The position numbers and the translations under genes are program-made. The notes beneath the pieces are model-generated. The model worked only from the letters and a program-made list of their open reading frames with translations, made no database searches and was not told the origin of the DNA. This document shows, piece by piece, positions 1-51,661 of a stretch of DNA of 51,661 nucleotides; the stretch's first letter is position 1, and every line of letters begins with the position of its first letter. Source of the DNA: Tangfeifania diversioriginum (GTDB taxonomy: Bacteria > Bacteroidota > Bacteroidia > Bacteroidales > Prolixibacteraceae); contig CAMCBW010000039.1 in assembly GCA_945873105.1 (NCBI GenBank), positions 1 through 51,661 of the forward strand, given 5' to 3'.

Positions 1-651
1 GGGATTATCGCCGAATTCAAGCGCCGCAGCCCCTCCAAAGGTTGGATCTTCCCAGATGCCGATGTTACAACGGTTGTGCCTGCTTACGAACAAGCCGGTG
101 CCTCCGCCTGCTCCATCCTGACCGACACAGATTTCTTCGGTGGCACACTGGAGGACCTCAGCGGTGCACGGGCGCTGGTCAACCTGCCGCTGCTTCGAAA
201 GGAATTTGTCATCGATCCTTACCAGTTGATTGAAGCCCGGGTTGCCGGTGCCGATGCCATCCTCCTGATCGCGGCAGTACTGACTCCTGCAGAGTGCTTC
301 TCCCTCGCACAATCCGCCCACGCCCTGCAGCTGGAGGTGCTGCTCGAGATCCACAACGAAGCGGAACTCGGCCATCTCAACCCGTTTGTCGACATGCTCG
401 GTATCAATAACCGCAACCTCGGCACCTTCCACACCACCCTCGACCACTCCTACCACCTGGCGGAGAAAATGAGGGAGGCGAACCAAGAAATTCTGCTGGT
501 CTCCGAAAGCGGCATCGCCGAACCCTCCACCGTTACAGAACTACGCGAAAAAGGGTTCCGCGGATTCCTGATTGGCGAGACCTTCATGCGGGGCGGAACC
601 CCCGGCGAAACACTCTCCACCTTCATCAAAGGAATTCACCATGCTGGTTAA
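1..651 (+). CDS. trpC: Indole-3-glycerol phosphate synthase, 5' end cut off
   Basis: Closes the indole ring in tryptophan synthesis by converting carboxyphenylaminodeoxyribulose phosphate to indole-3-glycerol phosphate. The reading frame is open from base 1, so the N-terminus lies outside the window. Visible (beta/alpha)8-barrel signatures are IIAEFKRRSPSKG at the first codons (catalytic Lys), LLRKEFVID, DAILLIAA, LLEIHNEAEL, GINNRNL and LVSESGI. These are the classic IGPS substrate and phosphate loops. The stop codon overlaps the trpF start by 11 bases, so the genes are translationally coupled. Gene order trpC-trpF-trpA without trpB between them fits the usual Bacteroidetes trp operon, where trpB is upstream. 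Confidence 0.97.
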   Translation, partial: GIIAEFKRRSPSKGWIFPDADVTTVVPAYEQAGASACSILTDTDFFGGTLEDLSGARALVNLPLLRKEFVIDPYQLIEARVAGADAILLIAAVLTPAECFSLAQSAHALQLEVLLEIHNEAELGHLNPFVDMLGINNRNLGTFHTTLDHSYHLAEKMREANQEILLVSESGIAEPSTVTELREKGFRGFLIGETFMRGGTPGETLSTFIKGIHHAG

Positions 652-1282
652 AGTATGCGGACTCCGCGATCCGGAAAACATCCGGCGGGTGGCAGCCATC
701 CCGGGTGTCGACCTGGTGGGACTGATCTTCTACCCACCTTCGCCACGCTTTGTCGATTCGGCAGTAACCGCAGCGGCAGTTTCTTCCCTCACTACCGTGA
801 AGGTGGTGGGCGTGTTTGTGAATGAACCAAGGGAAGAGATCGTCAGGAAGGCTGCCCAATACCACCTTGGATATGTCCAGCTTCACGGTAGTGAAACGCC
901 TGAATACCTTACCGCACTCCGAAAGATGCTTCCTGCCGGAATCAAGCTGATCAAGGCCTTTTCCATCCGAACGGAAGCGGATCTTTTACAGACTTCCGGG
1001 TACGAAACGCACTGTGAATACCTGCTTTTCGACACGCCCACCAGCGTGTATGGGGGTTCCGGCCGCAGTTTCGACTGGAGCATCCTGCAATACTATACCG
1101 GCGCCACCCCCTTCCTGCTGAGCGGTGGGATCGGTCCCGACAGCCACGAAACACTCCACCATTTTCACCACCGCCTCTGGGCAGGCATCGACCTGAACAG
1201 CCGCTTCGAAACAGCCCCCGCCGTAAAGGATGCCGAACTCCTCTCCGGTTTCATTCAAAACATTAAAAATCAACCACTATGA
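641..1282 (+). CDS. trpF: Phosphoribosylanthranilate isomerase
   Basis: Catalyses the Amadori rearrangement of N-(5-phosphoribosyl)anthranilate, the step before TrpC. The 213-residue product has the normal single-domain length. VKVCGL near the N-terminus supplies the catalytic Cys6, and LLFDTP supplies the acid Asp131. YVQLHG and the C-terminal LSGGIGP phosphate-binding loop are also present. The ATG at 641 was chosen over a longer upstream frame because MLVKVCGL begins the first barrel strand of the family. It overlaps trpC by 11 bases and ends in an ATGA overlap with trpA. Confidence 0.97.
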   Translation: MLVKVCGLRDPENIRRVAAIPGVDLVGLIFYPPSPRFVDSAVTAAAVSSLTTVKVVGVFVNEPREEIVRKAAQYHLGYVQLHGSETPEYLTALRKMLPAGIKLIKAFSIRTEADLLQTSGYETHCEYLLFDTPTSVYGGSGRSFDWSILQYYTGATPFLLSGGIGPDSHETLHHFHHRLWAGIDLNSRFETAPAVKDAELLSGFIQNIKNQPL

Positions 1283-2052
1283 ACCGCCTGACACAGCTCT
1301 TTCAAGACCAGACCAAAAAAATCCTCTCTGTCTATTTCACCGCCGGCTACCCCAACCTGAAAGGCACCGTCCCGATCCTTGAGGCGCTCGAAAGGCAGGG
1401 GGTCGACCTGGCCGAGGTGGGTATTCCCTTCAGCGACCCGATGGCTGACGGTCCGGTGATCCAGCAATCCGCCGGGGAGGCGCTGCGCAACGGCATGTCG
1501 CTCAAGCTCCTCTTCGAACAACTGAAATCGGTGCGCACGACCGTGAAGATGCCGCTGGTGATGATGGGCTACCTTAACCCCATCATGCAATATGGGTTCG
1601 AAAAATTTTGCCGATCCTGCACCGAGGTGGGTGTCGACGGGATGATCATCCCCGACCTCCCCTTCGCCGACTATCTGGCCAACTACAAAACGATCGCCGA
1701 CCGGTACGATTTGAAGATGATCATGCTGGTTTCGCCCGAAACCGAGGAGACGCGGATACGATTGATTGACGAGCAGACGAATGGATTTATCTATTTGGTC
1801 TCGAGTGCCTCTACCACCGGCGCACAACAGACTTTCGACCAGGGTAAACAGGACTATTTTGCCCGTGTGGCAGGAATGAAACTGCGCAATCCGCTGCTGG
1901 TTGGCTTCGGCATCAGTAACAAAGAGACGCTTGAGGCTGCCTCGGAACATACCAACGGCGCCATCGTGGGCAGCAAGTTTATCCAACTGCTGGGCGAGTG
2001 CGCCACACCCGATGAGGCGGTGACCGAGCTTCTGCAAGCGTTGAAAGCTTAA
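1279..2052 (+). CDS. trpA: Tryptophan synthase alpha chain
   Basis: Cleaves indole-3-glycerol phosphate to indole, which is channelled to TrpB. The 257-residue product is a complete TIM barrel. LAEVGIPFSDPMADGPVIQ carries the two catalytic acids Glu46 and Asp57. MGYLNPIMQYG, DGMIIPDLPF, YLVSSASTTGA and the GFGISN and GAIVGSKF phosphate-binding loops follow in order. Its ATG overlaps the trpF stop (ATGA). It is the last gene of the operon here. No obvious terminator with a T-tract follows; a dispersed repeat element starts six bases after the stop. Confidence 0.98.
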   Translation: MNRLTQLFQDQTKKILSVYFTAGYPNLKGTVPILEALERQGVDLAEVGIPFSDPMADGPVIQQSAGEALRNGMSLKLLFEQLKSVRTTVKMPLVMMGYLNPIMQYGFEKFCRSCTEVGVDGMIIPDLPFADYLANYKTIADRYDLKMIMLVSPETEETRIRLIDEQTNGFIYLVSSASTTGAQQTFDQGKQDYFARVAGMKLRNPLLVGFGISNKETLEAASEHTNGAIVGSKFIQLLGECATPDEAVTELLQALKA

Positions 2053-2057
2053 GAAAA

Positions 2058-2302
2058 TTACACAGAGTAAATTGTAAACATTTATCTTGATGCAATCAAT
2101 ATTGTAAATCTGCATCACTTAATCATCTGTTATAAAGAGAAAAACCGAGATCACGGAGCAGAAAATCGCAAGCGATTTTCCCTCTCTGCGACCTCTGTTG
2201 CTTACTCAATCATTTTCCGGCGGGCTTAAACTTTGATCTCACCTGGAATCTCTTTCGTAATGTAATTATTCCTCTCCCGAAGAATCGGGACAAGTAGTGT
2301 AA
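2058..2302 (+). repeat. MITE-like palindromic element, copy 1
   Basis: Non-coding stretch of about 245 bases starting TTACACAGAG and ending near AGTGTAA. At its centre is a near-perfect 20-bp palindrome (GAAAATCGC-AA-GCGATTTTC, 2161-2180). It aligns over its length with 15188-15410 and, in reverse, with 38686-38906. It fills the gap between trpA and the MutS-like gene. Element ends are approximate, and no target-site duplication was confirmed. Confidence 0.65.
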
Positions 2303-2351
2303 GAATTTTTTTCCTGCTAAATTTGGACAAGCAATACAATCCTGATTTTCC

Positions 2352-4184
2352 ATGCAAGATACCGTCAGCGCCCACTATACCACGAAGATATCGGCCCTCG
2401 AAACCGAACTGAAATCCATCAAAAAAGTGCTCTCCCGCCTCTACCTGATGCGGCTGGTCACCTTCCTGGCTTTCGTTGCTTTTCTGGTCCTCTTCATCCG
2501 TTCCTACCATTCTGACCCCCCTCCTCTCTCCGTTTCCTCCGTCCTTTCTGTCTCCTCCGTCTTTTCCGTCATCTCCATCATTCTTTTCCTCCTCGCCATC
2601 AAGCTGGACCTGAAATATGCCTTCCGGGAAAAATACGCCACCAACCAGCTACTACTCTTCCAGAACGAGCTGAAGATCCTCGACCACCAATATGACCACC
2701 GTGAAACAGGTGCCACCTATCAAACCCTCCATCCACACCTGGCGGCCGACTTCGATCTTTTCGGCGCGGGCTCGCTCTTCCAGTACCTCAACCGGTGCGC
2801 TACCCTTGGGGGGAAACAGCAACTTGCCGAAAAACTCTGCCAGTCACAACAGGAAAAAAAGGTGGTTGAAGAGAGGCAGCAGGCCATTCGTGAACTGGCC
2901 GAAAAGCAGGAGTTTGTGACCAATTTCCGGACCCATGGGATGTTCCTCACCGAGAAGGGCAACGAACTCGGGAGTTTGGAGACCTGGCTCTCCCTGCCTT
3001 CCGAAAAGAGCCCCATGCTCCATGCCCTCTGCTACATGCTCCCTGTACTGAACATCTGCTGGATCTCCCTGGTAAGCTTTGGCGTCTTCACCCTCAACTC
3101 GTTGTGGATTCCGGTAATCGTGAGTCTCTCCATCGTTGGCTCCCAGCTGAAGAAGATCAACAAAGCACACAGCCTGCTGAGCAGGACCGCCGCAACGCTC
3201 AAAAGCTACACCACCATCATCCGGCTGATGGAAGCCGAACATTTGCAGTCGGCCTACCTTACCCGGCTGCAGGCCAGGCTTTCCGGCAACGGTACAAAGG
3301 CCGGCGACTCCCTCACCTCCCTCTACCGGCTGCTCAACAGCTTCGACCAGCGGCTCAACGTGCTGGTTGGTGTCGTTTTGAATGCCCTTTTGATCTACGA
3401 CATCCAGATCTGGCTTCGACTCGGGAAATGGAAGGCACAACACAGAAACAGTGTATCCTCCTGGTTCGAAGCCCTCTCCGAGCTGGATGCATTGATCAGT
3501 CTCTCCGTCTATGCCTTCAACAACCAGGAGTCGGTTTCGTACCCGGAAGTTGCCGGGGAGGAGTTTACCTTTCAGGCTACAGAGATGGGGCATCCACTGA
3601 TCCATCCGGCGATCCGGGTTTGCAACAGCTTCGGTTTCGCCGGAACGCCCCGGATCCTGATTATCACCGGCGCCAACATGGCCGGGAAGAGTACCTTCCT
3701 GCGCACCCTTTCCGTCAACCTGATCCTGGCAATGAATGGGGCGCCCGTTTGCGCGAAAGGGTTCCGTTTCACTCCCTGCGACCTCCTCTCCAGCATCAAG
3801 ATCCAGGATTCCCTCTCCAACAACGAATCCTATTTCTATGCCGAGCTGGTGCGGATCCGGGAGATCATCGACCATGTACAGGCCCATCCGCGCACGCTGG
3901 TCATTCTCGACGAGATCCTGCGCGGCACCAATACCCGCGACAAGCAGACCGGTTCCCGCGGATTGCTGGAAAAACTGATCTCGCTCAAAGCGGTGGTACT
4001 GGTAGCCACCCACGATCTTGCCCTTGGCGAACTGGAGCAGAGCTATCCCGACACCGTCACCAACAACTGCTTCGAAGTCGAGCTCACGAACGACCAGCTG
4101 ATCTTCGACTACAAGCTCAAACCCGGCATCAGCCAGAAGCTGAATGCGAGTTATTTGATGAAGAAGATGGGGATTATAGCGTAA
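2352..4184 (+). CDS. Membrane-anchored MutS-like ATPase
   Basis: The C-terminal third is a MutS-type ABC ATPase. Walker A is GANMAGKST at residues 440-448, SLSNNESYFYAEL is the conserved MutS ST-motif region, Walker B is LVILDE at 516-521, followed by LRGTN and VATHD. The N-terminal DNA-clamp and mismatch-binding domains of true MutS are absent. In their place are hydrophobic helices at about 33-80 and a second hydrophobic region at about 220-262, so the protein is probably membrane-tethered. Such 600-residue MutS-related proteins are common in Bacteroidetes and their role is not established; calling this mismatch repair would be unsafe. Residues 56-72 are a Ser/Val-rich low-complexity stretch encoded by imperfect TCC-rich repeats. 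It stands alone between two non-coding regions. Confidence 0.9.
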   Translation: MQDTVSAHYTTKISALETELKSIKKVLSRLYLMRLVTFLAFVAFLVLFIRSYHSDPPPLSVSSVLSVSSVFSVISIILFLLAIKLDLKYAFREKYATNQLLLFQNELKILDHQYDHRETGATYQTLHPHLAADFDLFGAGSLFQYLNRCATLGGKQQLAEKLCQSQQEKKVVEERQQAIRELAEKQEFVTNFRTHGMFLTEKGNELGSLETWLSLPSEKSPMLHALCYMLPVLNICWISLVSFGVFTLNSLWIPVIVSLSIVGSQLKKINKAHSLLSRTAATLKSYTTIIRLMEAEHLQSAYLTRLQARLSGNGTKAGDSLTSLYRLLNSFDQRLNVLVGVVLNALLIYDIQIWLRLGKWKAQHRNSVSSWFEALSELDALISLSVYAFNNQESVSYPEVAGEEFTFQATEMGHPLIHPAIRVCNSFGFAGTPRILIITGANMAGKSTFLRTLSVNLILAMNGAPVCAKGFRFTPCDLLSSIKIQDSLSNNESYFYAELVRIREIIDHVQAHPRTLVILDEILRGTNTRDKQTGSRGLLEKLISLKAVVLVATHDLALGELEQSYPDTVTNNCFEVELTNDQLIFDYKLKPGISQKLNASYLMKKMGIIA

Positions 4185-4723
4185 GAGTTGCGAGATGAGA
4201 TTTAAGCGTTAAAAGTGGAAGGCTGCCAATTGACGAAAGACAGTGAATATTTGACAATGGAGGACTCCTAAATTCCTATTTCTCCCTTCCCTAACTCCGC
4301 AGGAGTTACCCGTGAATAACCCCCGGTTTCAACCGGGGGAGGGCAGACAGTAAAGAAAATATCAAAACCCTGCAGGGGTTTCCCTCAGCTGGCACGGATT
4401 ATTGATAAGAACTTTACAATGGAAAGAAGAATATGGATATTAGAAGAATCCAAACTAACTAAATGATTGTTGTTTAATTATTGAATTAATCATTAATCAA
4501 ACTTGAGGTATTACTACCTTAACTCACAAATCATAAATATAAAACCAGTTTATTTAGTTATTAAAGAATTTCATCCAATTACAAAAAATATGTGTTATGT
4601 GCTTGATTTCCCATATTATTATGTAGGTTTAAACTGAATAAATTGATTAAAACTGGACATGAAGTGACCTCTTTCGAGTTTCAAATCATAAAAGGCAAAT
4701 GACATTAATGTTTTCAAAGCAAC
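4185..4723. other. Non-coding, AT-rich gap with one palindromic repeat
   Basis: No credible gene. The first 200 bases hold an ACTCC/GGAGT palindrome and a CCCCGG/CCGGGG hairpin. From about 4430 onward the DNA becomes strongly AT-rich, continuous in composition with the next gene. Confidence 0.6.
4294..4346. repeat. Dispersed ACTCC-GGAGT / CCCCCGG-CCGGGGG palindrome
   Basis: ACTCCGCAGGAGT (4294-4306) is followed by a strong hairpin AACCCCCGGTTTCAACCGGGGG. The same two-part unit occurs at 6621-6702 with the same sequence logic (ACTCCTACGGAGT, CCCCCGG..CCGGGGG, ACTCCTTCGGAGT). It is non-coding and intergenic in both places. Confidence 0.6.
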
Positions 4724-5395
4724 ATGAAAGATCTTCTTGAAGATATCAAAACTTTTTTAATAGAGTTAGTCGGTTTACTTGGTGGAATTCTATGGGGTTT
4801 TAAAACAAATTGGGAGTATGAACCATCCATTTTAGTAGCATTATCATTTCTTGGAATTGTTACTTTTATAATCTTAAAAATTTTACCCACTAGTAAATTA
4901 GATCCATCAGTCGAATTAGAAATGATATACACCGGTGGAAGTCGCAATTCTCCTGGAATTATTCCGCATATAAGTCCAAAAAACGAAGATGGAAATTATG
5001 TATTTGAAGGCAATGGAAAATATCTGTATGAAATAGAGCATAATTATGATTTAGTCATTCGTAATAATTCTATATACAATGCATATAATTTACGAATCTA
5101 TGTTCCAAAAAACTTTCTTTTCAAATTTGTTAATGATTTAAGTCCACTTGAGCCACTTACAATAGATAAACCTAGAATAATCAAAATGAAATATCGCATT
5201 GTAGATGGAATGTCGTTTCAAGAGTCCGAAATTCAATTAGCAAATACTCTTGCTGAAAAATTGAAAGAATCAAAAATTATAGCTGAATTCAAAAATGAGA
5301 ACCGAAAGACGCTTTATTCTTTTTTTACACCATTAAACTCAAACCAAAAACTAAATAAAAAGCCTAAGCAATTAAATGAATATAGAGTAATGTAA
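4724..5395 (+). CDS. Orphan membrane-anchored protein, AT-rich
   Basis: Family not recognised. The 223-residue product has two hydrophobic segments near the N-terminus (about residues 12-24 and 37-55). A soluble, Asn/Lys/Ile-rich domain follows, with an aromatic beta-strand-like stretch (DLVIRNNSIYNAYNLRIYVP) that may be an Ig-like or NEAT-like fold; that is only a guess. Base composition is far more AT-rich than neighbours on both sides, which suggests transfer. An intrinsic terminator follows immediately (5415-5434), so it is a single-gene unit. Confidence 0.75.
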   Translation: MKDLLEDIKTFLIELVGLLGGILWGFKTNWEYEPSILVALSFLGIVTFIILKILPTSKLDPSVELEMIYTGGSRNSPGIIPHISPKNEDGNYVFEGNGKYLYEIEHNYDLVIRNNSIYNAYNLRIYVPKNFLFKFVNDLSPLEPLTIDKPRIIKMKYRIVDGMSFQESEIQLANTLAEKLKESKIIAEFKNENRKTLYSFFTPLNSNQKLNKKPKQLNEYRVM

Positions 5396-5414
5396 TTGAT
5401 AAAACACACATTGG

Positions 5415-5434
5415 AAAGGACCTGTCCTTTTTTT
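5415..5434 (+). terminator. Intrinsic terminator after the AT-rich orphan gene
   Basis: AAAGGA-CCTG-TCCTTT hairpin running directly into a T-tract, 20 bases after the stop codon. Confidence 0.7.
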
Positions 5435-5462
5435 GTTTACAAAAAAGTCAAAGAACTCTTGC

Positions 5463-5470
5463 TACCTTTG
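5463..5470 (+). promoter_or_regulatory. Candidate Bacteroidetes -7 box (TACCTTTG)
   Basis: Matches the TAnnTTTG consensus 28 bases before the Dabb-domain gene. No TTTG -33 element sits at the usual 19-21 base spacing, so the match is partial. Confidence 0.4.
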
Positions 5471-5497
5471 ATTGCTAAAATTTTTTAATCCATCCCC

Positions 5498-5881
5498 ATG
5501 AAAAAAATTCTTGTTTTGTTGATTGTGCTGGTCTCCCTGACCACCTTCTCCTTTGGCGCCGGTAAAGAGAATAGTTCGCCCCAGTTGCGCCATGTGGTAT
5601 TGTTTGGTTTCAAAGCCAATGTTACGCCCGATGAGGTAAAAGCAGTGGAGGCTGCCTTCCTGGCGTTGCCCGTGCAGATCAAATGCATCAAGAGTCTGGA
5701 GTGGGGAACCGACATTAGTCCGGAAGGATTGCAGAAGGGACATACGCACTGTTTCTTCCTTACTTTCAGCGCTGAAAAGGACCGTGACGAATACCTGGTA
5801 CATCCGGCACACAAGGCGTTCGGAGCCATGCTGGGCAACAAGCTGTCAACGGTTACGGTGGTAGATTATTGGGCAAAATAG
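5498..5881 (+). CDS. Exported Dabb (stress-responsive A/B barrel) domain protein
   Basis: The 127-residue product begins with a clear signal peptide (MKKILVLLIVLVSLTTFSFGAG). It continues as one Dabb ferredoxin-like barrel: RHVVLFGFKANVTPDEVKAVEAAF, then LEWGTDISPEG, HCFFLTFSAEKDRDEYLVHPAHKAF and VTVVDYW. Dabb proteins are usually dimeric small-ligand barrels. The cellular role of exported bacterial versions is unknown. It is monocistronic, with a candidate -7 box upstream and a long stem-loop downstream. Confidence 0.9.
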   Translation: MKKILVLLIVLVSLTTFSFGAGKENSSPQLRHVVLFGFKANVTPDEVKAVEAAFLALPVQIKCIKSLEWGTDISPEGLQKGHTHCFFLTFSAEKDRDEYLVHPAHKAFGAMLGNKLSTVTVVDYWAK

Positions 5882-5909
5882 GTTAGCCACCTACGCTGCA
5901 CGGATTAAT

Positions 5910-5966
5910 ATTCAGGGGTATTCGGAAGAGTTTTGGATCGCCAAACACTTCCGGATACCCCTGAAT
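5910..5966. repeat. Stem-loop with 19-bp arms
   Basis: Arms 5910-5928 and 5948-5966 are complementary with one mismatch (ATTCAGGGGTATNCGGAAG). There is no T-tract, so termination is possible but not shown. It lies 29 bases after the Dabb stop codon. Confidence 0.6.
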
Positions 5967-6103
5967 TGTATACTGTACCAGCGGGGTCAATGGGGGTAAA
6001 TAAAACCATGTGAGAATGTTGCAACTCTATCATGGAATTGTGTAACAGCCCGGTGCAAACAAAGTGATAACCTTGCTGCTATTATTAATGTGATTTAAAA
6101 AAC

Positions 6104-6490
6104 ATGAAAAGCATGAAAAGGATTGGTTACTTGTTGTTGACAGTTGTGGTTGTACTTTCGGGATTTCTGGCCACATCTTGTAAAAAAGAGGCCACTGAAA
6201 CGAACATGATCATCAGGAACTGGACGTTGTCATCCAAGACAATAGCTGGCTTGAATGTGGCAACAACGTGTGAAAACAGCTCAAAATGGAACTTTAAGGC
6301 GGATGGAACCTACGCGATCTACGATTCGTGCAACAACACGCAAACAGGTACCTGGGAATTGGCATCTGATGCAAAAACATTGACACTGGATGGGATCAAA
6401 GCCTATGCAGTCGTTGAAAGTACGCTTGGCAAACTTGTAGTAGAATTGCAGGTAGGCAGTATCGGCTTAACCCGATGGGCCTTCAACTAA
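6104..6490 (+). CDS. Lipocalin-like lipoprotein
   Basis: The 128-residue product has a lipoprotein signal peptide ending in a lipobox (GFLATSC, Cys26), so the protein is probably lipid-anchored. The mature part has the small Bacteroidetes lipocalin-like pattern: a WTLSSKTI strand, KWNFKADGTY, GTWELASDAKTLTL and a final LTRWAF. These proteins bind unknown ligands. A second in-frame ATG at 6113 could be the true start. Both sides are non-coding, so it is likely monocistronic. Confidence 0.8.
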   Translation: MKSMKRIGYLLLTVVVVLSGFLATSCKKEATETNMIIRNWTLSSKTIAGLNVATTCENSSKWNFKADGTYAIYDSCNNTQTGTWELASDAKTLTLDGIKAYAVVESTLGKLVVELQVGSIGLTRWAFN

Positions 6491-6925
6491 GTGACAATGG
6501 ATCGTTCCAGAGGCAACCCACCCCACTGCTCTTCCTCCCTGGCAGGCTTGGCTCGTACGATGTGGATGCGATCCTGCTTATACACTTTTCCACCCATATT
6601 ACCCTGAGCGGCCGGGGGAAACTCCTACGGAGTTGTTTAGCTGCGTGATACCTTAACCCCCGGATGAAACCGGGGGTTATTTTTGGGATACTCCTTCGGA
6701 GTAATAATAGCATTGTCCCCCTGGGTTTCTGTGCAACAGAACAGGATGCCAAACTGCCTGGGGAAACACTTAAATTTCCGTTTTTATTAGCTAAATTTAT
6801 GGCTGAAACAATTCTCACCATACCTGTCTGCTTTGCCATCAAAATAGATGCAACCGGGAAGGTTTGTTGTATATTTAAACAAGTTTGGTCAACTTTCTAC
6901 GCCGGGTAACCATCATTTACATAGT
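6491..6925. other. Non-coding gap with palindromic repeats
   Basis: Frames here are short and have no recognisable product. The main content is the ACTCC/GGAGT repeat at 6621-6702. The final 80 bases before the YjdF-like gene may carry its promoter, but no clear box was picked. Confidence 0.5.
6621..6702. repeat. Dispersed ACTCC-GGAGT / CCCCCGG-CCGGGGG palindrome, second copy
   Basis: Two ACTCCNNNGGAGT palindromes (6621-6633 and 6690-6702) flank a TTAACCCCCGG..CCGGGGGTTA hairpin (about 6653-6680). Related to 4294-4346. Confidence 0.65.
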
Positions 6926-7534
6926 ATGAAGAAATATTGGATGCTTGTAGCGCTTTTTCTGACTGGATTACTCCTATCGGCAATCCGTCCCCATGACTAT
7001 TTCACCTGGATACTGGAAGTAGCTCCCGGCATCCTTGGGTTACTGGTACTAGTATTTACCTTCAAAAGCTTTAGATGGACGGATCTGACCTATGTGCTGA
7101 TCCTGGGTCATTGCTACATCCTGTTTGTGGGTGGGCATTATACCTATGCAGAGGTGCCATTGTTTGACTGGATCAAGGAGATATTTCACCAAAGTCGCAA
7201 CAACTACGACAAAGTCGGACATTTTGCGCAAGGATTTGTACCTGCCATGATCGTACGGGAGTTGTTCATCAGAAAAGAGATCGTTAAGCAGGGACACTGG
7301 CTCTCTTTTCTCACGATTTGCGTATGTATCAGCATCAGTGTTTTTTATGAGTTCCTGGAGTGGTTTGTCGCAATTGTATCCGGCCAGTCAGCAGAATCAT
7401 TTTTAGGGACCCAGGGATATGTATGGGACACCCAGTCGGATATGCTCTATGCTTTAATTGGCGCCATCTGTATGGTCGTTTTTGCATCCAAAATTCATGA
7501 CAAACAAATAGCCAAACTAAAATCAGGAGTTTAA
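6926..7534 (+). CDS. YjdF-like (DUF2238) inner membrane protein
   Basis: The 202-residue multi-spanning protein matches the DUF2238 family as represented by E. coli YjdF. Diagnostic stretches are GGHYTYAEVP, NNYDKVGHFAQGFVPA, SVFYEFLEWFVA and FLGTQGYVWDTQSDMLYALIGA. The conserved His/Asp/Glu residues sit in or next to predicted membrane helices. The function of the family is not known. The ATG at 6926 was chosen because MKKYWMLVALFLTG starts the first helix; a frame extending to 6848 adds an unlikely hydrophilic leader. It appears monocistronic. Confidence 0.88.
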   Translation: MKKYWMLVALFLTGLLLSAIRPHDYFTWILEVAPGILGLLVLVFTFKSFRWTDLTYVLILGHCYILFVGGHYTYAEVPLFDWIKEIFHQSRNNYDKVGHFAQGFVPAMIVRELFIRKEIVKQGHWLSFLTICVCISISVFYEFLEWFVAIVSGQSAESFLGTQGYVWDTQSDMLYALIGAICMVVFASKIHDKQIAKLKSGV

Positions 7535-7548
7535 TCCGAACCCGGGTT

Positions 7549-7747
7549 CTCCCGGTTTCCTAGTTTCTCCGTTTCAATTCTCAACTCTATCACTCGTCCG
7601 TCCGATCCCATTCAACTATCTCTTTCCAACATTAGACCATGGACGGCTGTTTAACTGCATCCATCCTACCATAATTGTGCAGCTACGCTGCTCATTCATA
7701 GCGTTCAATCCATCAATTCTCACATTTCCACATTCTCACATTTTTCT
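7549..7747 (-). repeat. Dispersed ~200-230 bp element, copy A (inverted)
   Basis: The reverse complement aligns with 11344-11580. Shared blocks in order are GTGGAAATGTGA, AATGAGCAGCGTAGCTGC, AATTATGGTAGG, GGGATCGGACGG and GAATTGAAACGG. It is non-coding and fills the gap between the YjdF-like and serine hydrolase genes. Confidence 0.65.
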
Positions 7748-7821
7748 CCCCCCAAAATCAACCAAAACAATTTAACCTTTTGCCCCAAATATCGTCTAAA
7801 CAGGAAACTGACATTTCCGCC

Positions 7822-8889
7822 ATGTACTACCTGAAATTCCTTTTGATACTGCTGCTTCCGCTTTGGGGATGCAAAAAGGTGGACAATACTGACCCCGATC
7901 CCGGCATTTCGGACTATTTCCCTCCCACCGCGGGGAGTAATTGGGAGACAAAATCTCCTTCCAGCTTGGGTTGGAACGAAAGTGCCATTGTGCCACTGAA
8001 GAATTTCCTTGTCCAAAAGCATTCAAAATCCTTTGTGATCCTGGTTAACGGAAGAATTGTGATGGAGGAGTATTTCAACGGGCATACCGCTACCACCACC
8101 TGGCCCTGGAACAGTGCGGGGAAAACACTGGTATCTGCCACTACCGGGATCGCGCAGCAAGAGGGATTGCTCAGCATCCAGAACAAGGTCTCGCAACATT
8201 TGGGCACCGGCTGGACCAGCGAACCCATCGCCAAGGAGAACCTGATCACCACCAGGCATCTTCTAACCATGACCAGCGGAATCAACGATGAGAATGAGCT
8301 GGTTATCAAATCAAATCTGACCTACCTTGCGGATGCCGGAACAAGATGGTCGTACAGCAATGTATTTCAAAAATTGATGGAGGTGGTGGCTGCCGCCGCT
8401 AACCAGGATTTTGAATCCTATTTCAACACCCGGATCAAAAACAAAATTGGGATGGAGGGCTTCTGGAACTTCGGGATCATCTTCAAAATTTACCACAGCA
8501 ACACCCGCAGCATGGCCAGATTCGGTCTGCTGGCCCTTCACAGGGGGAAATGGGGAGAAAGCCAGCTTGTCAACGAAAGCTATTTCAACGAATGCACCAC
8601 CTCCTCGCAAAACATCAACACATCCTACGGGTATTTTTGGTGGCTCAATGGCAAAACCAGTTTCATGGTACCCGGGAGTCAAACCATCTACCAGGGTTCG
8701 CTGGTACCCAGTGCCCCGGCAGACATGTATGCCGCGATGGGGGCAGAAGACCAGCGCATCTATGTGGTCCCCAGTAAAAACATGGTCATCGTCAGGATGG
8801 GAGATGCCTCGGATCCGCTCAATCCAAGCTTTGCCTTATCCGGATTTGACAACGAGCTTTGGCTGAAGATCAATGCAGTAATCAATTAA
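7822..8889 (+). CDS. Serine hydrolase lipoprotein, beta-lactamase/PBP class C type
   Basis: The 355-residue product has a lipobox (LLLPLWGC, Cys17), then a penicillin-binding-protein-like transpeptidase fold. The nucleophile motif SxxK is S98-A-G-K101, and the second motif YxN is Y178-S-N180. HLLTMTSGI is the typical strand after the SxxK helix, and YGYFWWLNG is also typical. Such envelope enzymes act as esterases, D-aminopeptidases or carboxypeptidases; true beta-lactamase activity cannot be assumed. The ATG at 7822 was chosen because it starts the lipoprotein signal; the frame itself opens at 7780. It seems monocistronic. Confidence 0.9.
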   Translation: MYYLKFLLILLLPLWGCKKVDNTDPDPGISDYFPPTAGSNWETKSPSSLGWNESAIVPLKNFLVQKHSKSFVILVNGRIVMEEYFNGHTATTTWPWNSAGKTLVSATTGIAQQEGLLSIQNKVSQHLGTGWTSEPIAKENLITTRHLLTMTSGINDENELVIKSNLTYLADAGTRWSYSNVFQKLMEVVAAAANQDFESYFNTRIKNKIGMEGFWNFGIIFKIYHSNTRSMARFGLLALHRGKWGESQLVNESYFNECTTSSQNINTSYGYFWWLNGKTSFMVPGSQTIYQGSLVPSAPADMYAAMGAEDQRIYVVPSKNMVIVRMGDASDPLNPSFALSGFDNELWLKINAVIN

Positions 8890-9114
8890 ACCACCGACCC
8901 CAGATTGCACTTCGCATCACCAGGAACTATGCTGCACGCTGCCCTCCTGATGGTTGGCTTTTGTCAGGTCCATGCCTCCTTCTTGCAAACGAAGTGCCTG
9001 AACAAAATTTGTAACCATTGTTTTTTATCAATAAAAAATAGTATTTTGCATCATCGGTCTGACGAACCCCTGGAAGAGGAAGATCACAACCCTAACAAAA
9101 AAACAACAATTGAT

Positions 9115-11346
9115 ATGAAGATCCACAAAGAGGTTTTGGCGCCTGTCGGAAAGCTAACCAACCTGTTAAATAATGAAGAGGGAGAACATATCTGGCAATT
9201 TTCCCGCATCGGCGGGGAGAACAGGGTGAACTTGCTCTCTGGAGCAGACCTGGCCAACCTGGAGTCGCTCGACCAGAAGCTCTGGACGGCGCTGAGCTGT
9301 CCGGTCTTTGGCATGGAGATCGACGACCGGACCCTTGCCCTGATCGATACCGACAACGACCAGCGCATCCGGGTACCGGAGGTGATTGCCGCCGCCAAAT
9401 GGCTGGTATCCCTTGTCAACAACCCTGACGATCTGGTGCAGCAGAACCACGCGCTGCCGCTGTCGGCCATCAACACCTCCAGTGAGGAGGGTGAGGCCAT
9501 CTACCACTCCGCCCTGCAGATTCTTCGCAACCTGGGGCGGCCGGAGCAGACAGCACTCTCCGTGGCCGAAGTATCAGACCTGACTGCCATACTGGCCGAT
9601 GCCCGCTTCAACGGGGACGGGGTGATCGTAGAAGATTCGACCGATGACGAAGAACTCAAAAAGCTGATTGGCATTATCTCAACCTTGACAGGTTCGGCCA
9701 CTGATAAATCTGGTAAAACAGGTATCACGGAAGAACACCTCAACGATTTCTTCACCCAGTGTACTGCCTACGAAGCCTGGTATGCCGCTGCAGAGCAGGA
9801 GGATTCAGGCCTGCTTCCTTTCGGTACCGGTACATCCGAGGCCTATGCCAGCTACCTTGCTTTGAAGAGTAAAATAGACGACTATTTCCTGCGCTGCAAA
9901 ATGGCCGAGTTCGACAAGGGATCTGCCGCACAGTGGAACCTCTTCCAACTGCAAGCAGAACAGCTCAGTCCCGAAAACCTGGCTGAGCGTACCGAAGCCA
10001 TCGCAGCCTTCCCCATTGCCATGGGATACCAGGCAGAGATGCCGCTAACCGAAGGGATCAATCCCTCCTGGAGATCGTTGCTGGATAAACTGCGGGCAGT
10101 GCTCCTCACCCCGCTATTTCCCGGTAGGGATCGACTTTCGCAGGAGGAGTGGGACTCCATCCCCGGCCATTTTGCGGCCTGGAATGAATGGCAGGCGGCC
10201 AAAGCAGGTGCGGCCGTTGAGCCCCTCGGCATCGACCAGATCCGTGCCTACCTGAAGGGGGAGGCAGAGGCTGCCATCCGGGAGATGATCGCCCTCGACA
10301 AATCACTGGAGGTGGAGATCAACAACATCGGCCGGGTAGAGAGACTGACCCGGTACTATTGTGATTTCTATAAACTGTTAAGGAATTTCGTCACCTTCAC
10401 CGACTTTTACACCCCCGGCGGATTGTCGATGTTCCAGGCAGGCAGGCTCTACATCGACCAGCGCTGCTGCGATCTCTGCATCAGGGTCAACGACCTGCCC
10501 AAGCACAACATGATGGCAGGCTACAGCGGCATCTGCCTCGTTTATTGTGACTGCACCTCCAAGACAAAAAACGAAAAGATGACCATCGTGGCAGCGCTCA
10601 CCGATGGCGACATCGACAACATCATGGTGGGCAGGAATGCCATCTTCTACGACCGGCAGAACTGCGACTGGGACACCACCATCGTCAAGATCATCGACAA
10701 TCCCATCAGCATCCGGCAGGCCTTCTGGTCTCCTTACAAAAAGATGTCGCGGATGATTGCCAAACAGATGGAGAAGGTAGCCTCTTCCAAGGAGAAGGCG
10801 GTGGATTCTTCTATCTCCTCCGGTGTGGACAAGTCCACCTCCCATGTAGAGAGCGGGATCAACCGCTCCATTCAGGCGAATCCGGCTCCTGCTGCTTCCC
10901 CCGCTGCACCTGCTGCACCACCTTTCGACATCGGAAAGTTTGTGGGAATTTTCGCGGCCATCAGCCTCGCCCTGGGCGCCATCGGAACCGTTATCATGTC
11001 CATCCTGACCGGCTTCCTGAAGCTTACCTGGTGGCAAATGCCACTGGCGATCATCGGCATTGTCCTTGCTATTTCATTGCCATCCATGGTAATTGCCTAT
11101 CTAAAACTGCGCAAACGCGACCTCGCTCCGGTGCTGGATGCCAACGGTTGGGCCATCAATGCACGCGTGACCATCAACATCCTCTTTGGCAAGACCCTCA
11201 CCCACCTGGTCTCCCTGCCACCCAATTCAAAAGTCAACCTCATCGATCCCTTCCAACGGAAGAAAAAAGCGGTCTGGCCGGCCTTGCTGATTATCCTGGC
11301 CTTGATAGCGATTGCTACATTTGTCATGTGGAGGTACTATTATTAA
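9115..11346 (+). CDS. Large cytosolic-plus-membrane protein with EF-hand-like loop
   Basis: Family not recognised. The 743-residue product has a long soluble N-terminal region, a Ser/Lys-rich stretch, a Pro/Ala linker at about 588-603, and three hydrophobic segments near 607-636, 642-665 and 720-740. Residues 78-89, DTDNDQRIRVPE, fit the 12-residue EF-hand loop exactly (Asp at 1, 3, 5, Ile at 8, Glu at 12). A weaker NGDGVIVED loop occurs later. There is no signal peptide. The ATG at 9115 follows an A-rich leader; the open frame back to 8905 encodes an implausible extension. It seems monocistronic. Confidence 0.85.
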   Translation: MKIHKEVLAPVGKLTNLLNNEEGEHIWQFSRIGGENRVNLLSGADLANLESLDQKLWTALSCPVFGMEIDDRTLALIDTDNDQRIRVPEVIAAAKWLVSLVNNPDDLVQQNHALPLSAINTSSEEGEAIYHSALQILRNLGRPEQTALSVAEVSDLTAILADARFNGDGVIVEDSTDDEELKKLIGIISTLTGSATDKSGKTGITEEHLNDFFTQCTAYEAWYAAAEQEDSGLLPFGTGTSEAYASYLALKSKIDDYFLRCKMAEFDKGSAAQWNLFQLQAEQLSPENLAERTEAIAAFPIAMGYQAEMPLTEGINPSWRSLLDKLRAVLLTPLFPGRDRLSQEEWDSIPGHFAAWNEWQAAKAGAAVEPLGIDQIRAYLKGEAEAAIREMIALDKSLEVEINNIGRVERLTRYYCDFYKLLRNFVTFTDFYTPGGLSMFQAGRLYIDQRCCDLCIRVNDLPKHNMMAGYSGICLVYCDCTSKTKNEKMTIVAALTDGDIDNIMVGRNAIFYDRQNCDWDTTIVKIIDNPISIRQAFWSPYKKMSRMIAKQMEKVASSKEKAVDSSISSGVDKSTSHVESGINRSIQANPAPAASPAAPAAPPFDIGKFVGIFAAISLALGAIGTVIMSILTGFLKLTWWQMPLAIIGIVLAISLPSMVIAYLKLRKRDLAPVLDANGWAINARVTINILFGKTLTHLVSLPPNSKVNLIDPFQRKKKAVWPALLIILALIAIATFVMWRYYY

Positions 11347-11580
11347 TGTGGAAATGGGAAAATGTGAAAATGTGGAAATGTGGAAATGTGAAAATTGGGA
11401 CAATTGGCGGATTAACTATTAAAAATGAGCAGCGTAGCTGCAAAATTATGGTAGGGAAGGATTGTTAGCCACCACCGTCTGCGCACGAAGTTCCAAAAGA
11501 GAGATACTACCGGGATCGGACGGCAGGGTGACAGAGTTGAGCGTGGGGAATTGAAACGGGGAAACAGGGAAGAGGAGATT
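11344..11580 (+). repeat. Dispersed ~230 bp element, copy B
   Basis: Starts at the stop codon of the EF-hand-like protein gene with tandem AATGTGGAAATGTG units. It then matches the reverse complement of 7549-7747 block by block. It accounts for most of the 338-base gap before the phytase gene, and nothing coding was seen in it. Confidence 0.65.
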
Positions 11581-11684
11581 GCAAACAGTGCTGTGACCAA
11601 TAAAATTGAGAAAAACTATTGTGTTAACGAGATGAGTCTATACTTTTATGCCCGACTGAAAGATCTCTGCAAATTTTAAATCCT

Positions 11685-12794
11685 ATGACCTACCATAGAC
11701 TCAAACTCATTCTGGCAGCGGCAACCATCCTGGCCGGATGCCACTCAGGAAGCAATTCCAAACGGACGGAAATCCCCTCCTCCAATTTTGTAACTGCCGC
11801 AGCAGAGACCAAGCCGGTGCCCAGGGATGCGGCAAGTGATGCGGCAGACGATCCTGCCATCTGGATCAATTTCTCAAGACCTGACTCCTCCCGTATCATC
11901 GGAACCGATAAACAGGGTGGCCTTGCCGTGTACGACCTCTCCGGACATGAACTGTTCTACTATCCTGCCGGGAAGATGAACAATGCAGATCTCAGGTACC
12001 ATTTTGCCTTGTCAAAAGATACCATCGACCTGCTGGCTGTCAGCAACCGCACCGACCAATCCGTCGACCTCTACAAGATAAATACCAACGGATCGCTGGA
12101 AGTCATTCACCAGCAACCACTCAAATCCCGGTTAAAGGAGGAGGTGTATGGGTTGTGCATGTATCTCTCGGCAAAAACAGGCAAATATTATGTGTTTGTC
12201 AATGGAAAAGATGGGGCCATAGAGCAATGGGAGCTCTTCCAGGTAGCGGATCAAATTTCGGGCAGGATCGTGCGCAATTTAAAACTTGACACGCAGGTGG
12301 AGGGAATGGTGGCGGATGATGAGCATGGATTGCTCTATGTAGGGGAAGAGAAGAATGGTATCTGGAAATTCAATGCTGAGCCGGAGGGAGGAGATGCGCG
12401 TGAACTGCTAACACGCTCAACGGAAAAAGAGAATCCGTACATTGCTTATGATTTAGAAGGAATGGCCATCTATAAATTGCAGGATGGGGAGGGATATCTT
12501 GTTACCTCCTCCCAGGGAAATGACTCCTACGCCCTCTTTGAAAGGAAACCGCCCCACCAATATCTCGGTAGTTTCAGCATCACCGACGGAATTGCTACAG
12601 ACGGGACACAGGATACTGATGGTCTTGACCTTACGAGCCTGCCGTTGGGAAAAGACTATCCTGCCGGACTCCTGGTCGTCCAGGACGGAAAAAACAAAGA
12701 GGCAGGCGTGGCTGCCGCTCAAAACTTCAAACTGGTCAGGTGGGACTCCATCAGCGTCAAATTCAACCCTGTTTTAAATACCAACAAGCCTTGA
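11685..12794 (+). CDS. Beta-propeller phytase lipoprotein
   Basis: Releases phosphate from phytate (myo-inositol hexakisphosphate) in a calcium-dependent way. The 369-residue product has a lipobox (AATILAGC, Cys19), so it is probably surface- or periplasm-anchored. Family signatures are DAADDPAIWI, IIGTDKQGGLAVYDL, LAVSNRTDQSVDLY, VEGMVADDEHGLLYVGEEKNGIWKF, YDLEGMAIY and LVTSSQGNDSYALF. They are spread round the six-bladed propeller and carry its calcium and phosphate ligands. It is monocistronic in this layout, preceded by a dispersed repeat. Confidence 0.93.
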   Translation: MTYHRLKLILAAATILAGCHSGSNSKRTEIPSSNFVTAAAETKPVPRDAASDAADDPAIWINFSRPDSSRIIGTDKQGGLAVYDLSGHELFYYPAGKMNNADLRYHFALSKDTIDLLAVSNRTDQSVDLYKINTNGSLEVIHQQPLKSRLKEEVYGLCMYLSAKTGKYYVFVNGKDGAIEQWELFQVADQISGRIVRNLKLDTQVEGMVADDEHGLLYVGEEKNGIWKFNAEPEGGDARELLTRSTEKENPYIAYDLEGMAIYKLQDGEGYLVTSSQGNDSYALFERKPPHQYLGSFSITDGIATDGTQDTDGLDLTSLPLGKDYPAGLLVVQDGKNKEAGVAAAQNFKLVRWDSISVKFNPVLNTNKP

Positions 12795-13017
12795 GCTACT
12801 CCCAGCACCGAATAACCCACGCCCAACTTCCAGATTCTTTCTTCCGGCTACCGGTCACCACCTTCAACTGCACCACGGCAATCACCGGGATTTTGCATCT
12901 GCAAATGATAACCATCCATTGGTTCTTACGGTCCAAATGCGTAATTTTGGAAACCGGAACATTGGGAACAATAACTCATCACTTCTACATTTTTCATCTT
13001 CAATCCCTATTACCAGC

Positions 13018-13245
13018 ATGCGCAATAATCCTACTCCAAAAAAGAAACCCAACCGCCTTGCTTTTGGGATCTCCCTGGGCCTGGCATTTGGTGCGGCCAT
13101 CGGTGCAGCCATAGGTTTGGCCACCAATAATTTAGGTGTCTGGCTCCCCGTAGGTACCGCCTGCGGAATGACCATTGGCATTGCCATTGGTGTTGCCGCG
13201 GATGGGGGCAATAAAAAGCCGGCAACGCGCAACAGGCGCAGGTAA
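13018..13245 (+). CDS. Small glycine-zipper membrane protein
   Basis: The 75-residue product has basic ends (NPTPKKKPNR; NKKPATRNRRR) around one or two Gly/Ala-rich hydrophobic helices with GxxxG spacing (GISLGLAFGAAIGAAIGLA and GMTIGIAIGVAA). This is the pattern of glycine-zipper proteins, and no specific function follows. The start at 13018 excludes an upstream frame of no coding character. A secreted protein gene begins 25 bases later, so the two may be cotranscribed. Confidence 0.65.
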   Translation: MRNNPTPKKKPNRLAFGISLGLAFGAAIGAAIGLATNNLGVWLPVGTACGMTIGIAIGVAADGGNKKPATRNRRR

Positions 13246-13270
13246 TTGCAGATAAAGACCACCATTTAAT

Positions 13271-13840
13271 ATGAAAAACCTCCTTTGGATCTTGCTTTCG
13301 ATTTTGACGATGCAGGGTTATGGCCAGACAGCAGACAGGGATTTAAAAATTGGGGAAAACAGATACGCCGCATTGAATGATTCTTTGCCGCAGGTGATCT
13401 ACAAAAATAATAGGGTCTCCAAACACCAAACGGCCTGGTTGGTCGACAACCAGCTGGCCGGAGAGTATGTTACCAAAACTATAAACGCAGAACAGATTGG
13501 ATCTGTTGACGTATCGAAGAGGAGTGTTGTGATTGACGGCATTACCTACGACAGCCAGGTGACCATCGCGATGAAGGAGGGTTATCACACCAAATTTATT
13601 TCATTGAACAATTTGAAGGCAAAATATACCAACCTGAAAGATAGTCCGGTCCTGTTTATGATTGAGAACGAAATTGTCCAGGCCGATTACGACAAGTACC
13701 TGGTGGATGAGTGCTATTTGCTACAGATCATTGTAGACAAAATAGAGATAAAGCGTGAAAAAATGGATTTCTTCCTGGTAAGAGTGCTGACCAGAACTCC
13801 AGAAAACATCAAAAAGGCGAAAGAGATCAGGATCCGGTGA
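13271..13840 (+). CDS. Exported protein of unknown function
   Basis: Family not recognised. The 189-residue product has a signal peptide (MKNLLWILLSILTMQGYGQ) and a mixed alpha/beta body. The stretch EYVTKTINAEQIGSVDVSKRSVVIDG resembles the short conserved block of exported Bacteroidetes proteins in which a gene-product-specific strand follows IxxIxVxK. There is no lipobox. It sits 25 bases after the glycine-zipper gene. Confidence 0.7.
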   Translation: MKNLLWILLSILTMQGYGQTADRDLKIGENRYAALNDSLPQVIYKNNRVSKHQTAWLVDNQLAGEYVTKTINAEQIGSVDVSKRSVVIDGITYDSQVTIAMKEGYHTKFISLNNLKAKYTNLKDSPVLFMIENEIVQADYDKYLVDECYLLQIIVDKIEIKREKMDFFLVRVLTRTPENIKKAKEIRIR

Positions 13841-13938
13841 GGAGCAGAGCAGAGATAACATCAATGCCAATGCCCTGTTTTCGCGCTGATGCAAAGCAAA
13901 AACAAAAAATATTTATCAGAAATTATTCAATATAACGC

Positions 13939-14235
13939 ATGGATTACCCTAAAATAACCATTTACAAAACATCACTTATTGTTGCTACGTTGCTTAGTCT
14001 ACTTGGTAGCTATTTCAAGATTACACATTACGCCTATGGAAATCTTATCCTGGTAATTGGCATGATCATAAGCCTGGGGTTTATTATTCCCGGCCTGGCA
14101 GATGTATTCGGAAACAACAGACTAAAATCTCATGAAAAATTGATGTGGATCGTGGGATTTATTTTTCTTACCTGGATAGCAGGTTTCCTCTATTTTCCGA
14201 AGTTTAAAAGTAGTACAACCGATACAACTCCTTAG
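13939..14235 (+). CDS. GldL-like small membrane protein
   Basis: The 98-residue product has three hydrophobic helices. The first pair (LLSLLGSYFKITHYAYGNLILVIGMIISLGFIIPGLADVF) resembles the N-terminal two-helix module of the gliding-motor protein GldL, including the FKI-H spacing. The cytoplasmic tail of true GldL and the gldK/M/N neighbours are missing, so it is only a paralogue of the module. The next gene starts 2 bases after the stop, so the two are very likely cotranscribed. Confidence 0.7.
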   Translation: MDYPKITIYKTSLIVATLLSLLGSYFKITHYAYGNLILVIGMIISLGFIIPGLADVFGNNRLKSHEKLMWIVGFIFLTWIAGFLYFPKFKSSTTDTTP

Positions 14236-14237
14236 CG

Positions 14238-15167
14238 ATGAAAGTCACGCTCCTACTGTTCTCCCTTTGCTTCTTCCTTTCCGCTATCGGTCAAACCCGT
14301 CAGGTATGTTTCACCTACGATGACCTACCCGTGGTAGCCTATGGCACCACTGATTCCGCCTTTCAGCAGGGGCTGACCGACCGTCTTGTCTCTACACTGG
14401 TAAAGAACCGGATCCCAGCCATCGGGTTCGTGAACGAACGGAAAATGTACAATATGGGTCAGGTCGACCCCGTTCAATTGGCCCTGCTGCGAACCTGGAC
14501 CAACCATGGCCTGGATTTGGGCAACCATACCTTCTCCCACCCCGATTACAACAAAGTCACCTACCGGGAGTTTACCAAAGATGTGCTCAAAGGTGAAACC
14601 CTTACCAGGAAGTTGCTCCAGGAGAAAGGCTCACCACTCAAATATTTCAGGCACCCCTTCCTGCACGTGGGGGAGACCAAAGCCAAAGCCGACTCCCTGG
14701 AGACTTTTCTTCGCGACCACCTTTACACGGTTGCCCCGGTTACCATCGACAACGAGGATTACCTTTTCGCACTGGCCTACCACCGGGCCAATGCCAAAAA
14801 GGATACGGTTCTGATGAAGAAGATTGGTACTGATTTCCTCTCCTACCTCGAAGCCAAGGTAAAATACTACGAAAGACAATCTGTGGCGCTGTTTGGCAGG
14901 GAGATTCCGCAGATATTACTGCTGCACGCCAGCCTGCTCAATTCGGTTTATGCCGGTGCCCTGGCAGCCATGTTCCGGAGAAACGGCTACTCCTTTGTAT
15001 CCCTTGACACAGCACTGGAAGATGCAGCCCACCAAACACCGGTCACCGTTTACGGCAAGTGGGGCATCTCCTGGATCGACAAATGGGCACTTTCGAAGGG
15101 TAAGAAAGGGGAGTTCTTCAAGGGGGAACCGGAAACACCTGACTACATTAAGAAACTGACAGAATAA
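14238..15167 (+). CDS. Exported polysaccharide deacetylase (CE4-type NodB domain)
   Basis: Likely removes N- or O-acetyl groups from a cell-wall or environmental polysaccharide. The 309-residue product has a signal peptide (first 19 residues). NodB motif 1 is FTYDD with D28/D29. Motif 2 is H97-T-F-S-H101, which binds the metal. Motif 3 is R138-H-P, and motif 5 is LLLHAS. The length beyond the NodB barrel is filled by a helical C-terminal part. It follows the GldL-like gene by 2 bases. The substrate cannot be read from the sequence. Confidence 0.9.
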   Translation: MKVTLLLFSLCFFLSAIGQTRQVCFTYDDLPVVAYGTTDSAFQQGLTDRLVSTLVKNRIPAIGFVNERKMYNMGQVDPVQLALLRTWTNHGLDLGNHTFSHPDYNKVTYREFTKDVLKGETLTRKLLQEKGSPLKYFRHPFLHVGETKAKADSLETFLRDHLYTVAPVTIDNEDYLFALAYHRANAKKDTVLMKKIGTDFLSYLEAKVKYYERQSVALFGREIPQILLLHASLLNSVYAGALAAMFRRNGYSFVSLDTALEDAAHQTPVTVYGKWGISWIDKWALSKGKKGEFFKGEPETPDYIKKLTE

Positions 15168-15187
15168 GGATTGGGACTAAGAAGAAT

Positions 15188-15410
15188 TTACACTGAGGAA
15201 ATTGTATATTTTGATTGAAGATTCGTGCATAATTATAGTGCTACCTACGATAGATTTAGTGACAGAGAAAAACAAAGATCACAGAGGTGAAAATCGCAAG
15301 CGATTTTCCTTCTCTGTGGCCTGATTTTTCACTCAAACGATTTTTGATAATGCAGTTATCTAGTATTTAATTAGAAATCTTGATTGTTGAAAAATAATCT
15401 CTCTGTGTAA
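15188..15410 (+). repeat. MITE-like palindromic element, copy 2
   Basis: Starts TTACACTGAGG and ends CTCTGTGTAA. Its centre (15280-15318) is CACAGAG, then GAAAATCGC-AA-GCGATTTTC, then CTCTGTG. Same orientation as 2058-2302. It fills the gap between the deacetylase and phosphatase genes. Confidence 0.7.
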
Positions 15411-15441
15411 TATTTTTACAACAAACACAAATACTGCAACG

Positions 15442-16059
15442 ATGCTTACCCTCTACCTCGCCCGCCATGGACAAGACCTCGATAATGCCGCCGGGATCCT
15501 TAACGGCCGGCGCGACCAGCCGCTTACCGCAGTCGGACTGGCGCAGGCCGATGAGCTGGCGCAAAAGATAAAAGTAGCGGGCATCCGCTTCGACAAGGTC
15601 TACAGTTCACCGCTTAGTCGTGCCTATGAAACAGCCAAAACCATTACCTCCGCCCTGGATTTAGCGCCGCCGGAAACACTGGGATTGCTGATCGAACGTG
15701 ATTTTGGGATGATGACAGGTCTGCCCGCCTCGGAGATTAAGCTTCGCTGTGCCCCGGACCTGCTGGAGACTGCTACGATTACCTATTTCCTCTCGCCAGA
15801 GGGGGCAGAGACTTTCCCTCAGTTGTTGGAACGGGCGGTCAGGCTACTTGAATTTATACGGAATAATCACCGGGAACAGACGCTGCTTCTGGTCACCCAC
15901 GGCGATTTCGGAAAGATGCTCTACGCTGCCTTTTACGGTTTAGCGTGGCAGGAGGTGTTAAGCTCGTTCCATTTTGGAAACTCAGAACTTTTGTGGTTGA
16001 AGGAGGAGACCGAACCGGAGCAGCGGCAGCTCTTTAGGATTCAGCAGTTCAACCAGTAG
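15442..16059 (+). CDS. Histidine phosphatase family protein
   Basis: A phosphoglycerate-mutase-like phosphatase that transfers phosphate through a His. The 205-residue product opens with LYLARHGQ (Arg8, catalytic His9). It continues with NGRRDQPLTAVGLAQADELA, VYSSPLSRAYETA (second Arg), and LLLVTHGDF with His153. The length and the RxDxPLT motif fit the alpha-ribazole phosphatase/fructose-2,6-bisphosphatase branch, but no cobalamin genes are nearby, so the substrate is open. It has no signal peptide and is cytoplasmic. A long hairpin repeat follows 11 bases after the stop. Confidence 0.92.
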   Translation: MLTLYLARHGQDLDNAAGILNGRRDQPLTAVGLAQADELAQKIKVAGIRFDKVYSSPLSRAYETAKTITSALDLAPPETLGLLIERDFGMMTGLPASEIKLRCAPDLLETATITYFLSPEGAETFPQLLERAVRLLEFIRNNHREQTLLLVTHGDFGKMLYAAFYGLAWQEVLSSFHFGNSELLWLKEETEPEQRQLFRIQQFNQ

Positions 16060-16070
16060 CGGGAGGAAAG

Positions 16071-16137
16071 GGTCGCGCAAAGCACGCCAAGAGCGCAAAG
16101 AAAAAACACTTTGCGCTCTTGGCGTCTTTGCGCGACC
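16071..16137. repeat. Long GTCGCGCAAAG hairpin, copy 1
   Basis: Arms 16071-16100 and 16109-16137 pair over about 29 bases with one bulged C, around an 8-base A-rich loop. Same family as 16691-16755 and 44777-44850. It may act as a terminator or mRNA-stabilising hairpin, which is not shown. Confidence 0.75.
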
Positions 16138-16209
16138 TAAAAAAATCATCTCCACCTGTGAATTTCAAACAATGTTCACTAATTTTACACTTAAACATCA
16201 GGATATCAC

Positions 16210-16665
16210 ATGAAAATATTTTCTGTACTGATTTGTCTTCTTCTGTTAATGGGAGGCTGTTCCGTGAAAAAATCGACGGATGAGCTGTCAACGGATCCTC
16301 TCATGCTGGTTGGTCATAGCTTCGTGCTGCAGGTCGACCGGGCCGTCAAGGCGCCATTAATGAAAGGCCCGCAGATAGAGCTGGCTGAAACGGATTATAC
16401 AGTTTCTGTTTCGGGCAAAAGTTATTCGGTCACCTTTTCGTCCGATGGAAAGTTTGTAACGCTGGAACCCGGATCTATCCTTGGCGAGAGGGGCCAGACG
16501 GCAACCGGCACCCTGGGATTTTACAACCTCACAGGAGGGGTATTTGCGGGTGGCAGAGTAGTGATAAGGAAAGTGCAGGAGAAGCTGGAGGGAGAGCTGA
16601 CCATTTACGGCTCTGGCGTTCCCATTGTTTTGAGTGAACGGGGAAGCCTGGTGGCAGGGAAATAA
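16210..16665 (+). CDS. Small lipoprotein of unknown function
   Basis: The 151-residue product has a lipobox (LLLLMGGC, Cys17). The mature part is strand-rich with regular short beta motifs (YTVSVSGKSYSVTFSSDGKFVTL; GTLGFYNLTGGVFAGGRVVI). This may be a small META- or lipocalin-like barrel, but no family was recognised. It lies between two members of the GTCGCGCAAAG hairpin family. The next gene is convergent. Confidence 0.75.
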   Translation: MKIFSVLICLLLLMGGCSVKKSTDELSTDPLMLVGHSFVLQVDRAVKAPLMKGPQIELAETDYTVSVSGKSYSVTFSSDGKFVTLEPGSILGERGQTATGTLGFYNLTGGVFAGGRVVIRKVQEKLEGELTIYGSGVPIVLSERGSLVAGK

Positions 16666-16690
16666 GCATAAAGAAAGTATAAGACCAGTT

Positions 16691-16755
16691 GTCGCGTAAA
16701 GCACGCAAAGAGCGCAAAGAAAAACACTTTGCGCTCTTTGCGTGCTTTGCGCGAC
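16691..16755. repeat. Long GTCGCGCAAAG hairpin, copy 2 (convergent gap)
   Basis: Arms 16691-16719 and 16727-16755 are complementary with one mismatch over 29 bases, with a 7-base A-rich loop. It sits between convergent stop codons (16665 plus, 16769 minus), a position suited to a bidirectional terminator. Confidence 0.78.
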
Positions 16756-16768
16756 AATATTTCTGCCA

Positions 16769-18199
16769 TTAGCGAGCTATTGCCCGGATCATCCCCCTGA
16801 ACATCACCAGGTGGATGGGCAGCAGGCACCACCAATAGAGTCTGCCACTCAATCCCTTGGGCATAAAGGTGGCCGTTTGGGTAAGGTAGAATCCATCCTC
16901 CTTTCGTACAATTTTAAATTCAAGCCAGGCTTCCCCCGGAACCTTCATCTCGGCAAAGAGGAGCAGTCTCTTGTTTGCCCGGTCGGGAATCAAAACCCGC
17001 CAGAAATCGAGTGCATCTCCGGGATTGAGTTCCGCCACATTGCGGCGCCCACGGCGAAGACCGACACCTCCCACCATCTTGTCGATCATCCCCCGAACGT
17101 TCCAGATCCAGTCGGCATAGTACCAGCCGGTATCTCCCCCAATGGCAAAAATCCGCTCCAGCACCACCTCCGGATCCCCGCTGATCTTCATGCTCCTGCT
17201 GTCACGCAGTACCCCGAAATTGGGCACATCCTGGAATTCGAAAAGCTGACTTCCAATTGGCATGGAGACCGCATCTGTCCAACTGGAGGTTACCGTATCG
17301 AGGTTGATACGTTCCAATGCGCGCCTACAGGCTTCCCGGTAGGTAAGGGGTACTATGCCCAGCATCTCCTGCAACCGGTTGTCCTTGCAAACCACCTCAA
17401 CCTTCATGCTGTTGACGAGGTTTACGGCCAGGTAATAGGAGGTGGAGGTGACGAAATAGAGCCAGTAGGAGGACATTCGCGGACTGAAGAATGGGAGGAC
17501 GCCAATCCACCGTTTCAGGCCGCGAACCTCCGCATACTGCAGGAGCATCTCCTGGTAAGTCAATATCTCGGGACCGCCAATGTCAAAAATTGCATCATAG
17601 GTATCTGCCCGCAACATACAACCGGTAAGGTATTTCAGCACATCGGCAATTCCCAGTGGCTGACAGCGGGTTCTGACCCAGGCGGGTGCGACCACCACCG
17701 GCAGCAGCTCCATCAGGTCGCGGATGATTTCGAAGGAGGCACTCCCACTGCCGACGATGATGCCGGCCCTGAGTACGGTAAGTGGCTTGCCCGACTCGCG
17801 CAGCAGCTCTTCAACATCCTTCCTCGATTGCAGGTGCCTGGAGAGCTTTTCGGAATTGGAGATTCCACTCAGGTAGATGACCTGCCTGCAATTGGTTTTT
17901 CCGATAAAATTGGCGAAATTCCTGGCAGACTGGGCCTCCTCCTCCATAAAATCTCCGATGGAGGAAGACATCGAATGAACCAGGTAAAAGGCCACATCAA
18001 TCTCCATTCCGACCAGGTGATCCGGAATAGGCTTCAGCAGGTTGATCTGGTGACCCGAGACCATGGCATTCGAATGCTTTGGAACGATCAGCCGCTCAAG
18101 ATTCCTGACAAAGCAGGTTACTTCATGTCCTTCCGCCGAAAGATTCTGTAGCAGCCTCTTTCCGATGTATCCTGTGCTACCTGTGAGAAGAACTTTCAT
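16769..18199 (-). CDS. NAD(P)-binding SDR protein with DUF2867 domain
   Basis: The 476-residue product starts with an extended/atypical short-chain dehydrogenase domain: GSTGYIGKRL dinucleotide-binding loop at residues 7-16, CFVRN, DVAFYLVHSMSSS, and VIYLSGIS with lysine-containing helices after it. The C-terminal half (from about residue 330) is a DUF2867 domain: GGDTGWYYADWIWNVRGMID, RRGRR, GDALDFWRV and AEMKVPGEAWLEF. The final segment is hydrophobic (LYWWCLLPIHLVMFRGMI) and may contact the membrane. Substrate unknown. It may share a transcript with the upstream cytochrome gene; the 95-base gap contains a small inverted repeat. Confidence 0.92.
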   Translation of the reverse strand: MKVLLTGSTGYIGKRLLQNLSAEGHEVTCFVRNLERLIVPKHSNAMVSGHQINLLKPIPDHLVGMEIDVAFYLVHSMSSSIGDFMEEEAQSARNFANFIGKTNCRQVIYLSGISNSEKLSRHLQSRKDVEELLRESGKPLTVLRAGIIVGSGSASFEIIRDLMELLPVVVAPAWVRTRCQPLGIADVLKYLTGCMLRADTYDAIFDIGGPEILTYQEMLLQYAEVRGLKRWIGVLPFFSPRMSSYWLYFVTSTSYYLAVNLVNSMKVEVVCKDNRLQEMLGIVPLTYREACRRALERINLDTVTSSWTDAVSMPIGSQLFEFQDVPNFGVLRDSRSMKISGDPEVVLERIFAIGGDTGWYYADWIWNVRGMIDKMVGGVGLRRGRRNVAELNPGDALDFWRVLIPDRANKRLLLFAEMKVPGEAWLEFKIVRKEDGFYLTQTATFMPKGLSGRLYWWCLLPIHLVMFRGMIRAIAR

Positions 18200-18236
18200 G
18201 GGATCCAGTTTATAAAGTTATCATCCTGTACATGCA

Positions 18237-18292
18237 AAAATGTGGAAATTCGGGCATTTCCAAATTTCCACATTTTCAAATTTTCAAATTTG
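18237..18292. repeat. GTGGAAAT-type inverted repeat
   Basis: AAAATGTGGAAATT (18237-18250) pairs with its complement at 18263-18276, then AT-rich copies follow. Related in sequence to the tandem units at 11344 and the hairpin at 20446-20543. It lies between two minus-strand genes. Confidence 0.55.
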
Positions 18293-18294
18293 TT

Positions 18295-19794
18295 TTATTC
18301 GTAAAGCACGCGGTGGCACTCCGAGCAGAAGGAGGTTTTCCAGGCACCTTTGATCGGAACCGGGTGTTCGAATTCCAAAGACTTGTCGGTAGTACTCTGG
18401 GCCAAATTTCCGGTAGGTCCCTGGTTGATAATGGTGTGGCAAAGGTCGCAGTCGCGTGAGATGGTCTCCCCTTTCTCAGTTTTGTGGCGATCGGAGTGAC
18501 AGCGGAAGCAGCCGTCCGACTCGAGGTGGCCGATATGGTTCAGGTACCTGGTTGCATCTGCCCGCATGTAGGGGAAGGCATTCACCTTGTATTCAGCCTG
18601 GATGGCACCAATGGCAGCCGTAATTCTTGCCGTCTCTTTGGTATAGATGTCAGGATAGTTCTCCTTGTAAAACCCTACTATGGTCTTTTCTATCTCAGTC
18701 ATCGCTGAATCAGAAGTTGTATAAGTTATTTTCAACGCCTCCATGGCAGCCTTTTTGATGTAGGGAATATCCTTTGGAATCTTCCCGGATACCATCGCAT
18801 TGTTGATGTAGAAGGTTGGCGACCTGTAAAGGTGTGAAGGTCGGTTGTGGCAATCCATGCAGTCCATGGTCCTGGCAGGCAGTGTATCCAGGGCAGCCTT
18901 TTCGATGGGATTCTCTTCGTCCATGAACGTCTTCACCTCACCGGTCTTCAGGTTGGTCATTTTCACCCATGGAATGGACTCCCTGTCGTTGGTGGTAGAA
19001 GCATACTCGATTTTAAAATCCTTGTTGATGTGCCAGTGAATTCCTTCGGAATGACCAAGGGAGCTGAATTCGGGTCCGATCTTCATCATCAGGGAGTTGT
19101 TCCATTCGGTACTGGCCGAATCGGTCAGGTAGGAACGGATGTTCACCAGTTTCCTGGAATAAAACTTCTCGGGCCAGTGACAGCGCTCACAGGTTTCGCG
19201 TGCAGGGCGCAGATTGTGCAGGGGTGTTTCGATTGGCCTTGCGTATTTCTTGAAAGTAACCGAATAGACTTGGTAGAGCCCGGATAACTTGGATTTCATG
19301 TACCAACCGGCTCCCTCCCCAACGTGGCACTCCACGCAGGCAACCCTGGCGTGTGGGGAGTGCTGGTAGGAGACATATTCGGGTTCCATCACCTTGTGGC
19401 AGAGAGTGCCGCAAAATTCAACAGATTCTGAATACTTGAATGCCTCGTAGCTTCCCATGGCGGAAATCAGCAAAAGCACGATGGTGATCATGGTAATGGC
19501 GAAGAACCCCTTGCGGAATTTGGGATCGTTGAAGTTAAACACCGGCCAGTTTCCAACCTCTTCTGTGGGTGCCTCCTTCTTGCGGATTTTTAGAATAATT
19601 CCCAATGGGATCATCAGCAATCCTATGACCAAGAACATTGGCACGATGATGTAGATGAAGAGTCCGAGATAGGTATTGCTGTTCTCTGAAAACATGGAAA
19701 AAAGGAACAAAACCACGATGACAAGCAGGCTGTTAGCGGCAATGGCGACCCCGGCCAAACTCATCCAGTTGTAAAAGTTTCTTGATAATTTCAT
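18295..19794 (-). CDS. Membrane-bound seven-heme NapC/NirT-type cytochrome c
   Basis: Likely hands electrons from the quinol pool to periplasmic partners. The 499-residue product has three N-terminal hydrophobic segments (about 13-35, 42-68 and 97-115), then a multiheme domain. Heme-binding motifs in order are CGTLCH, CVECH, CERCH, CMDCH, CFRCH, CDLCH and CSECH. The first has three residues between the cysteines (CX3CH); the other six are standard CXXCH. HSPHARVACVECHVG and HNLRPARETCERCHWPEKF match the NapC/NirT branch found in multiheme-rich bacteria. No oxidoreductase partner gene is adjacent. Confidence 0.92.
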   Translation of the reverse strand: MKLSRNFYNWMSLAGVAIAANSLLVIVVLFLFSMFSENSNTYLGLFIYIIVPMFLVIGLLMIPLGIILKIRKKEAPTEEVGNWPVFNFNDPKFRKGFFAITMITIVLLLISAMGSYEAFKYSESVEFCGTLCHKVMEPEYVSYQHSPHARVACVECHVGEGAGWYMKSKLSGLYQVYSVTFKKYARPIETPLHNLRPARETCERCHWPEKFYSRKLVNIRSYLTDSASTEWNNSLMMKIGPEFSSLGHSEGIHWHINKDFKIEYASTTNDRESIPWVKMTNLKTGEVKTFMDEENPIEKAALDTLPARTMDCMDCHNRPSHLYRSPTFYINNAMVSGKIPKDIPYIKKAAMEALKITYTTSDSAMTEIEKTIVGFYKENYPDIYTKETARITAAIGAIQAEYKVNAFPYMRADATRYLNHIGHLESDGCFRCHSDRHKTEKGETISRDCDLCHTIINQGPTGNLAQSTTDKSLEFEHPVPIKGAWKTSFCSECHRVLYE

Positions 19795-20078
19795 AAGTTC
19801 TGATGGCTAGTTAATAAGTTTCCTGTTGCTAAAAAATAAAAGGGCCAAATAGATCATTTCCAGCCTCTCTTGTGCATCTTCCGGGAGGGGGATTCTCCCC
19901 TGCCGACGGTTGACTTTGTTCAAATTTATAGCTTTTTCATCTAAATATCTAGATGTGTAATGCTAAAAATATTCATTCAAAATAGCACATTCGCCGGAAA
20001 TCGGGTATTCAGCCATTGTGACCAACCGTGCAATTGTGCATTATTTTTACGATTTTTGAGCGACCAATAGTGAGACAC

Positions 20079-20453
20079 ATGCAACAAGACATAACGAACC
20101 TGAAAGACATACACAAATTGGTGGATGCCTTTTACGCCAAAGTCAGGGAAGATCAGACCATCGGCTTCTTTTTCAACAGCCGGCTGGAGGGGAAATGGGA
20201 GGCCCACCACAAGAAGCTTTACCGCTTCTGGCACACCGTTTTGCTGAGAAGACCCGACTATTTCGGGAATCCTGTTCCGATGCATTTCAACTTGCAACTG
20301 AAGCAGGAGCATTTCGACCACTGGCTGGAGGTCTGGTGTACTACCGTGGATGAGCTTTTTGCCGGTGAGATTGCCGAACGGGCCAAGTTTCGTGGTAAAA
20401 CTATGGCAAAAGCCTTTTACAGTAAGATTAAGCGAGCGGATGAGGAAATGTGA
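20079..20453 (+). CDS. Group III truncated hemoglobin
   Basis: The 124-residue heme protein of the 2-on-2 fold binds O2 or NO. Group III features visible are DIHKLVDAFYAKVREDQTIGFFF, the WEAHHKKLYRFWHTVLL helix pair, YFGNPVPMHFNL and EHFDHWLEVW, with His78 the likely proximal ligand. The start at ATG 20079 was chosen because it fits family length; the frame opens earlier at 20028. Its last codons and stop lie inside the left arm of a long hairpin shared with the convergent YkgJ gene. Confidence 0.93.
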   Translation: MQQDITNLKDIHKLVDAFYAKVREDQTIGFFFNSRLEGKWEAHHKKLYRFWHTVLLRRPDYFGNPVPMHFNLQLKQEHFDHWLEVWCTTVDELFAGEIAERAKFRGKTMAKAFYSKIKRADEEM

Positions 20454-20543
20454 AAATTGGAAAATGTGGAAATGTGAAAATGATCGCTACGAACAAATGC
20501 TTTTTTAATTTCCACATTTCCACATTTTCCAATTTTCACATTT
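20446..20543. repeat. 36-bp-arm hairpin spanning two convergent stop codons
   Basis: Left arm 20446-20481 includes the hemoglobin TGA. Right arm 20508-20543 overlaps the YkgJ stop codon on the other strand. The arms are complementary with a single mismatch and are built of AATGTGGAAATGTGAAAA-type units. Likely a bidirectional terminator. Confidence 0.8.
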
Positions 20544-21123
20544 ACTCCTTGTCCAGGTTGTAAAAGTAAAGTTTCTCGATAGCTATCCGGATGGCCTCAT
20601 TGATGGGCATTTGTGGGACGGCCAGGTCGGGATCGATGGCCAGCAGGCGCATAAAATAGTTGCTGAAGACCGGCATCTCCTCCGGATGTAGTTCAGCCAT
20701 TTCGGCAGATTTCTCAACAGCGGCAGCTTTTGTACACTTCATGATTTTGCAGGTAACCAGCACCGGCTTGTTCTCCCGGTCGAGGCGGTATCCAAATCCA
20801 AAGAGCCTGCAGATGAGCCCCCTGTGCTCATAGTACTGACAACCCCACTCCCCGTTTCGGGAGGCATCCGGGTCAAAGCAGACACACCAGCTGTGTTCAG
20901 GGTTGTCGAGTTTCCGGAGAACCTCCTCTACTTTTCCTGTCTTGTACAGCCAGGCAGCCAAAGGCATAAACTCAATTGGGGAGGCTTCAATGTCGCTTTT
21001 GCGGCAGCAGGCCCCGCAATAATCGGGGCACTTCAAACCGCTCTCCCCCGATGTTTTCTTCAGGTGCTTGTCCAGCTCCTCGAAAACAGCTTCCACCTCA
21101 TCAATAATCCATTTTTGTCGCAT
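20542..21123 (-). CDS. YkgJ-family cysteine cluster protein
   Basis: The 193-residue product has the YkgJ (zinc/iron-chelating) pattern: KCPDYCGACCRKSDIEASPIEF, then WCVCFD, CQYYEHRGLICRLFGFGYR and TCKIMKC. The conserved cysteines probably hold a metal or Fe-S cluster, and the biochemical role is unknown. The ATG at 21123 gives a 11-base gap from the upstream SpmA-SpmB stop; the longer frame to 21204 would overlap that gene. The two are probably one operon. Confidence 0.88.
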   Translation of the reverse strand: MRQKWIIDEVEAVFEELDKHLKKTSGESGLKCPDYCGACCRKSDIEASPIEFMPLAAWLYKTGKVEEVLRKLDNPEHSWCVCFDPDASRNGEWGCQYYEHRGLICRLFGFGYRLDRENKPVLVTCKIMKCTKAAAVEKSAEMAELHPEEMPVFSNYFMRLLAIDPDLAVPQMPINEAIRIAIEKLYFYNLDKE

Positions 21124-21134
21124 CGGGGAAAGTA

Positions 21135-22367
21135 TTAATGAAAGAAGAGATAACCTATAAATATCGCTGCTATTAGACCAACGAGGTCGGCCAGCAATGC
21201 GCATGCCAGTGCATGCCTGGAATTCTTGATTCCGACAGAGCCAAAATAGACGGCCAGAATAAAGAAAGTAGTATCTGACACTCCCTGTACGGTACAGGTC
21301 AGTTTACCCACAAAGGAGTCGGCACCGTAGGTTTTCATGGCATCTATCATCATACCACGGGAACCGCTGCCACTCAATGGTTTCATCAGTCCGGTGGGAA
21401 GCGATGCCACAAACTCTGAATTGATGCCGAGTGAATCAAAGATCCATTTGACGCCGGCCACCAAAAAGTCCATGGCACCTGAAGCGCGAAAAACGCCGAT
21501 GGCCACCAAGATTGCCACCAGATAAGGTATAATTCTGACCGCAGTGGCAAAACCTTCCTTTGCTCCATCTATGAATGTTTCGTACACATTGATTTTACTC
21601 CTGACACCCAACAAGATAAAAAACAGGATTACCGAGAAGAGAATCAAGTTGGTGGCCACCTTCGAGAAGACTGAAATCTGTTCCTGTGTCATACTGCTGA
21701 GCGAAAAGATTAAAGCAGCTACCAATGCTGACGTTCCCAGGAGGTAGGCCAGTATGGTCTTGTCCCAAAGCTTGATTTTTTGCACAATGGAAACTGAAAT
21801 CAGACCTGTCATATTGGCGAAAAAGGTGGCAAAGAGGATGGGAATGAATATGTCGGAAGGGTCGGCTGCCCCCATTTGTGCACGATAAACCATGATGGAG
21901 ATGGGAATTAGGCACAATCCGGATGCATTCAACACCAAAAACATGATTTGGGCATTGGAGGCCACCTCCTTGTTGGGATTACTCTCCTGCATCTCTTTCA
22001 TTGCCTGCAATCCCATGGGCGTGGCTGCATTGTCAAGTCCCATCATGTTGGCTGCAAAGTTTAACATCATGGGGCCATGGGCTGGATGATTTTTCCCAAG
22101 CTCGGGAAATAGTTTTTCAAAGAACGGACCGATCAGCCTTGAAATGATCTTGACGATCCCCCCTTGCTCCCCAATCTTCATGATCCCCGACCAGAAGGCC
22201 AAAATACCGGTTAGCCCCAAAGAGATCTCAAATCCGGTTTTCGACATTTCAAATGTGGCCGTAACCATCTCGGAAAAGGTATCAATATTTCCCAGGAAGA
22301 TTAGTTTGAAAAGGGCGATCACGAATGCGATGACAAAGAAGAATATCCAGACGTAGTTTAAGGCCAT
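21135..22367 (-). CDS. SpmA-SpmB fusion, nucleoside-recognition (Gate) membrane protein
   Basis: The 410-residue protein has about ten hydrophobic segments. The N-terminal half matches SpmA (FWSGIMKIGEQGG, MLNFAANMMGLDNAATPMGLQAMKEM). The C-terminal half matches SpmB (FIDGAKEGFATAVRIIPYLVAILVAIGVFRASGAMD, LMKPLSGSGSRGMM, SDTTFFILAVYFGSVGIKNSRHA). In Bacillus these are separate spore-maturation proteins, while fused forms are widespread in non-sporulating Bacteroidetes. Transport of an unknown solute is probable but inferred. It is followed at 11 bases by the YkgJ gene. Confidence 0.93.
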   Translation of the reverse strand: MALNYVWIFFFVIAFVIALFKLIFLGNIDTFSEMVTATFEMSKTGFEISLGLTGILAFWSGIMKIGEQGGIVKIISRLIGPFFEKLFPELGKNHPAHGPMMLNFAANMMGLDNAATPMGLQAMKEMQESNPNKEVASNAQIMFLVLNASGLCLIPISIMVYRAQMGAADPSDIFIPILFATFFANMTGLISVSIVQKIKLWDKTILAYLLGTSALVAALIFSLSSMTQEQISVFSKVATNLILFSVILFFILLGVRSKINVYETFIDGAKEGFATAVRIIPYLVAILVAIGVFRASGAMDFLVAGVKWIFDSLGINSEFVASLPTGLMKPLSGSGSRGMMIDAMKTYGADSFVGKLTCTVQGVSDTTFFILAVYFGSVGIKNSRHALACALLADLVGLIAAIFIGYLFFH

Positions 22368-22411
22368 TGAAAAAGGTAGAAGGTGAACTGTTGCTTAAGA
22401 TTGGTAAAAAT

Positions 22412-22442
22412 AAAAAAATCCGGATTCATTCCGGATTTTTTT
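22412..22442 (-). terminator. Intrinsic terminator after the PmoA/DUF6807 gene
   Basis: Perfect 12-bp stem (AAAAAAATCCGG / CCGGATTTTTTT) with a 7-base loop, 25 bases past the stop on the minus strand. The U-tract forms on either strand. Confidence 0.82.
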
Positions 22443-22466
22443 AGTCTTGGAAGAACATTCCGTTCA

Positions 22467-23525
22467 CTATTTTTTGGCGAACTCGTCGGCGAGTGCATTG
22501 ATGGCCTCGTCCGAAAGATCGGAACCATTGTGTATGACCATTCTATACTTGAAAGTAACAGATTTACCTGCAGGGACGCTGTAATTAAGTGTCTCCTTCC
22601 CTTTGGAAAAAACACTCCATCCCAGTGGATTGGCCGCGTACAATCCATAACCCCTGGAGTGCCAGTAGGTAGGATAACCTACATTTTTGGGATGGTCACA
22701 AATGATGATGGCAATCTTTTCTCCTTCGATGGTTCCATTCAGGTCCATCCATCTGCCACGGGTGGCCCATACTGCGTCGTCCTTGATCCCTTCGCTGCTG
22801 CGGTAGCTTCCGGTAACACCCTCGTTGCTCATCGATTTTACTTTGGTTGGTATTCCCTTGGCGTCGGTCATGATCACCTCGTCCTTGGAGGGAAGTTCCA
22901 GTTGACGTGCAACCCGGATGGCAAATACACCCTCCTTGTTGTCAGCCATGGAAACAGTCTCACCAACTGCTGTAAGGGTGGTTACCCGGTCAATAATCCT
23001 GGTCGCGCCCTGGTTACTGAAGAGGAGTTCAGTCTTTTCTGCCAGCAGCTCCTTGCCGTCGGGTGCTACCCATGAAGCATTTACCACCAACAAGCCACGG
23101 CCTTTACCGCCTTGCTTCTTTTCAATGGATTTGTGGAGGATGGTTCCATACTCGCTCTTCTTATTGGCTGGAATCGCCTCTGAATTGTTCCAAAAATCGA
23201 GTTTGTTGACATCCCCATAATTGAACCAGATACCAACATGGTGGGGATGATCAACCCGTTCCCCTGCTCTTGGTTTCATGGGGAAGCCCCTGGTAACCTC
23301 TTTCCCAGAGGCTGTAATGACAGGATACAAAACTGGTTTCATGACGTTTTCAGGCCAGATGTAGGAGGTGAAGAGCACACCATCCATCATGACATCCACC
23401 CTCTTTTGGTCGCTTAGGTCGTTGAATGAAACAGTTCCCTGTTCCTTTCCCTTTGCGAAAAGCAATGGATTTGAGGTCATTGACAACATAATAATTCCTA
23501 ATAAGAGGATAATTTTTAACTTCAT
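22467..23525 (-). CDS. Exported PmoA/DUF6807 family protein
   Basis: The 352-residue product has an N-terminal signal peptide (to about residue 25). Family landmarks are DVMMDGVLFTSYIWPENVMKPVLYPV, RGFPMKPRAGERVDHPHHVGIWFNYGDVNKLDFW, AIRVARQLELP, WATRGRWMDLNG and HSRGYGLYAANPLGWSVF. Despite the PmoA label, these proteins are not methane monooxygenase. The fold resembles galactose-mutarotase-like beta-sandwiches, and many sit in glycan-degradation loci. Its substrate is unknown. It is a single gene with its own terminator. Confidence 0.85.
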   Translation of the reverse strand: MKLKIILLLGIIMLSMTSNPLLFAKGKEQGTVSFNDLSDQKRVDVMMDGVLFTSYIWPENVMKPVLYPVITASGKEVTRGFPMKPRAGERVDHPHHVGIWFNYGDVNKLDFWNNSEAIPANKKSEYGTILHKSIEKKQGGKGRGLLVVNASWVAPDGKELLAEKTELLFSNQGATRIIDRVTTLTAVGETVSMADNKEGVFAIRVARQLELPSKDEVIMTDAKGIPTKVKSMSNEGVTGSYRSSEGIKDDAVWATRGRWMDLNGTIEGEKIAIIICDHPKNVGYPTYWHSRGYGLYAANPLGWSVFSKGKETLNYSVPAGKSVTFKYRMVIHNGSDLSDEAINALADEFAKK

Positions 23526-23775
23526 GGGGTTATAATTTTATAAAGTACAGAAAGATCGAAGTGTAAAAATAAGAAATCTCTGCATCACAACTGTCAGCAA
23601 GACAAGTTTTCTGGCTTAAAATAAAATATTTTCCTCTGCTGTTTTTTTCACACGGCCAATGTAGTAATTTCATCCCCTAATTATTGGCGCTAAAAGGGAG
23701 ATTTGAAACGTAAAGGGTACGATACCGTACACCGTTTTTGAACCACTTACAAATTGACTTAACATCATTAACAGA

Positions 23776-24618
23776 ATGCTCATGCAAAATAAGAAGGCAC
23801 TTATATGGATTTTCGCGGTGTTGTTGACCATTTCCGCAGCCATTTACCAACGATTGACTGGCCCGACACATCCGAAACGCACACAATCCACCCTTGCGGG
23901 TCAAACCTATAAATTCAAGCTGCTAAGATCCACCGATAGTGCCGGTGATTGTCCGATTGCCATTAAGGTTGCGGATCCGGATGTTACAGGCAGGCTGGAG
24001 TACCGCATCTATCCCCAGAAAGTAGATTTTACCGGCGTGGATATGGTCCGCGAAGGGGATAACCTTGCTGCTTCCCTTCCCCACCAAGGCATGGCAGGAA
24101 AACTGGAGTACAAGATTGTCCTGAAAAAGGGAGAGGAGACTGTAGCACTGAACGATGGGGCTCCAATCGTGATCCGTTTCAAAGGTGCAGTACCTCAATT
24201 TGTCTTGGTACCACACATCCTGATCATGTTTTTGGCCATGCTCTTCAGCAATGTAGCCGGACTGTTCGCACTCTTCAGAATTCCCTCCCTGAAGATGATG
24301 AAAATCACCCTTTCCACGATTTTTGTGGGTGGACTGATCATGGGTCCGCTGGTGCAAAAATATGCCTTTGATGAACTTTGGGCCGGTGTCCCCTATGGTT
24401 GGGACCTGACCGACAACAAGACGCTGATTGCCTTTATCGCCTGGATGATAGCCTGGTGGTTCAACAGAAAAGCTGAATCAAGAAACTGGGTGGTTTTGGC
24501 CTCACTGGTGACTCTGGCCATTTTCTCCATTCCCCACAGCCTTTTTGGTTCCCAACTTGATCCTGCAACCGGAAAGATCATACAGGGAATGCTTCTGCCC
24601 TATCTCTCAATTTTCTAA
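23776..24618 (+). CDS. Membrane protein of unknown function with periplasmic beta domain
   Basis: Family not recognised. The 280-residue product has one N-terminal hydrophobic helix (about 9-25) and an approximately 115-residue strand-rich extracytoplasmic region (LEYRIYPQKVDFTGVDMVREGDNLAASLPHQG... LEYKIVLKKGEE). Four helices follow from residue 141 on. The soluble part looks like a beta-sandwich of the FixH/copper-handling kind, but no Cys or His pair is conserved enough to claim that. A second ATG at 23782 is an equally good start. It is followed 18 bases later by a beta-barrel gene, so probably cotranscribed. Confidence 0.78.
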   Translation: MLMQNKKALIWIFAVLLTISAAIYQRLTGPTHPKRTQSTLAGQTYKFKLLRSTDSAGDCPIAIKVADPDVTGRLEYRIYPQKVDFTGVDMVREGDNLAASLPHQGMAGKLEYKIVLKKGEETVALNDGAPIVIRFKGAVPQFVLVPHILIMFLAMLFSNVAGLFALFRIPSLKMMKITLSTIFVGGLIMGPLVQKYAFDELWAGVPYGWDLTDNKTLIAFIAWMIAWWFNRKAESRNWVVLASLVTLAIFSIPHSLFGSQLDPATGKIIQGMLLPYLSIF

Positions 24619-24636
24619 ATATTTAAGCAAAAATCC

Positions 24637-25389
24637 ATGAGAAAGCCCTGGTTTGTCCTTGTGTTACTGACCATCTCCACCACCTTAGCCGCACAGCCCG
24701 ACAACTGGTATTTCTCACTCTCGATGGGTGGATGCTGGCCGATCGGCTCTTTTGCCAACAACAATCCCGACCGGGAAGAGCATGGATTTGCCCGCAAAGG
24801 ATTTGCGTTGAACCTGGATGCCACCTACCCATTCAATGAACATTGGGGTTTCAAAGGGGTAGTGATGCTCAATAGCAACCAGACCGACCGGAATGGAATG
24901 GGCACCATGATGGAAAAAAGGATGGTCGATCAGGTTCCATTTACAGAAACAGAAAGGGATAACCTTACCCTTTCTGTCAATTCATGGATGTCGAACAGCA
25001 TGCTTCTCGGGCCGGTATATTCCTTCAATTTCGACCGTTTTGCCTGGGATTTTCACCTCATGACGGGCATGAATGTTGCCTATCTGCCCAGTCAGAAGCT
25101 GCTTTACGAACACTCCTCCAAAACCTGGGAATATCTGCAACGAAATACCAATTCCGTGAATATTTCGCTGGATCTGCTTGCCGGAACTGCCTTCCGCTTC
25201 AAAGTTTCGGAAAAAACACAGCTCAAACTGGCGTTCGACTACCAGCAATCGAAATCCAAAACCAGTTACGAGGAGCTCAAAACAACCATCCTCAATGGCA
25301 ACAAGGAGACCGTAAAGCTCAATAGTGGTGATGTCTATGTGCCAAAACAGGTAGTTATGGCAAGTGTCGGATTTGTTTATTATTTGTGA
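24637..25389 (+). CDS. Outer-membrane beta-barrel-like protein
   Basis: The 250-residue product has a signal peptide (MRKPWFVLVLLTISTTLAAQ). Many alternating-hydrophobic strands follow (WYFSLSMGGCWPIGSF, FALNLDATYPFNEHWGFKGVVML, AWDFHLMTGMNVAY, AGTAFRFKVSEKTQLKLAFDYQQS), and it ends in the aromatic-rich strand VVMASVGFVYYL typical of barrels. No precise family was recognised. It likely shares a transcript with the upstream membrane protein. Confidence 0.82.
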   Translation: MRKPWFVLVLLTISTTLAAQPDNWYFSLSMGGCWPIGSFANNNPDREEHGFARKGFALNLDATYPFNEHWGFKGVVMLNSNQTDRNGMGTMMEKRMVDQVPFTETERDNLTLSVNSWMSNSMLLGPVYSFNFDRFAWDFHLMTGMNVAYLPSQKLLYEHSSKTWEYLQRNTNSVNISLDLLAGTAFRFKVSEKTQLKLAFDYQQSKSKTSYEELKTTILNGNKETVKLNSGDVYVPKQVVMASVGFVYYL

Positions 25390-25408
25390 GGGAGCCGATA
25401 AATAATTT

Positions 25409-25470
25409 GTTGAAGGGTTTGAAAAATTGTTTGAAGGGTTTGAAGGGTTACCCTTCGGCTTCGCTCAGGG
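25409..25470. repeat. Tandem TTGAAGGGT repeat in a convergent gap
   Basis: Imperfect tandem copies of TTTGAAGGGT end in an AAGGGTTACCCTT palindrome and GC-rich sequence. It lies between the beta-barrel gene (plus) and the first sulfatase gene (minus). Confidence 0.5.
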
Positions 25471-25507
25471 ACCGGTACTTTTCCTAACAAATTAATTTAT
25501 TTCAAAC

Positions 25508-27088
25508 TTATTTCTTCAATCCTTTGAGGAATGCATCGAGGTATTTTTGGTCACTGGCATCCGAATCACCATATTTTGTACGTACTTCAGTGAGTCGCTT
25601 GTGCATCCTCTGCTGCACATCTGCGTAGGCAGGATCATTGTAAACACTTTTCATCTCATGCGGATCCTTTTCCAGATCGTACAACTCCCATTCATCTACA
25701 TCGTAATAAAAATGAATTAGTTTGTAGCGGTCGGTGGCCACCCCATAGTGTCGTTTTACGCTGTGTTCTGCCGGATATTCATAATAGGTATAATAGGTCG
25801 CATCGCGCCAAACTTTTGTCTTGCCGGAAACCAATTTGCGGAAGGATTCTCCCTGCATATCCGACGGGACTTTCGCATCGGCATAATCCAGAAACGTTGG
25901 GGCAAAGTCGAGGTTTTGGACCAGATTGCCAATTCTGGTGCCGGGTTTGATCTCTTTTGGATAACGGATCAGCAATGGAACACGGAAGGACTCTTCATAC
26001 ATGAACCTTTTGTCGAACCACCCATGTTCACCCAAATAAAATCCATTGTCGGAGGTATAAACCACAATGGTATTATCCTTTAAACCGTTTTTATCGAGAT
26101 AATCAAGTAATTCACCAACTCCATCATCCACAGATTGTATCACTTTTAAATAATCACGCAAGTATCGCTGAAACTTCCATTGGTCCAACTCCTTTCCTTC
26201 CGGCTTATTCTTTAAAAATGCTTCATTTTTTGGATTGTAAACGGCCCTCCAGGCTTTGCGCTGCTGGTCATCCATCCGGTTTATATCTGCCATGAAATTG
26301 GTAGGTGCACCACTGTAGGGATCATTTTCAAATTTCATGTCATGTCCCCAGCCCATGATTTTGGTGATCTCCATTGCCTGCGTATGCGCAGCAGTGCTCC
26401 TGCCGGAATAATCATCGTAGAAATTATCAGGAAACGGAAACACACGATCTTCGAACAATTCCAAATATTTCTCTTCCGGCAGCCAGTTTCTGTGGGGGGC
26501 TTTCTGGTGATAGAGCAGACAAAATGGTTTCGTTTTATCGCGTTTTTGATCGAGCCAGTCAAGGGCAAATTGCGTTGTCAGCTTCGTTACATAACCAGGA
26601 TATCTCTTCTTTACACCGTTCTCAATGAAGTCGGGATTGTAGTAATTACCCTGTCCTGGCAAAACATTCGAATAATCAAACCCCTGCGGGAGTCCGTCAA
26701 GGTGAATTTTTCCAATCATGGCAGTGGTATAACCTGCCTTTTGAAGCTGTTTCGGAAAATTATCCTGGTCCCAGTTGAAGCCACCCCGGTTATCGGTTTT
26801 TCCATTGACAAAGCTGTGTTTACCCGTCAGCATGGTGGCCCTGCTTGGGGCACAGAGCGAATTGCTCACACAAGCCCTGGTAAAGATGGCACCCTCCTGG
26901 CCAATCCGATCGATGTTGGGGGTTTTGTTCAGGCCGAAGCCATAGGAGCTGACGGCCTGGTAGGCATGGTCATCTGACATGATGTAGATGATATTGGGCC
27001 GCTGTTTCATGGTTTTCTGGCCGAAGACCGCAGGTACCATTCCAGCCGTACAGAGGGTAAGCAGGGATACAAGTGAAGTTTTGTTCAT
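25508..27088 (-). CDS. Exported family S1 sulfatase, first of three
   Basis: Hydrolyses sulfate esters, probably on a carbohydrate. The 526-residue product has a signal peptide (about residues 1-23). The metal-binding SDDH is at 38-41, and the formylglycine-site core C79-A-P-S-R83 lies within SNSLCAPSRATMLTGK. IGKIHLDG and YHQKAPHR, and later VVYTSDNG, are conserved active-site stretches. The DYYNP..F..NG and VIQSVDDGVGELLDYLDK blocks recall GlcNAc-6-O-sulfatase-type S1_11 enzymes. Since Cys is the modified residue, an anaerobic or aerobic maturase encoded elsewhere is required. It lies 135 bases from the next sulfatase, on the same strand, with a -7 box in front. Confidence 0.95.
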   Translation of the reverse strand: MNKTSLVSLLTLCTAGMVPAVFGQKTMKQRPNIIYIMSDDHAYQAVSSYGFGLNKTPNIDRIGQEGAIFTRACVSNSLCAPSRATMLTGKHSFVNGKTDNRGGFNWDQDNFPKQLQKAGYTTAMIGKIHLDGLPQGFDYSNVLPGQGNYYNPDFIENGVKKRYPGYVTKLTTQFALDWLDQKRDKTKPFCLLYHQKAPHRNWLPEEKYLELFEDRVFPFPDNFYDDYSGRSTAAHTQAMEITKIMGWGHDMKFENDPYSGAPTNFMADINRMDDQQRKAWRAVYNPKNEAFLKNKPEGKELDQWKFQRYLRDYLKVIQSVDDGVGELLDYLDKNGLKDNTIVVYTSDNGFYLGEHGWFDKRFMYEESFRVPLLIRYPKEIKPGTRIGNLVQNLDFAPTFLDYADAKVPSDMQGESFRKLVSGKTKVWRDATYYTYYEYPAEHSVKRHYGVATDRYKLIHFYYDVDEWELYDLEKDPHEMKSVYNDPAYADVQQRMHKRLTEVRTKYGDSDASDQKYLDAFLKGLKK

Positions 27089-27107
27089 GTTGGTTTGTTT
27101 TATCTAC

Positions 27108-27115
27108 CAAAGATA
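27108..27115 (-). promoter_or_regulatory. Candidate -7 box (TATCTTTG)
   Basis: TAnnTTTG match 20 bases before the first sulfatase start, implying its own promoter. No good TTTG -33 element was found at the expected spacing. Confidence 0.4.
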
Positions 27116-27223
27116 CATTTTTGGGCTGATTAAGCCCGTGTAGTTGCTCGAAAAATGCACACAATCCCCTTTTATAATCCCTTACATGGTTTATAATGCA
27201 AGAATGAATTTTCTATCTGGAGT

Positions 27224-28639
27224 TCAATTGACGAGGAATTGGGCAAAATCGTCCCGGTTCCGGAGGCACCAGTCGGCCAGCATCTTCCTGTGCTCTGCCA
27301 ATATAGATTGAAATTTGGGATCCGTGGCAAGATTGATCATTTCGCCCGGATCGTTCTTAGTATCGAAAAGTGATTCACGCTGATTTCCCTGGCTGTAGAT
27401 CCAGTATTTGTAACGGTCACCTCGTACCATACGACCATCTGGATTGGGTTTTAGGCCATCAATAGCAGCTCCCTGTACAGGCTTCACCTCAGAGACAATA
27501 AAAGTTCGGATAAGGTTTTCTTGCCCATTTTCCAAATTTATCTTCGCACTCAGTCCCGGCAAGTCTGTGGGTATTGGAATCCCGGCATAATCGCAGATGG
27601 TTGGGATCAAATCTATTCCAGTTTGGATCAATTTTTCAGATTTGACAGGTTTTTTCATTCCCGGTACTGCGATAACGAAAGGCACATTGACCACCTCCTC
27701 GAAGAAATTGGTTTTTTGATTGAGGCGATGGGCACCCTGACTATCTCCATGATCGGAAAGAAAAACGATAACGGTATGCTTATCCATACCCGTCCGCTTC
27801 AATTCATCCAATATCTTTCCGATTTCAGCATCCACTTTTTCGATCATACGGTAGTAAGCCCAGCGGTATTGCCGCCATTTCGCCTCATCAAAATTCCCTA
27901 CCGGGAACATGGGGCTGGCATGGGCAGAGCTCCGTAACAGGGTAACGATGTCTGATTCATTCCTGCTTGGCGCCTGGTTGGGTAACACTGGCGGACAGAA
28001 TTCCGCTGCAGGTGGATCGCCAATTGTTCCATCCGGCAATTTTTGTCCCCTGGCCCATTCACAAATGTTGTGGGGATTGCAAAATGAGGCGACCAGCAAA
28101 AATGGTTTCTCCCGCTTTTGTTTCAGAAATTGAATGGCATCACCCGCAATGACCGAATCCATCCCCACCGATTTGTTGTGCGCCAAGAACTCAAATCCGT
28201 GGGATCCCTGGTTTTTAAGCTCATAGGGCATGTGCCATTTCCCAACATAACCTGTTGCAAAACCAGCTTGCTGAAAAATGAGGCCCATATTTACAAACCT
28301 TACAGGGTCAAGTTTTTTTTCATTGTCATTCATCTGAATACCCACACTGTGGGTATAGTGACCGGTAAACATGGAGGCACGGGAAGGGATACAAAGCGGA
28401 TTGGCACAATAGGCTTTCGTAAAGGTAATCCCATGGTTGGCCAGGTAATCCATGGCCGGTGTCTTCAAATATTTGTTGCCAAGGCGGTTGCTCATGGCAT
28501 CGGCCGATTGCTGGTCGGTCATGATAACAACAATATTCGGTTTTTGCACTGCCTGCTGCGCCGAAAGTAAGGATCCGGTTCCTGTGACTGAAACCAGCAC
28601 AAGTCCTATTGACAAGAATGGTCTATGTTTATTGTTCAT
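27224..28639 (-). CDS. Exported family S1 sulfatase, second of three
   Basis: The 471-residue product has a signal peptide (about residues 1-28). The catalytic core is C83-I-P-S-R87 within NPLCIPSRASMFTGH. The metal site is MTDQQ (Asp42), where the usual second Asp is Gln. VGKWHM and HGFEFLAHN follow, and VIVFLSDHGDSQGAHRLNQKTNFFEE supplies further active-site residues. ATG 28639 was chosen because the upstream 15 codons would precede the signal peptide. Its sulfated substrate is unknown. Located just after susD. Confidence 0.94.
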   Translation of the reverse strand: MNNKHRPFLSIGLVLVSVTGTGSLLSAQQAVQKPNIVVIMTDQQSADAMSNRLGNKYLKTPAMDYLANHGITFTKAYCANPLCIPSRASMFTGHYTHSVGIQMNDNEKKLDPVRFVNMGLIFQQAGFATGYVGKWHMPYELKNQGSHGFEFLAHNKSVGMDSVIAGDAIQFLKQKREKPFLLVASFCNPHNICEWARGQKLPDGTIGDPPAAEFCPPVLPNQAPSRNESDIVTLLRSSAHASPMFPVGNFDEAKWRQYRWAYYRMIEKVDAEIGKILDELKRTGMDKHTVIVFLSDHGDSQGAHRLNQKTNFFEEVVNVPFVIAVPGMKKPVKSEKLIQTGIDLIPTICDYAGIPIPTDLPGLSAKINLENGQENLIRTFIVSEVKPVQGAAIDGLKPNPDGRMVRGDRYKYWIYSQGNQRESLFDTKNDPGEMINLATDPKFQSILAEHRKMLADWCLRNRDDFAQFLVN

Positions 28640-28663
28640 CGTAATGATTGTTGTTTTGATTGT

Positions 28664-28671
28664 CAAAGGTA
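28664..28671 (-). promoter_or_regulatory. Candidate -7 box (TACCTTTG)
   Basis: TAnnTTTG match 24 bases before the second sulfatase start. Suggests it is not only read through from susD. Confidence 0.4.
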
Positions 28672-28823
28672 AATTAAAACACACCTATTACCTGCAAGTC
28701 AGTCTTCCTATCGCATAGGATATCGAGCCTTTCATTCAAGCAATATGGGTAAAAAAAGGAAGCTGTCAAAATATCCTAAAACCAATGGCAATATTCCGAA
28801 CAGCTTCCATGGAATCAAAAATA

Positions 28824-30347
28824 CTAATATCCCGGATTCTGGTTGAAGTCCGTAATGCTTATCTCGGTTTGTGGTATCGGGAACAAGTAATCCCTGCTTT
28901 TGACAACTGCATGGGGCTCGTAGGAATCCACTGAGGTAAAAGCCTCCTCAAGAATTCCCCAGCGCTTGATGTCGTACCACCGGTTGAATTCAAAGGCAAA
29001 TTCCAATCGCCGCTCTTCCCTGACAGCCTTTATAAAATCCTCCTTACTTATTCCGGCGTTTACATTAATAGGGAAAGCATTGAGGGAGGTTCCGTTCCAC
29101 CTGGCCCTGGTCCTAATAAGATTAACATAGCCAATGGCCTCATTGGACGCCCCTTCTGTTTCGGCTATTGCTTCAGCGGCTATCAGCAATACCTCTGCAT
29201 AACGGTACATGCAGTAGTGGTGGTCGCTCGACCGGTCATCACCCGAAACCAGCGGTCCGGGACCTGTGTACCTGAAGTATTTGGCAATATGTGGCCGTTT
29301 GATCGAAATGGTTGCAGGTGCTTTTAAGATGGCTGTTTTTACACCTTTGATATCAATTGTATCCTCGAAGGCCACTTTTCTGCGGTAATCCCTGCTGTCC
29401 CACGAATTGTAAACCTTCAGCGAAGGCACATTAACAGACAAACTTCTTGCCGCCAAACCCTTCACACGGGTCAGGTTGACCATCCCTTCCACCGGGTCAT
29501 AGCCGCCAGAAAATAGGGTAGCCTTTTTATCAATGGTAAATACCGGTTCCTTGAGAATTCCGGTAGTCTCAATATTTGCATTGAAGAGATCCTGGTAATT
29601 CTTTTCCAGTTGGTAATTGAAACTGGCAGCATTGTTGATAACGAACCTGGCCTCGGTAGCAGCATTGGTAAACTGCTTCAGTGTAAGATAAACATCGGCC
29701 AACAAGGTGGCAGCACTTCCCTGGGTGCCAATATTTCTGACATCCGCGGTATTCTTGGCCGGCAGATTATTTTTGGCAAAGATCAAATCCTCCACTATCT
29801 TCTTGTACACTTCGCTCTCCGCAGTTCTGTTGATGGCATCCAACTGCTCTGCACTTTCTACAGGCGTATCAAGATAAGGCACATCGCCAAAACAACGTAC
29901 CAGGTGGAAATAGGTGAAGGCACGGATAAATCTTGCCCTGGCTTCCAATTCATTTTTAACCTTGGCATCCGCAGTAATCGAACGAGCAGCCTTAATGGCC
30001 GTATTAGCGCCAGAAATTGACTGATAGAATCGAACCCAGCTTTCGCTGATCAGCGAATTGTTGGCATCCATACTGAAATTATTGATTGCAATCCGTTCGG
30101 CGGCCGTCCCAACATCGCCAATGTCTACCATGTCGCTGCGAAGCTGCAGGGTTAGCCAAAAGGATTTTTCTATCTGGGTGGTATTCCATTCTGCATAAGC
30201 GCCCATGATTACCGCCTGAACATCATCGGGTGTTTTAAAAAAACCTTCAGGTGCCATCAGCCCTTTTGGTTCTTCGTCCAACTTGGTGCATCCTGAATAA
30301 ACCAAAGTCACCAAAGAGAGAACTATTGTATATGCTAATTTTTTCAT
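28824..30347 (-). CDS. SusD/RagB-family glycan-binding lipoprotein
   Basis: The outer-membrane lipoprotein partner of the SusC transporter captures oligosaccharide and acts as a lid. The 507-residue product has a lipobox (LVTLVYSGC, Cys20). KLDEEPKG, FFKTPDDVQAVIMGAY and LRSDMVDIGD are found in the N-terminal TPR-like part, with ARFIRAFTYFHLVRCFGDVPYLDTPV. The C-terminal SusD signature is YRYAEVLLIAAEAIAET..NEAIGYVNLIRTRAR...EERRLEFAFEFNRWYDIKRWG. It starts 27 bases after the SusC stop, as in nearly all Bacteroidetes pairs. Confidence 0.97.
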   Translation of the reverse strand: MKKLAYTIVLSLVTLVYSGCTKLDEEPKGLMAPEGFFKTPDDVQAVIMGAYAEWNTTQIEKSFWLTLQLRSDMVDIGDVGTAAERIAINNFSMDANNSLISESWVRFYQSISGANTAIKAARSITADAKVKNELEARARFIRAFTYFHLVRCFGDVPYLDTPVESAEQLDAINRTAESEVYKKIVEDLIFAKNNLPAKNTADVRNIGTQGSAATLLADVYLTLKQFTNAATEARFVINNAASFNYQLEKNYQDLFNANIETTGILKEPVFTIDKKATLFSGGYDPVEGMVNLTRVKGLAARSLSVNVPSLKVYNSWDSRDYRRKVAFEDTIDIKGVKTAILKAPATISIKRPHIAKYFRYTGPGPLVSGDDRSSDHHYCMYRYAEVLLIAAEAIAETEGASNEAIGYVNLIRTRARWNGTSLNAFPINVNAGISKEDFIKAVREERRLEFAFEFNRWYDIKRWGILEEAFTSVDSYEPHAVVKSRDYLFPIPQTEISITDFNQNPGY

Positions 30348-30374
30348 TGCTGTAGAATTTAAATATTTAGACCA

Positions 30375-33300
30375 TTAAAATCCCAAATTTATACCTATGG
30401 TATAAGAAATAGTATTCGGGTAACTGCCAAAATCCAGGCCAAGATTGGTGTTGCTGGATTGGTAGGCAACCTCCGGATCCACGCCGGAGTAGTTGGTGTA
30501 GGTCCATAAATTCTGCCCGCTCACGTAGATGCGTGCCGAACTTAATTTAAACCTGTTGATAATTCTGGAGGGAAATTCATATCCCAAAGAGATATTTTTC
30601 AATCTGACAAAGGAGCCATCCTCCACAAAACGGGTAGATGTTCTTGGGGATCTGCCCGTTGCAGCTTTTGGCACATTGGTATTGGTATTGGTAGGTGTCC
30701 ACCTTTGCAAAGCTTCTGTGGTAGCATTGGTATTTCCGCTCAGGATATTCAACTCCATCTTGGCCAGATTCAGCATGTCGCCTCCGGTAATAGCCTGAAA
30801 GAAGATATTCAGGGCAAATCCTTTCCAGGAAAGATCATTGTTCAAACCCCAGACAGCTTTTGGGTTTGGATTGCCGATAATCTTCCGGTCCTTGTTGTCC
30901 AATACCAGGTCATTGTTCAGATCTGCAAATTTTTCGCCTCCCGGTGTGGTCTCGAAAGCGCCTCCTGCGATGATTTTATCACCTTCCTGGTAAACACCCT
31001 GGTAAACATAACCATAGAAAGAGCCAACTGGTTCACCGACTCTCAGGATCGAATTTTCGACCGAGCCGGAAAAACTAGGCGCATTGGTGAACATGATGTC
31101 CGCACCACCATTTGGCAGGTTCAGCACTTTGTTGCGGTTCAAAGTCAGATTGAAACTGGTGTTCCATTTTAGCGTTTTGATAAGATTTTTGGAGGTTGCT
31201 TCGAACTCATATCCTTTGTTCTCAATCTCTCCCAGATTTTCCAAACGTTCCTGAAAGCCTGAAAAGGAAGGGATCGGAACACTAAACAGCAAATCATTGG
31301 TTTTCTTGTTGTAATATTCGGCCGTAAAAAGTAACCTGCGCTCAAAAAAATCAAGGTCAACCCCCACGTTGAACTGGGAGGTTGTTTCCCAGGTCAGGTC
31401 CTTGTTGGCAATGGAAGAAGGAAGTACAGAGGTAACGCTGGTGTTGTTCACCACAAAATAGGTAGAGGAGATCCTGGCAAGCGACTGATAAGCCCCAATG
31501 GCCTGGTTGCCAGTGAGACCATAACTTGTTCTGAGCTTTAGCCCAGAGACAATTTTATTTTGAGGGTAAAAACTTTCGTTCCCTACATTCCATGAAAAAG
31601 CTCCGGAGGGGAAATAGGACCATTTGTTGCCTTCACTGAACTGGGAGGCTCCGTCATAACGGCTGGTAACTGTAACAAGGTAACGCTTGTCATAGTTGTA
31701 ATTTGCCCTTCCATAAAAGGAGGTAATTTCTGATTCGGTATAGTTGGAACTTGGAGCTTTAAGATTTGTGCCAACGCCAAGATTCCAAAAACCAAGTGCA
31801 TCGGTAATAAATCCCGAGTTGGTTGCCGTAAATGTTTCGTATTTGAAATCCTGGTAAGAATATCCGCCAGTCAATACAAAATCGCTTTTCTCCCCTGCCT
31901 TAAAGGTATAATTGAGGTATTGTTCTGTTAAAAAATTAGAGCGTTTGCCATATGACATTGATCCCAAACCATTTGTAGCTATTCCCTGGTTGGATATTTT
32001 ATTGCTGTATACTCCGTTGCGCTGGGTCGAAACAATCATTCCATAGGTGGAATTAAATATCAATCCTTTGGCAAGCTCAAATTCAGCTTTCAGATTGGTC
32101 TGGAATTTATCCAGTATGTTCTCCTCTGTTCTGCCGTCGATTACAGCCATGGGGTTCTCATAAGCAGCGATTCCCACTTTGCTTACCGTATATTTACCAT
32201 TGGCATCCAGAACTCCTTGTGTAGGCTCAAACCGAAAAGCAGCCTGAGTTACACTGGCATTGGCCTGTCCTCCGCCAACTGAGGAAAGGACACCGTCCTG
32301 GCCTGATTTCATGTAGGAGGAATTAAGGTATATCCGGATATGGTCAGTAACACTGAATTTCAGGTTGGTAGTTAAAGAATATTTGTTGTAGGCAGATGAT
32401 TTTACAACTCCCTTCTGGTCAGAATAGATTCCAGAAACATAATACTGGATTTTTTCATTTCCACCTGAAAAAGACAACTGGTAGTTTTGAAAATGTCCTG
32501 GTTGGTAGATGAGGTCCTGCCAGTCGGTATCTGTCGTGATGGCATTCAAGTCGTAAAAATTGGTTTTCCTTGCTTCGTTGATATAGGCAGCAAAATCATT
32601 GGCTTTGAGCAAATCAAGCCTGCCAATCTCTTTTTGAAATGAGTAGTAACTATTGAATTCCACTTTCGTTTTTCCTGATTTTCCTGATTTAGTGGTGACC
32701 ATTACCACACCATTGGCTCCCCTTGATCCATAAATTGCTGTTGCGGAAGCATCCTTCAAAATTTCAATAGCTGCAATGTCCTCGGAAGGTGGCATTGAAC
32801 CTCCAACCAAACCGTCTACCACAAAAAGCGGGGCACTGCTGGCATTGATGGAAGTGGCGCCGCGAATGGTAATTTTAAAATCCTCACCAGGCTCACCGTT
32901 GGTGGCCTGGATCATAACCCCGGCAGATCTTCCCTGCATGGACTGAACAACGCTGGTAGCCGGATAGGCTGTCAAATCTTTTTGACTGACAGTGGCGACT
33001 GCTCCTGTAACATCACTCTTTTTGATACTTCCATACCCGATCGCAACCACTTCTTCCAAACCAATGGTCTCCTCCTCCATGACAATATTGGCAGCAATTT
33101 TTCCGGAAACGGCTAACTCCCTGGTCTTCATTCCCACGAACGAGAACACCAAAGTTGAATTATCAGAAATATTTGAAAGCGAATACTTTCCATCGATATC
33201 CGTGATAACTCCAATGGTGGTTCCTTTTACCACTACTGAAACCCCGGGCAAAGTCGCTCCTGAAGTATCTGTGACCTTCCCGGTAAATTTCTTCTCCTGC

Positions 33301-33692
33301 TGCGTGGCAACCGAAGCAAATTTTTCGGCTTTTGGTGCAAGTACAATCAGGTTGTTTTGGAGCACATTAAAGGTGATCTCCTGATCTTTGAATAACTCAC
33401 CAAGAATCACCTCCACACGCTGATCCGTGACTTTCAAATCAACTTCTCTGGTAACATCTACTTGTTCCCGCTGGTAAAAGAACCTGAAATCACTTTTCTC
33501 TTCAATCTCCTTTAGCACATCTACGACCTGCCTTGCCTCAACATCGAAGGAAAATTTGGTTACTTGTGAATAAACAGTCGCAGAAACCTGCATCAGACAA
33601 ACCATCAAAATCAAAATTGTCAGTTTCATCTTTAAGATTAGCTTATGCCCCAAAATTCCACCTGGGAAAGAGGCAATTGGTTTTTTTTTCAT
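30375..33692 (-). CDS. SusC/RagA TonB-dependent receptor with STN domain
   Basis: Outer-membrane importer of a glycan, 1105 residues. A signal peptide ends near residue 43. An STN (secretin/TonB short N-terminal) domain occupies about 45-125 (FDVEARQVVDVLKEIEEKSDFRFFY). A carboxypeptidase-regulatory-like domain follows (FTGKVTDTSGATLPGVSVVVKGT), then the plug (GYGSIKKSDVTGAVATV... ILKDASATAIYGSRGANGVVMVTTK), then a 22-strand-type barrel ending in a terminal aromatic strand. The STN domain normally signals to a FecR partner, and FecR and ECF sigma genes lie directly upstream. So this transporter probably controls its own transcription. Confidence 0.97.
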   Translation of the reverse strand: MKKKPIASFPGGILGHKLILKMKLTILILMVCLMQVSATVYSQVTKFSFDVEARQVVDVLKEIEEKSDFRFFYQREQVDVTREVDLKVTDQRVEVILGELFKDQEITFNVLQNNLIVLAPKAEKFASVATQQEKKFTGKVTDTSGATLPGVSVVVKGTTIGVITDIDGKYSLSNISDNSTLVFSFVGMKTRELAVSGKIAANIVMEEETIGLEEVVAIGYGSIKKSDVTGAVATVSQKDLTAYPATSVVQSMQGRSAGVMIQATNGEPGEDFKITIRGATSINASSAPLFVVDGLVGGSMPPSEDIAAIEILKDASATAIYGSRGANGVVMVTTKSGKSGKTKVEFNSYYSFQKEIGRLDLLKANDFAAYINEARKTNFYDLNAITTDTDWQDLIYQPGHFQNYQLSFSGGNEKIQYYVSGIYSDQKGVVKSSAYNKYSLTTNLKFSVTDHIRIYLNSSYMKSGQDGVLSSVGGGQANASVTQAAFRFEPTQGVLDANGKYTVSKVGIAAYENPMAVIDGRTEENILDKFQTNLKAEFELAKGLIFNSTYGMIVSTQRNGVYSNKISNQGIATNGLGSMSYGKRSNFLTEQYLNYTFKAGEKSDFVLTGGYSYQDFKYETFTATNSGFITDALGFWNLGVGTNLKAPSSNYTESEITSFYGRANYNYDKRYLVTVTSRYDGASQFSEGNKWSYFPSGAFSWNVGNESFYPQNKIVSGLKLRTSYGLTGNQAIGAYQSLARISSTYFVVNNTSVTSVLPSSIANKDLTWETTSQFNVGVDLDFFERRLLFTAEYYNKKTNDLLFSVPIPSFSGFQERLENLGEIENKGYEFEATSKNLIKTLKWNTSFNLTLNRNKVLNLPNGGADIMFTNAPSFSGSVENSILRVGEPVGSFYGYVYQGVYQEGDKIIAGGAFETTPGGEKFADLNNDLVLDNKDRKIIGNPNPKAVWGLNNDLSWKGFALNIFFQAITGGDMLNLAKMELNILSGNTNATTEALQRWTPTNTNTNVPKAATGRSPRTSTRFVEDGSFVRLKNISLGYEFPSRIINRFKLSSARIYVSGQNLWTYTNYSGVDPEVAYQSSNTNLGLDFGSYPNTISYTIGINLGF

Positions 33693-33724
33693 AAATTTGT
33701 ACGTGTTTGATTAATAATTTAATT

Positions 33725-33775
33725 GGTGTTACAGCACCAGTTTATTAACTGCATCGGGCCGGTGGTGTTACAGCA
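33725..33775. repeat. Direct repeat GGTGTTACAGCA, two copies
   Basis: Copies at 33725-33736 and 33764-33775, 39 bases apart, in the 111-base gap between fecR and susC. May be a regulatory site or chance. Confidence 0.35.
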
Positions 33776-33803
33776 TCTCCGGCTCTCTGTTTTTTTGATT
33801 AGC

Positions 33804-34808
33804 TCATGTATTCCTCCTCTTCTTTTGTATGACAATATTTTGACCCTTAATCCTGTATTCTATTGGTAATGTTTGTTTCAATATGTCCAGTACCTCCAGA
33901 ATGGTTTCGTTCTTAAAAGTTCCATCATAGTGGTAATCCATGATATTTTGGTCTACGATAACAATGTCAACGCCATATCTTCGCTCCAGCAAGGTCTTAA
34001 GGTCTTTCAGCTTCATGTTGACAAAGACAAGCTTGTTGTCTTTCCAGGAGATGTACATCCTGGTATTCACTTCCCCCACACTGACTTTGTCTGACTCCTT
34101 GTCGTAGACCAACTGCTGACCCTGCTTCAGGATGGTTCTGGATTCATTTGTATTTGCACCAGATCTGTTCACTGCAACACTTCCCTCCACAAGAGTGGTA
34201 ACTACCTCTCTTTCTTCCGGATAAGCCTTTACATTGAAGGTTGTTCCTGTTACTGCGATATCATAGGAGCTGGTGTGAACGAGGAATGGTCTTTCCTTTA
34301 TTTTGGCTACCTGAAACCATGCCTCTCCATTCAGGAAGATTTCCCGGTCTCCCAAAGAATCTTCCACCGCATATTTCAAGGTCGAACCTGAATTCAGAAA
34401 AATATGTGAACCATCCGGCAAAATCACTTCGGATATGGATCCCAGCGGTGCAACCGATGTACAATAGACAGGTTTTGAAATCTTCTCACCCGAATTAATC
34501 CAGTAACCGGCAAACAATCCAAAGAGTAGTATGGCAGCCCATTGAGACAAACGGATGATCCATTGAAATCTGTTGGTGGACCGATCAATTTCCAGGGATC
34601 GCTGGTGCCACATGTTCTCGAATAGCTGATCGAAATAGGGTTTGTTTTCTTCAACATCTGCCGGTTTCACCAATTCATCCAGCAGGTGATCCTTGATTTC
34701 ATTTTCAAGCTGAGGTTGGTGAAACAGGGATAGGAATTGCTGTCGCTCCGCGGGATCCGCTTTTCCTGAAGCTCCATTTTGAATAATATCTTTGATGGAT
34801 AGTGCCAT
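33804..34808 (-). CDS. FecR-family anti-sigma factor
   Basis: Holds the neighbouring ECF sigma factor until SusC signals ligand uptake. The 334-residue product has a cytoplasmic N-terminus and a single membrane helix at about 88-105 (QWAAILLFGLFAGYW). The periplasmic FecR domain follows (EVILPDGSHIFLNSGSTLKY, GEAWFQVAK, DIAVTGTTFNVKAY, TTLVEGSVAV). The C-terminal DUF4974/STN-interacting part is FVNMKLKDLKTLLERRYGVDIVI...LEVLDILKQTLPIEYRIKGQNIVI. It lies 123 bases from the ECF sigma gene and 111 bases from susC, in the standard sigma-fecR-susC-susD order. Confidence 0.96.
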   Translation of the reverse strand: MALSIKDIIQNGASGKADPAERQQFLSLFHQPQLENEIKDHLLDELVKPADVEENKPYFDQLFENMWHQRSLEIDRSTNRFQWIIRLSQWAAILLFGLFAGYWINSGEKISKPVYCTSVAPLGSISEVILPDGSHIFLNSGSTLKYAVEDSLGDREIFLNGEAWFQVAKIKERPFLVHTSSYDIAVTGTTFNVKAYPEEREVVTTLVEGSVAVNRSGANTNESRTILKQGQQLVYDKESDKVSVGEVNTRMYISWKDNKLVFVNMKLKDLKTLLERRYGVDIVIVDQNIMDYHYDGTFKNETILEVLDILKQTLPIEYRIKGQNIVIQKKRRNT

Positions 34809-34931
34809 ATTTACTTTTTATAAGAGTTAATACGAATGACGCTGTCTGTTTACTCACTCCCCTCAAAAAATAAGGCCAAAAATTCAAGTGATTGGCTGTA
34901 ACAAGCCCAAAAATCAGTCAAATACCAATTA

Positions 34932-35522
34932 TCAATTGCAGTGAAGGTAAAAAAAGAGCAGTACGGGCAGAGAACTTTGCCCGATCCTCTCCCGTAGGTA
35001 AGAAATGGCACGGTAAAGCTGGTTTTCGACCGTTCGTTTGGATAGTTGAAGCCGGATGGCAATTTCATCATTGGAGAGACCATCCTCCTTGCTTAACCTG
35101 AAAATAAGCCGGCGCTGATCAGGCATAGTTTCAACCAGCCTGTTCATTTGCATTAGCATGTCGTGGTAGATTACCTCGTGCCAGGTCGAATCAGCATTGG
35201 ACTGATCATTGTTTCCGGCAAATGCAAGGTAGGCCTGTTCAATATTTTTTCGGCGGATGAAATCGTAAATTAGGTTGATACAAATCTTGAAAAGGAGTGA
35301 TTTGATATTTTTGGAATCATCCAGGGTTGCCCTGATTTCCCATAGCCTCAGAAAAATTTCCTGGAGCAGTTCTTCCGCATCTTCCCTGCGTTTCAGATAA
35401 GACAACGCAAACGCAAAGATTCTGGGGGCATACCTGTTAAACAATAACTGGAATGCATCTTTGGATCCCTCTTTTAGTTGCGAAACAAGTAGTCTATCCT
35501 GGTCAGTATATTCCGGTACCAT
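34932..35522 (-). CDS. ECF sigma factor (FecI-like, sigma-70 family)
   Basis: Directs RNA polymerase to the SusC/SusD operon. The 196-residue product has a sigma-2 region (DAFQLLFNRYAPRIFAFALSYLKRREDAEELLQEIFLRLWEIR) and a sigma-4 region (QRRLIFRLSKEDGLSNDEIAIRLQLSKRTVENQLYRAISYLRERI) with a helix-turn-helix. The C-terminal hydrophobic tail (SSLPVLLFFYLHCN) is common in Bacteroidetes members. It starts just after the third sulfatase gene on the same strand. The start codon follows from family length. Confidence 0.96.
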   Translation of the reverse strand: MVPEYTDQDRLLVSQLKEGSKDAFQLLFNRYAPRIFAFALSYLKRREDAEELLQEIFLRLWEIRATLDDSKNIKSLLFKICINLIYDFIRRKNIEQAYLAFAGNNDQSNADSTWHEVIYHDMLMQMNRLVETMPDQRRLIFRLSKEDGLSNDEIAIRLQLSKRTVENQLYRAISYLRERIGQSSLPVLLFFYLHCN

Positions 35523-35562
35523 TCATCCACAAGTAGGTTATCGCAAATATACATTTAAGAAA

Positions 35563-37119
35563 TCAGAATTTCTCCACATCCGTCTTCTCAATCCAGCCGG
35601 CGCTCATTTTCTCACCCGACAACCACCGGTTGTAATAGTTCCGTTGCCGCTCTTCCGAATAGGGGTAAGTATCGAAGATCTCTCCCTTCCCCAAAATCCG
35701 GGGATCCTTGTCTTCCCTCAATTTTTTCTCCATCTGACCAACCAGTTTGGCCTTTGCCTTTTCAAAGTTGGGATGATTTGCCAGGTTTTCAATGCACTCC
35801 GGGTCCTTTGTCAACAAGTACAGCTCCTCCCCGGGGTGCTTCCCAAAGTTCATTTCCCAAAAATAGCTTTTCCCCTTGGATCGGCGATCCTTCAGAATGT
35901 TGGATTTGGTGGGGGACCCATCACAATCCATGTATCCGGTCTCCGGGTTACCGGCAGGCCACCGCTCCGGATGATAATTTCTGAGGTACAAAAAATCTTC
36001 GACGACTATCCCTCGAATCGGATATCCCTGGTCATCCGGTCGCCCCAAATCTGTCCGCTCCTTGCCAATGACCATGAATTCGCGCAATTTACCCTTTTGT
36101 TTGTCTGACAGGAGGGGCACAAGACTCCTGCCTTCCATCGGTTGCATCCCGTTTTTGTCAGGTTTGATTCCTGCTGCCTCAAGGAATGTCGGGGCGAAAT
36201 CGGTGAAACTCACAAAATCGGCTAGCACCCTACCGGGATGTTGAATGCCCAAGGGCCACCGGATGGCCAAAGGCAGGTGATTGGAGAGCAGGTAGGCATT
36301 CCCTTTGATCCGAGGGAAGGGCATGCCATTGTCTGCGGTGATGATAACGATGGTATTTTCCAGCAGCTTCTGGTCTTCCAATATTTTCAGCATCTTACCG
36401 ATATGCGAATCAAAATACTCGATTTCAAAGGCATAGTCGAGAAGGTCATTTCTAACCGTGTCGTTGTCAGGCCAAAAACCATAGACCTTCTCGATCTCGT
36501 TGGTTGATTTGCCGCCTTTCCCTGCCCCGGCCCTGAATTCATATGGCCGGTGAGGTTCGGTACTGCCAAACCAGAAACAGAAGGGTTTCCCTTGATGATT
36601 ATCCTTTAGAAATGCCTCAAAGTTGGCGGTATAGTCATTGTCGGAAATGAATTTTGCCGGAGGGACAGTTTTGATGGTGCTGTAGGCCGGCCCCAACAAT
36701 TCCCGCCTTTTGCCGTTAAGCATACCCGGATCGCCCGGTGCCCAGCCTTTGGCGGTATGGCCTACATGGTAACCGTTTTCCATCATGGTTTCGGCATAGG
36801 TCTTGAATTTCGCAGGAAAAAAGGGGACATGATTGGCTGCCGCTTCCAGTTGCCAGGAGGTTCTTCCGGTCAGGATGCAGGAACGGGAAGGAGAACATTT
36901 GGCATTGGGGGTAAAGGCATTGGTGAAAAGTATCCCCTCCCGGGCAACCCTGTCGAAGGCCGGTGTTTTGACCCATTTGCATCCATAGGCTCCGGCATGG
37001 GGAAAAGACTGGTCGTCGGCAATACAAAACAGGATATTGGGACGATCCATTGCCATTTTCTGGGAGTAACCAGCGATTGCCTGCATCACCAACAGGCCCA
37101 ACATAGTCAAAGTTCTCAT
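35563..37119 (-). CDS. Exported family S1 sulfatase, third of three
   Basis: The 518-residue product has a signal peptide (about residues 1-19). The metal site ADDQ has Asp35/Asp36, and the catalytic core is C75-S-P-S-R79 within [23 protein letters not shown] replaces the usual GKWH at the next active-site Lys/His position. [13 protein letters not shown] and IVIITADNG complete the site. ATG 37119 was taken because it starts a signal peptide; the longer open frame to 37194 has none. It is upstream of the ECF sigma gene on the same strand, so it flanks the PUL. Confidence 0.94.
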
Positions 37120-37339
37120 CTTCACAGGGACGCAACAAGTACGCGCCAATCCCACAAAAGGTAATGTAAATGCACCTGAGAGTTCCATACGCAAGAACTG
37201 AAGTATGACAATTTAAGAATGATTTTTACGGATGAAAGGTAACAATTTTCTAAATCCCTCCGTCCTATTCCCGCTCTATCCCCCAATCCCTTTGTCTCCC
37301 AGTCCCTAAGTCCCAATCCCCCAACGAGCCAATATTGAT

Positions 37340-38572
37340 TCAAAGAATCTCTCCATCCAAAATTACCATCTCTATCAGATCCGTGCTAAAGGCGTAGGGG
37401 AGGTAGTCGTAGGAAGATATCTTCTTGGTTACAAACAGATTGGCTGCCTTACCTTTTGCAATGGAACCATAACCCTCACCAATACCCATCAGAAAGGCAG
37501 AATTGATGGTAGAGGCATTGATCACCTCTTCCGGTTTCAATCCATACTTGAGACAGGCCAGTGACTGCATAAACTTCATATCGCAGGAGGGCATGGATCC
37601 AGGATCGAAATCGGTGGCCAGTGCCAATGGGAGTCCGGCATCTATCATTTCGCGGGCGGAGGAGACCGAAAGATTGTGGAAGAAGGAGGCTCCGGGCATG
37701 ATTACCGGGAAGATCGAGCTACTGACCATCCGTTCAATGTTGCTACGGGTGATTGGCTCATTCGAATGAAGGATATCCAGCGCTGTTGACAAGTTGTTCT
37801 CATTGAGCCGGTTGAGTCCCAGCTCATCCGAATGCAGTTTAACATTTAACCCCTCCCGCACTCCGGCCAGCAACAGGGTTTCTGTCTCACTTCTGGATAA
37901 AAACTGCTGGTCACAATACCAATCAAGGTTATCGGCCAGCTCATCCCGTGCAATGGCAGGCAGGATGTCCAATACATGATCCAGGTACCTGGCAGGTGAT
38001 TTGCGAAATTTTTCGTGGTAGGTATGCGATCCAAGAAAGGTCGACCGGATGACCAGCGGAGTGGTTTGTTTCAGTTTCCGGATTACCTGCAACAATTTGA
38101 TCTCATCTTCTGCATCCAACCCGTAGCCACTCTTAATCTCAATAGCGCCTGTACCCTTTGCTACCACCTCTTTCAGATGATCGAGTGCCTGGAGATATAT
38201 TTCCTCCACCGACATTTCGTGCAACTCCACAAAGGAGTCTAAAAAACGCACCCCCATTTTGGCCCTATCGGGATGACGCTTCGAAAAGCCGGGCAGCGCA
38301 CCGAATGGATAGAGCAGATGCGAATCCGGATCACAAAAACTTGGAAATACCAACCTGTCACAGCAATCAATCTCCATCAGCAGGTCACCACTGCAGTCGG
38401 CACATTCTCCCAGCGCCTCCATCGGACCGTAATCCACTATCATTTCGTCGCTGACCAGTAAAAAGGCATTCTTCAGCGTACTCAACATGGACATCTCCTT
38501 GCCAGCCAACCAAGCTGGAGGTCTTTCCCCGGTCTGGACCAACTCCTTAATATTGAGAAGCAGCAAATCCAT
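37340..38572 (-). CDS. Imidazolonepropionase-like amidohydrolase, altered metal site
   Basis: Resembles HutI, which opens 4-imidazolone-5-propanoate in histidine breakdown; 410 residues is the usual length. Matching motifs are GAIEIKSGYGLDAEDEIKLLQVIR, STFLGSH, KLHSDELGLNRL (HutI: KIHADEL), MPGASFF and LALATDFDPGS. The N-terminal HTH metal motif of HutI (as in FVDSHTHL) is replaced by FCDPDSHL, so the first His is Asp. The following substrate-binding GSREAEF stretch is also not conserved. No hutH, hutU or hutG gene is adjacent. It is either a diverged HutI or an amidohydrolase with another cyclic-amide substrate. Confidence 0.85.
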   Translation of the reverse strand: MDLLLLNIKELVQTGERPPAWLAGKEMSMLSTLKNAFLLVSDEMIVDYGPMEALGECADCSGDLLMEIDCCDRLVFPSFCDPDSHLLYPFGALPGFSKRHPDRAKMGVRFLDSFVELHEMSVEEIYLQALDHLKEVVAKGTGAIEIKSGYGLDAEDEIKLLQVIRKLKQTTPLVIRSTFLGSHTYHEKFRKSPARYLDHVLDILPAIARDELADNLDWYCDQQFLSRSETETLLLAGVREGLNVKLHSDELGLNRLNENNLSTALDILHSNEPITRSNIERMVSSSIFPVIMPGASFFHNLSVSSAREMIDAGLPLALATDFDPGSMPSCDMKFMQSLACLKYGLKPEEVINASTINSAFLMGIGEGYGSIAKGKAANLFVTKKISSYDYLPYAFSTDLIEMVILDGEIL

Positions 38573-38685
38573 GTGCGAAAAATATTGAAAATGAGTGGTT
38601 TGGTTTTTTCTGACACTAAAGATAAAAAGAATTCCGTAAATGCAAAATTTTAAGGCAAAATATTTTGAGAAGCTGTTTAAAATTA

Positions 38686-38906
38686 TTACACAGAGTATTT
38701 ATGACTCCTTGATGAAACTGATCATGTCATTGAAATTGTCGCTTTGTGCAAAATTTACAAGAGAAAAAATGGGGTACACAGAGAGAAAATCGCTTGCGAT
38801 TTTCCAACTCTGTGAAACTCCGGGGTTTCTCTAATAAAAATTCAAAATAGCAGAAATTTCTATTTGCTCTCTCTTTTCGATAAATAGTTAGATATTCTCT
38901 GTGTTA
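38686..38906 (-). repeat. MITE-like palindromic element, copy 3 (inverted)
   Basis: Begins TTACACAGAG and ends CTCTGTGTTA. Core palindrome 38777-38814 has CACAGAG / GAAAATCGC-TT-GCGATTTTC / CTCTGTG, the reverse orientation of copies 1 and 2. Confidence 0.7.
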
Positions 38907-38938
38907 TAAATTTAAACAGTCTCTGATAGGGCAAAAAA

Positions 38939-38961
38939 AAACCTGCTTCATTGAAGCAGGT
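38939..38961 (-). terminator. Intrinsic terminator of the ferredoxin gene
   Basis: ACCTGCTTC-ATT-GAAGCAGGT stem directly followed, on the minus strand, by a run of nine T residues. Located 23 bases past the ferredoxin stop. Confidence 0.85.
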
Positions 38962-38984
38962 CGTTTTTAAAGTTTTATGTCTTG

Positions 38985-39152
38985 TTACTCAGGCGAAATA
39001 GCATCAGTAGGACAAACTTCGGCACATGATCCACAATCGGTGCAAAGCTCAGCATCAATTTTGTAGATTTCACCTTCGGCGATTGCTTCAACAGGACACT
39101 CATCGATACAGGTACCACACGCGATGCATGCATCAGAAATTTTATAAGCCAT
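38985..39152 (-). CDS. 2[4Fe-4S] ferredoxin, 55 residues
   Basis: Small clostridial-type ferredoxin carrying low-potential electrons in the cytoplasm. Two clusters are ligated by C9, C12, C15 and C19 (CIACGTCIDECP) and C37, C40, C43 and C47 (CTDCGSCAEVCP). Each motif is followed by a short symmetric helix (VEAIAEG; TDAISPE). It is monocistronic, with a good terminator and a -7 box. Such ferredoxins usually serve pyruvate:ferredoxin oxidoreductase, hydrogenase or Rnf-type enzymes, suggesting anaerobic or fermentative metabolism. Confidence 0.95.
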   Translation of the reverse strand: MAYKISDACIACGTCIDECPVEAIAEGEIYKIDAELCTDCGSCAEVCPTDAISPE

Positions 39153-39200
39153 AACTTAAATTATTGGTTTGACAGAAAATAAATTTCAAGAAACTCAACA

Positions 39201-39208
39201 CAAAAGTA
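39201..39208 (-). promoter_or_regulatory. Candidate -7 box (TACTTTTG) of the ferredoxin gene
   Basis: Matches TAnnTTTG 48 bases before the ferredoxin start codon. Confidence 0.4.
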
Positions 39209-39312
39209 CAAAGTTTGTGTGAAATAAAAATTTTTAACCACAATTCAATGAAGAGGCAAAGAAATTTAGAATGATTCCAACGCCACCCCGAAAAGCTGTA
39301 CATATATTGTTC

Positions 39313-39427
39313 AAGTGCCTAGAGTGCCTAAAGTGCCTAGAATGCCTAGAATTTTGAACTCCGAACACAAAACGCAAATGGCAAATTACTCTAGGCACTC
39401 TAGGCACTTTAGGCACTCTAGGCACTT
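39313..39427. repeat. AAGTGCCTAGAG inverted tandem repeat
   Basis: Arms 39313-39352 and 39388-39427 are complementary over 40 bases with two mismatches. Each arm is made of about four 10-base units of the type GTGCCTAGA or GTGCCTAAA. It sits in the divergent gap between ferredoxin and GH53. Confidence 0.78.
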
Positions 39428-39508
39428 TCTTTTCCGAAGGCTAATATTTTGTAATTTTGCGAGGAGTGCTTCGAAACAAACTCATTTTTACTTTTAACAT
39501 CCCGGGAA

Positions 39509-40564
39509 ATGGAAAACTACCCATTCAGATACCTTACTGCCTGCCTCCTGGTGGTATTTCTTACAAGTTGCAGCAAGGAAGGTACCTCGCAAAAACCGCC
39601 GGCTGCGGACAGTTTTGCCAGGGGAGCAGATATAAGTTGGTTACCACAGATGGAGGCCACCGGTTACAAGTTTTACAGCAATCAGGGCAAGGAAGAAGAT
39701 TGTTTTAAGATTCTGAAGGACCATGGCATCAACTCGATTCGGCTGAGGACATTTGTCAATCCTTCGGATGACAAGGCCAGCGGTCACTGCAGCAAGGAGG
39801 AGACAGTCGCCATGGCGGTTCGGGCGCAGAAATGGGGCATGAAGGTGATGATCAATTTCCATTACAGTGACAGCTGGGCCGACCCAGCCAAACAAAACAA
39901 GCCCAAGGCCTGGGAAGGTCATGACTTCCCTACCCTTCTCAATGATCTCTACAACTACACTTTTGAGGTGATGTCGGCACTAAAAACGGCCGGTATTTCC
40001 CCCGAATGGGTGCAGGTTGGCAACGAAATACCCGGGGGAATGGTTTATCCGGAAGGAAGCAGTTCCAATTGGCCCCAACTGGTACAACTGATCAACAAGG
40101 GATATGATGCCATCAAAGCCGTAAGTCCTCCATCGAAAGTCATTCTTCACATTGACAGGGGTAATGACAACAGTCGCTTCCGTTGGTGGTTCGATGCAGC
40201 CAAAGCCAATGGTGCTAAATACGACATCATCGGACTATCCTATTATCCCTACTGGCTGGAAGTGAAACCAGATTACACCCTATCAATCAGCGAATTGGGT
40301 ATAAATCTAAAAGAGATGGTTACCAGGTACGGGAAAGAGGTGATGGTGGTAGAGGTGGGAGGCGAAGATACCAAGGCTCAAAATACCCTTGACATGCTGG
40401 TAGCGGTCCAGAAGAAAGTAAGGGAAGTCCCTGCCGGGAAGGGGCTTGGTGTTTTTTACTGGGAACCTCAAGGTGCCCGGAGCTGGAGTCACTATGCGCT
40501 GAGTGCCTGGGGTGACGATGGCAAACCCACCAAAGCCATGGATGCTTTCCTGGTGGATTTATAA
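39509..40564 (+). CDS. GH53 endo-beta-1,4-galactanase lipoprotein
   Basis: Cuts beta-1,4-galactan, the side chains of pectin rhamnogalacturonan I or type I arabinogalactan. The 351-residue product has a lipobox (VVFLTSC, Cys21), so it is anchored in the envelope. GH53 landmarks are GADISWLPQME, RLRTFVNP, VMINFHYSDSWADP, QVGNEIPGG with acid/base Glu173, IGLSYYPYW, and VVEVGG with nucleophile Glu282. FYWEP is near the C-terminus. It is first in a row of plus-strand genes ending in an AraC regulator; the next gene begins 8 bases after the stop. Confidence 0.95.
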   Translation: MENYPFRYLTACLLVVFLTSCSKEGTSQKPPAADSFARGADISWLPQMEATGYKFYSNQGKEEDCFKILKDHGINSIRLRTFVNPSDDKASGHCSKEETVAMAVRAQKWGMKVMINFHYSDSWADPAKQNKPKAWEGHDFPTLLNDLYNYTFEVMSALKTAGISPEWVQVGNEIPGGMVYPEGSSSNWPQLVQLINKGYDAIKAVSPPSKVILHIDRGNDNSRFRWWFDAAKANGAKYDIIGLSYYPYWLEVKPDYTLSISELGINLKEMVTRYGKEVMVVEVGGEDTKAQNTLDMLVAVQKKVREVPAGKGLGVFYWEPQGARSWSHYALSAWGDDGKPTKAMDAFLVDL

Positions 40565-40572
40565 CCATATTA

Positions 40573-41718
40573 ATGCCAAGGAATTGGCAACTTAAAGCGT
40601 TGACTTTTATGCATCATCTTGCCAGCCATATTTTTCGGATTTTAGGATTACTTCTGGTACTCCAGACGAGTTCATTTCCCAATCTGCTGGCCCAGCCTAT
40701 GGCTTCTGACTTTGAGAAAATGGCGGGTAAACGTGTAAGCCTTTCGGTGGAAGATCCGGCCGATTCGCTCTCCTCCAGGGAGATCATAGAACTAAGGGAC
40801 GAAAATGGGCTCCCACGCTGGTTTGGCCGTTACTTCCACAAGGTGGTCTGCCTGACTGGTGAGTGCAGGATGGTGCACATCTGGCTCTATTGGGATGGTG
40901 CAGGCAACTATCTTGGGTTTGTGCCGGATAAAAAGGAACCGCTCACCAAAACGGACCACCATGACTTTAGTGAAGCAGATTACCGTAAACTGCACAGTAT
41001 TTTGGCAGATTCAGTTTCTGTACTTAAATCGTTGAAACAGGAGGATATGATCATCCTCCCTGAAAAAAAAGAGCAACAGCTGAAGGTGGATGCCATCACT
41101 GGTGCCACCAGGCAATACCTGCAGGATTACCTGGTAAGGAATGCTGCCTATACCTGCTATACCTTGTGGCACACCGTTTACGGACCAACCAGGGAAAGGA
41201 TTCTAAGCCATATGGAGGCAAGGATAGACGCAGAATTTCTTGGGAAAATTTTTAGTCTGAATGATCCGGTGCTCTGTGTCTGGGCCATCCATGCCGTCGG
41301 CAAACACCCGGAATACGCATCCCGATTCAGCGAAAATATTTTGCATCTCGTAAAATCGGGCAACAATGAGGTGGCACATGCGGCCCTGAACTATTTCACA
41401 CCAGCCAGGATGTCCGACCCGGGAATACAGCAGCAAATGGCCCGGTCAGTAGGCGAGGCAATCTCCCAGATCCGGTTCGAGATCATCTGGAAACTAAAAT
41501 CCCTTCCCAGGATCAGCAATGAGTCCATTGGGATACTGCTTGATTTCTACCTGCAGCAAAAGATCTACGCCGGATTGTTGGGATACATTTGCGAGATGAT
41601 TCATGCCGAAAATTTGAAGGATCCGGCCATACTTCAGCAGGTGAAGAAAATGTCGAAAGACAAGAACCCATATGTCAGGAACCTCGCTGCACAATTACGT
41701 ACTGGGGCAAAGAAATAA
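40573..41718 (+). CDS. Unknown exported protein with flavinylation-like motif and HEAT-like repeats
   Basis: Family not recognised. The 381-residue product has a signal-peptide-like segment at about 18-41. Its middle contains DAITGAT at residues 173-179, which fits the D-x-x-(S/T)-G-A-T motif of FMN-binding domains where ApbE attaches FMN. The region before it (VHIWLYWDGAGNYLGFVP) is consistent with such a domain. Residues from about 210 on are short helical repeats of HEAT type (LNDPVLCVWAIHAVGKHPEYA; NNEVAHAALNYFTPA; NPYVRNLAAQL). A second start at 40609 (MHHLASHIFR) would put the signal nearer the N-terminus. No redox neighbour is adjacent. It lies 8 bases after GH53 and ends 58 bases before GH120, so probably in one transcript. 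Confidence 0.75.
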   Translation: MPRNWQLKALTFMHHLASHIFRILGLLLVLQTSSFPNLLAQPMASDFEKMAGKRVSLSVEDPADSLSSREIIELRDENGLPRWFGRYFHKVVCLTGECRMVHIWLYWDGAGNYLGFVPDKKEPLTKTDHHDFSEADYRKLHSILADSVSVLKSLKQEDMIILPEKKEQQLKVDAITGATRQYLQDYLVRNAAYTCYTLWHTVYGPTRERILSHMEARIDAEFLGKIFSLNDPVLCVWAIHAVGKHPEYASRFSENILHLVKSGNNEVAHAALNYFTPARMSDPGIQQQMARSVGEAISQIRFEIIWKLKSLPRISNESIGILLDFYLQQKIYAGLLGYICEMIHAENLKDPAILQQVKKMSKDKNPYVRNLAAQLRTGAKK

Positions 41719-41776
41719 GATTGTAAATTCGCATAAATCTCCAAGCTATCAACGAAATTCTAAACAAAACAAAACG

Positions 41777-43678
41777 ATGAACAACCTCCAATTGAGCCTT
41801 CTGGCGATTTTCGCATCCCTGACCATTTCCGGAGCTGCCAGGGAATACCATGTTTCGGTAAATGGGAGCAATCAGGCAAATGGATCGGCCGGCCAACCCT
41901 TCAGGAGCATTAACTTTGCCGCCCAGCTCGCTGTACCCGGAGACATCATTACGGTTCATGCCGGTACCTACCGCGAATGGATCAATCCTGCCAGGGGTGG
42001 TGAAAGCAACACCAAACGGATTGTCTACCAGGCTGCATTGGGGGAAAAAGTCGAAATCAAAGGATCTGAAGTGGTTACAGGCTGGAAAAGAACTTCGGAT
42101 GGAACCTGGAAAATTACGGTTTCCAACACCATTTTTGGGAACTACAACCCTTACCAGGATTCCATATTCGGAGACTGGTTCAACAACCAAGGCAGAATCC
42201 ATCACACAGGGGAGCTCTTTTTGAATGGTAAATCGCTTTTCGAAAAGGAGACGCTTGACAAGGTTATAAATCCTGTGGCAGATGCAAAAATCAAGGATCA
42301 AGAGGGTTCGACCTATGTTTGGTATTGCGAAAGCAAGGGCGACAGCACCACGATCCGGGCCAATTTTCAAAAAGTGGATCCAAACAGCAACCTTACTGAA
42401 ATCAGCGCAAGGAGAACATGCTTTTATCCAGACAAACCGGGCATCAATTATTTAACGATCAAGGGATTTCACTTCAGTCAGGCCGCTACCCAGTGGGCTG
42501 CCCCTACTGCTGAACAGATCGGCATGATCGCCACCCATTGGAACAAGGGATGGATCATCGAGAACAATGTGATCAGAGATGCCAAATGTTCAGGAATCAC
42601 CCTGGGGAAAGAGCGCGGTACCGGCCACAATGTCTGGTCTGCAAACAGAACGCTGGACGGATCGCTGCACTACATCGAGGTGACTCTTAAAACCCTAAGA
42701 AACGGATGGAGCAGAGACAAGATAGGCTCCCATGTTGTAAGAAACAACGAGATTTTCAACTGCGAGCAAACCGGCATTTGCGGTAGCATGGGTGCAGCCT
42801 TCAGTGTGGTGGAGAACAACCATATCCACCACATCTGGACCAAAAGACAGTTCTCCGGAGCCGAAATTGCCGGAATAAAATTTCATGCCGCCATTGATAC
42901 CAAAATTGAAAAAAATTGCATCCATGACACCGGAAGAGGTCTGTGGCTCGACTGGATGGCGCAGGGAACAAGGGTCTCCAGAAATCTCTTCTACAACAAC
43001 GACCGGGAGGATCTTTTTCTGGAAGTTAACCATGGACCAACCCTGGTAGACAACAATTTGCTGCTTTCACCAATCGGGATAAATAATCAGTCTCAAGGAT
43101 CCGCATTTGTCCATAACCTGGTGGTTGGCCAGCTAAGCATGTGGCCGGAACCAAACCGGTTTACCCCCTATCACCTGCCGCATTCCACCGAAATCGCCGG
43201 ACTTTCCACCATATTCTCAGGGGATGATCGCTTCTACAACAATGTCTTCCTGGGAACTGGCAATGAACTGAATCCCAAAATCCCAAAATACAATTACGGC
43301 CTTGGGATTTACAACAATGCCAAATTGCCTGTCTGGATAGATGGGAACCTCTATTACGACAAAGCAACGGGCTACAAGGCTGAATCCAATAAGATAGAGC
43401 AACCGGGGTTTCAACCTGTTTGCAGGATAGAGGAAAAGGAGCACCAGTTCTTCCTGAAAATTATTGTTGATGATAATTTTGCCAAAATGAAGAACAAGCT
43501 CATAACTACCGAAGCTCTTGGCAAAGCCAAACTACCCCAAACTGCTTTTGAGAATCCGGATGGCTCACCAATAAACATTGACACCGACTATTTCGGGAAC
43601 AAACGATCACTCCTGGCTCCAACTGTCGGACCATTTGAAGGGATGAAGTCCATGGGGCAACCTGTAAGAGTTTGGTAA
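41777..43678 (+). CDS. GH120 beta-xylosidase
   Basis: Right-handed parallel beta-helix enzyme that releases xylose from xylo-oligosaccharides. The 633-residue product has a signal peptide of about 20 residues. Very close matches to the known GH120 XylC sequence from Thermoanaerobacterium are GTYREWINP, EKVEIKGSE, GNYNPYQDSIFGDWF, YLTIKGF, GWIIENNVIRDAKCSGI, and GIKFHAAIDTKIEKN with GRGLWLDWMAQGTRVS. Catalytic Asp392 (nucleophile) and Glu416 (acid/base, in FLEVNHGP) are present. ATG 41777 starts the signal peptide; the open frame runs back to 41672. It is followed 10 bases later by an AraC regulator. Confidence 0.9.
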   Translation: MNNLQLSLLAIFASLTISGAAREYHVSVNGSNQANGSAGQPFRSINFAAQLAVPGDIITVHAGTYREWINPARGGESNTKRIVYQAALGEKVEIKGSEVVTGWKRTSDGTWKITVSNTIFGNYNPYQDSIFGDWFNNQGRIHHTGELFLNGKSLFEKETLDKVINPVADAKIKDQEGSTYVWYCESKGDSTTIRANFQKVDPNSNLTEISARRTCFYPDKPGINYLTIKGFHFSQAATQWAAPTAEQIGMIATHWNKGWIIENNVIRDAKCSGITLGKERGTGHNVWSANRTLDGSLHYIEVTLKTLRNGWSRDKIGSHVVRNNEIFNCEQTGICGSMGAAFSVVENNHIHHIWTKRQFSGAEIAGIKFHAAIDTKIEKNCIHDTGRGLWLDWMAQGTRVSRNLFYNNDREDLFLEVNHGPTLVDNNLLLSPIGINNQSQGSAFVHNLVVGQLSMWPEPNRFTPYHLPHSTEIAGLSTIFSGDDRFYNNVFLGTGNELNPKIPKYNYGLGIYNNAKLPVWIDGNLYYDKATGYKAESNKIEQPGFQPVCRIEEKEHQFFLKIIVDDNFAKMKNKLITTEALGKAKLPQTAFENPDGSPINIDTDYFGNKRSLLAPTVGPFEGMKSMGQPVRVW

Positions 43679-43688
43679 ATGTAGATCC

Positions 43689-44576
43689 ATGAAAAAATCT
43701 TCCGAACAACTACCCATCTATTCACTGCAGAGTTTCAGCTCGCCGGAACGCAACACCCAGCAGTTTCAGGTAGAAATATTCGATGCCAACCGCCATTTCA
43801 GCGTGAAATATCCCCATCGGCATGATTTTTTCGAGGTACTCTATCTGCTGAAAGGATCAGGTTACCATGTGATCGATGGCAATCAATATGAGATAAAGCC
43901 ACCCTGTGTCTTTTTCATGTCACCGGGTCAGGCGCACAAACTTGAGCTATCACTCGATATAGATGGTTTCATCTTCATCTTCACCTCCGATTTTTACCAG
44001 CTCAACCGCAGCAACCAAAACAGCCTGATTGAATTTCCCTTCTTTTATACCATTCACCAGGACAATCCACCACTGCTGCTTTCCAGTGAAAACGACATCC
44101 GGTTCCTGGAATTGTTGTTCCGGCAAAGCATCCATGAGATCAACCACACCGGGGAATCCTCCCCCGAGATGCTCCGCTCGATCCTGGATCTTATTCTGAC
44201 CACCTGTGCAGCAAGGTATCCTACCCATGAGTTGCTCAAAAACAACCGGAAGGGACAAATCATTGTCAAAAGATTCTTCCATCTGATCGAAGAAAATTTC
44301 CAAAGAAACCTGCTGCTGAGCGACTATGCCAGACTGATTGGCGTCACACCCAATCACCTGACCCAAACTGTCAGACAGCTGACCGGAAAGAGCTCCTCTC
44401 AGGTCATCAAAGGCAAACAGCTGCTCGAAATCAAACGGCTGCTCTTCCATACCAACCTGACTGTGTCCGAAATTGCCAACCTGCTCCATTTTGAAGACCA
44501 GTCTTACTTCACCAAATTCTTCAAACGGGAAACCGGGTCTACCCCACTGCAGTACCGAAACAACGCATCAAAATAA
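43689..44576 (+). CDS. AraC-family transcriptional regulator
   Basis: The 295-residue product has an N-terminal cupin sensor domain (HRHDFFEVLYLLKGSGYHVIDGNQYEI... VFFMSPGQAHKL) and a C-terminal AraC HTH pair (LLSDYARLIGVTPNHLTQTVRQLTGKSSSQVIKGKQLLEIKRLLFHTNLTVSEIANLLHFEDQSYFTKFFKRETGSTPLQYR). It probably senses a sugar released by the GH53/GH120 enzymes and controls that row. It starts 10 bases after the GH120 stop. Confidence 0.95.
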   Translation: MKKSSEQLPIYSLQSFSSPERNTQQFQVEIFDANRHFSVKYPHRHDFFEVLYLLKGSGYHVIDGNQYEIKPPCVFFMSPGQAHKLELSLDIDGFIFIFTSDFYQLNRSNQNSLIEFPFFYTIHQDNPPLLLSSENDIRFLELLFRQSIHEINHTGESSPEMLRSILDLILTTCAARYPTHELLKNNRKGQIIVKRFFHLIEENFQRNLLLSDYARLIGVTPNHLTQTVRQLTGKSSSQVIKGKQLLEIKRLLFHTNLTVSEIANLLHFEDQSYFTKFFKRETGSTPLQYRNNASK

Positions 44577-44910
44577 TCAACAAAATTACCATTTGGGAAA
44601 AGTTATTATCTAGCTCTATTTTAAGACATAAATCCAACGATTTTATTCAGCAGAAAATAAGATCCATGAAATGTACCTAAAATTATCCGGTTTTTTCCAT
44701 TCCATTTTGGGAAATATTGTCTTGCTTTGCAGAATCAAAAAACTGGAATCAACGTAGTATGAAGCGTAAAATATAGGTCGCGCAAAGAACGCAAAGAAAC
44801 GCAAGACGCTTCGGGGCTAACTTTGCGTAACCTTGCGTTCTTTGCGCGACAATTTGGAATCAACCCAGAAGAGCAGATATTAAATTAATTACTCATAAAA
44901 ATTCATCAAA
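44577..44910. other. Non-coding gap with long hairpin before ilvC
   Basis: No gene. It contains the long GTCGCGCAAAG hairpin at 44777-44850 and, before it, AT-rich sequence that may hold the ilvC promoter. No leader peptide or riboswitch was recognised. Confidence 0.5.
44777..44850. repeat. Long GTCGCGCAAAG hairpin, copy 3
   Basis: 18-bp perfect arms at 44777-44794 and 44833-44850 (GTCGCGCAAAGAACGCAA and complement). The 38-base inner part contains further short CTTTGCG-like units. Related to 16071-16137 and 16691-16755. It lies 60 bases before ilvC. Confidence 0.78.
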
Positions 44911-46386
44911 ATGGCAAATTATTTCAATTCATTACCCTTGAGACTCAAAATTGAGGAACTTGGCAAGTGTGACTTCATGGAACAGTCGGAATTCGCTGAC
45001 GGCGTTAAGAAATTGATTGGCAAGAAAATTGTCGTGCTAGGTTGTGGCGCACAGGGTCTGGCACAAGGGCTCAACATGCGCGACAGCGGACTCGACATCT
45101 CCTATGCCCTGCGTCAGGTAGAAATCACCGAGAAACACATCTCCTACCAGAATGCCACCGAAAACAAGTTCAAGGTGGGAACCTTTGAGGAGATGGTTCC
45201 CCAGGCTGACCTTGTTTTAAACCTCACCCCGGATAAGTACCATACCCCTGTGGTAAAACAAACGGTACCCCTGATGAAAAAAGGCGCCTGCCTCTCCTAT
45301 TCTCATGGATTCAACATTGTAGAAGAGGGGATGGACATCCGCAAAGACATCACCGTCATCATGGTTGCTCCAAAATCTCCGGCATCGGAGGTAAGGGCTG
45401 AATTCCTCCGCGGATTCGGTGTACCTACCCTGATTGCTGTCCACCGCGAAAATGATCCCAATGGCGATGGTTTTGAAATTGCCAAAGCATACTGCGCAGG
45501 TACCGGTGGACACAAGGCCGGAGTATTGAAATCCTCGTTTGTGGCAGAAGTAAAATCGGATTTAATGGGGGAACAGACCATTCTTTGTGGGGTACTGCAA
45601 ACGGCTTCCATCCTTTGTTTCAACAAAATGGTTGAAAAGGGTATCGAACCCTCCTATGCCTCCAAGCTGATTCAGTATGGTTGGGAGGTAACCACCGAAG
45701 CATTGAAGTTGGGGGGTATTACCCACATGATGGATCGCCTGTCCAATCCTGCCAAGATTGAAGCATTCAAATTGTCGGAAGAGTTGAAAACCATTATGCG
45801 TCCGCTCTATGAGCACCACATGGACGACATCATGGACGGAACCTTCTCTTCCACCATGATGGAAGACTGGAAGGCCGGCGACAAGAACCTATTGGCCTGG
45901 AGGGCTGCAACCGGGGAAACCGCCTTTGAGAAAACAGCTGCCGGAGCAATGAAAATCTCTGAACAAGAGTACTTCGACAATGGTACCCTGATGGTTGCCT
46001 TCATCAAAGCGGGTGTTGAGCTGGCTTTTGAGGTAATGACTGAAGGAGGCATCAAGGCTGAGTCAGCTTACTACGAATCACTCCACGAAACCCCGCTGAT
46101 CGCCAATACCATTGCCCGGAAAAAACTTTTTGAGATGAACCGGGTAATTTCTGATACTGCCGAATATGGCTGCTACCTTTTCGATCATGCAGCAAAACCA
46201 TTGCTGGCAGATTTCATGTCCAGGATTGAGACCAATGTAATTGGAAAGAACTTCAATACGGGTATTGACAATCATGTCGATAACAAAGAGTTGATTCAGA
46301 TCAATGAGGCCATACGTTACCACGATGTTGAGCTGATCGGACAAGAACTTCGCGAGGCAATGGAAGCCATGGAAGCGATTATCTGA
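44911..46386 (+). CDS. ilvC: Ketol-acid reductoisomerase, class II
   Basis: Makes 2,3-dihydroxy-isovalerate or -methylvalerate from acetohydroxy acids, in valine/isoleucine/leucine synthesis. The 491-residue length is that of class II enzymes such as E. coli IlvC. An N-terminal Rossmann domain ([20 protein letters not shown]) binds [27 protein letters not shown] and the Mg-binding [12 protein letters not shown] (Asp and Glu ligands) are seen, as is the second knotted helical domain with [15 protein letters not shown]. It is monocistronic here, without ilvB/N/D neighbours, and is followed by a strong terminator. Confidence 0.97.
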
Positions 46387-46405
46387 GCCCTAGAAAAAAT
46401 CAAAC

Positions 46406-46439
46406 AAAAAGAGGATATCAAAAGTGGTATCCTCTTTTT
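46406..46439. terminator. Bidirectional intrinsic terminator (ilvC / hybrid regulator)
   Basis: 12-bp perfect stem AAAAAGAGGATA / TATCCTCTTTTT with a 10-base loop between the convergent ilvC stop and the regulator stop at 46448. A- and T-tracts on both sides suit termination in either direction. Confidence 0.82.
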
Positions 46440-46447
46440 TGTTTGAT

Positions 46448-49400
46448 TTACTTGAGATTTTCCTTGATTGATTCTCGTTTGTTCCTGCCAATATACTCAG
46501 AAGGTGAGAGTCCGAGTTGCTTTTTAAAGCACATAGAAAAGTAGGAGTGGGAATTGAAACCTACTTTGAAACAAATCTCATCAATATTGGTCTCCCCGCC
46601 CTCCATTAGCCGGATAGACTTATTGATCCGAACGAATTTGATAAACTCTGTAGCAGACTGGTTGGTCAAAGATTTCAATTTTCTGTGCAATGAACTTCTG
46701 CTCAGATTAAGTTTAGAGGCCAGTACATCAACCGTAAAATTCGGGTCGACCATATGATGATCAATAATTGCTACAGCCAAATCCAGTAACTCTTTGTCCG
46801 GACGAAGTTGCTGCATCTCTTCATTCCATTCTCCATGAGCCTTTGTGAATTTGTCGCGAAGGATGGTTCTGTAATCAAGTAATTTCCTGATCCTCATCAA
46901 TAGCACACGATCGTCGAATGGTTTAACCACATAATCGTCAGCACCTGTTTCAAAACTTTCCAACTGACTTTCGACAGATGAAAGTGAGGTCAATATTATT
47001 ACTGGAATATGACTGGTATTCAAATCTTTTTTAAGGATTTGACAGAACTCATTTCCGTTCATTCCTGGCATCATAACATCGGTGAGAATGAGATCTGGAT
47101 CTGATTCCCCAACAATCCTGAGCCCTTCTGTCGCATTGTCAGCAGTAATGACGTGGTAAAACTCAGACAAAATATCAATGAGAATATTTTGCATCTGTTT
47201 GTTATCCTCGACCACAAGAATTTTAACCTCCTTGTCCGAAATTTTTGAAGCAGAGGGCTGAGACACCGAAAAGGTTTCTAGTTCTTCATAAATAACAGTT
47301 CCTGAAATTGCCTCATGAACACTTTGACCGGGCATGCTTTCAATTACTGGTATTCGAACATAAAAAGTGGCTCCCATATCTTTGCCCGTATAAACCTCAA
47401 TCAGCCCTTTGTGCATCCTGATGTATTCGCTGCAAAGATGTAATCCAATACCTGTACCACCGGCATGATCATTCGACTTGTAAAAACGGTCAAAAATGTA
47501 AGGCAAATCGACAGGAGCAATTCCGGCACCATCATTCTTAACAATGATTGTCACATATTCTCCAGTTATTTCTTCACCAACCTGATAATGCCATGGCTCC
47601 TTAGGTGTCACTCCTTGCCATCCTGGTTCTTTAATGGATAGATGTATGGTTCCGTCATGAATAGAATTCTTTGTTGCATTGGAAAGAAGATTGAATACCA
47701 ATTTATCAATTTTATCAAGGTCAATGCTCATAGGAAAGGAAGAAAAATCCGATTCAAAGACGAATTTAATTCCTAAGTCATTTGCCTGAAGTGAAAAGCA
47801 TTGAAATACCTCCCGGCAAAGGGTAACCAGGTCAACGGATTGTGGTTGAAAACTTTCCTTCCCCAGCTCAATGACACGAATGTCCAAAATTTGGTTAACC
47901 AACCTTAAAAGCCGGTTGGCATTGTTCTCGATCATGTTCAAATGTTCTACAGGCTTATCCTCTCCTTCAATTTTCTTTTTCAAGACTGAAAGCGGAGCCA
48001 AAATCAGTGTTAGTGGGGTTCTGAATTCATGGGAAATATTGGTAAAAAACTGCATTTTCAAATGGTGTAGTTTTTTTTCGTTTTCATTTTGTAGCCGTTC
48101 TTGGAGGATTGAATTTTTAAGCCGGTTTCTGATACGTAATTCTCTCTGCAAAAGGTAAAATAGGGTAAACAACAGTACAACATAGGAGAATATCGCATAA
48201 CCGGTACTCCAGAAAGGCCTGTTGATGATAATCTGTGTTTTGGTTGGTACATCATTCCATTTCCCGTCGTTGTTGGATGCCTTCACCTCAAGCAAATACT
48301 TGCCTGGAGGGATCTTGGTGAAAACGGCTTTGTTTTCTTGCTCTATTTCAACCCAACTTGGGCTATATCCCTTGAGCCTGTACTTGAACTTGTTTTTCTG
48401 AGGCAAAAGAAAATTATTCGCTGCAAATTCAAATTTCAGTGAATTCTGGTTATAATTAAGTGCAAGGCGATCCATTGTCATAAGAGATCGCTTAATCAAA
48501 TCAGGATCAGATACATGAGTGGTTTTTTTGTTGTTTATTTCAAGACCGGTTATATAGGCGGTCGGGACAATGGGATTTTCCTTGATCGATAGGGGATCGA
48601 AACGGGTAAAGCCATTGGACCCTCCAAAATAAAGCATTCCGTTTTTGGACTTGAAGGCAGCACCCGGGTTAAACTGATTACCCTGCAGGCCATCTGAATA
48701 ATCAAAATTTCTTATATTTCTGCTAACCGGAGACCAGGCGGAGATTCCATTCTCCGTACTCATCCATATCACTCCTGCATCGTCCTCAAGTATTCCATAA
48801 ACATCGTTTCCTGCCAGTCCATCTTTTTTGGACAGGTTTGTAAATGTTTTTACATTGGGATCATAGATAATAACTCCTTCACCGGCTGTACCGATCCAGA
48901 TGTTATGATTGGCATCCTCATGCAGGGAAATCATTACCTTATTACCAATGTGGTTGGTGGTATCCTGATTGAAAAAAAATCTCCTGAACGCTTCAGAATC
49001 ATTACTTTTCATGTTTAGACCGTTTGCTGTTCCAACCCAAAGGTTTCCTTTTGAATCAAACAAAAGAGATTTAACACTATTGGAGCTAAGTGATTCAACG
49101 TCGGAATTTTTTAGCTTAAACTGCTTAACTTGACGATTATGGTAATTGTAGCAAAAAAGTCCGCTGAAAGAAGAGGCAAACCACACACCATTCCTGTCTG
49201 AGGTGATGTCGGTAAACAACTCTCTGTTGGTATCTATCAGATCAAAGCGTCTAAAATCACCCGATCCGGGGGGATTTAAATAGATACCCAAACCATAGGT
49301 TCCAACCCAAAGCGCCCCAAACAGATCCAAATGCACCGATTTGATATGGTCAACAATTCTATTCTGGTCTATTATACGGAAGTAACTAAAATGGTTGCTT

Positions 49401-50566
49401 TTCAGATCCAGGTAATTAAGCGTCCCTTCTTCCGTGGAAATGATGATTTTGCCATCCTTGGTCTCTTCAAAATCACTAATACCGTTATCACTCAATGAAT
49501 TCACAGAAGAGGTTCTTTTGTAATGTTTAAAATTGTTTGACCATTCATTGATGTAGCTCAATCCTCCCGACCATGTACCAATCCATAAACCATTCTTGGA
49601 GTCCTTGTAAAATTCGAAGATGCTCTTGTTCTGCAATCCTGTTTGCGTATCATCTGAAATAACTTCTATACCTTCTGGTTTAATCCTTACCAATCCTTTG
49701 AATGTACCAAGCCAGATCTCATCCTTGTACCTGATGATGTTTTTCACCTTTGAACTTGGGATTCTGTTACTCCCCTTCGTGTCATCACTGTAGTGTTCAG
49801 TCAGACGACCTGAACTATTAAAAACATCTGCGCCACCCCAATCATAACCAACCCAGAGTTTGTCTCCATCCGGTAATAGCGCAGTTACTTTTTCCGGTCG
49901 CTCGTGCGCAAAAAGATTAATCTTCTCGTGGGTTGAATCCGAAAAATAGATTCCACCAGATTTCCCTCCCATCCAGATCCGGTCATCTTTCCTATTCATA
50001 AACGCAAACCCAATCCGGTCATTTTTCGTGTTATTCGGTATTTGCAGGTAGGTAAGCAGGTTTCGTTTAAAATCGATGCGGGCAATGCCGTAGTTGTCAA
50101 CCATCCAATAAGTACTGTCGGCCGTCTGGAAAATCCGTGAAACATTGATACCTCTGGCATTCCCGGCTGCATCATGGAACTGGTATCTTATGAAATGCTT
50201 CATCTGGTTGTCGAAAGAGCATATACCATTGTTCGTGGCTATCCACAGAACATTTTTCCGGTCAAGATAAATTGACCGGACTGAATTACCCGGCAATGAG
50301 AATTTGTTCTCGGGGGAATTGATGTAATTTACTGTATTGATCGTGTTGTAGCGGTAAACTCCGCTGTTGGACCCAAACCAGATGAATCCAAACTTATCTT
50401 CACAAATGGTGTTGATTGCATTAGCGGAATAACCGCCATCAGGTGAAACCTTGATTATTTTAAGATCATCTGCATCCGCTGTACGCTGAAGTATCAGGAG
50501 CGTTGACAGAAGCAAAAGAATAAACAAATATTTGGGTTTACTATGCGAAATTGGCTTCTTGGTCAT
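46448..50566 (-). CDS. Hybrid two-component system regulator (sensor kinase, receiver, AraC output)
   Basis: Single-protein glycan sensor and regulator of 1372 residues. After a signal peptide/anchor there are many Reg_prop beta-propeller repeats (about 30-690; typical units GLWIGTWSGGL, NLWVGTANGL, VIWMSTENGI) and a Y_Y_Y domain (about 700-780). A membrane helix follows near 786-810. HisKA has NISHEFRTP with His846 as phosphoacceptor, then HATPase (NATKNS, NDGAGIAP, GGTGIGLHL). The receiver has Asp1163 in LTDVMMPG, and the AraC HTH occupies about 1270-1372. The ATG start at 50566 was chosen over a TTG at 50584. It is divergent from a probable susC gene. Confidence 0.96.
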   Translation of the reverse strand: MTKKPISHSKPKYLFILLLLSTLLILQRTADADDLKIIKVSPDGGYSANAINTICEDKFGFIWFGSNSGVYRYNTINTVNYINSPENKFSLPGNSVRSIYLDRKNVLWIATNNGICSFDNQMKHFIRYQFHDAAGNARGINVSRIFQTADSTYWMVDNYGIARIDFKRNLLTYLQIPNNTKNDRIGFAFMNRKDDRIWMGGKSGGIYFSDSTHEKINLFAHERPEKVTALLPDGDKLWVGYDWGGADVFNSSGRLTEHYSDDTKGSNRIPSSKVKNIIRYKDEIWLGTFKGLVRIKPEGIEVISDDTQTGLQNKSIFEFYKDSKNGLWIGTWSGGLSYINEWSNNFKHYKRTSSVNSLSDNGISDFEETKDGKIIISTEEGTLNYLDLKSNHFSYFRIIDQNRIVDHIKSVHLDLFGALWVGTYGLGIYLNPPGSGDFRRFDLIDTNRELFTDITSDRNGVWFASSFSGLFCYNYHNRQVKQFKLKNSDVESLSSNSVKSLLFDSKGNLWVGTANGLNMKSNDSEAFRRFFFNQDTTNHIGNKVMISLHEDANHNIWIGTAGEGVIIYDPNVKTFTNLSKKDGLAGNDVYGILEDDAGVIWMSTENGISAWSPVSRNIRNFDYSDGLQGNQFNPGAAFKSKNGMLYFGGSNGFTRFDPLSIKENPIVPTAYITGLEINNKKTTHVSDPDLIKRSLMTMDRLALNYNQNSLKFEFAANNFLLPQKNKFKYRLKGYSPSWVEIEQENKAVFTKIPPGKYLLEVKASNNDGKWNDVPTKTQIIINRPFWSTGYAIFSYVVLLFTLFYLLQRELRIRNRLKNSILQERLQNENEKKLHHLKMQFFTNISHEFRTPLTLILAPLSVLKKKIEGEDKPVEHLNMIENNANRLLRLVNQILDIRVIELGKESFQPQSVDLVTLCREVFQCFSLQANDLGIKFVFESDFSSFPMSIDLDKIDKLVFNLLSNATKNSIHDGTIHLSIKEPGWQGVTPKEPWHYQVGEEITGEYVTIIVKNDGAGIAPVDLPYIFDRFYKSNDHAGGTGIGLHLCSEYIRMHKGLIEVYTGKDMGATFYVRIPVIESMPGQSVHEAISGTVIYEELETFSVSQPSASKISDKEVKILVVEDNKQMQNILIDILSEFYHVITADNATEGLRIVGESDPDLILTDVMMPGMNGNEFCQILKKDLNTSHIPVIILTSLSSVESQLESFETGADDYVVKPFDDRVLLMRIRKLLDYRTILRDKFTKAHGEWNEEMQQLRPDKELLDLAVAIIDHHMVDPNFTVDVLASKLNLSRSSLHRKLKSLTNQSATEFIKFVRINKSIRLMEGGETNIDEICFKVGFNSHSYFSMCFKKQLGLSPSEYIGRNKRESIKENLK

Positions 50567-50840
50567 GTGCGATATTGCTAACAAGTGTCATCATTGTGCT
50601 ATCTAATAAAAACTTTCTCCAACTGGGAACAGATAAAACCCTCATGCACTATCGTTCACAAAACAGCCTGTAAATTGCCCGAGGTTCCATATCTAATCTC
50701 TGATATTCAATGCATTAATACTGTCTTTTGTGGGAAAAACAATTCAAGGAATTTTTCCAATTTGTCTGTAAATGCAATCTTTCTACCATTACAATCAGTC
50801 ATTAACAGGTAAAGTTAAACATTTAGCGATTTTTATTTAC

Positions 50841-50863
50841 AATAACGTTGTATTTTATAACAG
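50841..50863. repeat. Direct repeat, member 1 (GTTGTATTT type)
   Basis: Matches 51321-51343 at 18 of 23 positions in the same orientation. Overlaps the start of the first palindrome. Confidence 0.4.
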
Positions 50864-50888
50864 ATGTTTCAAACTTGGAACATCTGTT
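50859..50888. promoter_or_regulatory. Candidate operator palindrome 1
   Basis: AACAGATGTTTC (50859-50870), 6-base spacer, GGAACATCTGTT (50877-50888): 12-bp arms with one mismatch. The 17-base stretch 50858-50874 recurs as its exact reverse complement at 51279-51295. Confidence 0.65.
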
Positions 50889-51264
50889 GCATCTCCAAAT
50901 ATTGTTACATCCGGAAAAATCATTATTTATCAGGACCTTTGACTCTCAATTTTTAAAGCATTAAGAATCAGATCTATCAAACTATAACCCTATTAAGCAT
51001 TCTAAACTATGAAAAAATTTACATTTTTTAATTGTTTATAATAGAACTTAACTATTTTTGGATAAGAAAAAATGGCTTTAAATTGTAGGACTTCCTTACA
51101 AATCAAAAGCTGACAATTTCAATACTGACTTTTTTTGATTTCTATGTTTGCTTGGTTTTATTCTAAGGGAAATGGTAAGATCTCCCCAAGTTCAAATTTA
51201 TGCAGTATTAATTATTTAGACATACAATTATGTGTCAGTTTATATAAATTATGCACCAGATTAC

Positions 51265-51294
51265 AACAGACGTTGCATGTTTGAAACATCTGTT
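51265..51294. promoter_or_regulatory. Candidate operator palindrome 2
   Basis: AACAGACGTTGC (51265-51276), 6-base spacer, GAAACATCTGTT (51283-51294): two mismatches in 12-bp arms, the same geometry as 50859-50888. Starts 406 bases after the first site and ends 204 bases before the SusC-type start. Confidence 0.65.
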
Positions 51295-51320
51295 ACAAGA
51301 TAAAAATTTAGTGTGTATCA

Positions 51321-51343
51321 AATACTGTTGTATTTGTTATCAG
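51321..51343. repeat. Direct repeat, member 2 (GTTGTATTT type)
   Basis: Matches 50841-50863 at 18 of 23 positions. Lies 26 bases after the second palindrome. Confidence 0.4.
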
Positions 51344-51498
51344 GCCAATTAAAAATTTGGTTTCAAATTTCAGTTCGTATTGTAATTAGAGGAAATTTAA
51401 AAATTAAAATATTATGCAATCGATTGCTCTCATCGCTTTGTCTTTTTATTTCAATATATATTATCAAGCTAAATAATCAATTTCAAACAGAACAGACT

Positions 51499-51661
51499 AT
51501 GAAAAAAAATCAAAGGTTTGACTGCTTCACCTTGGGATGTTGTACCCAGATTCTATTGAAGATCAAATTGCTTTCTGTTGTTATGCTGCTCTCTATGGTA
51601 GCCATGGCGGCAGGAGAGCGTTTGGAGACAACAAAACCGGTGCCGGCCACCATTCCTGCCG
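51499..51661 (+). CDS. N-terminus of probable SusC-type TonB-dependent receptor, cut by window end
   Basis: Only 54 codons are visible: a Lys/Arg-containing start, then a hydrophobic signal segment (LLKIKLLSVVMLLSMVAMAAG). This layout, MKKN..LG..T..LLKIKLL, is typical of the start of Bacteroidetes SusC/RagA proteins, and position divergent from a hybrid two-component regulator supports it. No domain beyond the signal region is in the window, so family membership is inferred. Confidence 0.5.
   Translation, partial: MKKNQRFDCFTLGCCTQILLKIKLLSVVMLLSMVAMAAGERLETTKPVPATIPA

Follow-up and report, generated by a model that had tools for sequence, protein, structure and literature searches.

Putative operators of a hybrid two-component regulator flank a promoter segment that appears reversed upstream of a susC-type gene

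The locus

The window analysed here is the whole of contig C39 (51,661 nt) of Tangfeifania diversioriginum. Near its right-hand end an HTCS (hybrid two-component) regulator gene and a susC-type gene diverge from a gap that holds two palindromes (Table 1). Pfam finds a Reg_prop sensor, Y_Y_Y, HisKA, HATPase_c, a receiver and an AraC-type HTH_18 domain in the regulator, a single protein that thus unites the parts of an HTCS, from sensor and histidine kinase to receiver and AraC-type domain. Its receiver carries a SHIP motif; the S/CHIP motif is described in the available excerpt of PMC11253607 as typical of most HTCSs and as accompanying suppressed DNA binding until phosphorylation. In the leader of the HTCS gene, downstream of the promoter box and ahead of the ATG, sits a dispersed REP-like, hairpin-like element of about 105 nt (50628-50740; GAAACCCTCATGCAC ... 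TGAGGGTTC), with at least five other copies in the genome among the matches listed and more in genomes G006 and G007.

The 5' end of susC (51463-51661) is 89% identical to that of a paralog on contig C6 of the same genome (G000:C6:138595-138794). Both contigs end inside susC, and a search of the assembly for the body of the gene gave nothing better than a 44% match, which suggests that near-identical susC copies were collapsed or omitted. The sequence TGCAATCGATTG at 51413-51426 is common to six susC leaders and resembles a LacI-family operator, which means that a further regulator may act on these susC genes. Between the C6 module described below and its susC lies a 55-aa ORF with a signal-peptide-like start (locus L089, G000:C6, from 19116). 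Elsewhere in the window, at 25508-37194, three sulfatases are grouped with SusC/SusD, FecR and an ECF sigma factor in a cluster of their own, which is probably a PUL for sulfated glycans controlled by a sigma/anti-sigma pair.

Table 1. Features of the divergent gap and its flanking genes (window coordinates)
Feature	Position	Strand	Details
HTCS regulator gene	46448..50566	-	Pfam, translation; probable ATG at 50566 (ORF 46448-50584)
-7-like box, predicted HTCS promoter	50810..50817	-	TAACTTTA; 41 nt from palindrome, as in G003, G005 and G073
Left arm of 59-nt imperfect inverted repeat	50831..50889	+	partner 51264-51322
Left palindrome (box3/box4 pair)	50859..50888	.	appears to keep the HTCS-promoter half of the ancestral module; without box1/box2
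Interval, apparently inverted relative to orthologous loci	50889..51264	.	ortholog-profile scores before and after flip
-7-like box, predicted operon promoter P	51193..51200	-	TAAATTTG; would point left to HTCS, away from susC
box1	51230..51237	+	ATGTGTCA
box2	51251..51258	+	ATGCACCA, degenerate; 21 bp from box1
Right arm of 59-nt imperfect inverted repeat	51264..51322	-	partner 50831-50889
Right palindrome	51265..51294	.	box3 ACGTTGCA degenerate; box4 ATGTTTCA on minus strand; box3 19 bp from box2
susC-type gene, 5' end	51499..51661	+	contig ends inside gene

Geometry of the palindrome pair

A first-pass annotation of this DNA had described two palindromes with 12-bp arms and a 6-bp spacer, 406 bases apart, and an exact 17-base stretch inverted between them. 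Both observations hold: the arms pair at 11/12 positions on the left and 10/12 on the right, with a 6-nt spacer in each and 406 bases from palindrome to palindrome, and the 17-base stretch TAACAGATGTTTCAAAC at 50858-50874 recurs inverted at 51279-51295. The palindromes agree at 27/30 positions in inverted and 24/30 in direct orientation; in the former alignment the spacers read AAACTT and AAACAT, a difference of one base. In full, the similar inverted pair extends over 59 nt at 80% identity.

Chance is exceeded by the pair as an inverted repeat and by the left site as a palindrome, but not by the right site alone. Among 3000 order-1 shuffles of the gap, one produced an exact inverted repeat of at least 17 nt, and none of 30 shuffles of the whole window did; repeats of this kind stand at four places in the real window, the palindrome pair and three others. 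Palindromes of the 12/6/12 form with at least 11 pairs occupy four separate places in the real window, including the left site, compared with two in total across 20 order-1 shuffles, while sites with 10 pairs, such as the right one, number 0-7 per shuffle. The three other exact inverted repeats have arms of 31 nt (20446-20543, arms 20446-20476 / 20513-20543, with similar sequence near 18238), 29 nt (39313-39427, made of AAGTGCCTAG-like units) and 18 nt (44777-44850).

Searches with the palindrome pattern found it to be rare. With up to three mismatches, the first pattern had just two matches in the 5.36-Mb genome, both of them the window sites (control 0), so it is not frequent at unrelated places, and a repeat family or mobile element was rejected as the source of the palindromes. 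A looser pattern added one site in the genome, G000:C6:137963-137992, upstream of the susC paralog. The exact pattern had no match in a named-genome collection, from which the window's own record is possibly absent, and the motif varies. An order-wide search (up to two mismatches) returned 2 of 393 genomes, namely the genome itself and one chance-like match, alongside two control matches, and therefore the module looks limited to the family, four other members of which were included in the draw.

A putative compound four-box operator module

HTCS orthologs that are 59-65% identical over the matched part occur in G001 (split over two contigs), G003, G005, G007, G073 and G100 (Mariniphaga). Comparison of the orthologous gaps, which had been suggested as a check, showed that one palindrome is kept upstream of the HTCS gene in 6/6. 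A GH88-like gene diverges from the HTCS gene in all six, and it is followed by susC-/susD-like genes in the four loci where the contig continues (G005, G007, G073 and G100; Pfam was run on one susC and one susD). Two pairs among the loci compared are not independent, as G073 and L048 are one genome and G159 and L047 have the same locus sequence.

Aligned on the palindrome, the six gaps share a fixed order: box1 (ATGTNNCA), 21 bp, box2, 19 bp, and the palindrome, which itself consists of two such boxes facing each other. Box1 reads ATGTTTCA, ATGTATCA or ATGTTGCA in these gaps, and box2 ATGTGCCA or ATGTGTCA. A TAnnTTTG box, which we take to be the Bacteroidota -7 box, lies 37-38 nt beyond box1 and faces away from the HTCS gene in 19/20 modules examined; L135 is without it, and L134, the 21st match, was left out as it has no such neighbour genes. 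On the HTCS side, TAnnTTTG occurs 29 nt past the 60-nt module in 8/8 modules of genus g10; outside g10, G003 has TAACTTTG at 46 nt and the rest are without an exact match within about 50 nt, while TAACTT stands in the same register in G005, G073 and the window's left site.

Across the family, a 60-base pattern with up to three mismatches matched 21 places in 19/140 genomes (one control match), and 18 of these places adjoin an HTCS gene, 17 in relatives and one in the window. All 17 modules in relatives are on the HTCS strand, 16 of them with GH88 on the other side; the window's is the only one of the 18 on the opposite strand. The remaining three places are the susC paralog at C6 (0 mismatches), a site beside susC in G023, and one in G161 without such a neighbour. 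GH88 is as constant a neighbour as the HTCS gene, except at C8/C39, C6 and G023. Modules in G146/G147 and in G149/G150 are one base apart or identical and hence not independent. The box1-box2 spacing of 21 bp is that of the direct repeat (about 21 bp apart) of Bacteroides-type HTCS operators, but the direct repeat is not the whole motif, since the palindrome is conserved in the same register; the module would thus be a variant operator.

In the genome itself, the GH88 ortholog (72%) is found at C8 without this HTCS, beside two genes that follow the HTCS gene in G003 and G005, one for a protein with a sub-threshold DUF4350 match and one a second HTCS-like gene. The palindrome is gone from the C8 GH88 locus, where weak remnants of box1 and box2 are seen by eye (best upstream-part profile score -6.3), while C39, with the HTCS and no GH88, retains it. 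The palindrome has stayed with the HTCS gene, not with GH88.

We also compared palindrome boxes with the first helix-turn-helix (HTH1) of the regulators. The boxes are of the TGCA type in g10 and G023 (one CGCA, some TGCG) and of the TCA type elsewhere; HTH1 reads SRS[ST]L in all 8 aligned proteins with TCA-/CCA-type boxes, of which G100 and G159 represent one genome, and SRSQL in 5/5 proteins with TGCA/CGCA/TGCG-type boxes. G133 and G149 were dropped from this comparison, their DNA-binding domains not being recovered, and G007, G155, G147 and G150 fell outside it. Box1 and box2 do not follow the split (box1 is TGCA in G073, G158 and G159; box2 is TTCA or CTCC in G146, G147, G149 and G150), so the idea that all four boxes change together with the regulator was dropped, since the palindrome boxes alone follow regulator type. 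Even these have an exception in the window's right box3, TGCA-type although the regulator has SRSSL. Since the split runs along genus lines and leaves out box1 and box2, this covariation counts as weak evidence, no more than a hint that the HTCS may be the binder.

Orientation of the interval between the palindromes

On a whole-module profile built from the six gaps, the window gap scores -10.4 as it stands and 55.1 once the interval from one palindrome centre to the other is flipped; in leave-one-out scoring the orthologs reach 58.4-119.2. The module is split in the window, with its HTCS-promoter half at the left palindrome and box1, box2 and the predicted operon promoter at the right. When the parts are scored separately, the P-box1-box2 half reaches 17.6 at the right palindrome, whereas none of 34308 sampled window positions exceeds -11.7; the same half scores 49.0 at C6. 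At the left palindrome it falls to -54.0 when read in the HTCS orientation and to -26.5 when read the opposite way. The HTCS-promoter half scores 9.4 at the left palindrome (background fraction 6e-5) and -12.7 at the right, a value reached by 0.6% of background. Since the halves of the profile lie at opposite palindromes and the flip raises the score, P is predicted to point at the HTCS gene and away from susC. Motif conservation, module anatomy and this reversed orientation can be read from the alignments, although the right module's box2 and box3 are degenerate (2 mismatches) and the reversed arrangement is known from one genome.

Similarity extends beyond the palindromes, whose outer 28-nt flanks match at 19/28, the best non-self match among 103266 window positions, six other places in the window reaching 18/28. 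Homology of the leader downstream of P to relatives is marginal, the score being reached by 1/300 shuffles for L118, 3/300 for C6, and 22-275/300 for the other seven. The interior of the interval scores 82 against the C6 region in the P direction (null maximum 57), a figure that includes the module itself; four other susC regions gave no match in the P direction, and one of these four, L005, scores 59 in the reverse direction (null maximum 51).

These sequence comparisons are best explained by two HTCS operators that enclose an inverted promoter segment. In relatives, the module begins with the predicted operon promoter P, followed by box1 and, 21 bp on, box2; the palindrome comes 19 bp after box2, and the predicted HTCS promoter last. 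P would drive a divergent GH88-susC-susD operon away from the HTCS gene, and the palindrome would serve as the inverted-repeat half of a compound operator to which the adjacent HTCS would bind with its AraC-type domain. Here, a second palindrome lies toward susC, and the stretch of about 400 bp that separates the palindromes would have been inverted, leaving P, box1 and box2 at the right palindrome with P toward the HTCS gene, and the HTCS promoter at the left. The simplest origin would be a short inverted duplication of the palindrome plus 28 nt, then an inversion between the copies; a 19/28 match of the outer flanks is what one such duplication would be expected to leave. As now oriented, the operon promoter should not serve susC, and a flip would aim it there. 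We infer HTCS binding, activation of P and a single inversion between the palindromes as the route to the present arrangement, and put the probability of this full model at about 0.68; that the palindromes are operators of the adjacent HTCS, its binding being putative, is well supported.

Alternative explanations

The first-pass annotation had seen in the palindromes a natural operator pair, possibly supporting looping. The part that assigns them to the adjacent HTCS fits a motif that is rare and kept in 6/6 orthologs; a conserved pair acting by looping is not supported, and in seeing the palindromes alone the annotation missed both the four-box operator and the reversed DNA between the copies. 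Two good sites within one gap are indeed what cooperation between HTCS operators across 406 bp would call for, yet exactly one palindrome (up to one mismatch) is present in 16/17 HTCS-side modules of relatives in the fetched loci and the window alone has two. In the exception, G023, no palindrome reaches that threshold, though two that carry 2 mismatches each lie 30 bp from one another; in L129 (G153) a further palindrome, also with 2 mismatches, lies 110 bp from the first. Moreover, at 10.5 bp per turn the 406 bp amount to 38.7 helical turns rather than a whole number, and we regard looping as very unlikely. Because the DNA between the copies lies reversed relative to relatives, the comparison points to promoter inversion rather than looping.

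A patchwork without inversion is the most serious competitor, albeit an unlikely one: a complete module (P, box1, box2, palindrome) would have been duplicated or imported beside susC in opposite orientation, the left site later losing box1 and box2 and the HTCS gene leaving the GH88 locus. In its favour, C8 does hold GH88 with adjoining PUL genes but without this HTCS, a full module is also found upstream of the susC paralog at C6, and the dispersed repeat in the HTCS leader suggests an unstable gap. Nevertheless, this route needs more steps, an inverted insertion and the loss of complementary halves at both sites, and the outer-flank match counts against it, tempered by the six places that come within one base of that match.

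We give still less weight to the operator belonging to a regulator other than the HTCS. GH88 and susC are likewise neighbours, and HTCS binding is a prediction from sequence; against this, the HTCS gene adjoins 17 relatives' modules, the palindrome remained with it where GH88 is elsewhere, palindrome type tracks HTH1 sequence (though confounded by genus), and box1 and box2 are 21 bp apart, which matches the average given for HTCS motifs in the accessible text of PMC3878776. RNA hairpins or a small RNA in place of DNA operators seem barely credible. The palindromes could fold, with 85.5% of cells pairing, more than in any of 500 shuffles; in 6/17 sequences both members of column pair 11/20 have changed, as would also happen in a symmetric DNA site. 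However, columns 10/21 and 3/28 are unpaired in 7/17 and 8/17 sequences and the sole Rfam match is far below threshold and located elsewhere, on which grounds hairpins were rejected; the same word also recurs as direct repeats at fixed 21-/19-bp spacing, which a hairpin does not need.

A possible live switch

If the inversion model is right, the interval might still flip, the HTCS palindromic operators doubling as inversion sites of a phase-variable PUL switch. The HTCS-activated promoter would then serve susC in one orientation and the HTCS gene in the other, so that sensing and random switching would converge on one DNA element, joining glycan sensing with phase variation. We consider the phase-variable switch doubtful, and flipping at the present day doubtful to much the same degree. 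As in invertons, inverted repeats flank a promoter (predicted from sequence), and the opposite orientation of the interval is seen in related species, with a single orientation in this one. The 17-bp exact repeat falls within the PhaseFinder rules quoted in the excerpt of PMC10994844, but according to the same excerpt 1,997 repeats of B. thetaiotaomicron do as well, which makes this weak evidence for a switch. Invertible regions near susC/susD are reported in the available portion of PMC10939037. Counting against a switch are the spacer base difference, the two degenerate right boxes, the single orientation in the species and the lack of a recombinase in the window, none being found among 36 scanned of 84 listed ORFs; the 13 tyrosine-recombinase matches in the genome are all on contigs other than C39. 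Our literature search found no HTCS-operator inverton among the matches listed.

Comparison with known systems

Many genes for glycan use in Bacteroidota are under HTCS control, and in the portions of the papers covered most HTCS DNA motifs were derived computationally. In the Bacteroides set of Ravcheev et al. 2013 (PMC3878776), as given in the accessible text, motifs for 16 HTCSs are all direct repeats with an average spacing of 21 bp; PMC3404733 reports ChIP-seq of an HTCS, and the word 'motif' is absent from its main text as available. Our literature search found no HTCS operator with an inverted repeat among the matches listed. What is new here is the compound HTCS operator, itself a prediction, together with a promoter segment that appears reversed between two operator copies. 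The conserved four-box operator and its promoter boxes at fixed spacing would provide a directly testable model for a family that includes Mariniphaga.

Like the Bacteroides operators in the accessible text of PMC3878776, the putative operator stands beside susC/susD genes and has a direct repeat, box1-box2, 21 bp apart; unlike them, it continues with a 30-bp inverted repeat 19 bp on, giving four boxes, and the module lies between two predicted divergent promoters. The locus resembles Bacteroidales invertons in that inverted repeats ahead of a susC-type gene enclose a predicted promoter, but here the repeats are putative regulator operators, one orientation is known, and neither a recombinase nor a recombination motif has been identified. 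Palindromic operators for AraC-family proteins are familiar from RhaS/RhaR, with which the present site shares inverted half-sites for AraC-type domains, whereas here the palindrome is combined with a direct repeat and would serve a membrane-bound, one-protein two-component regulator.
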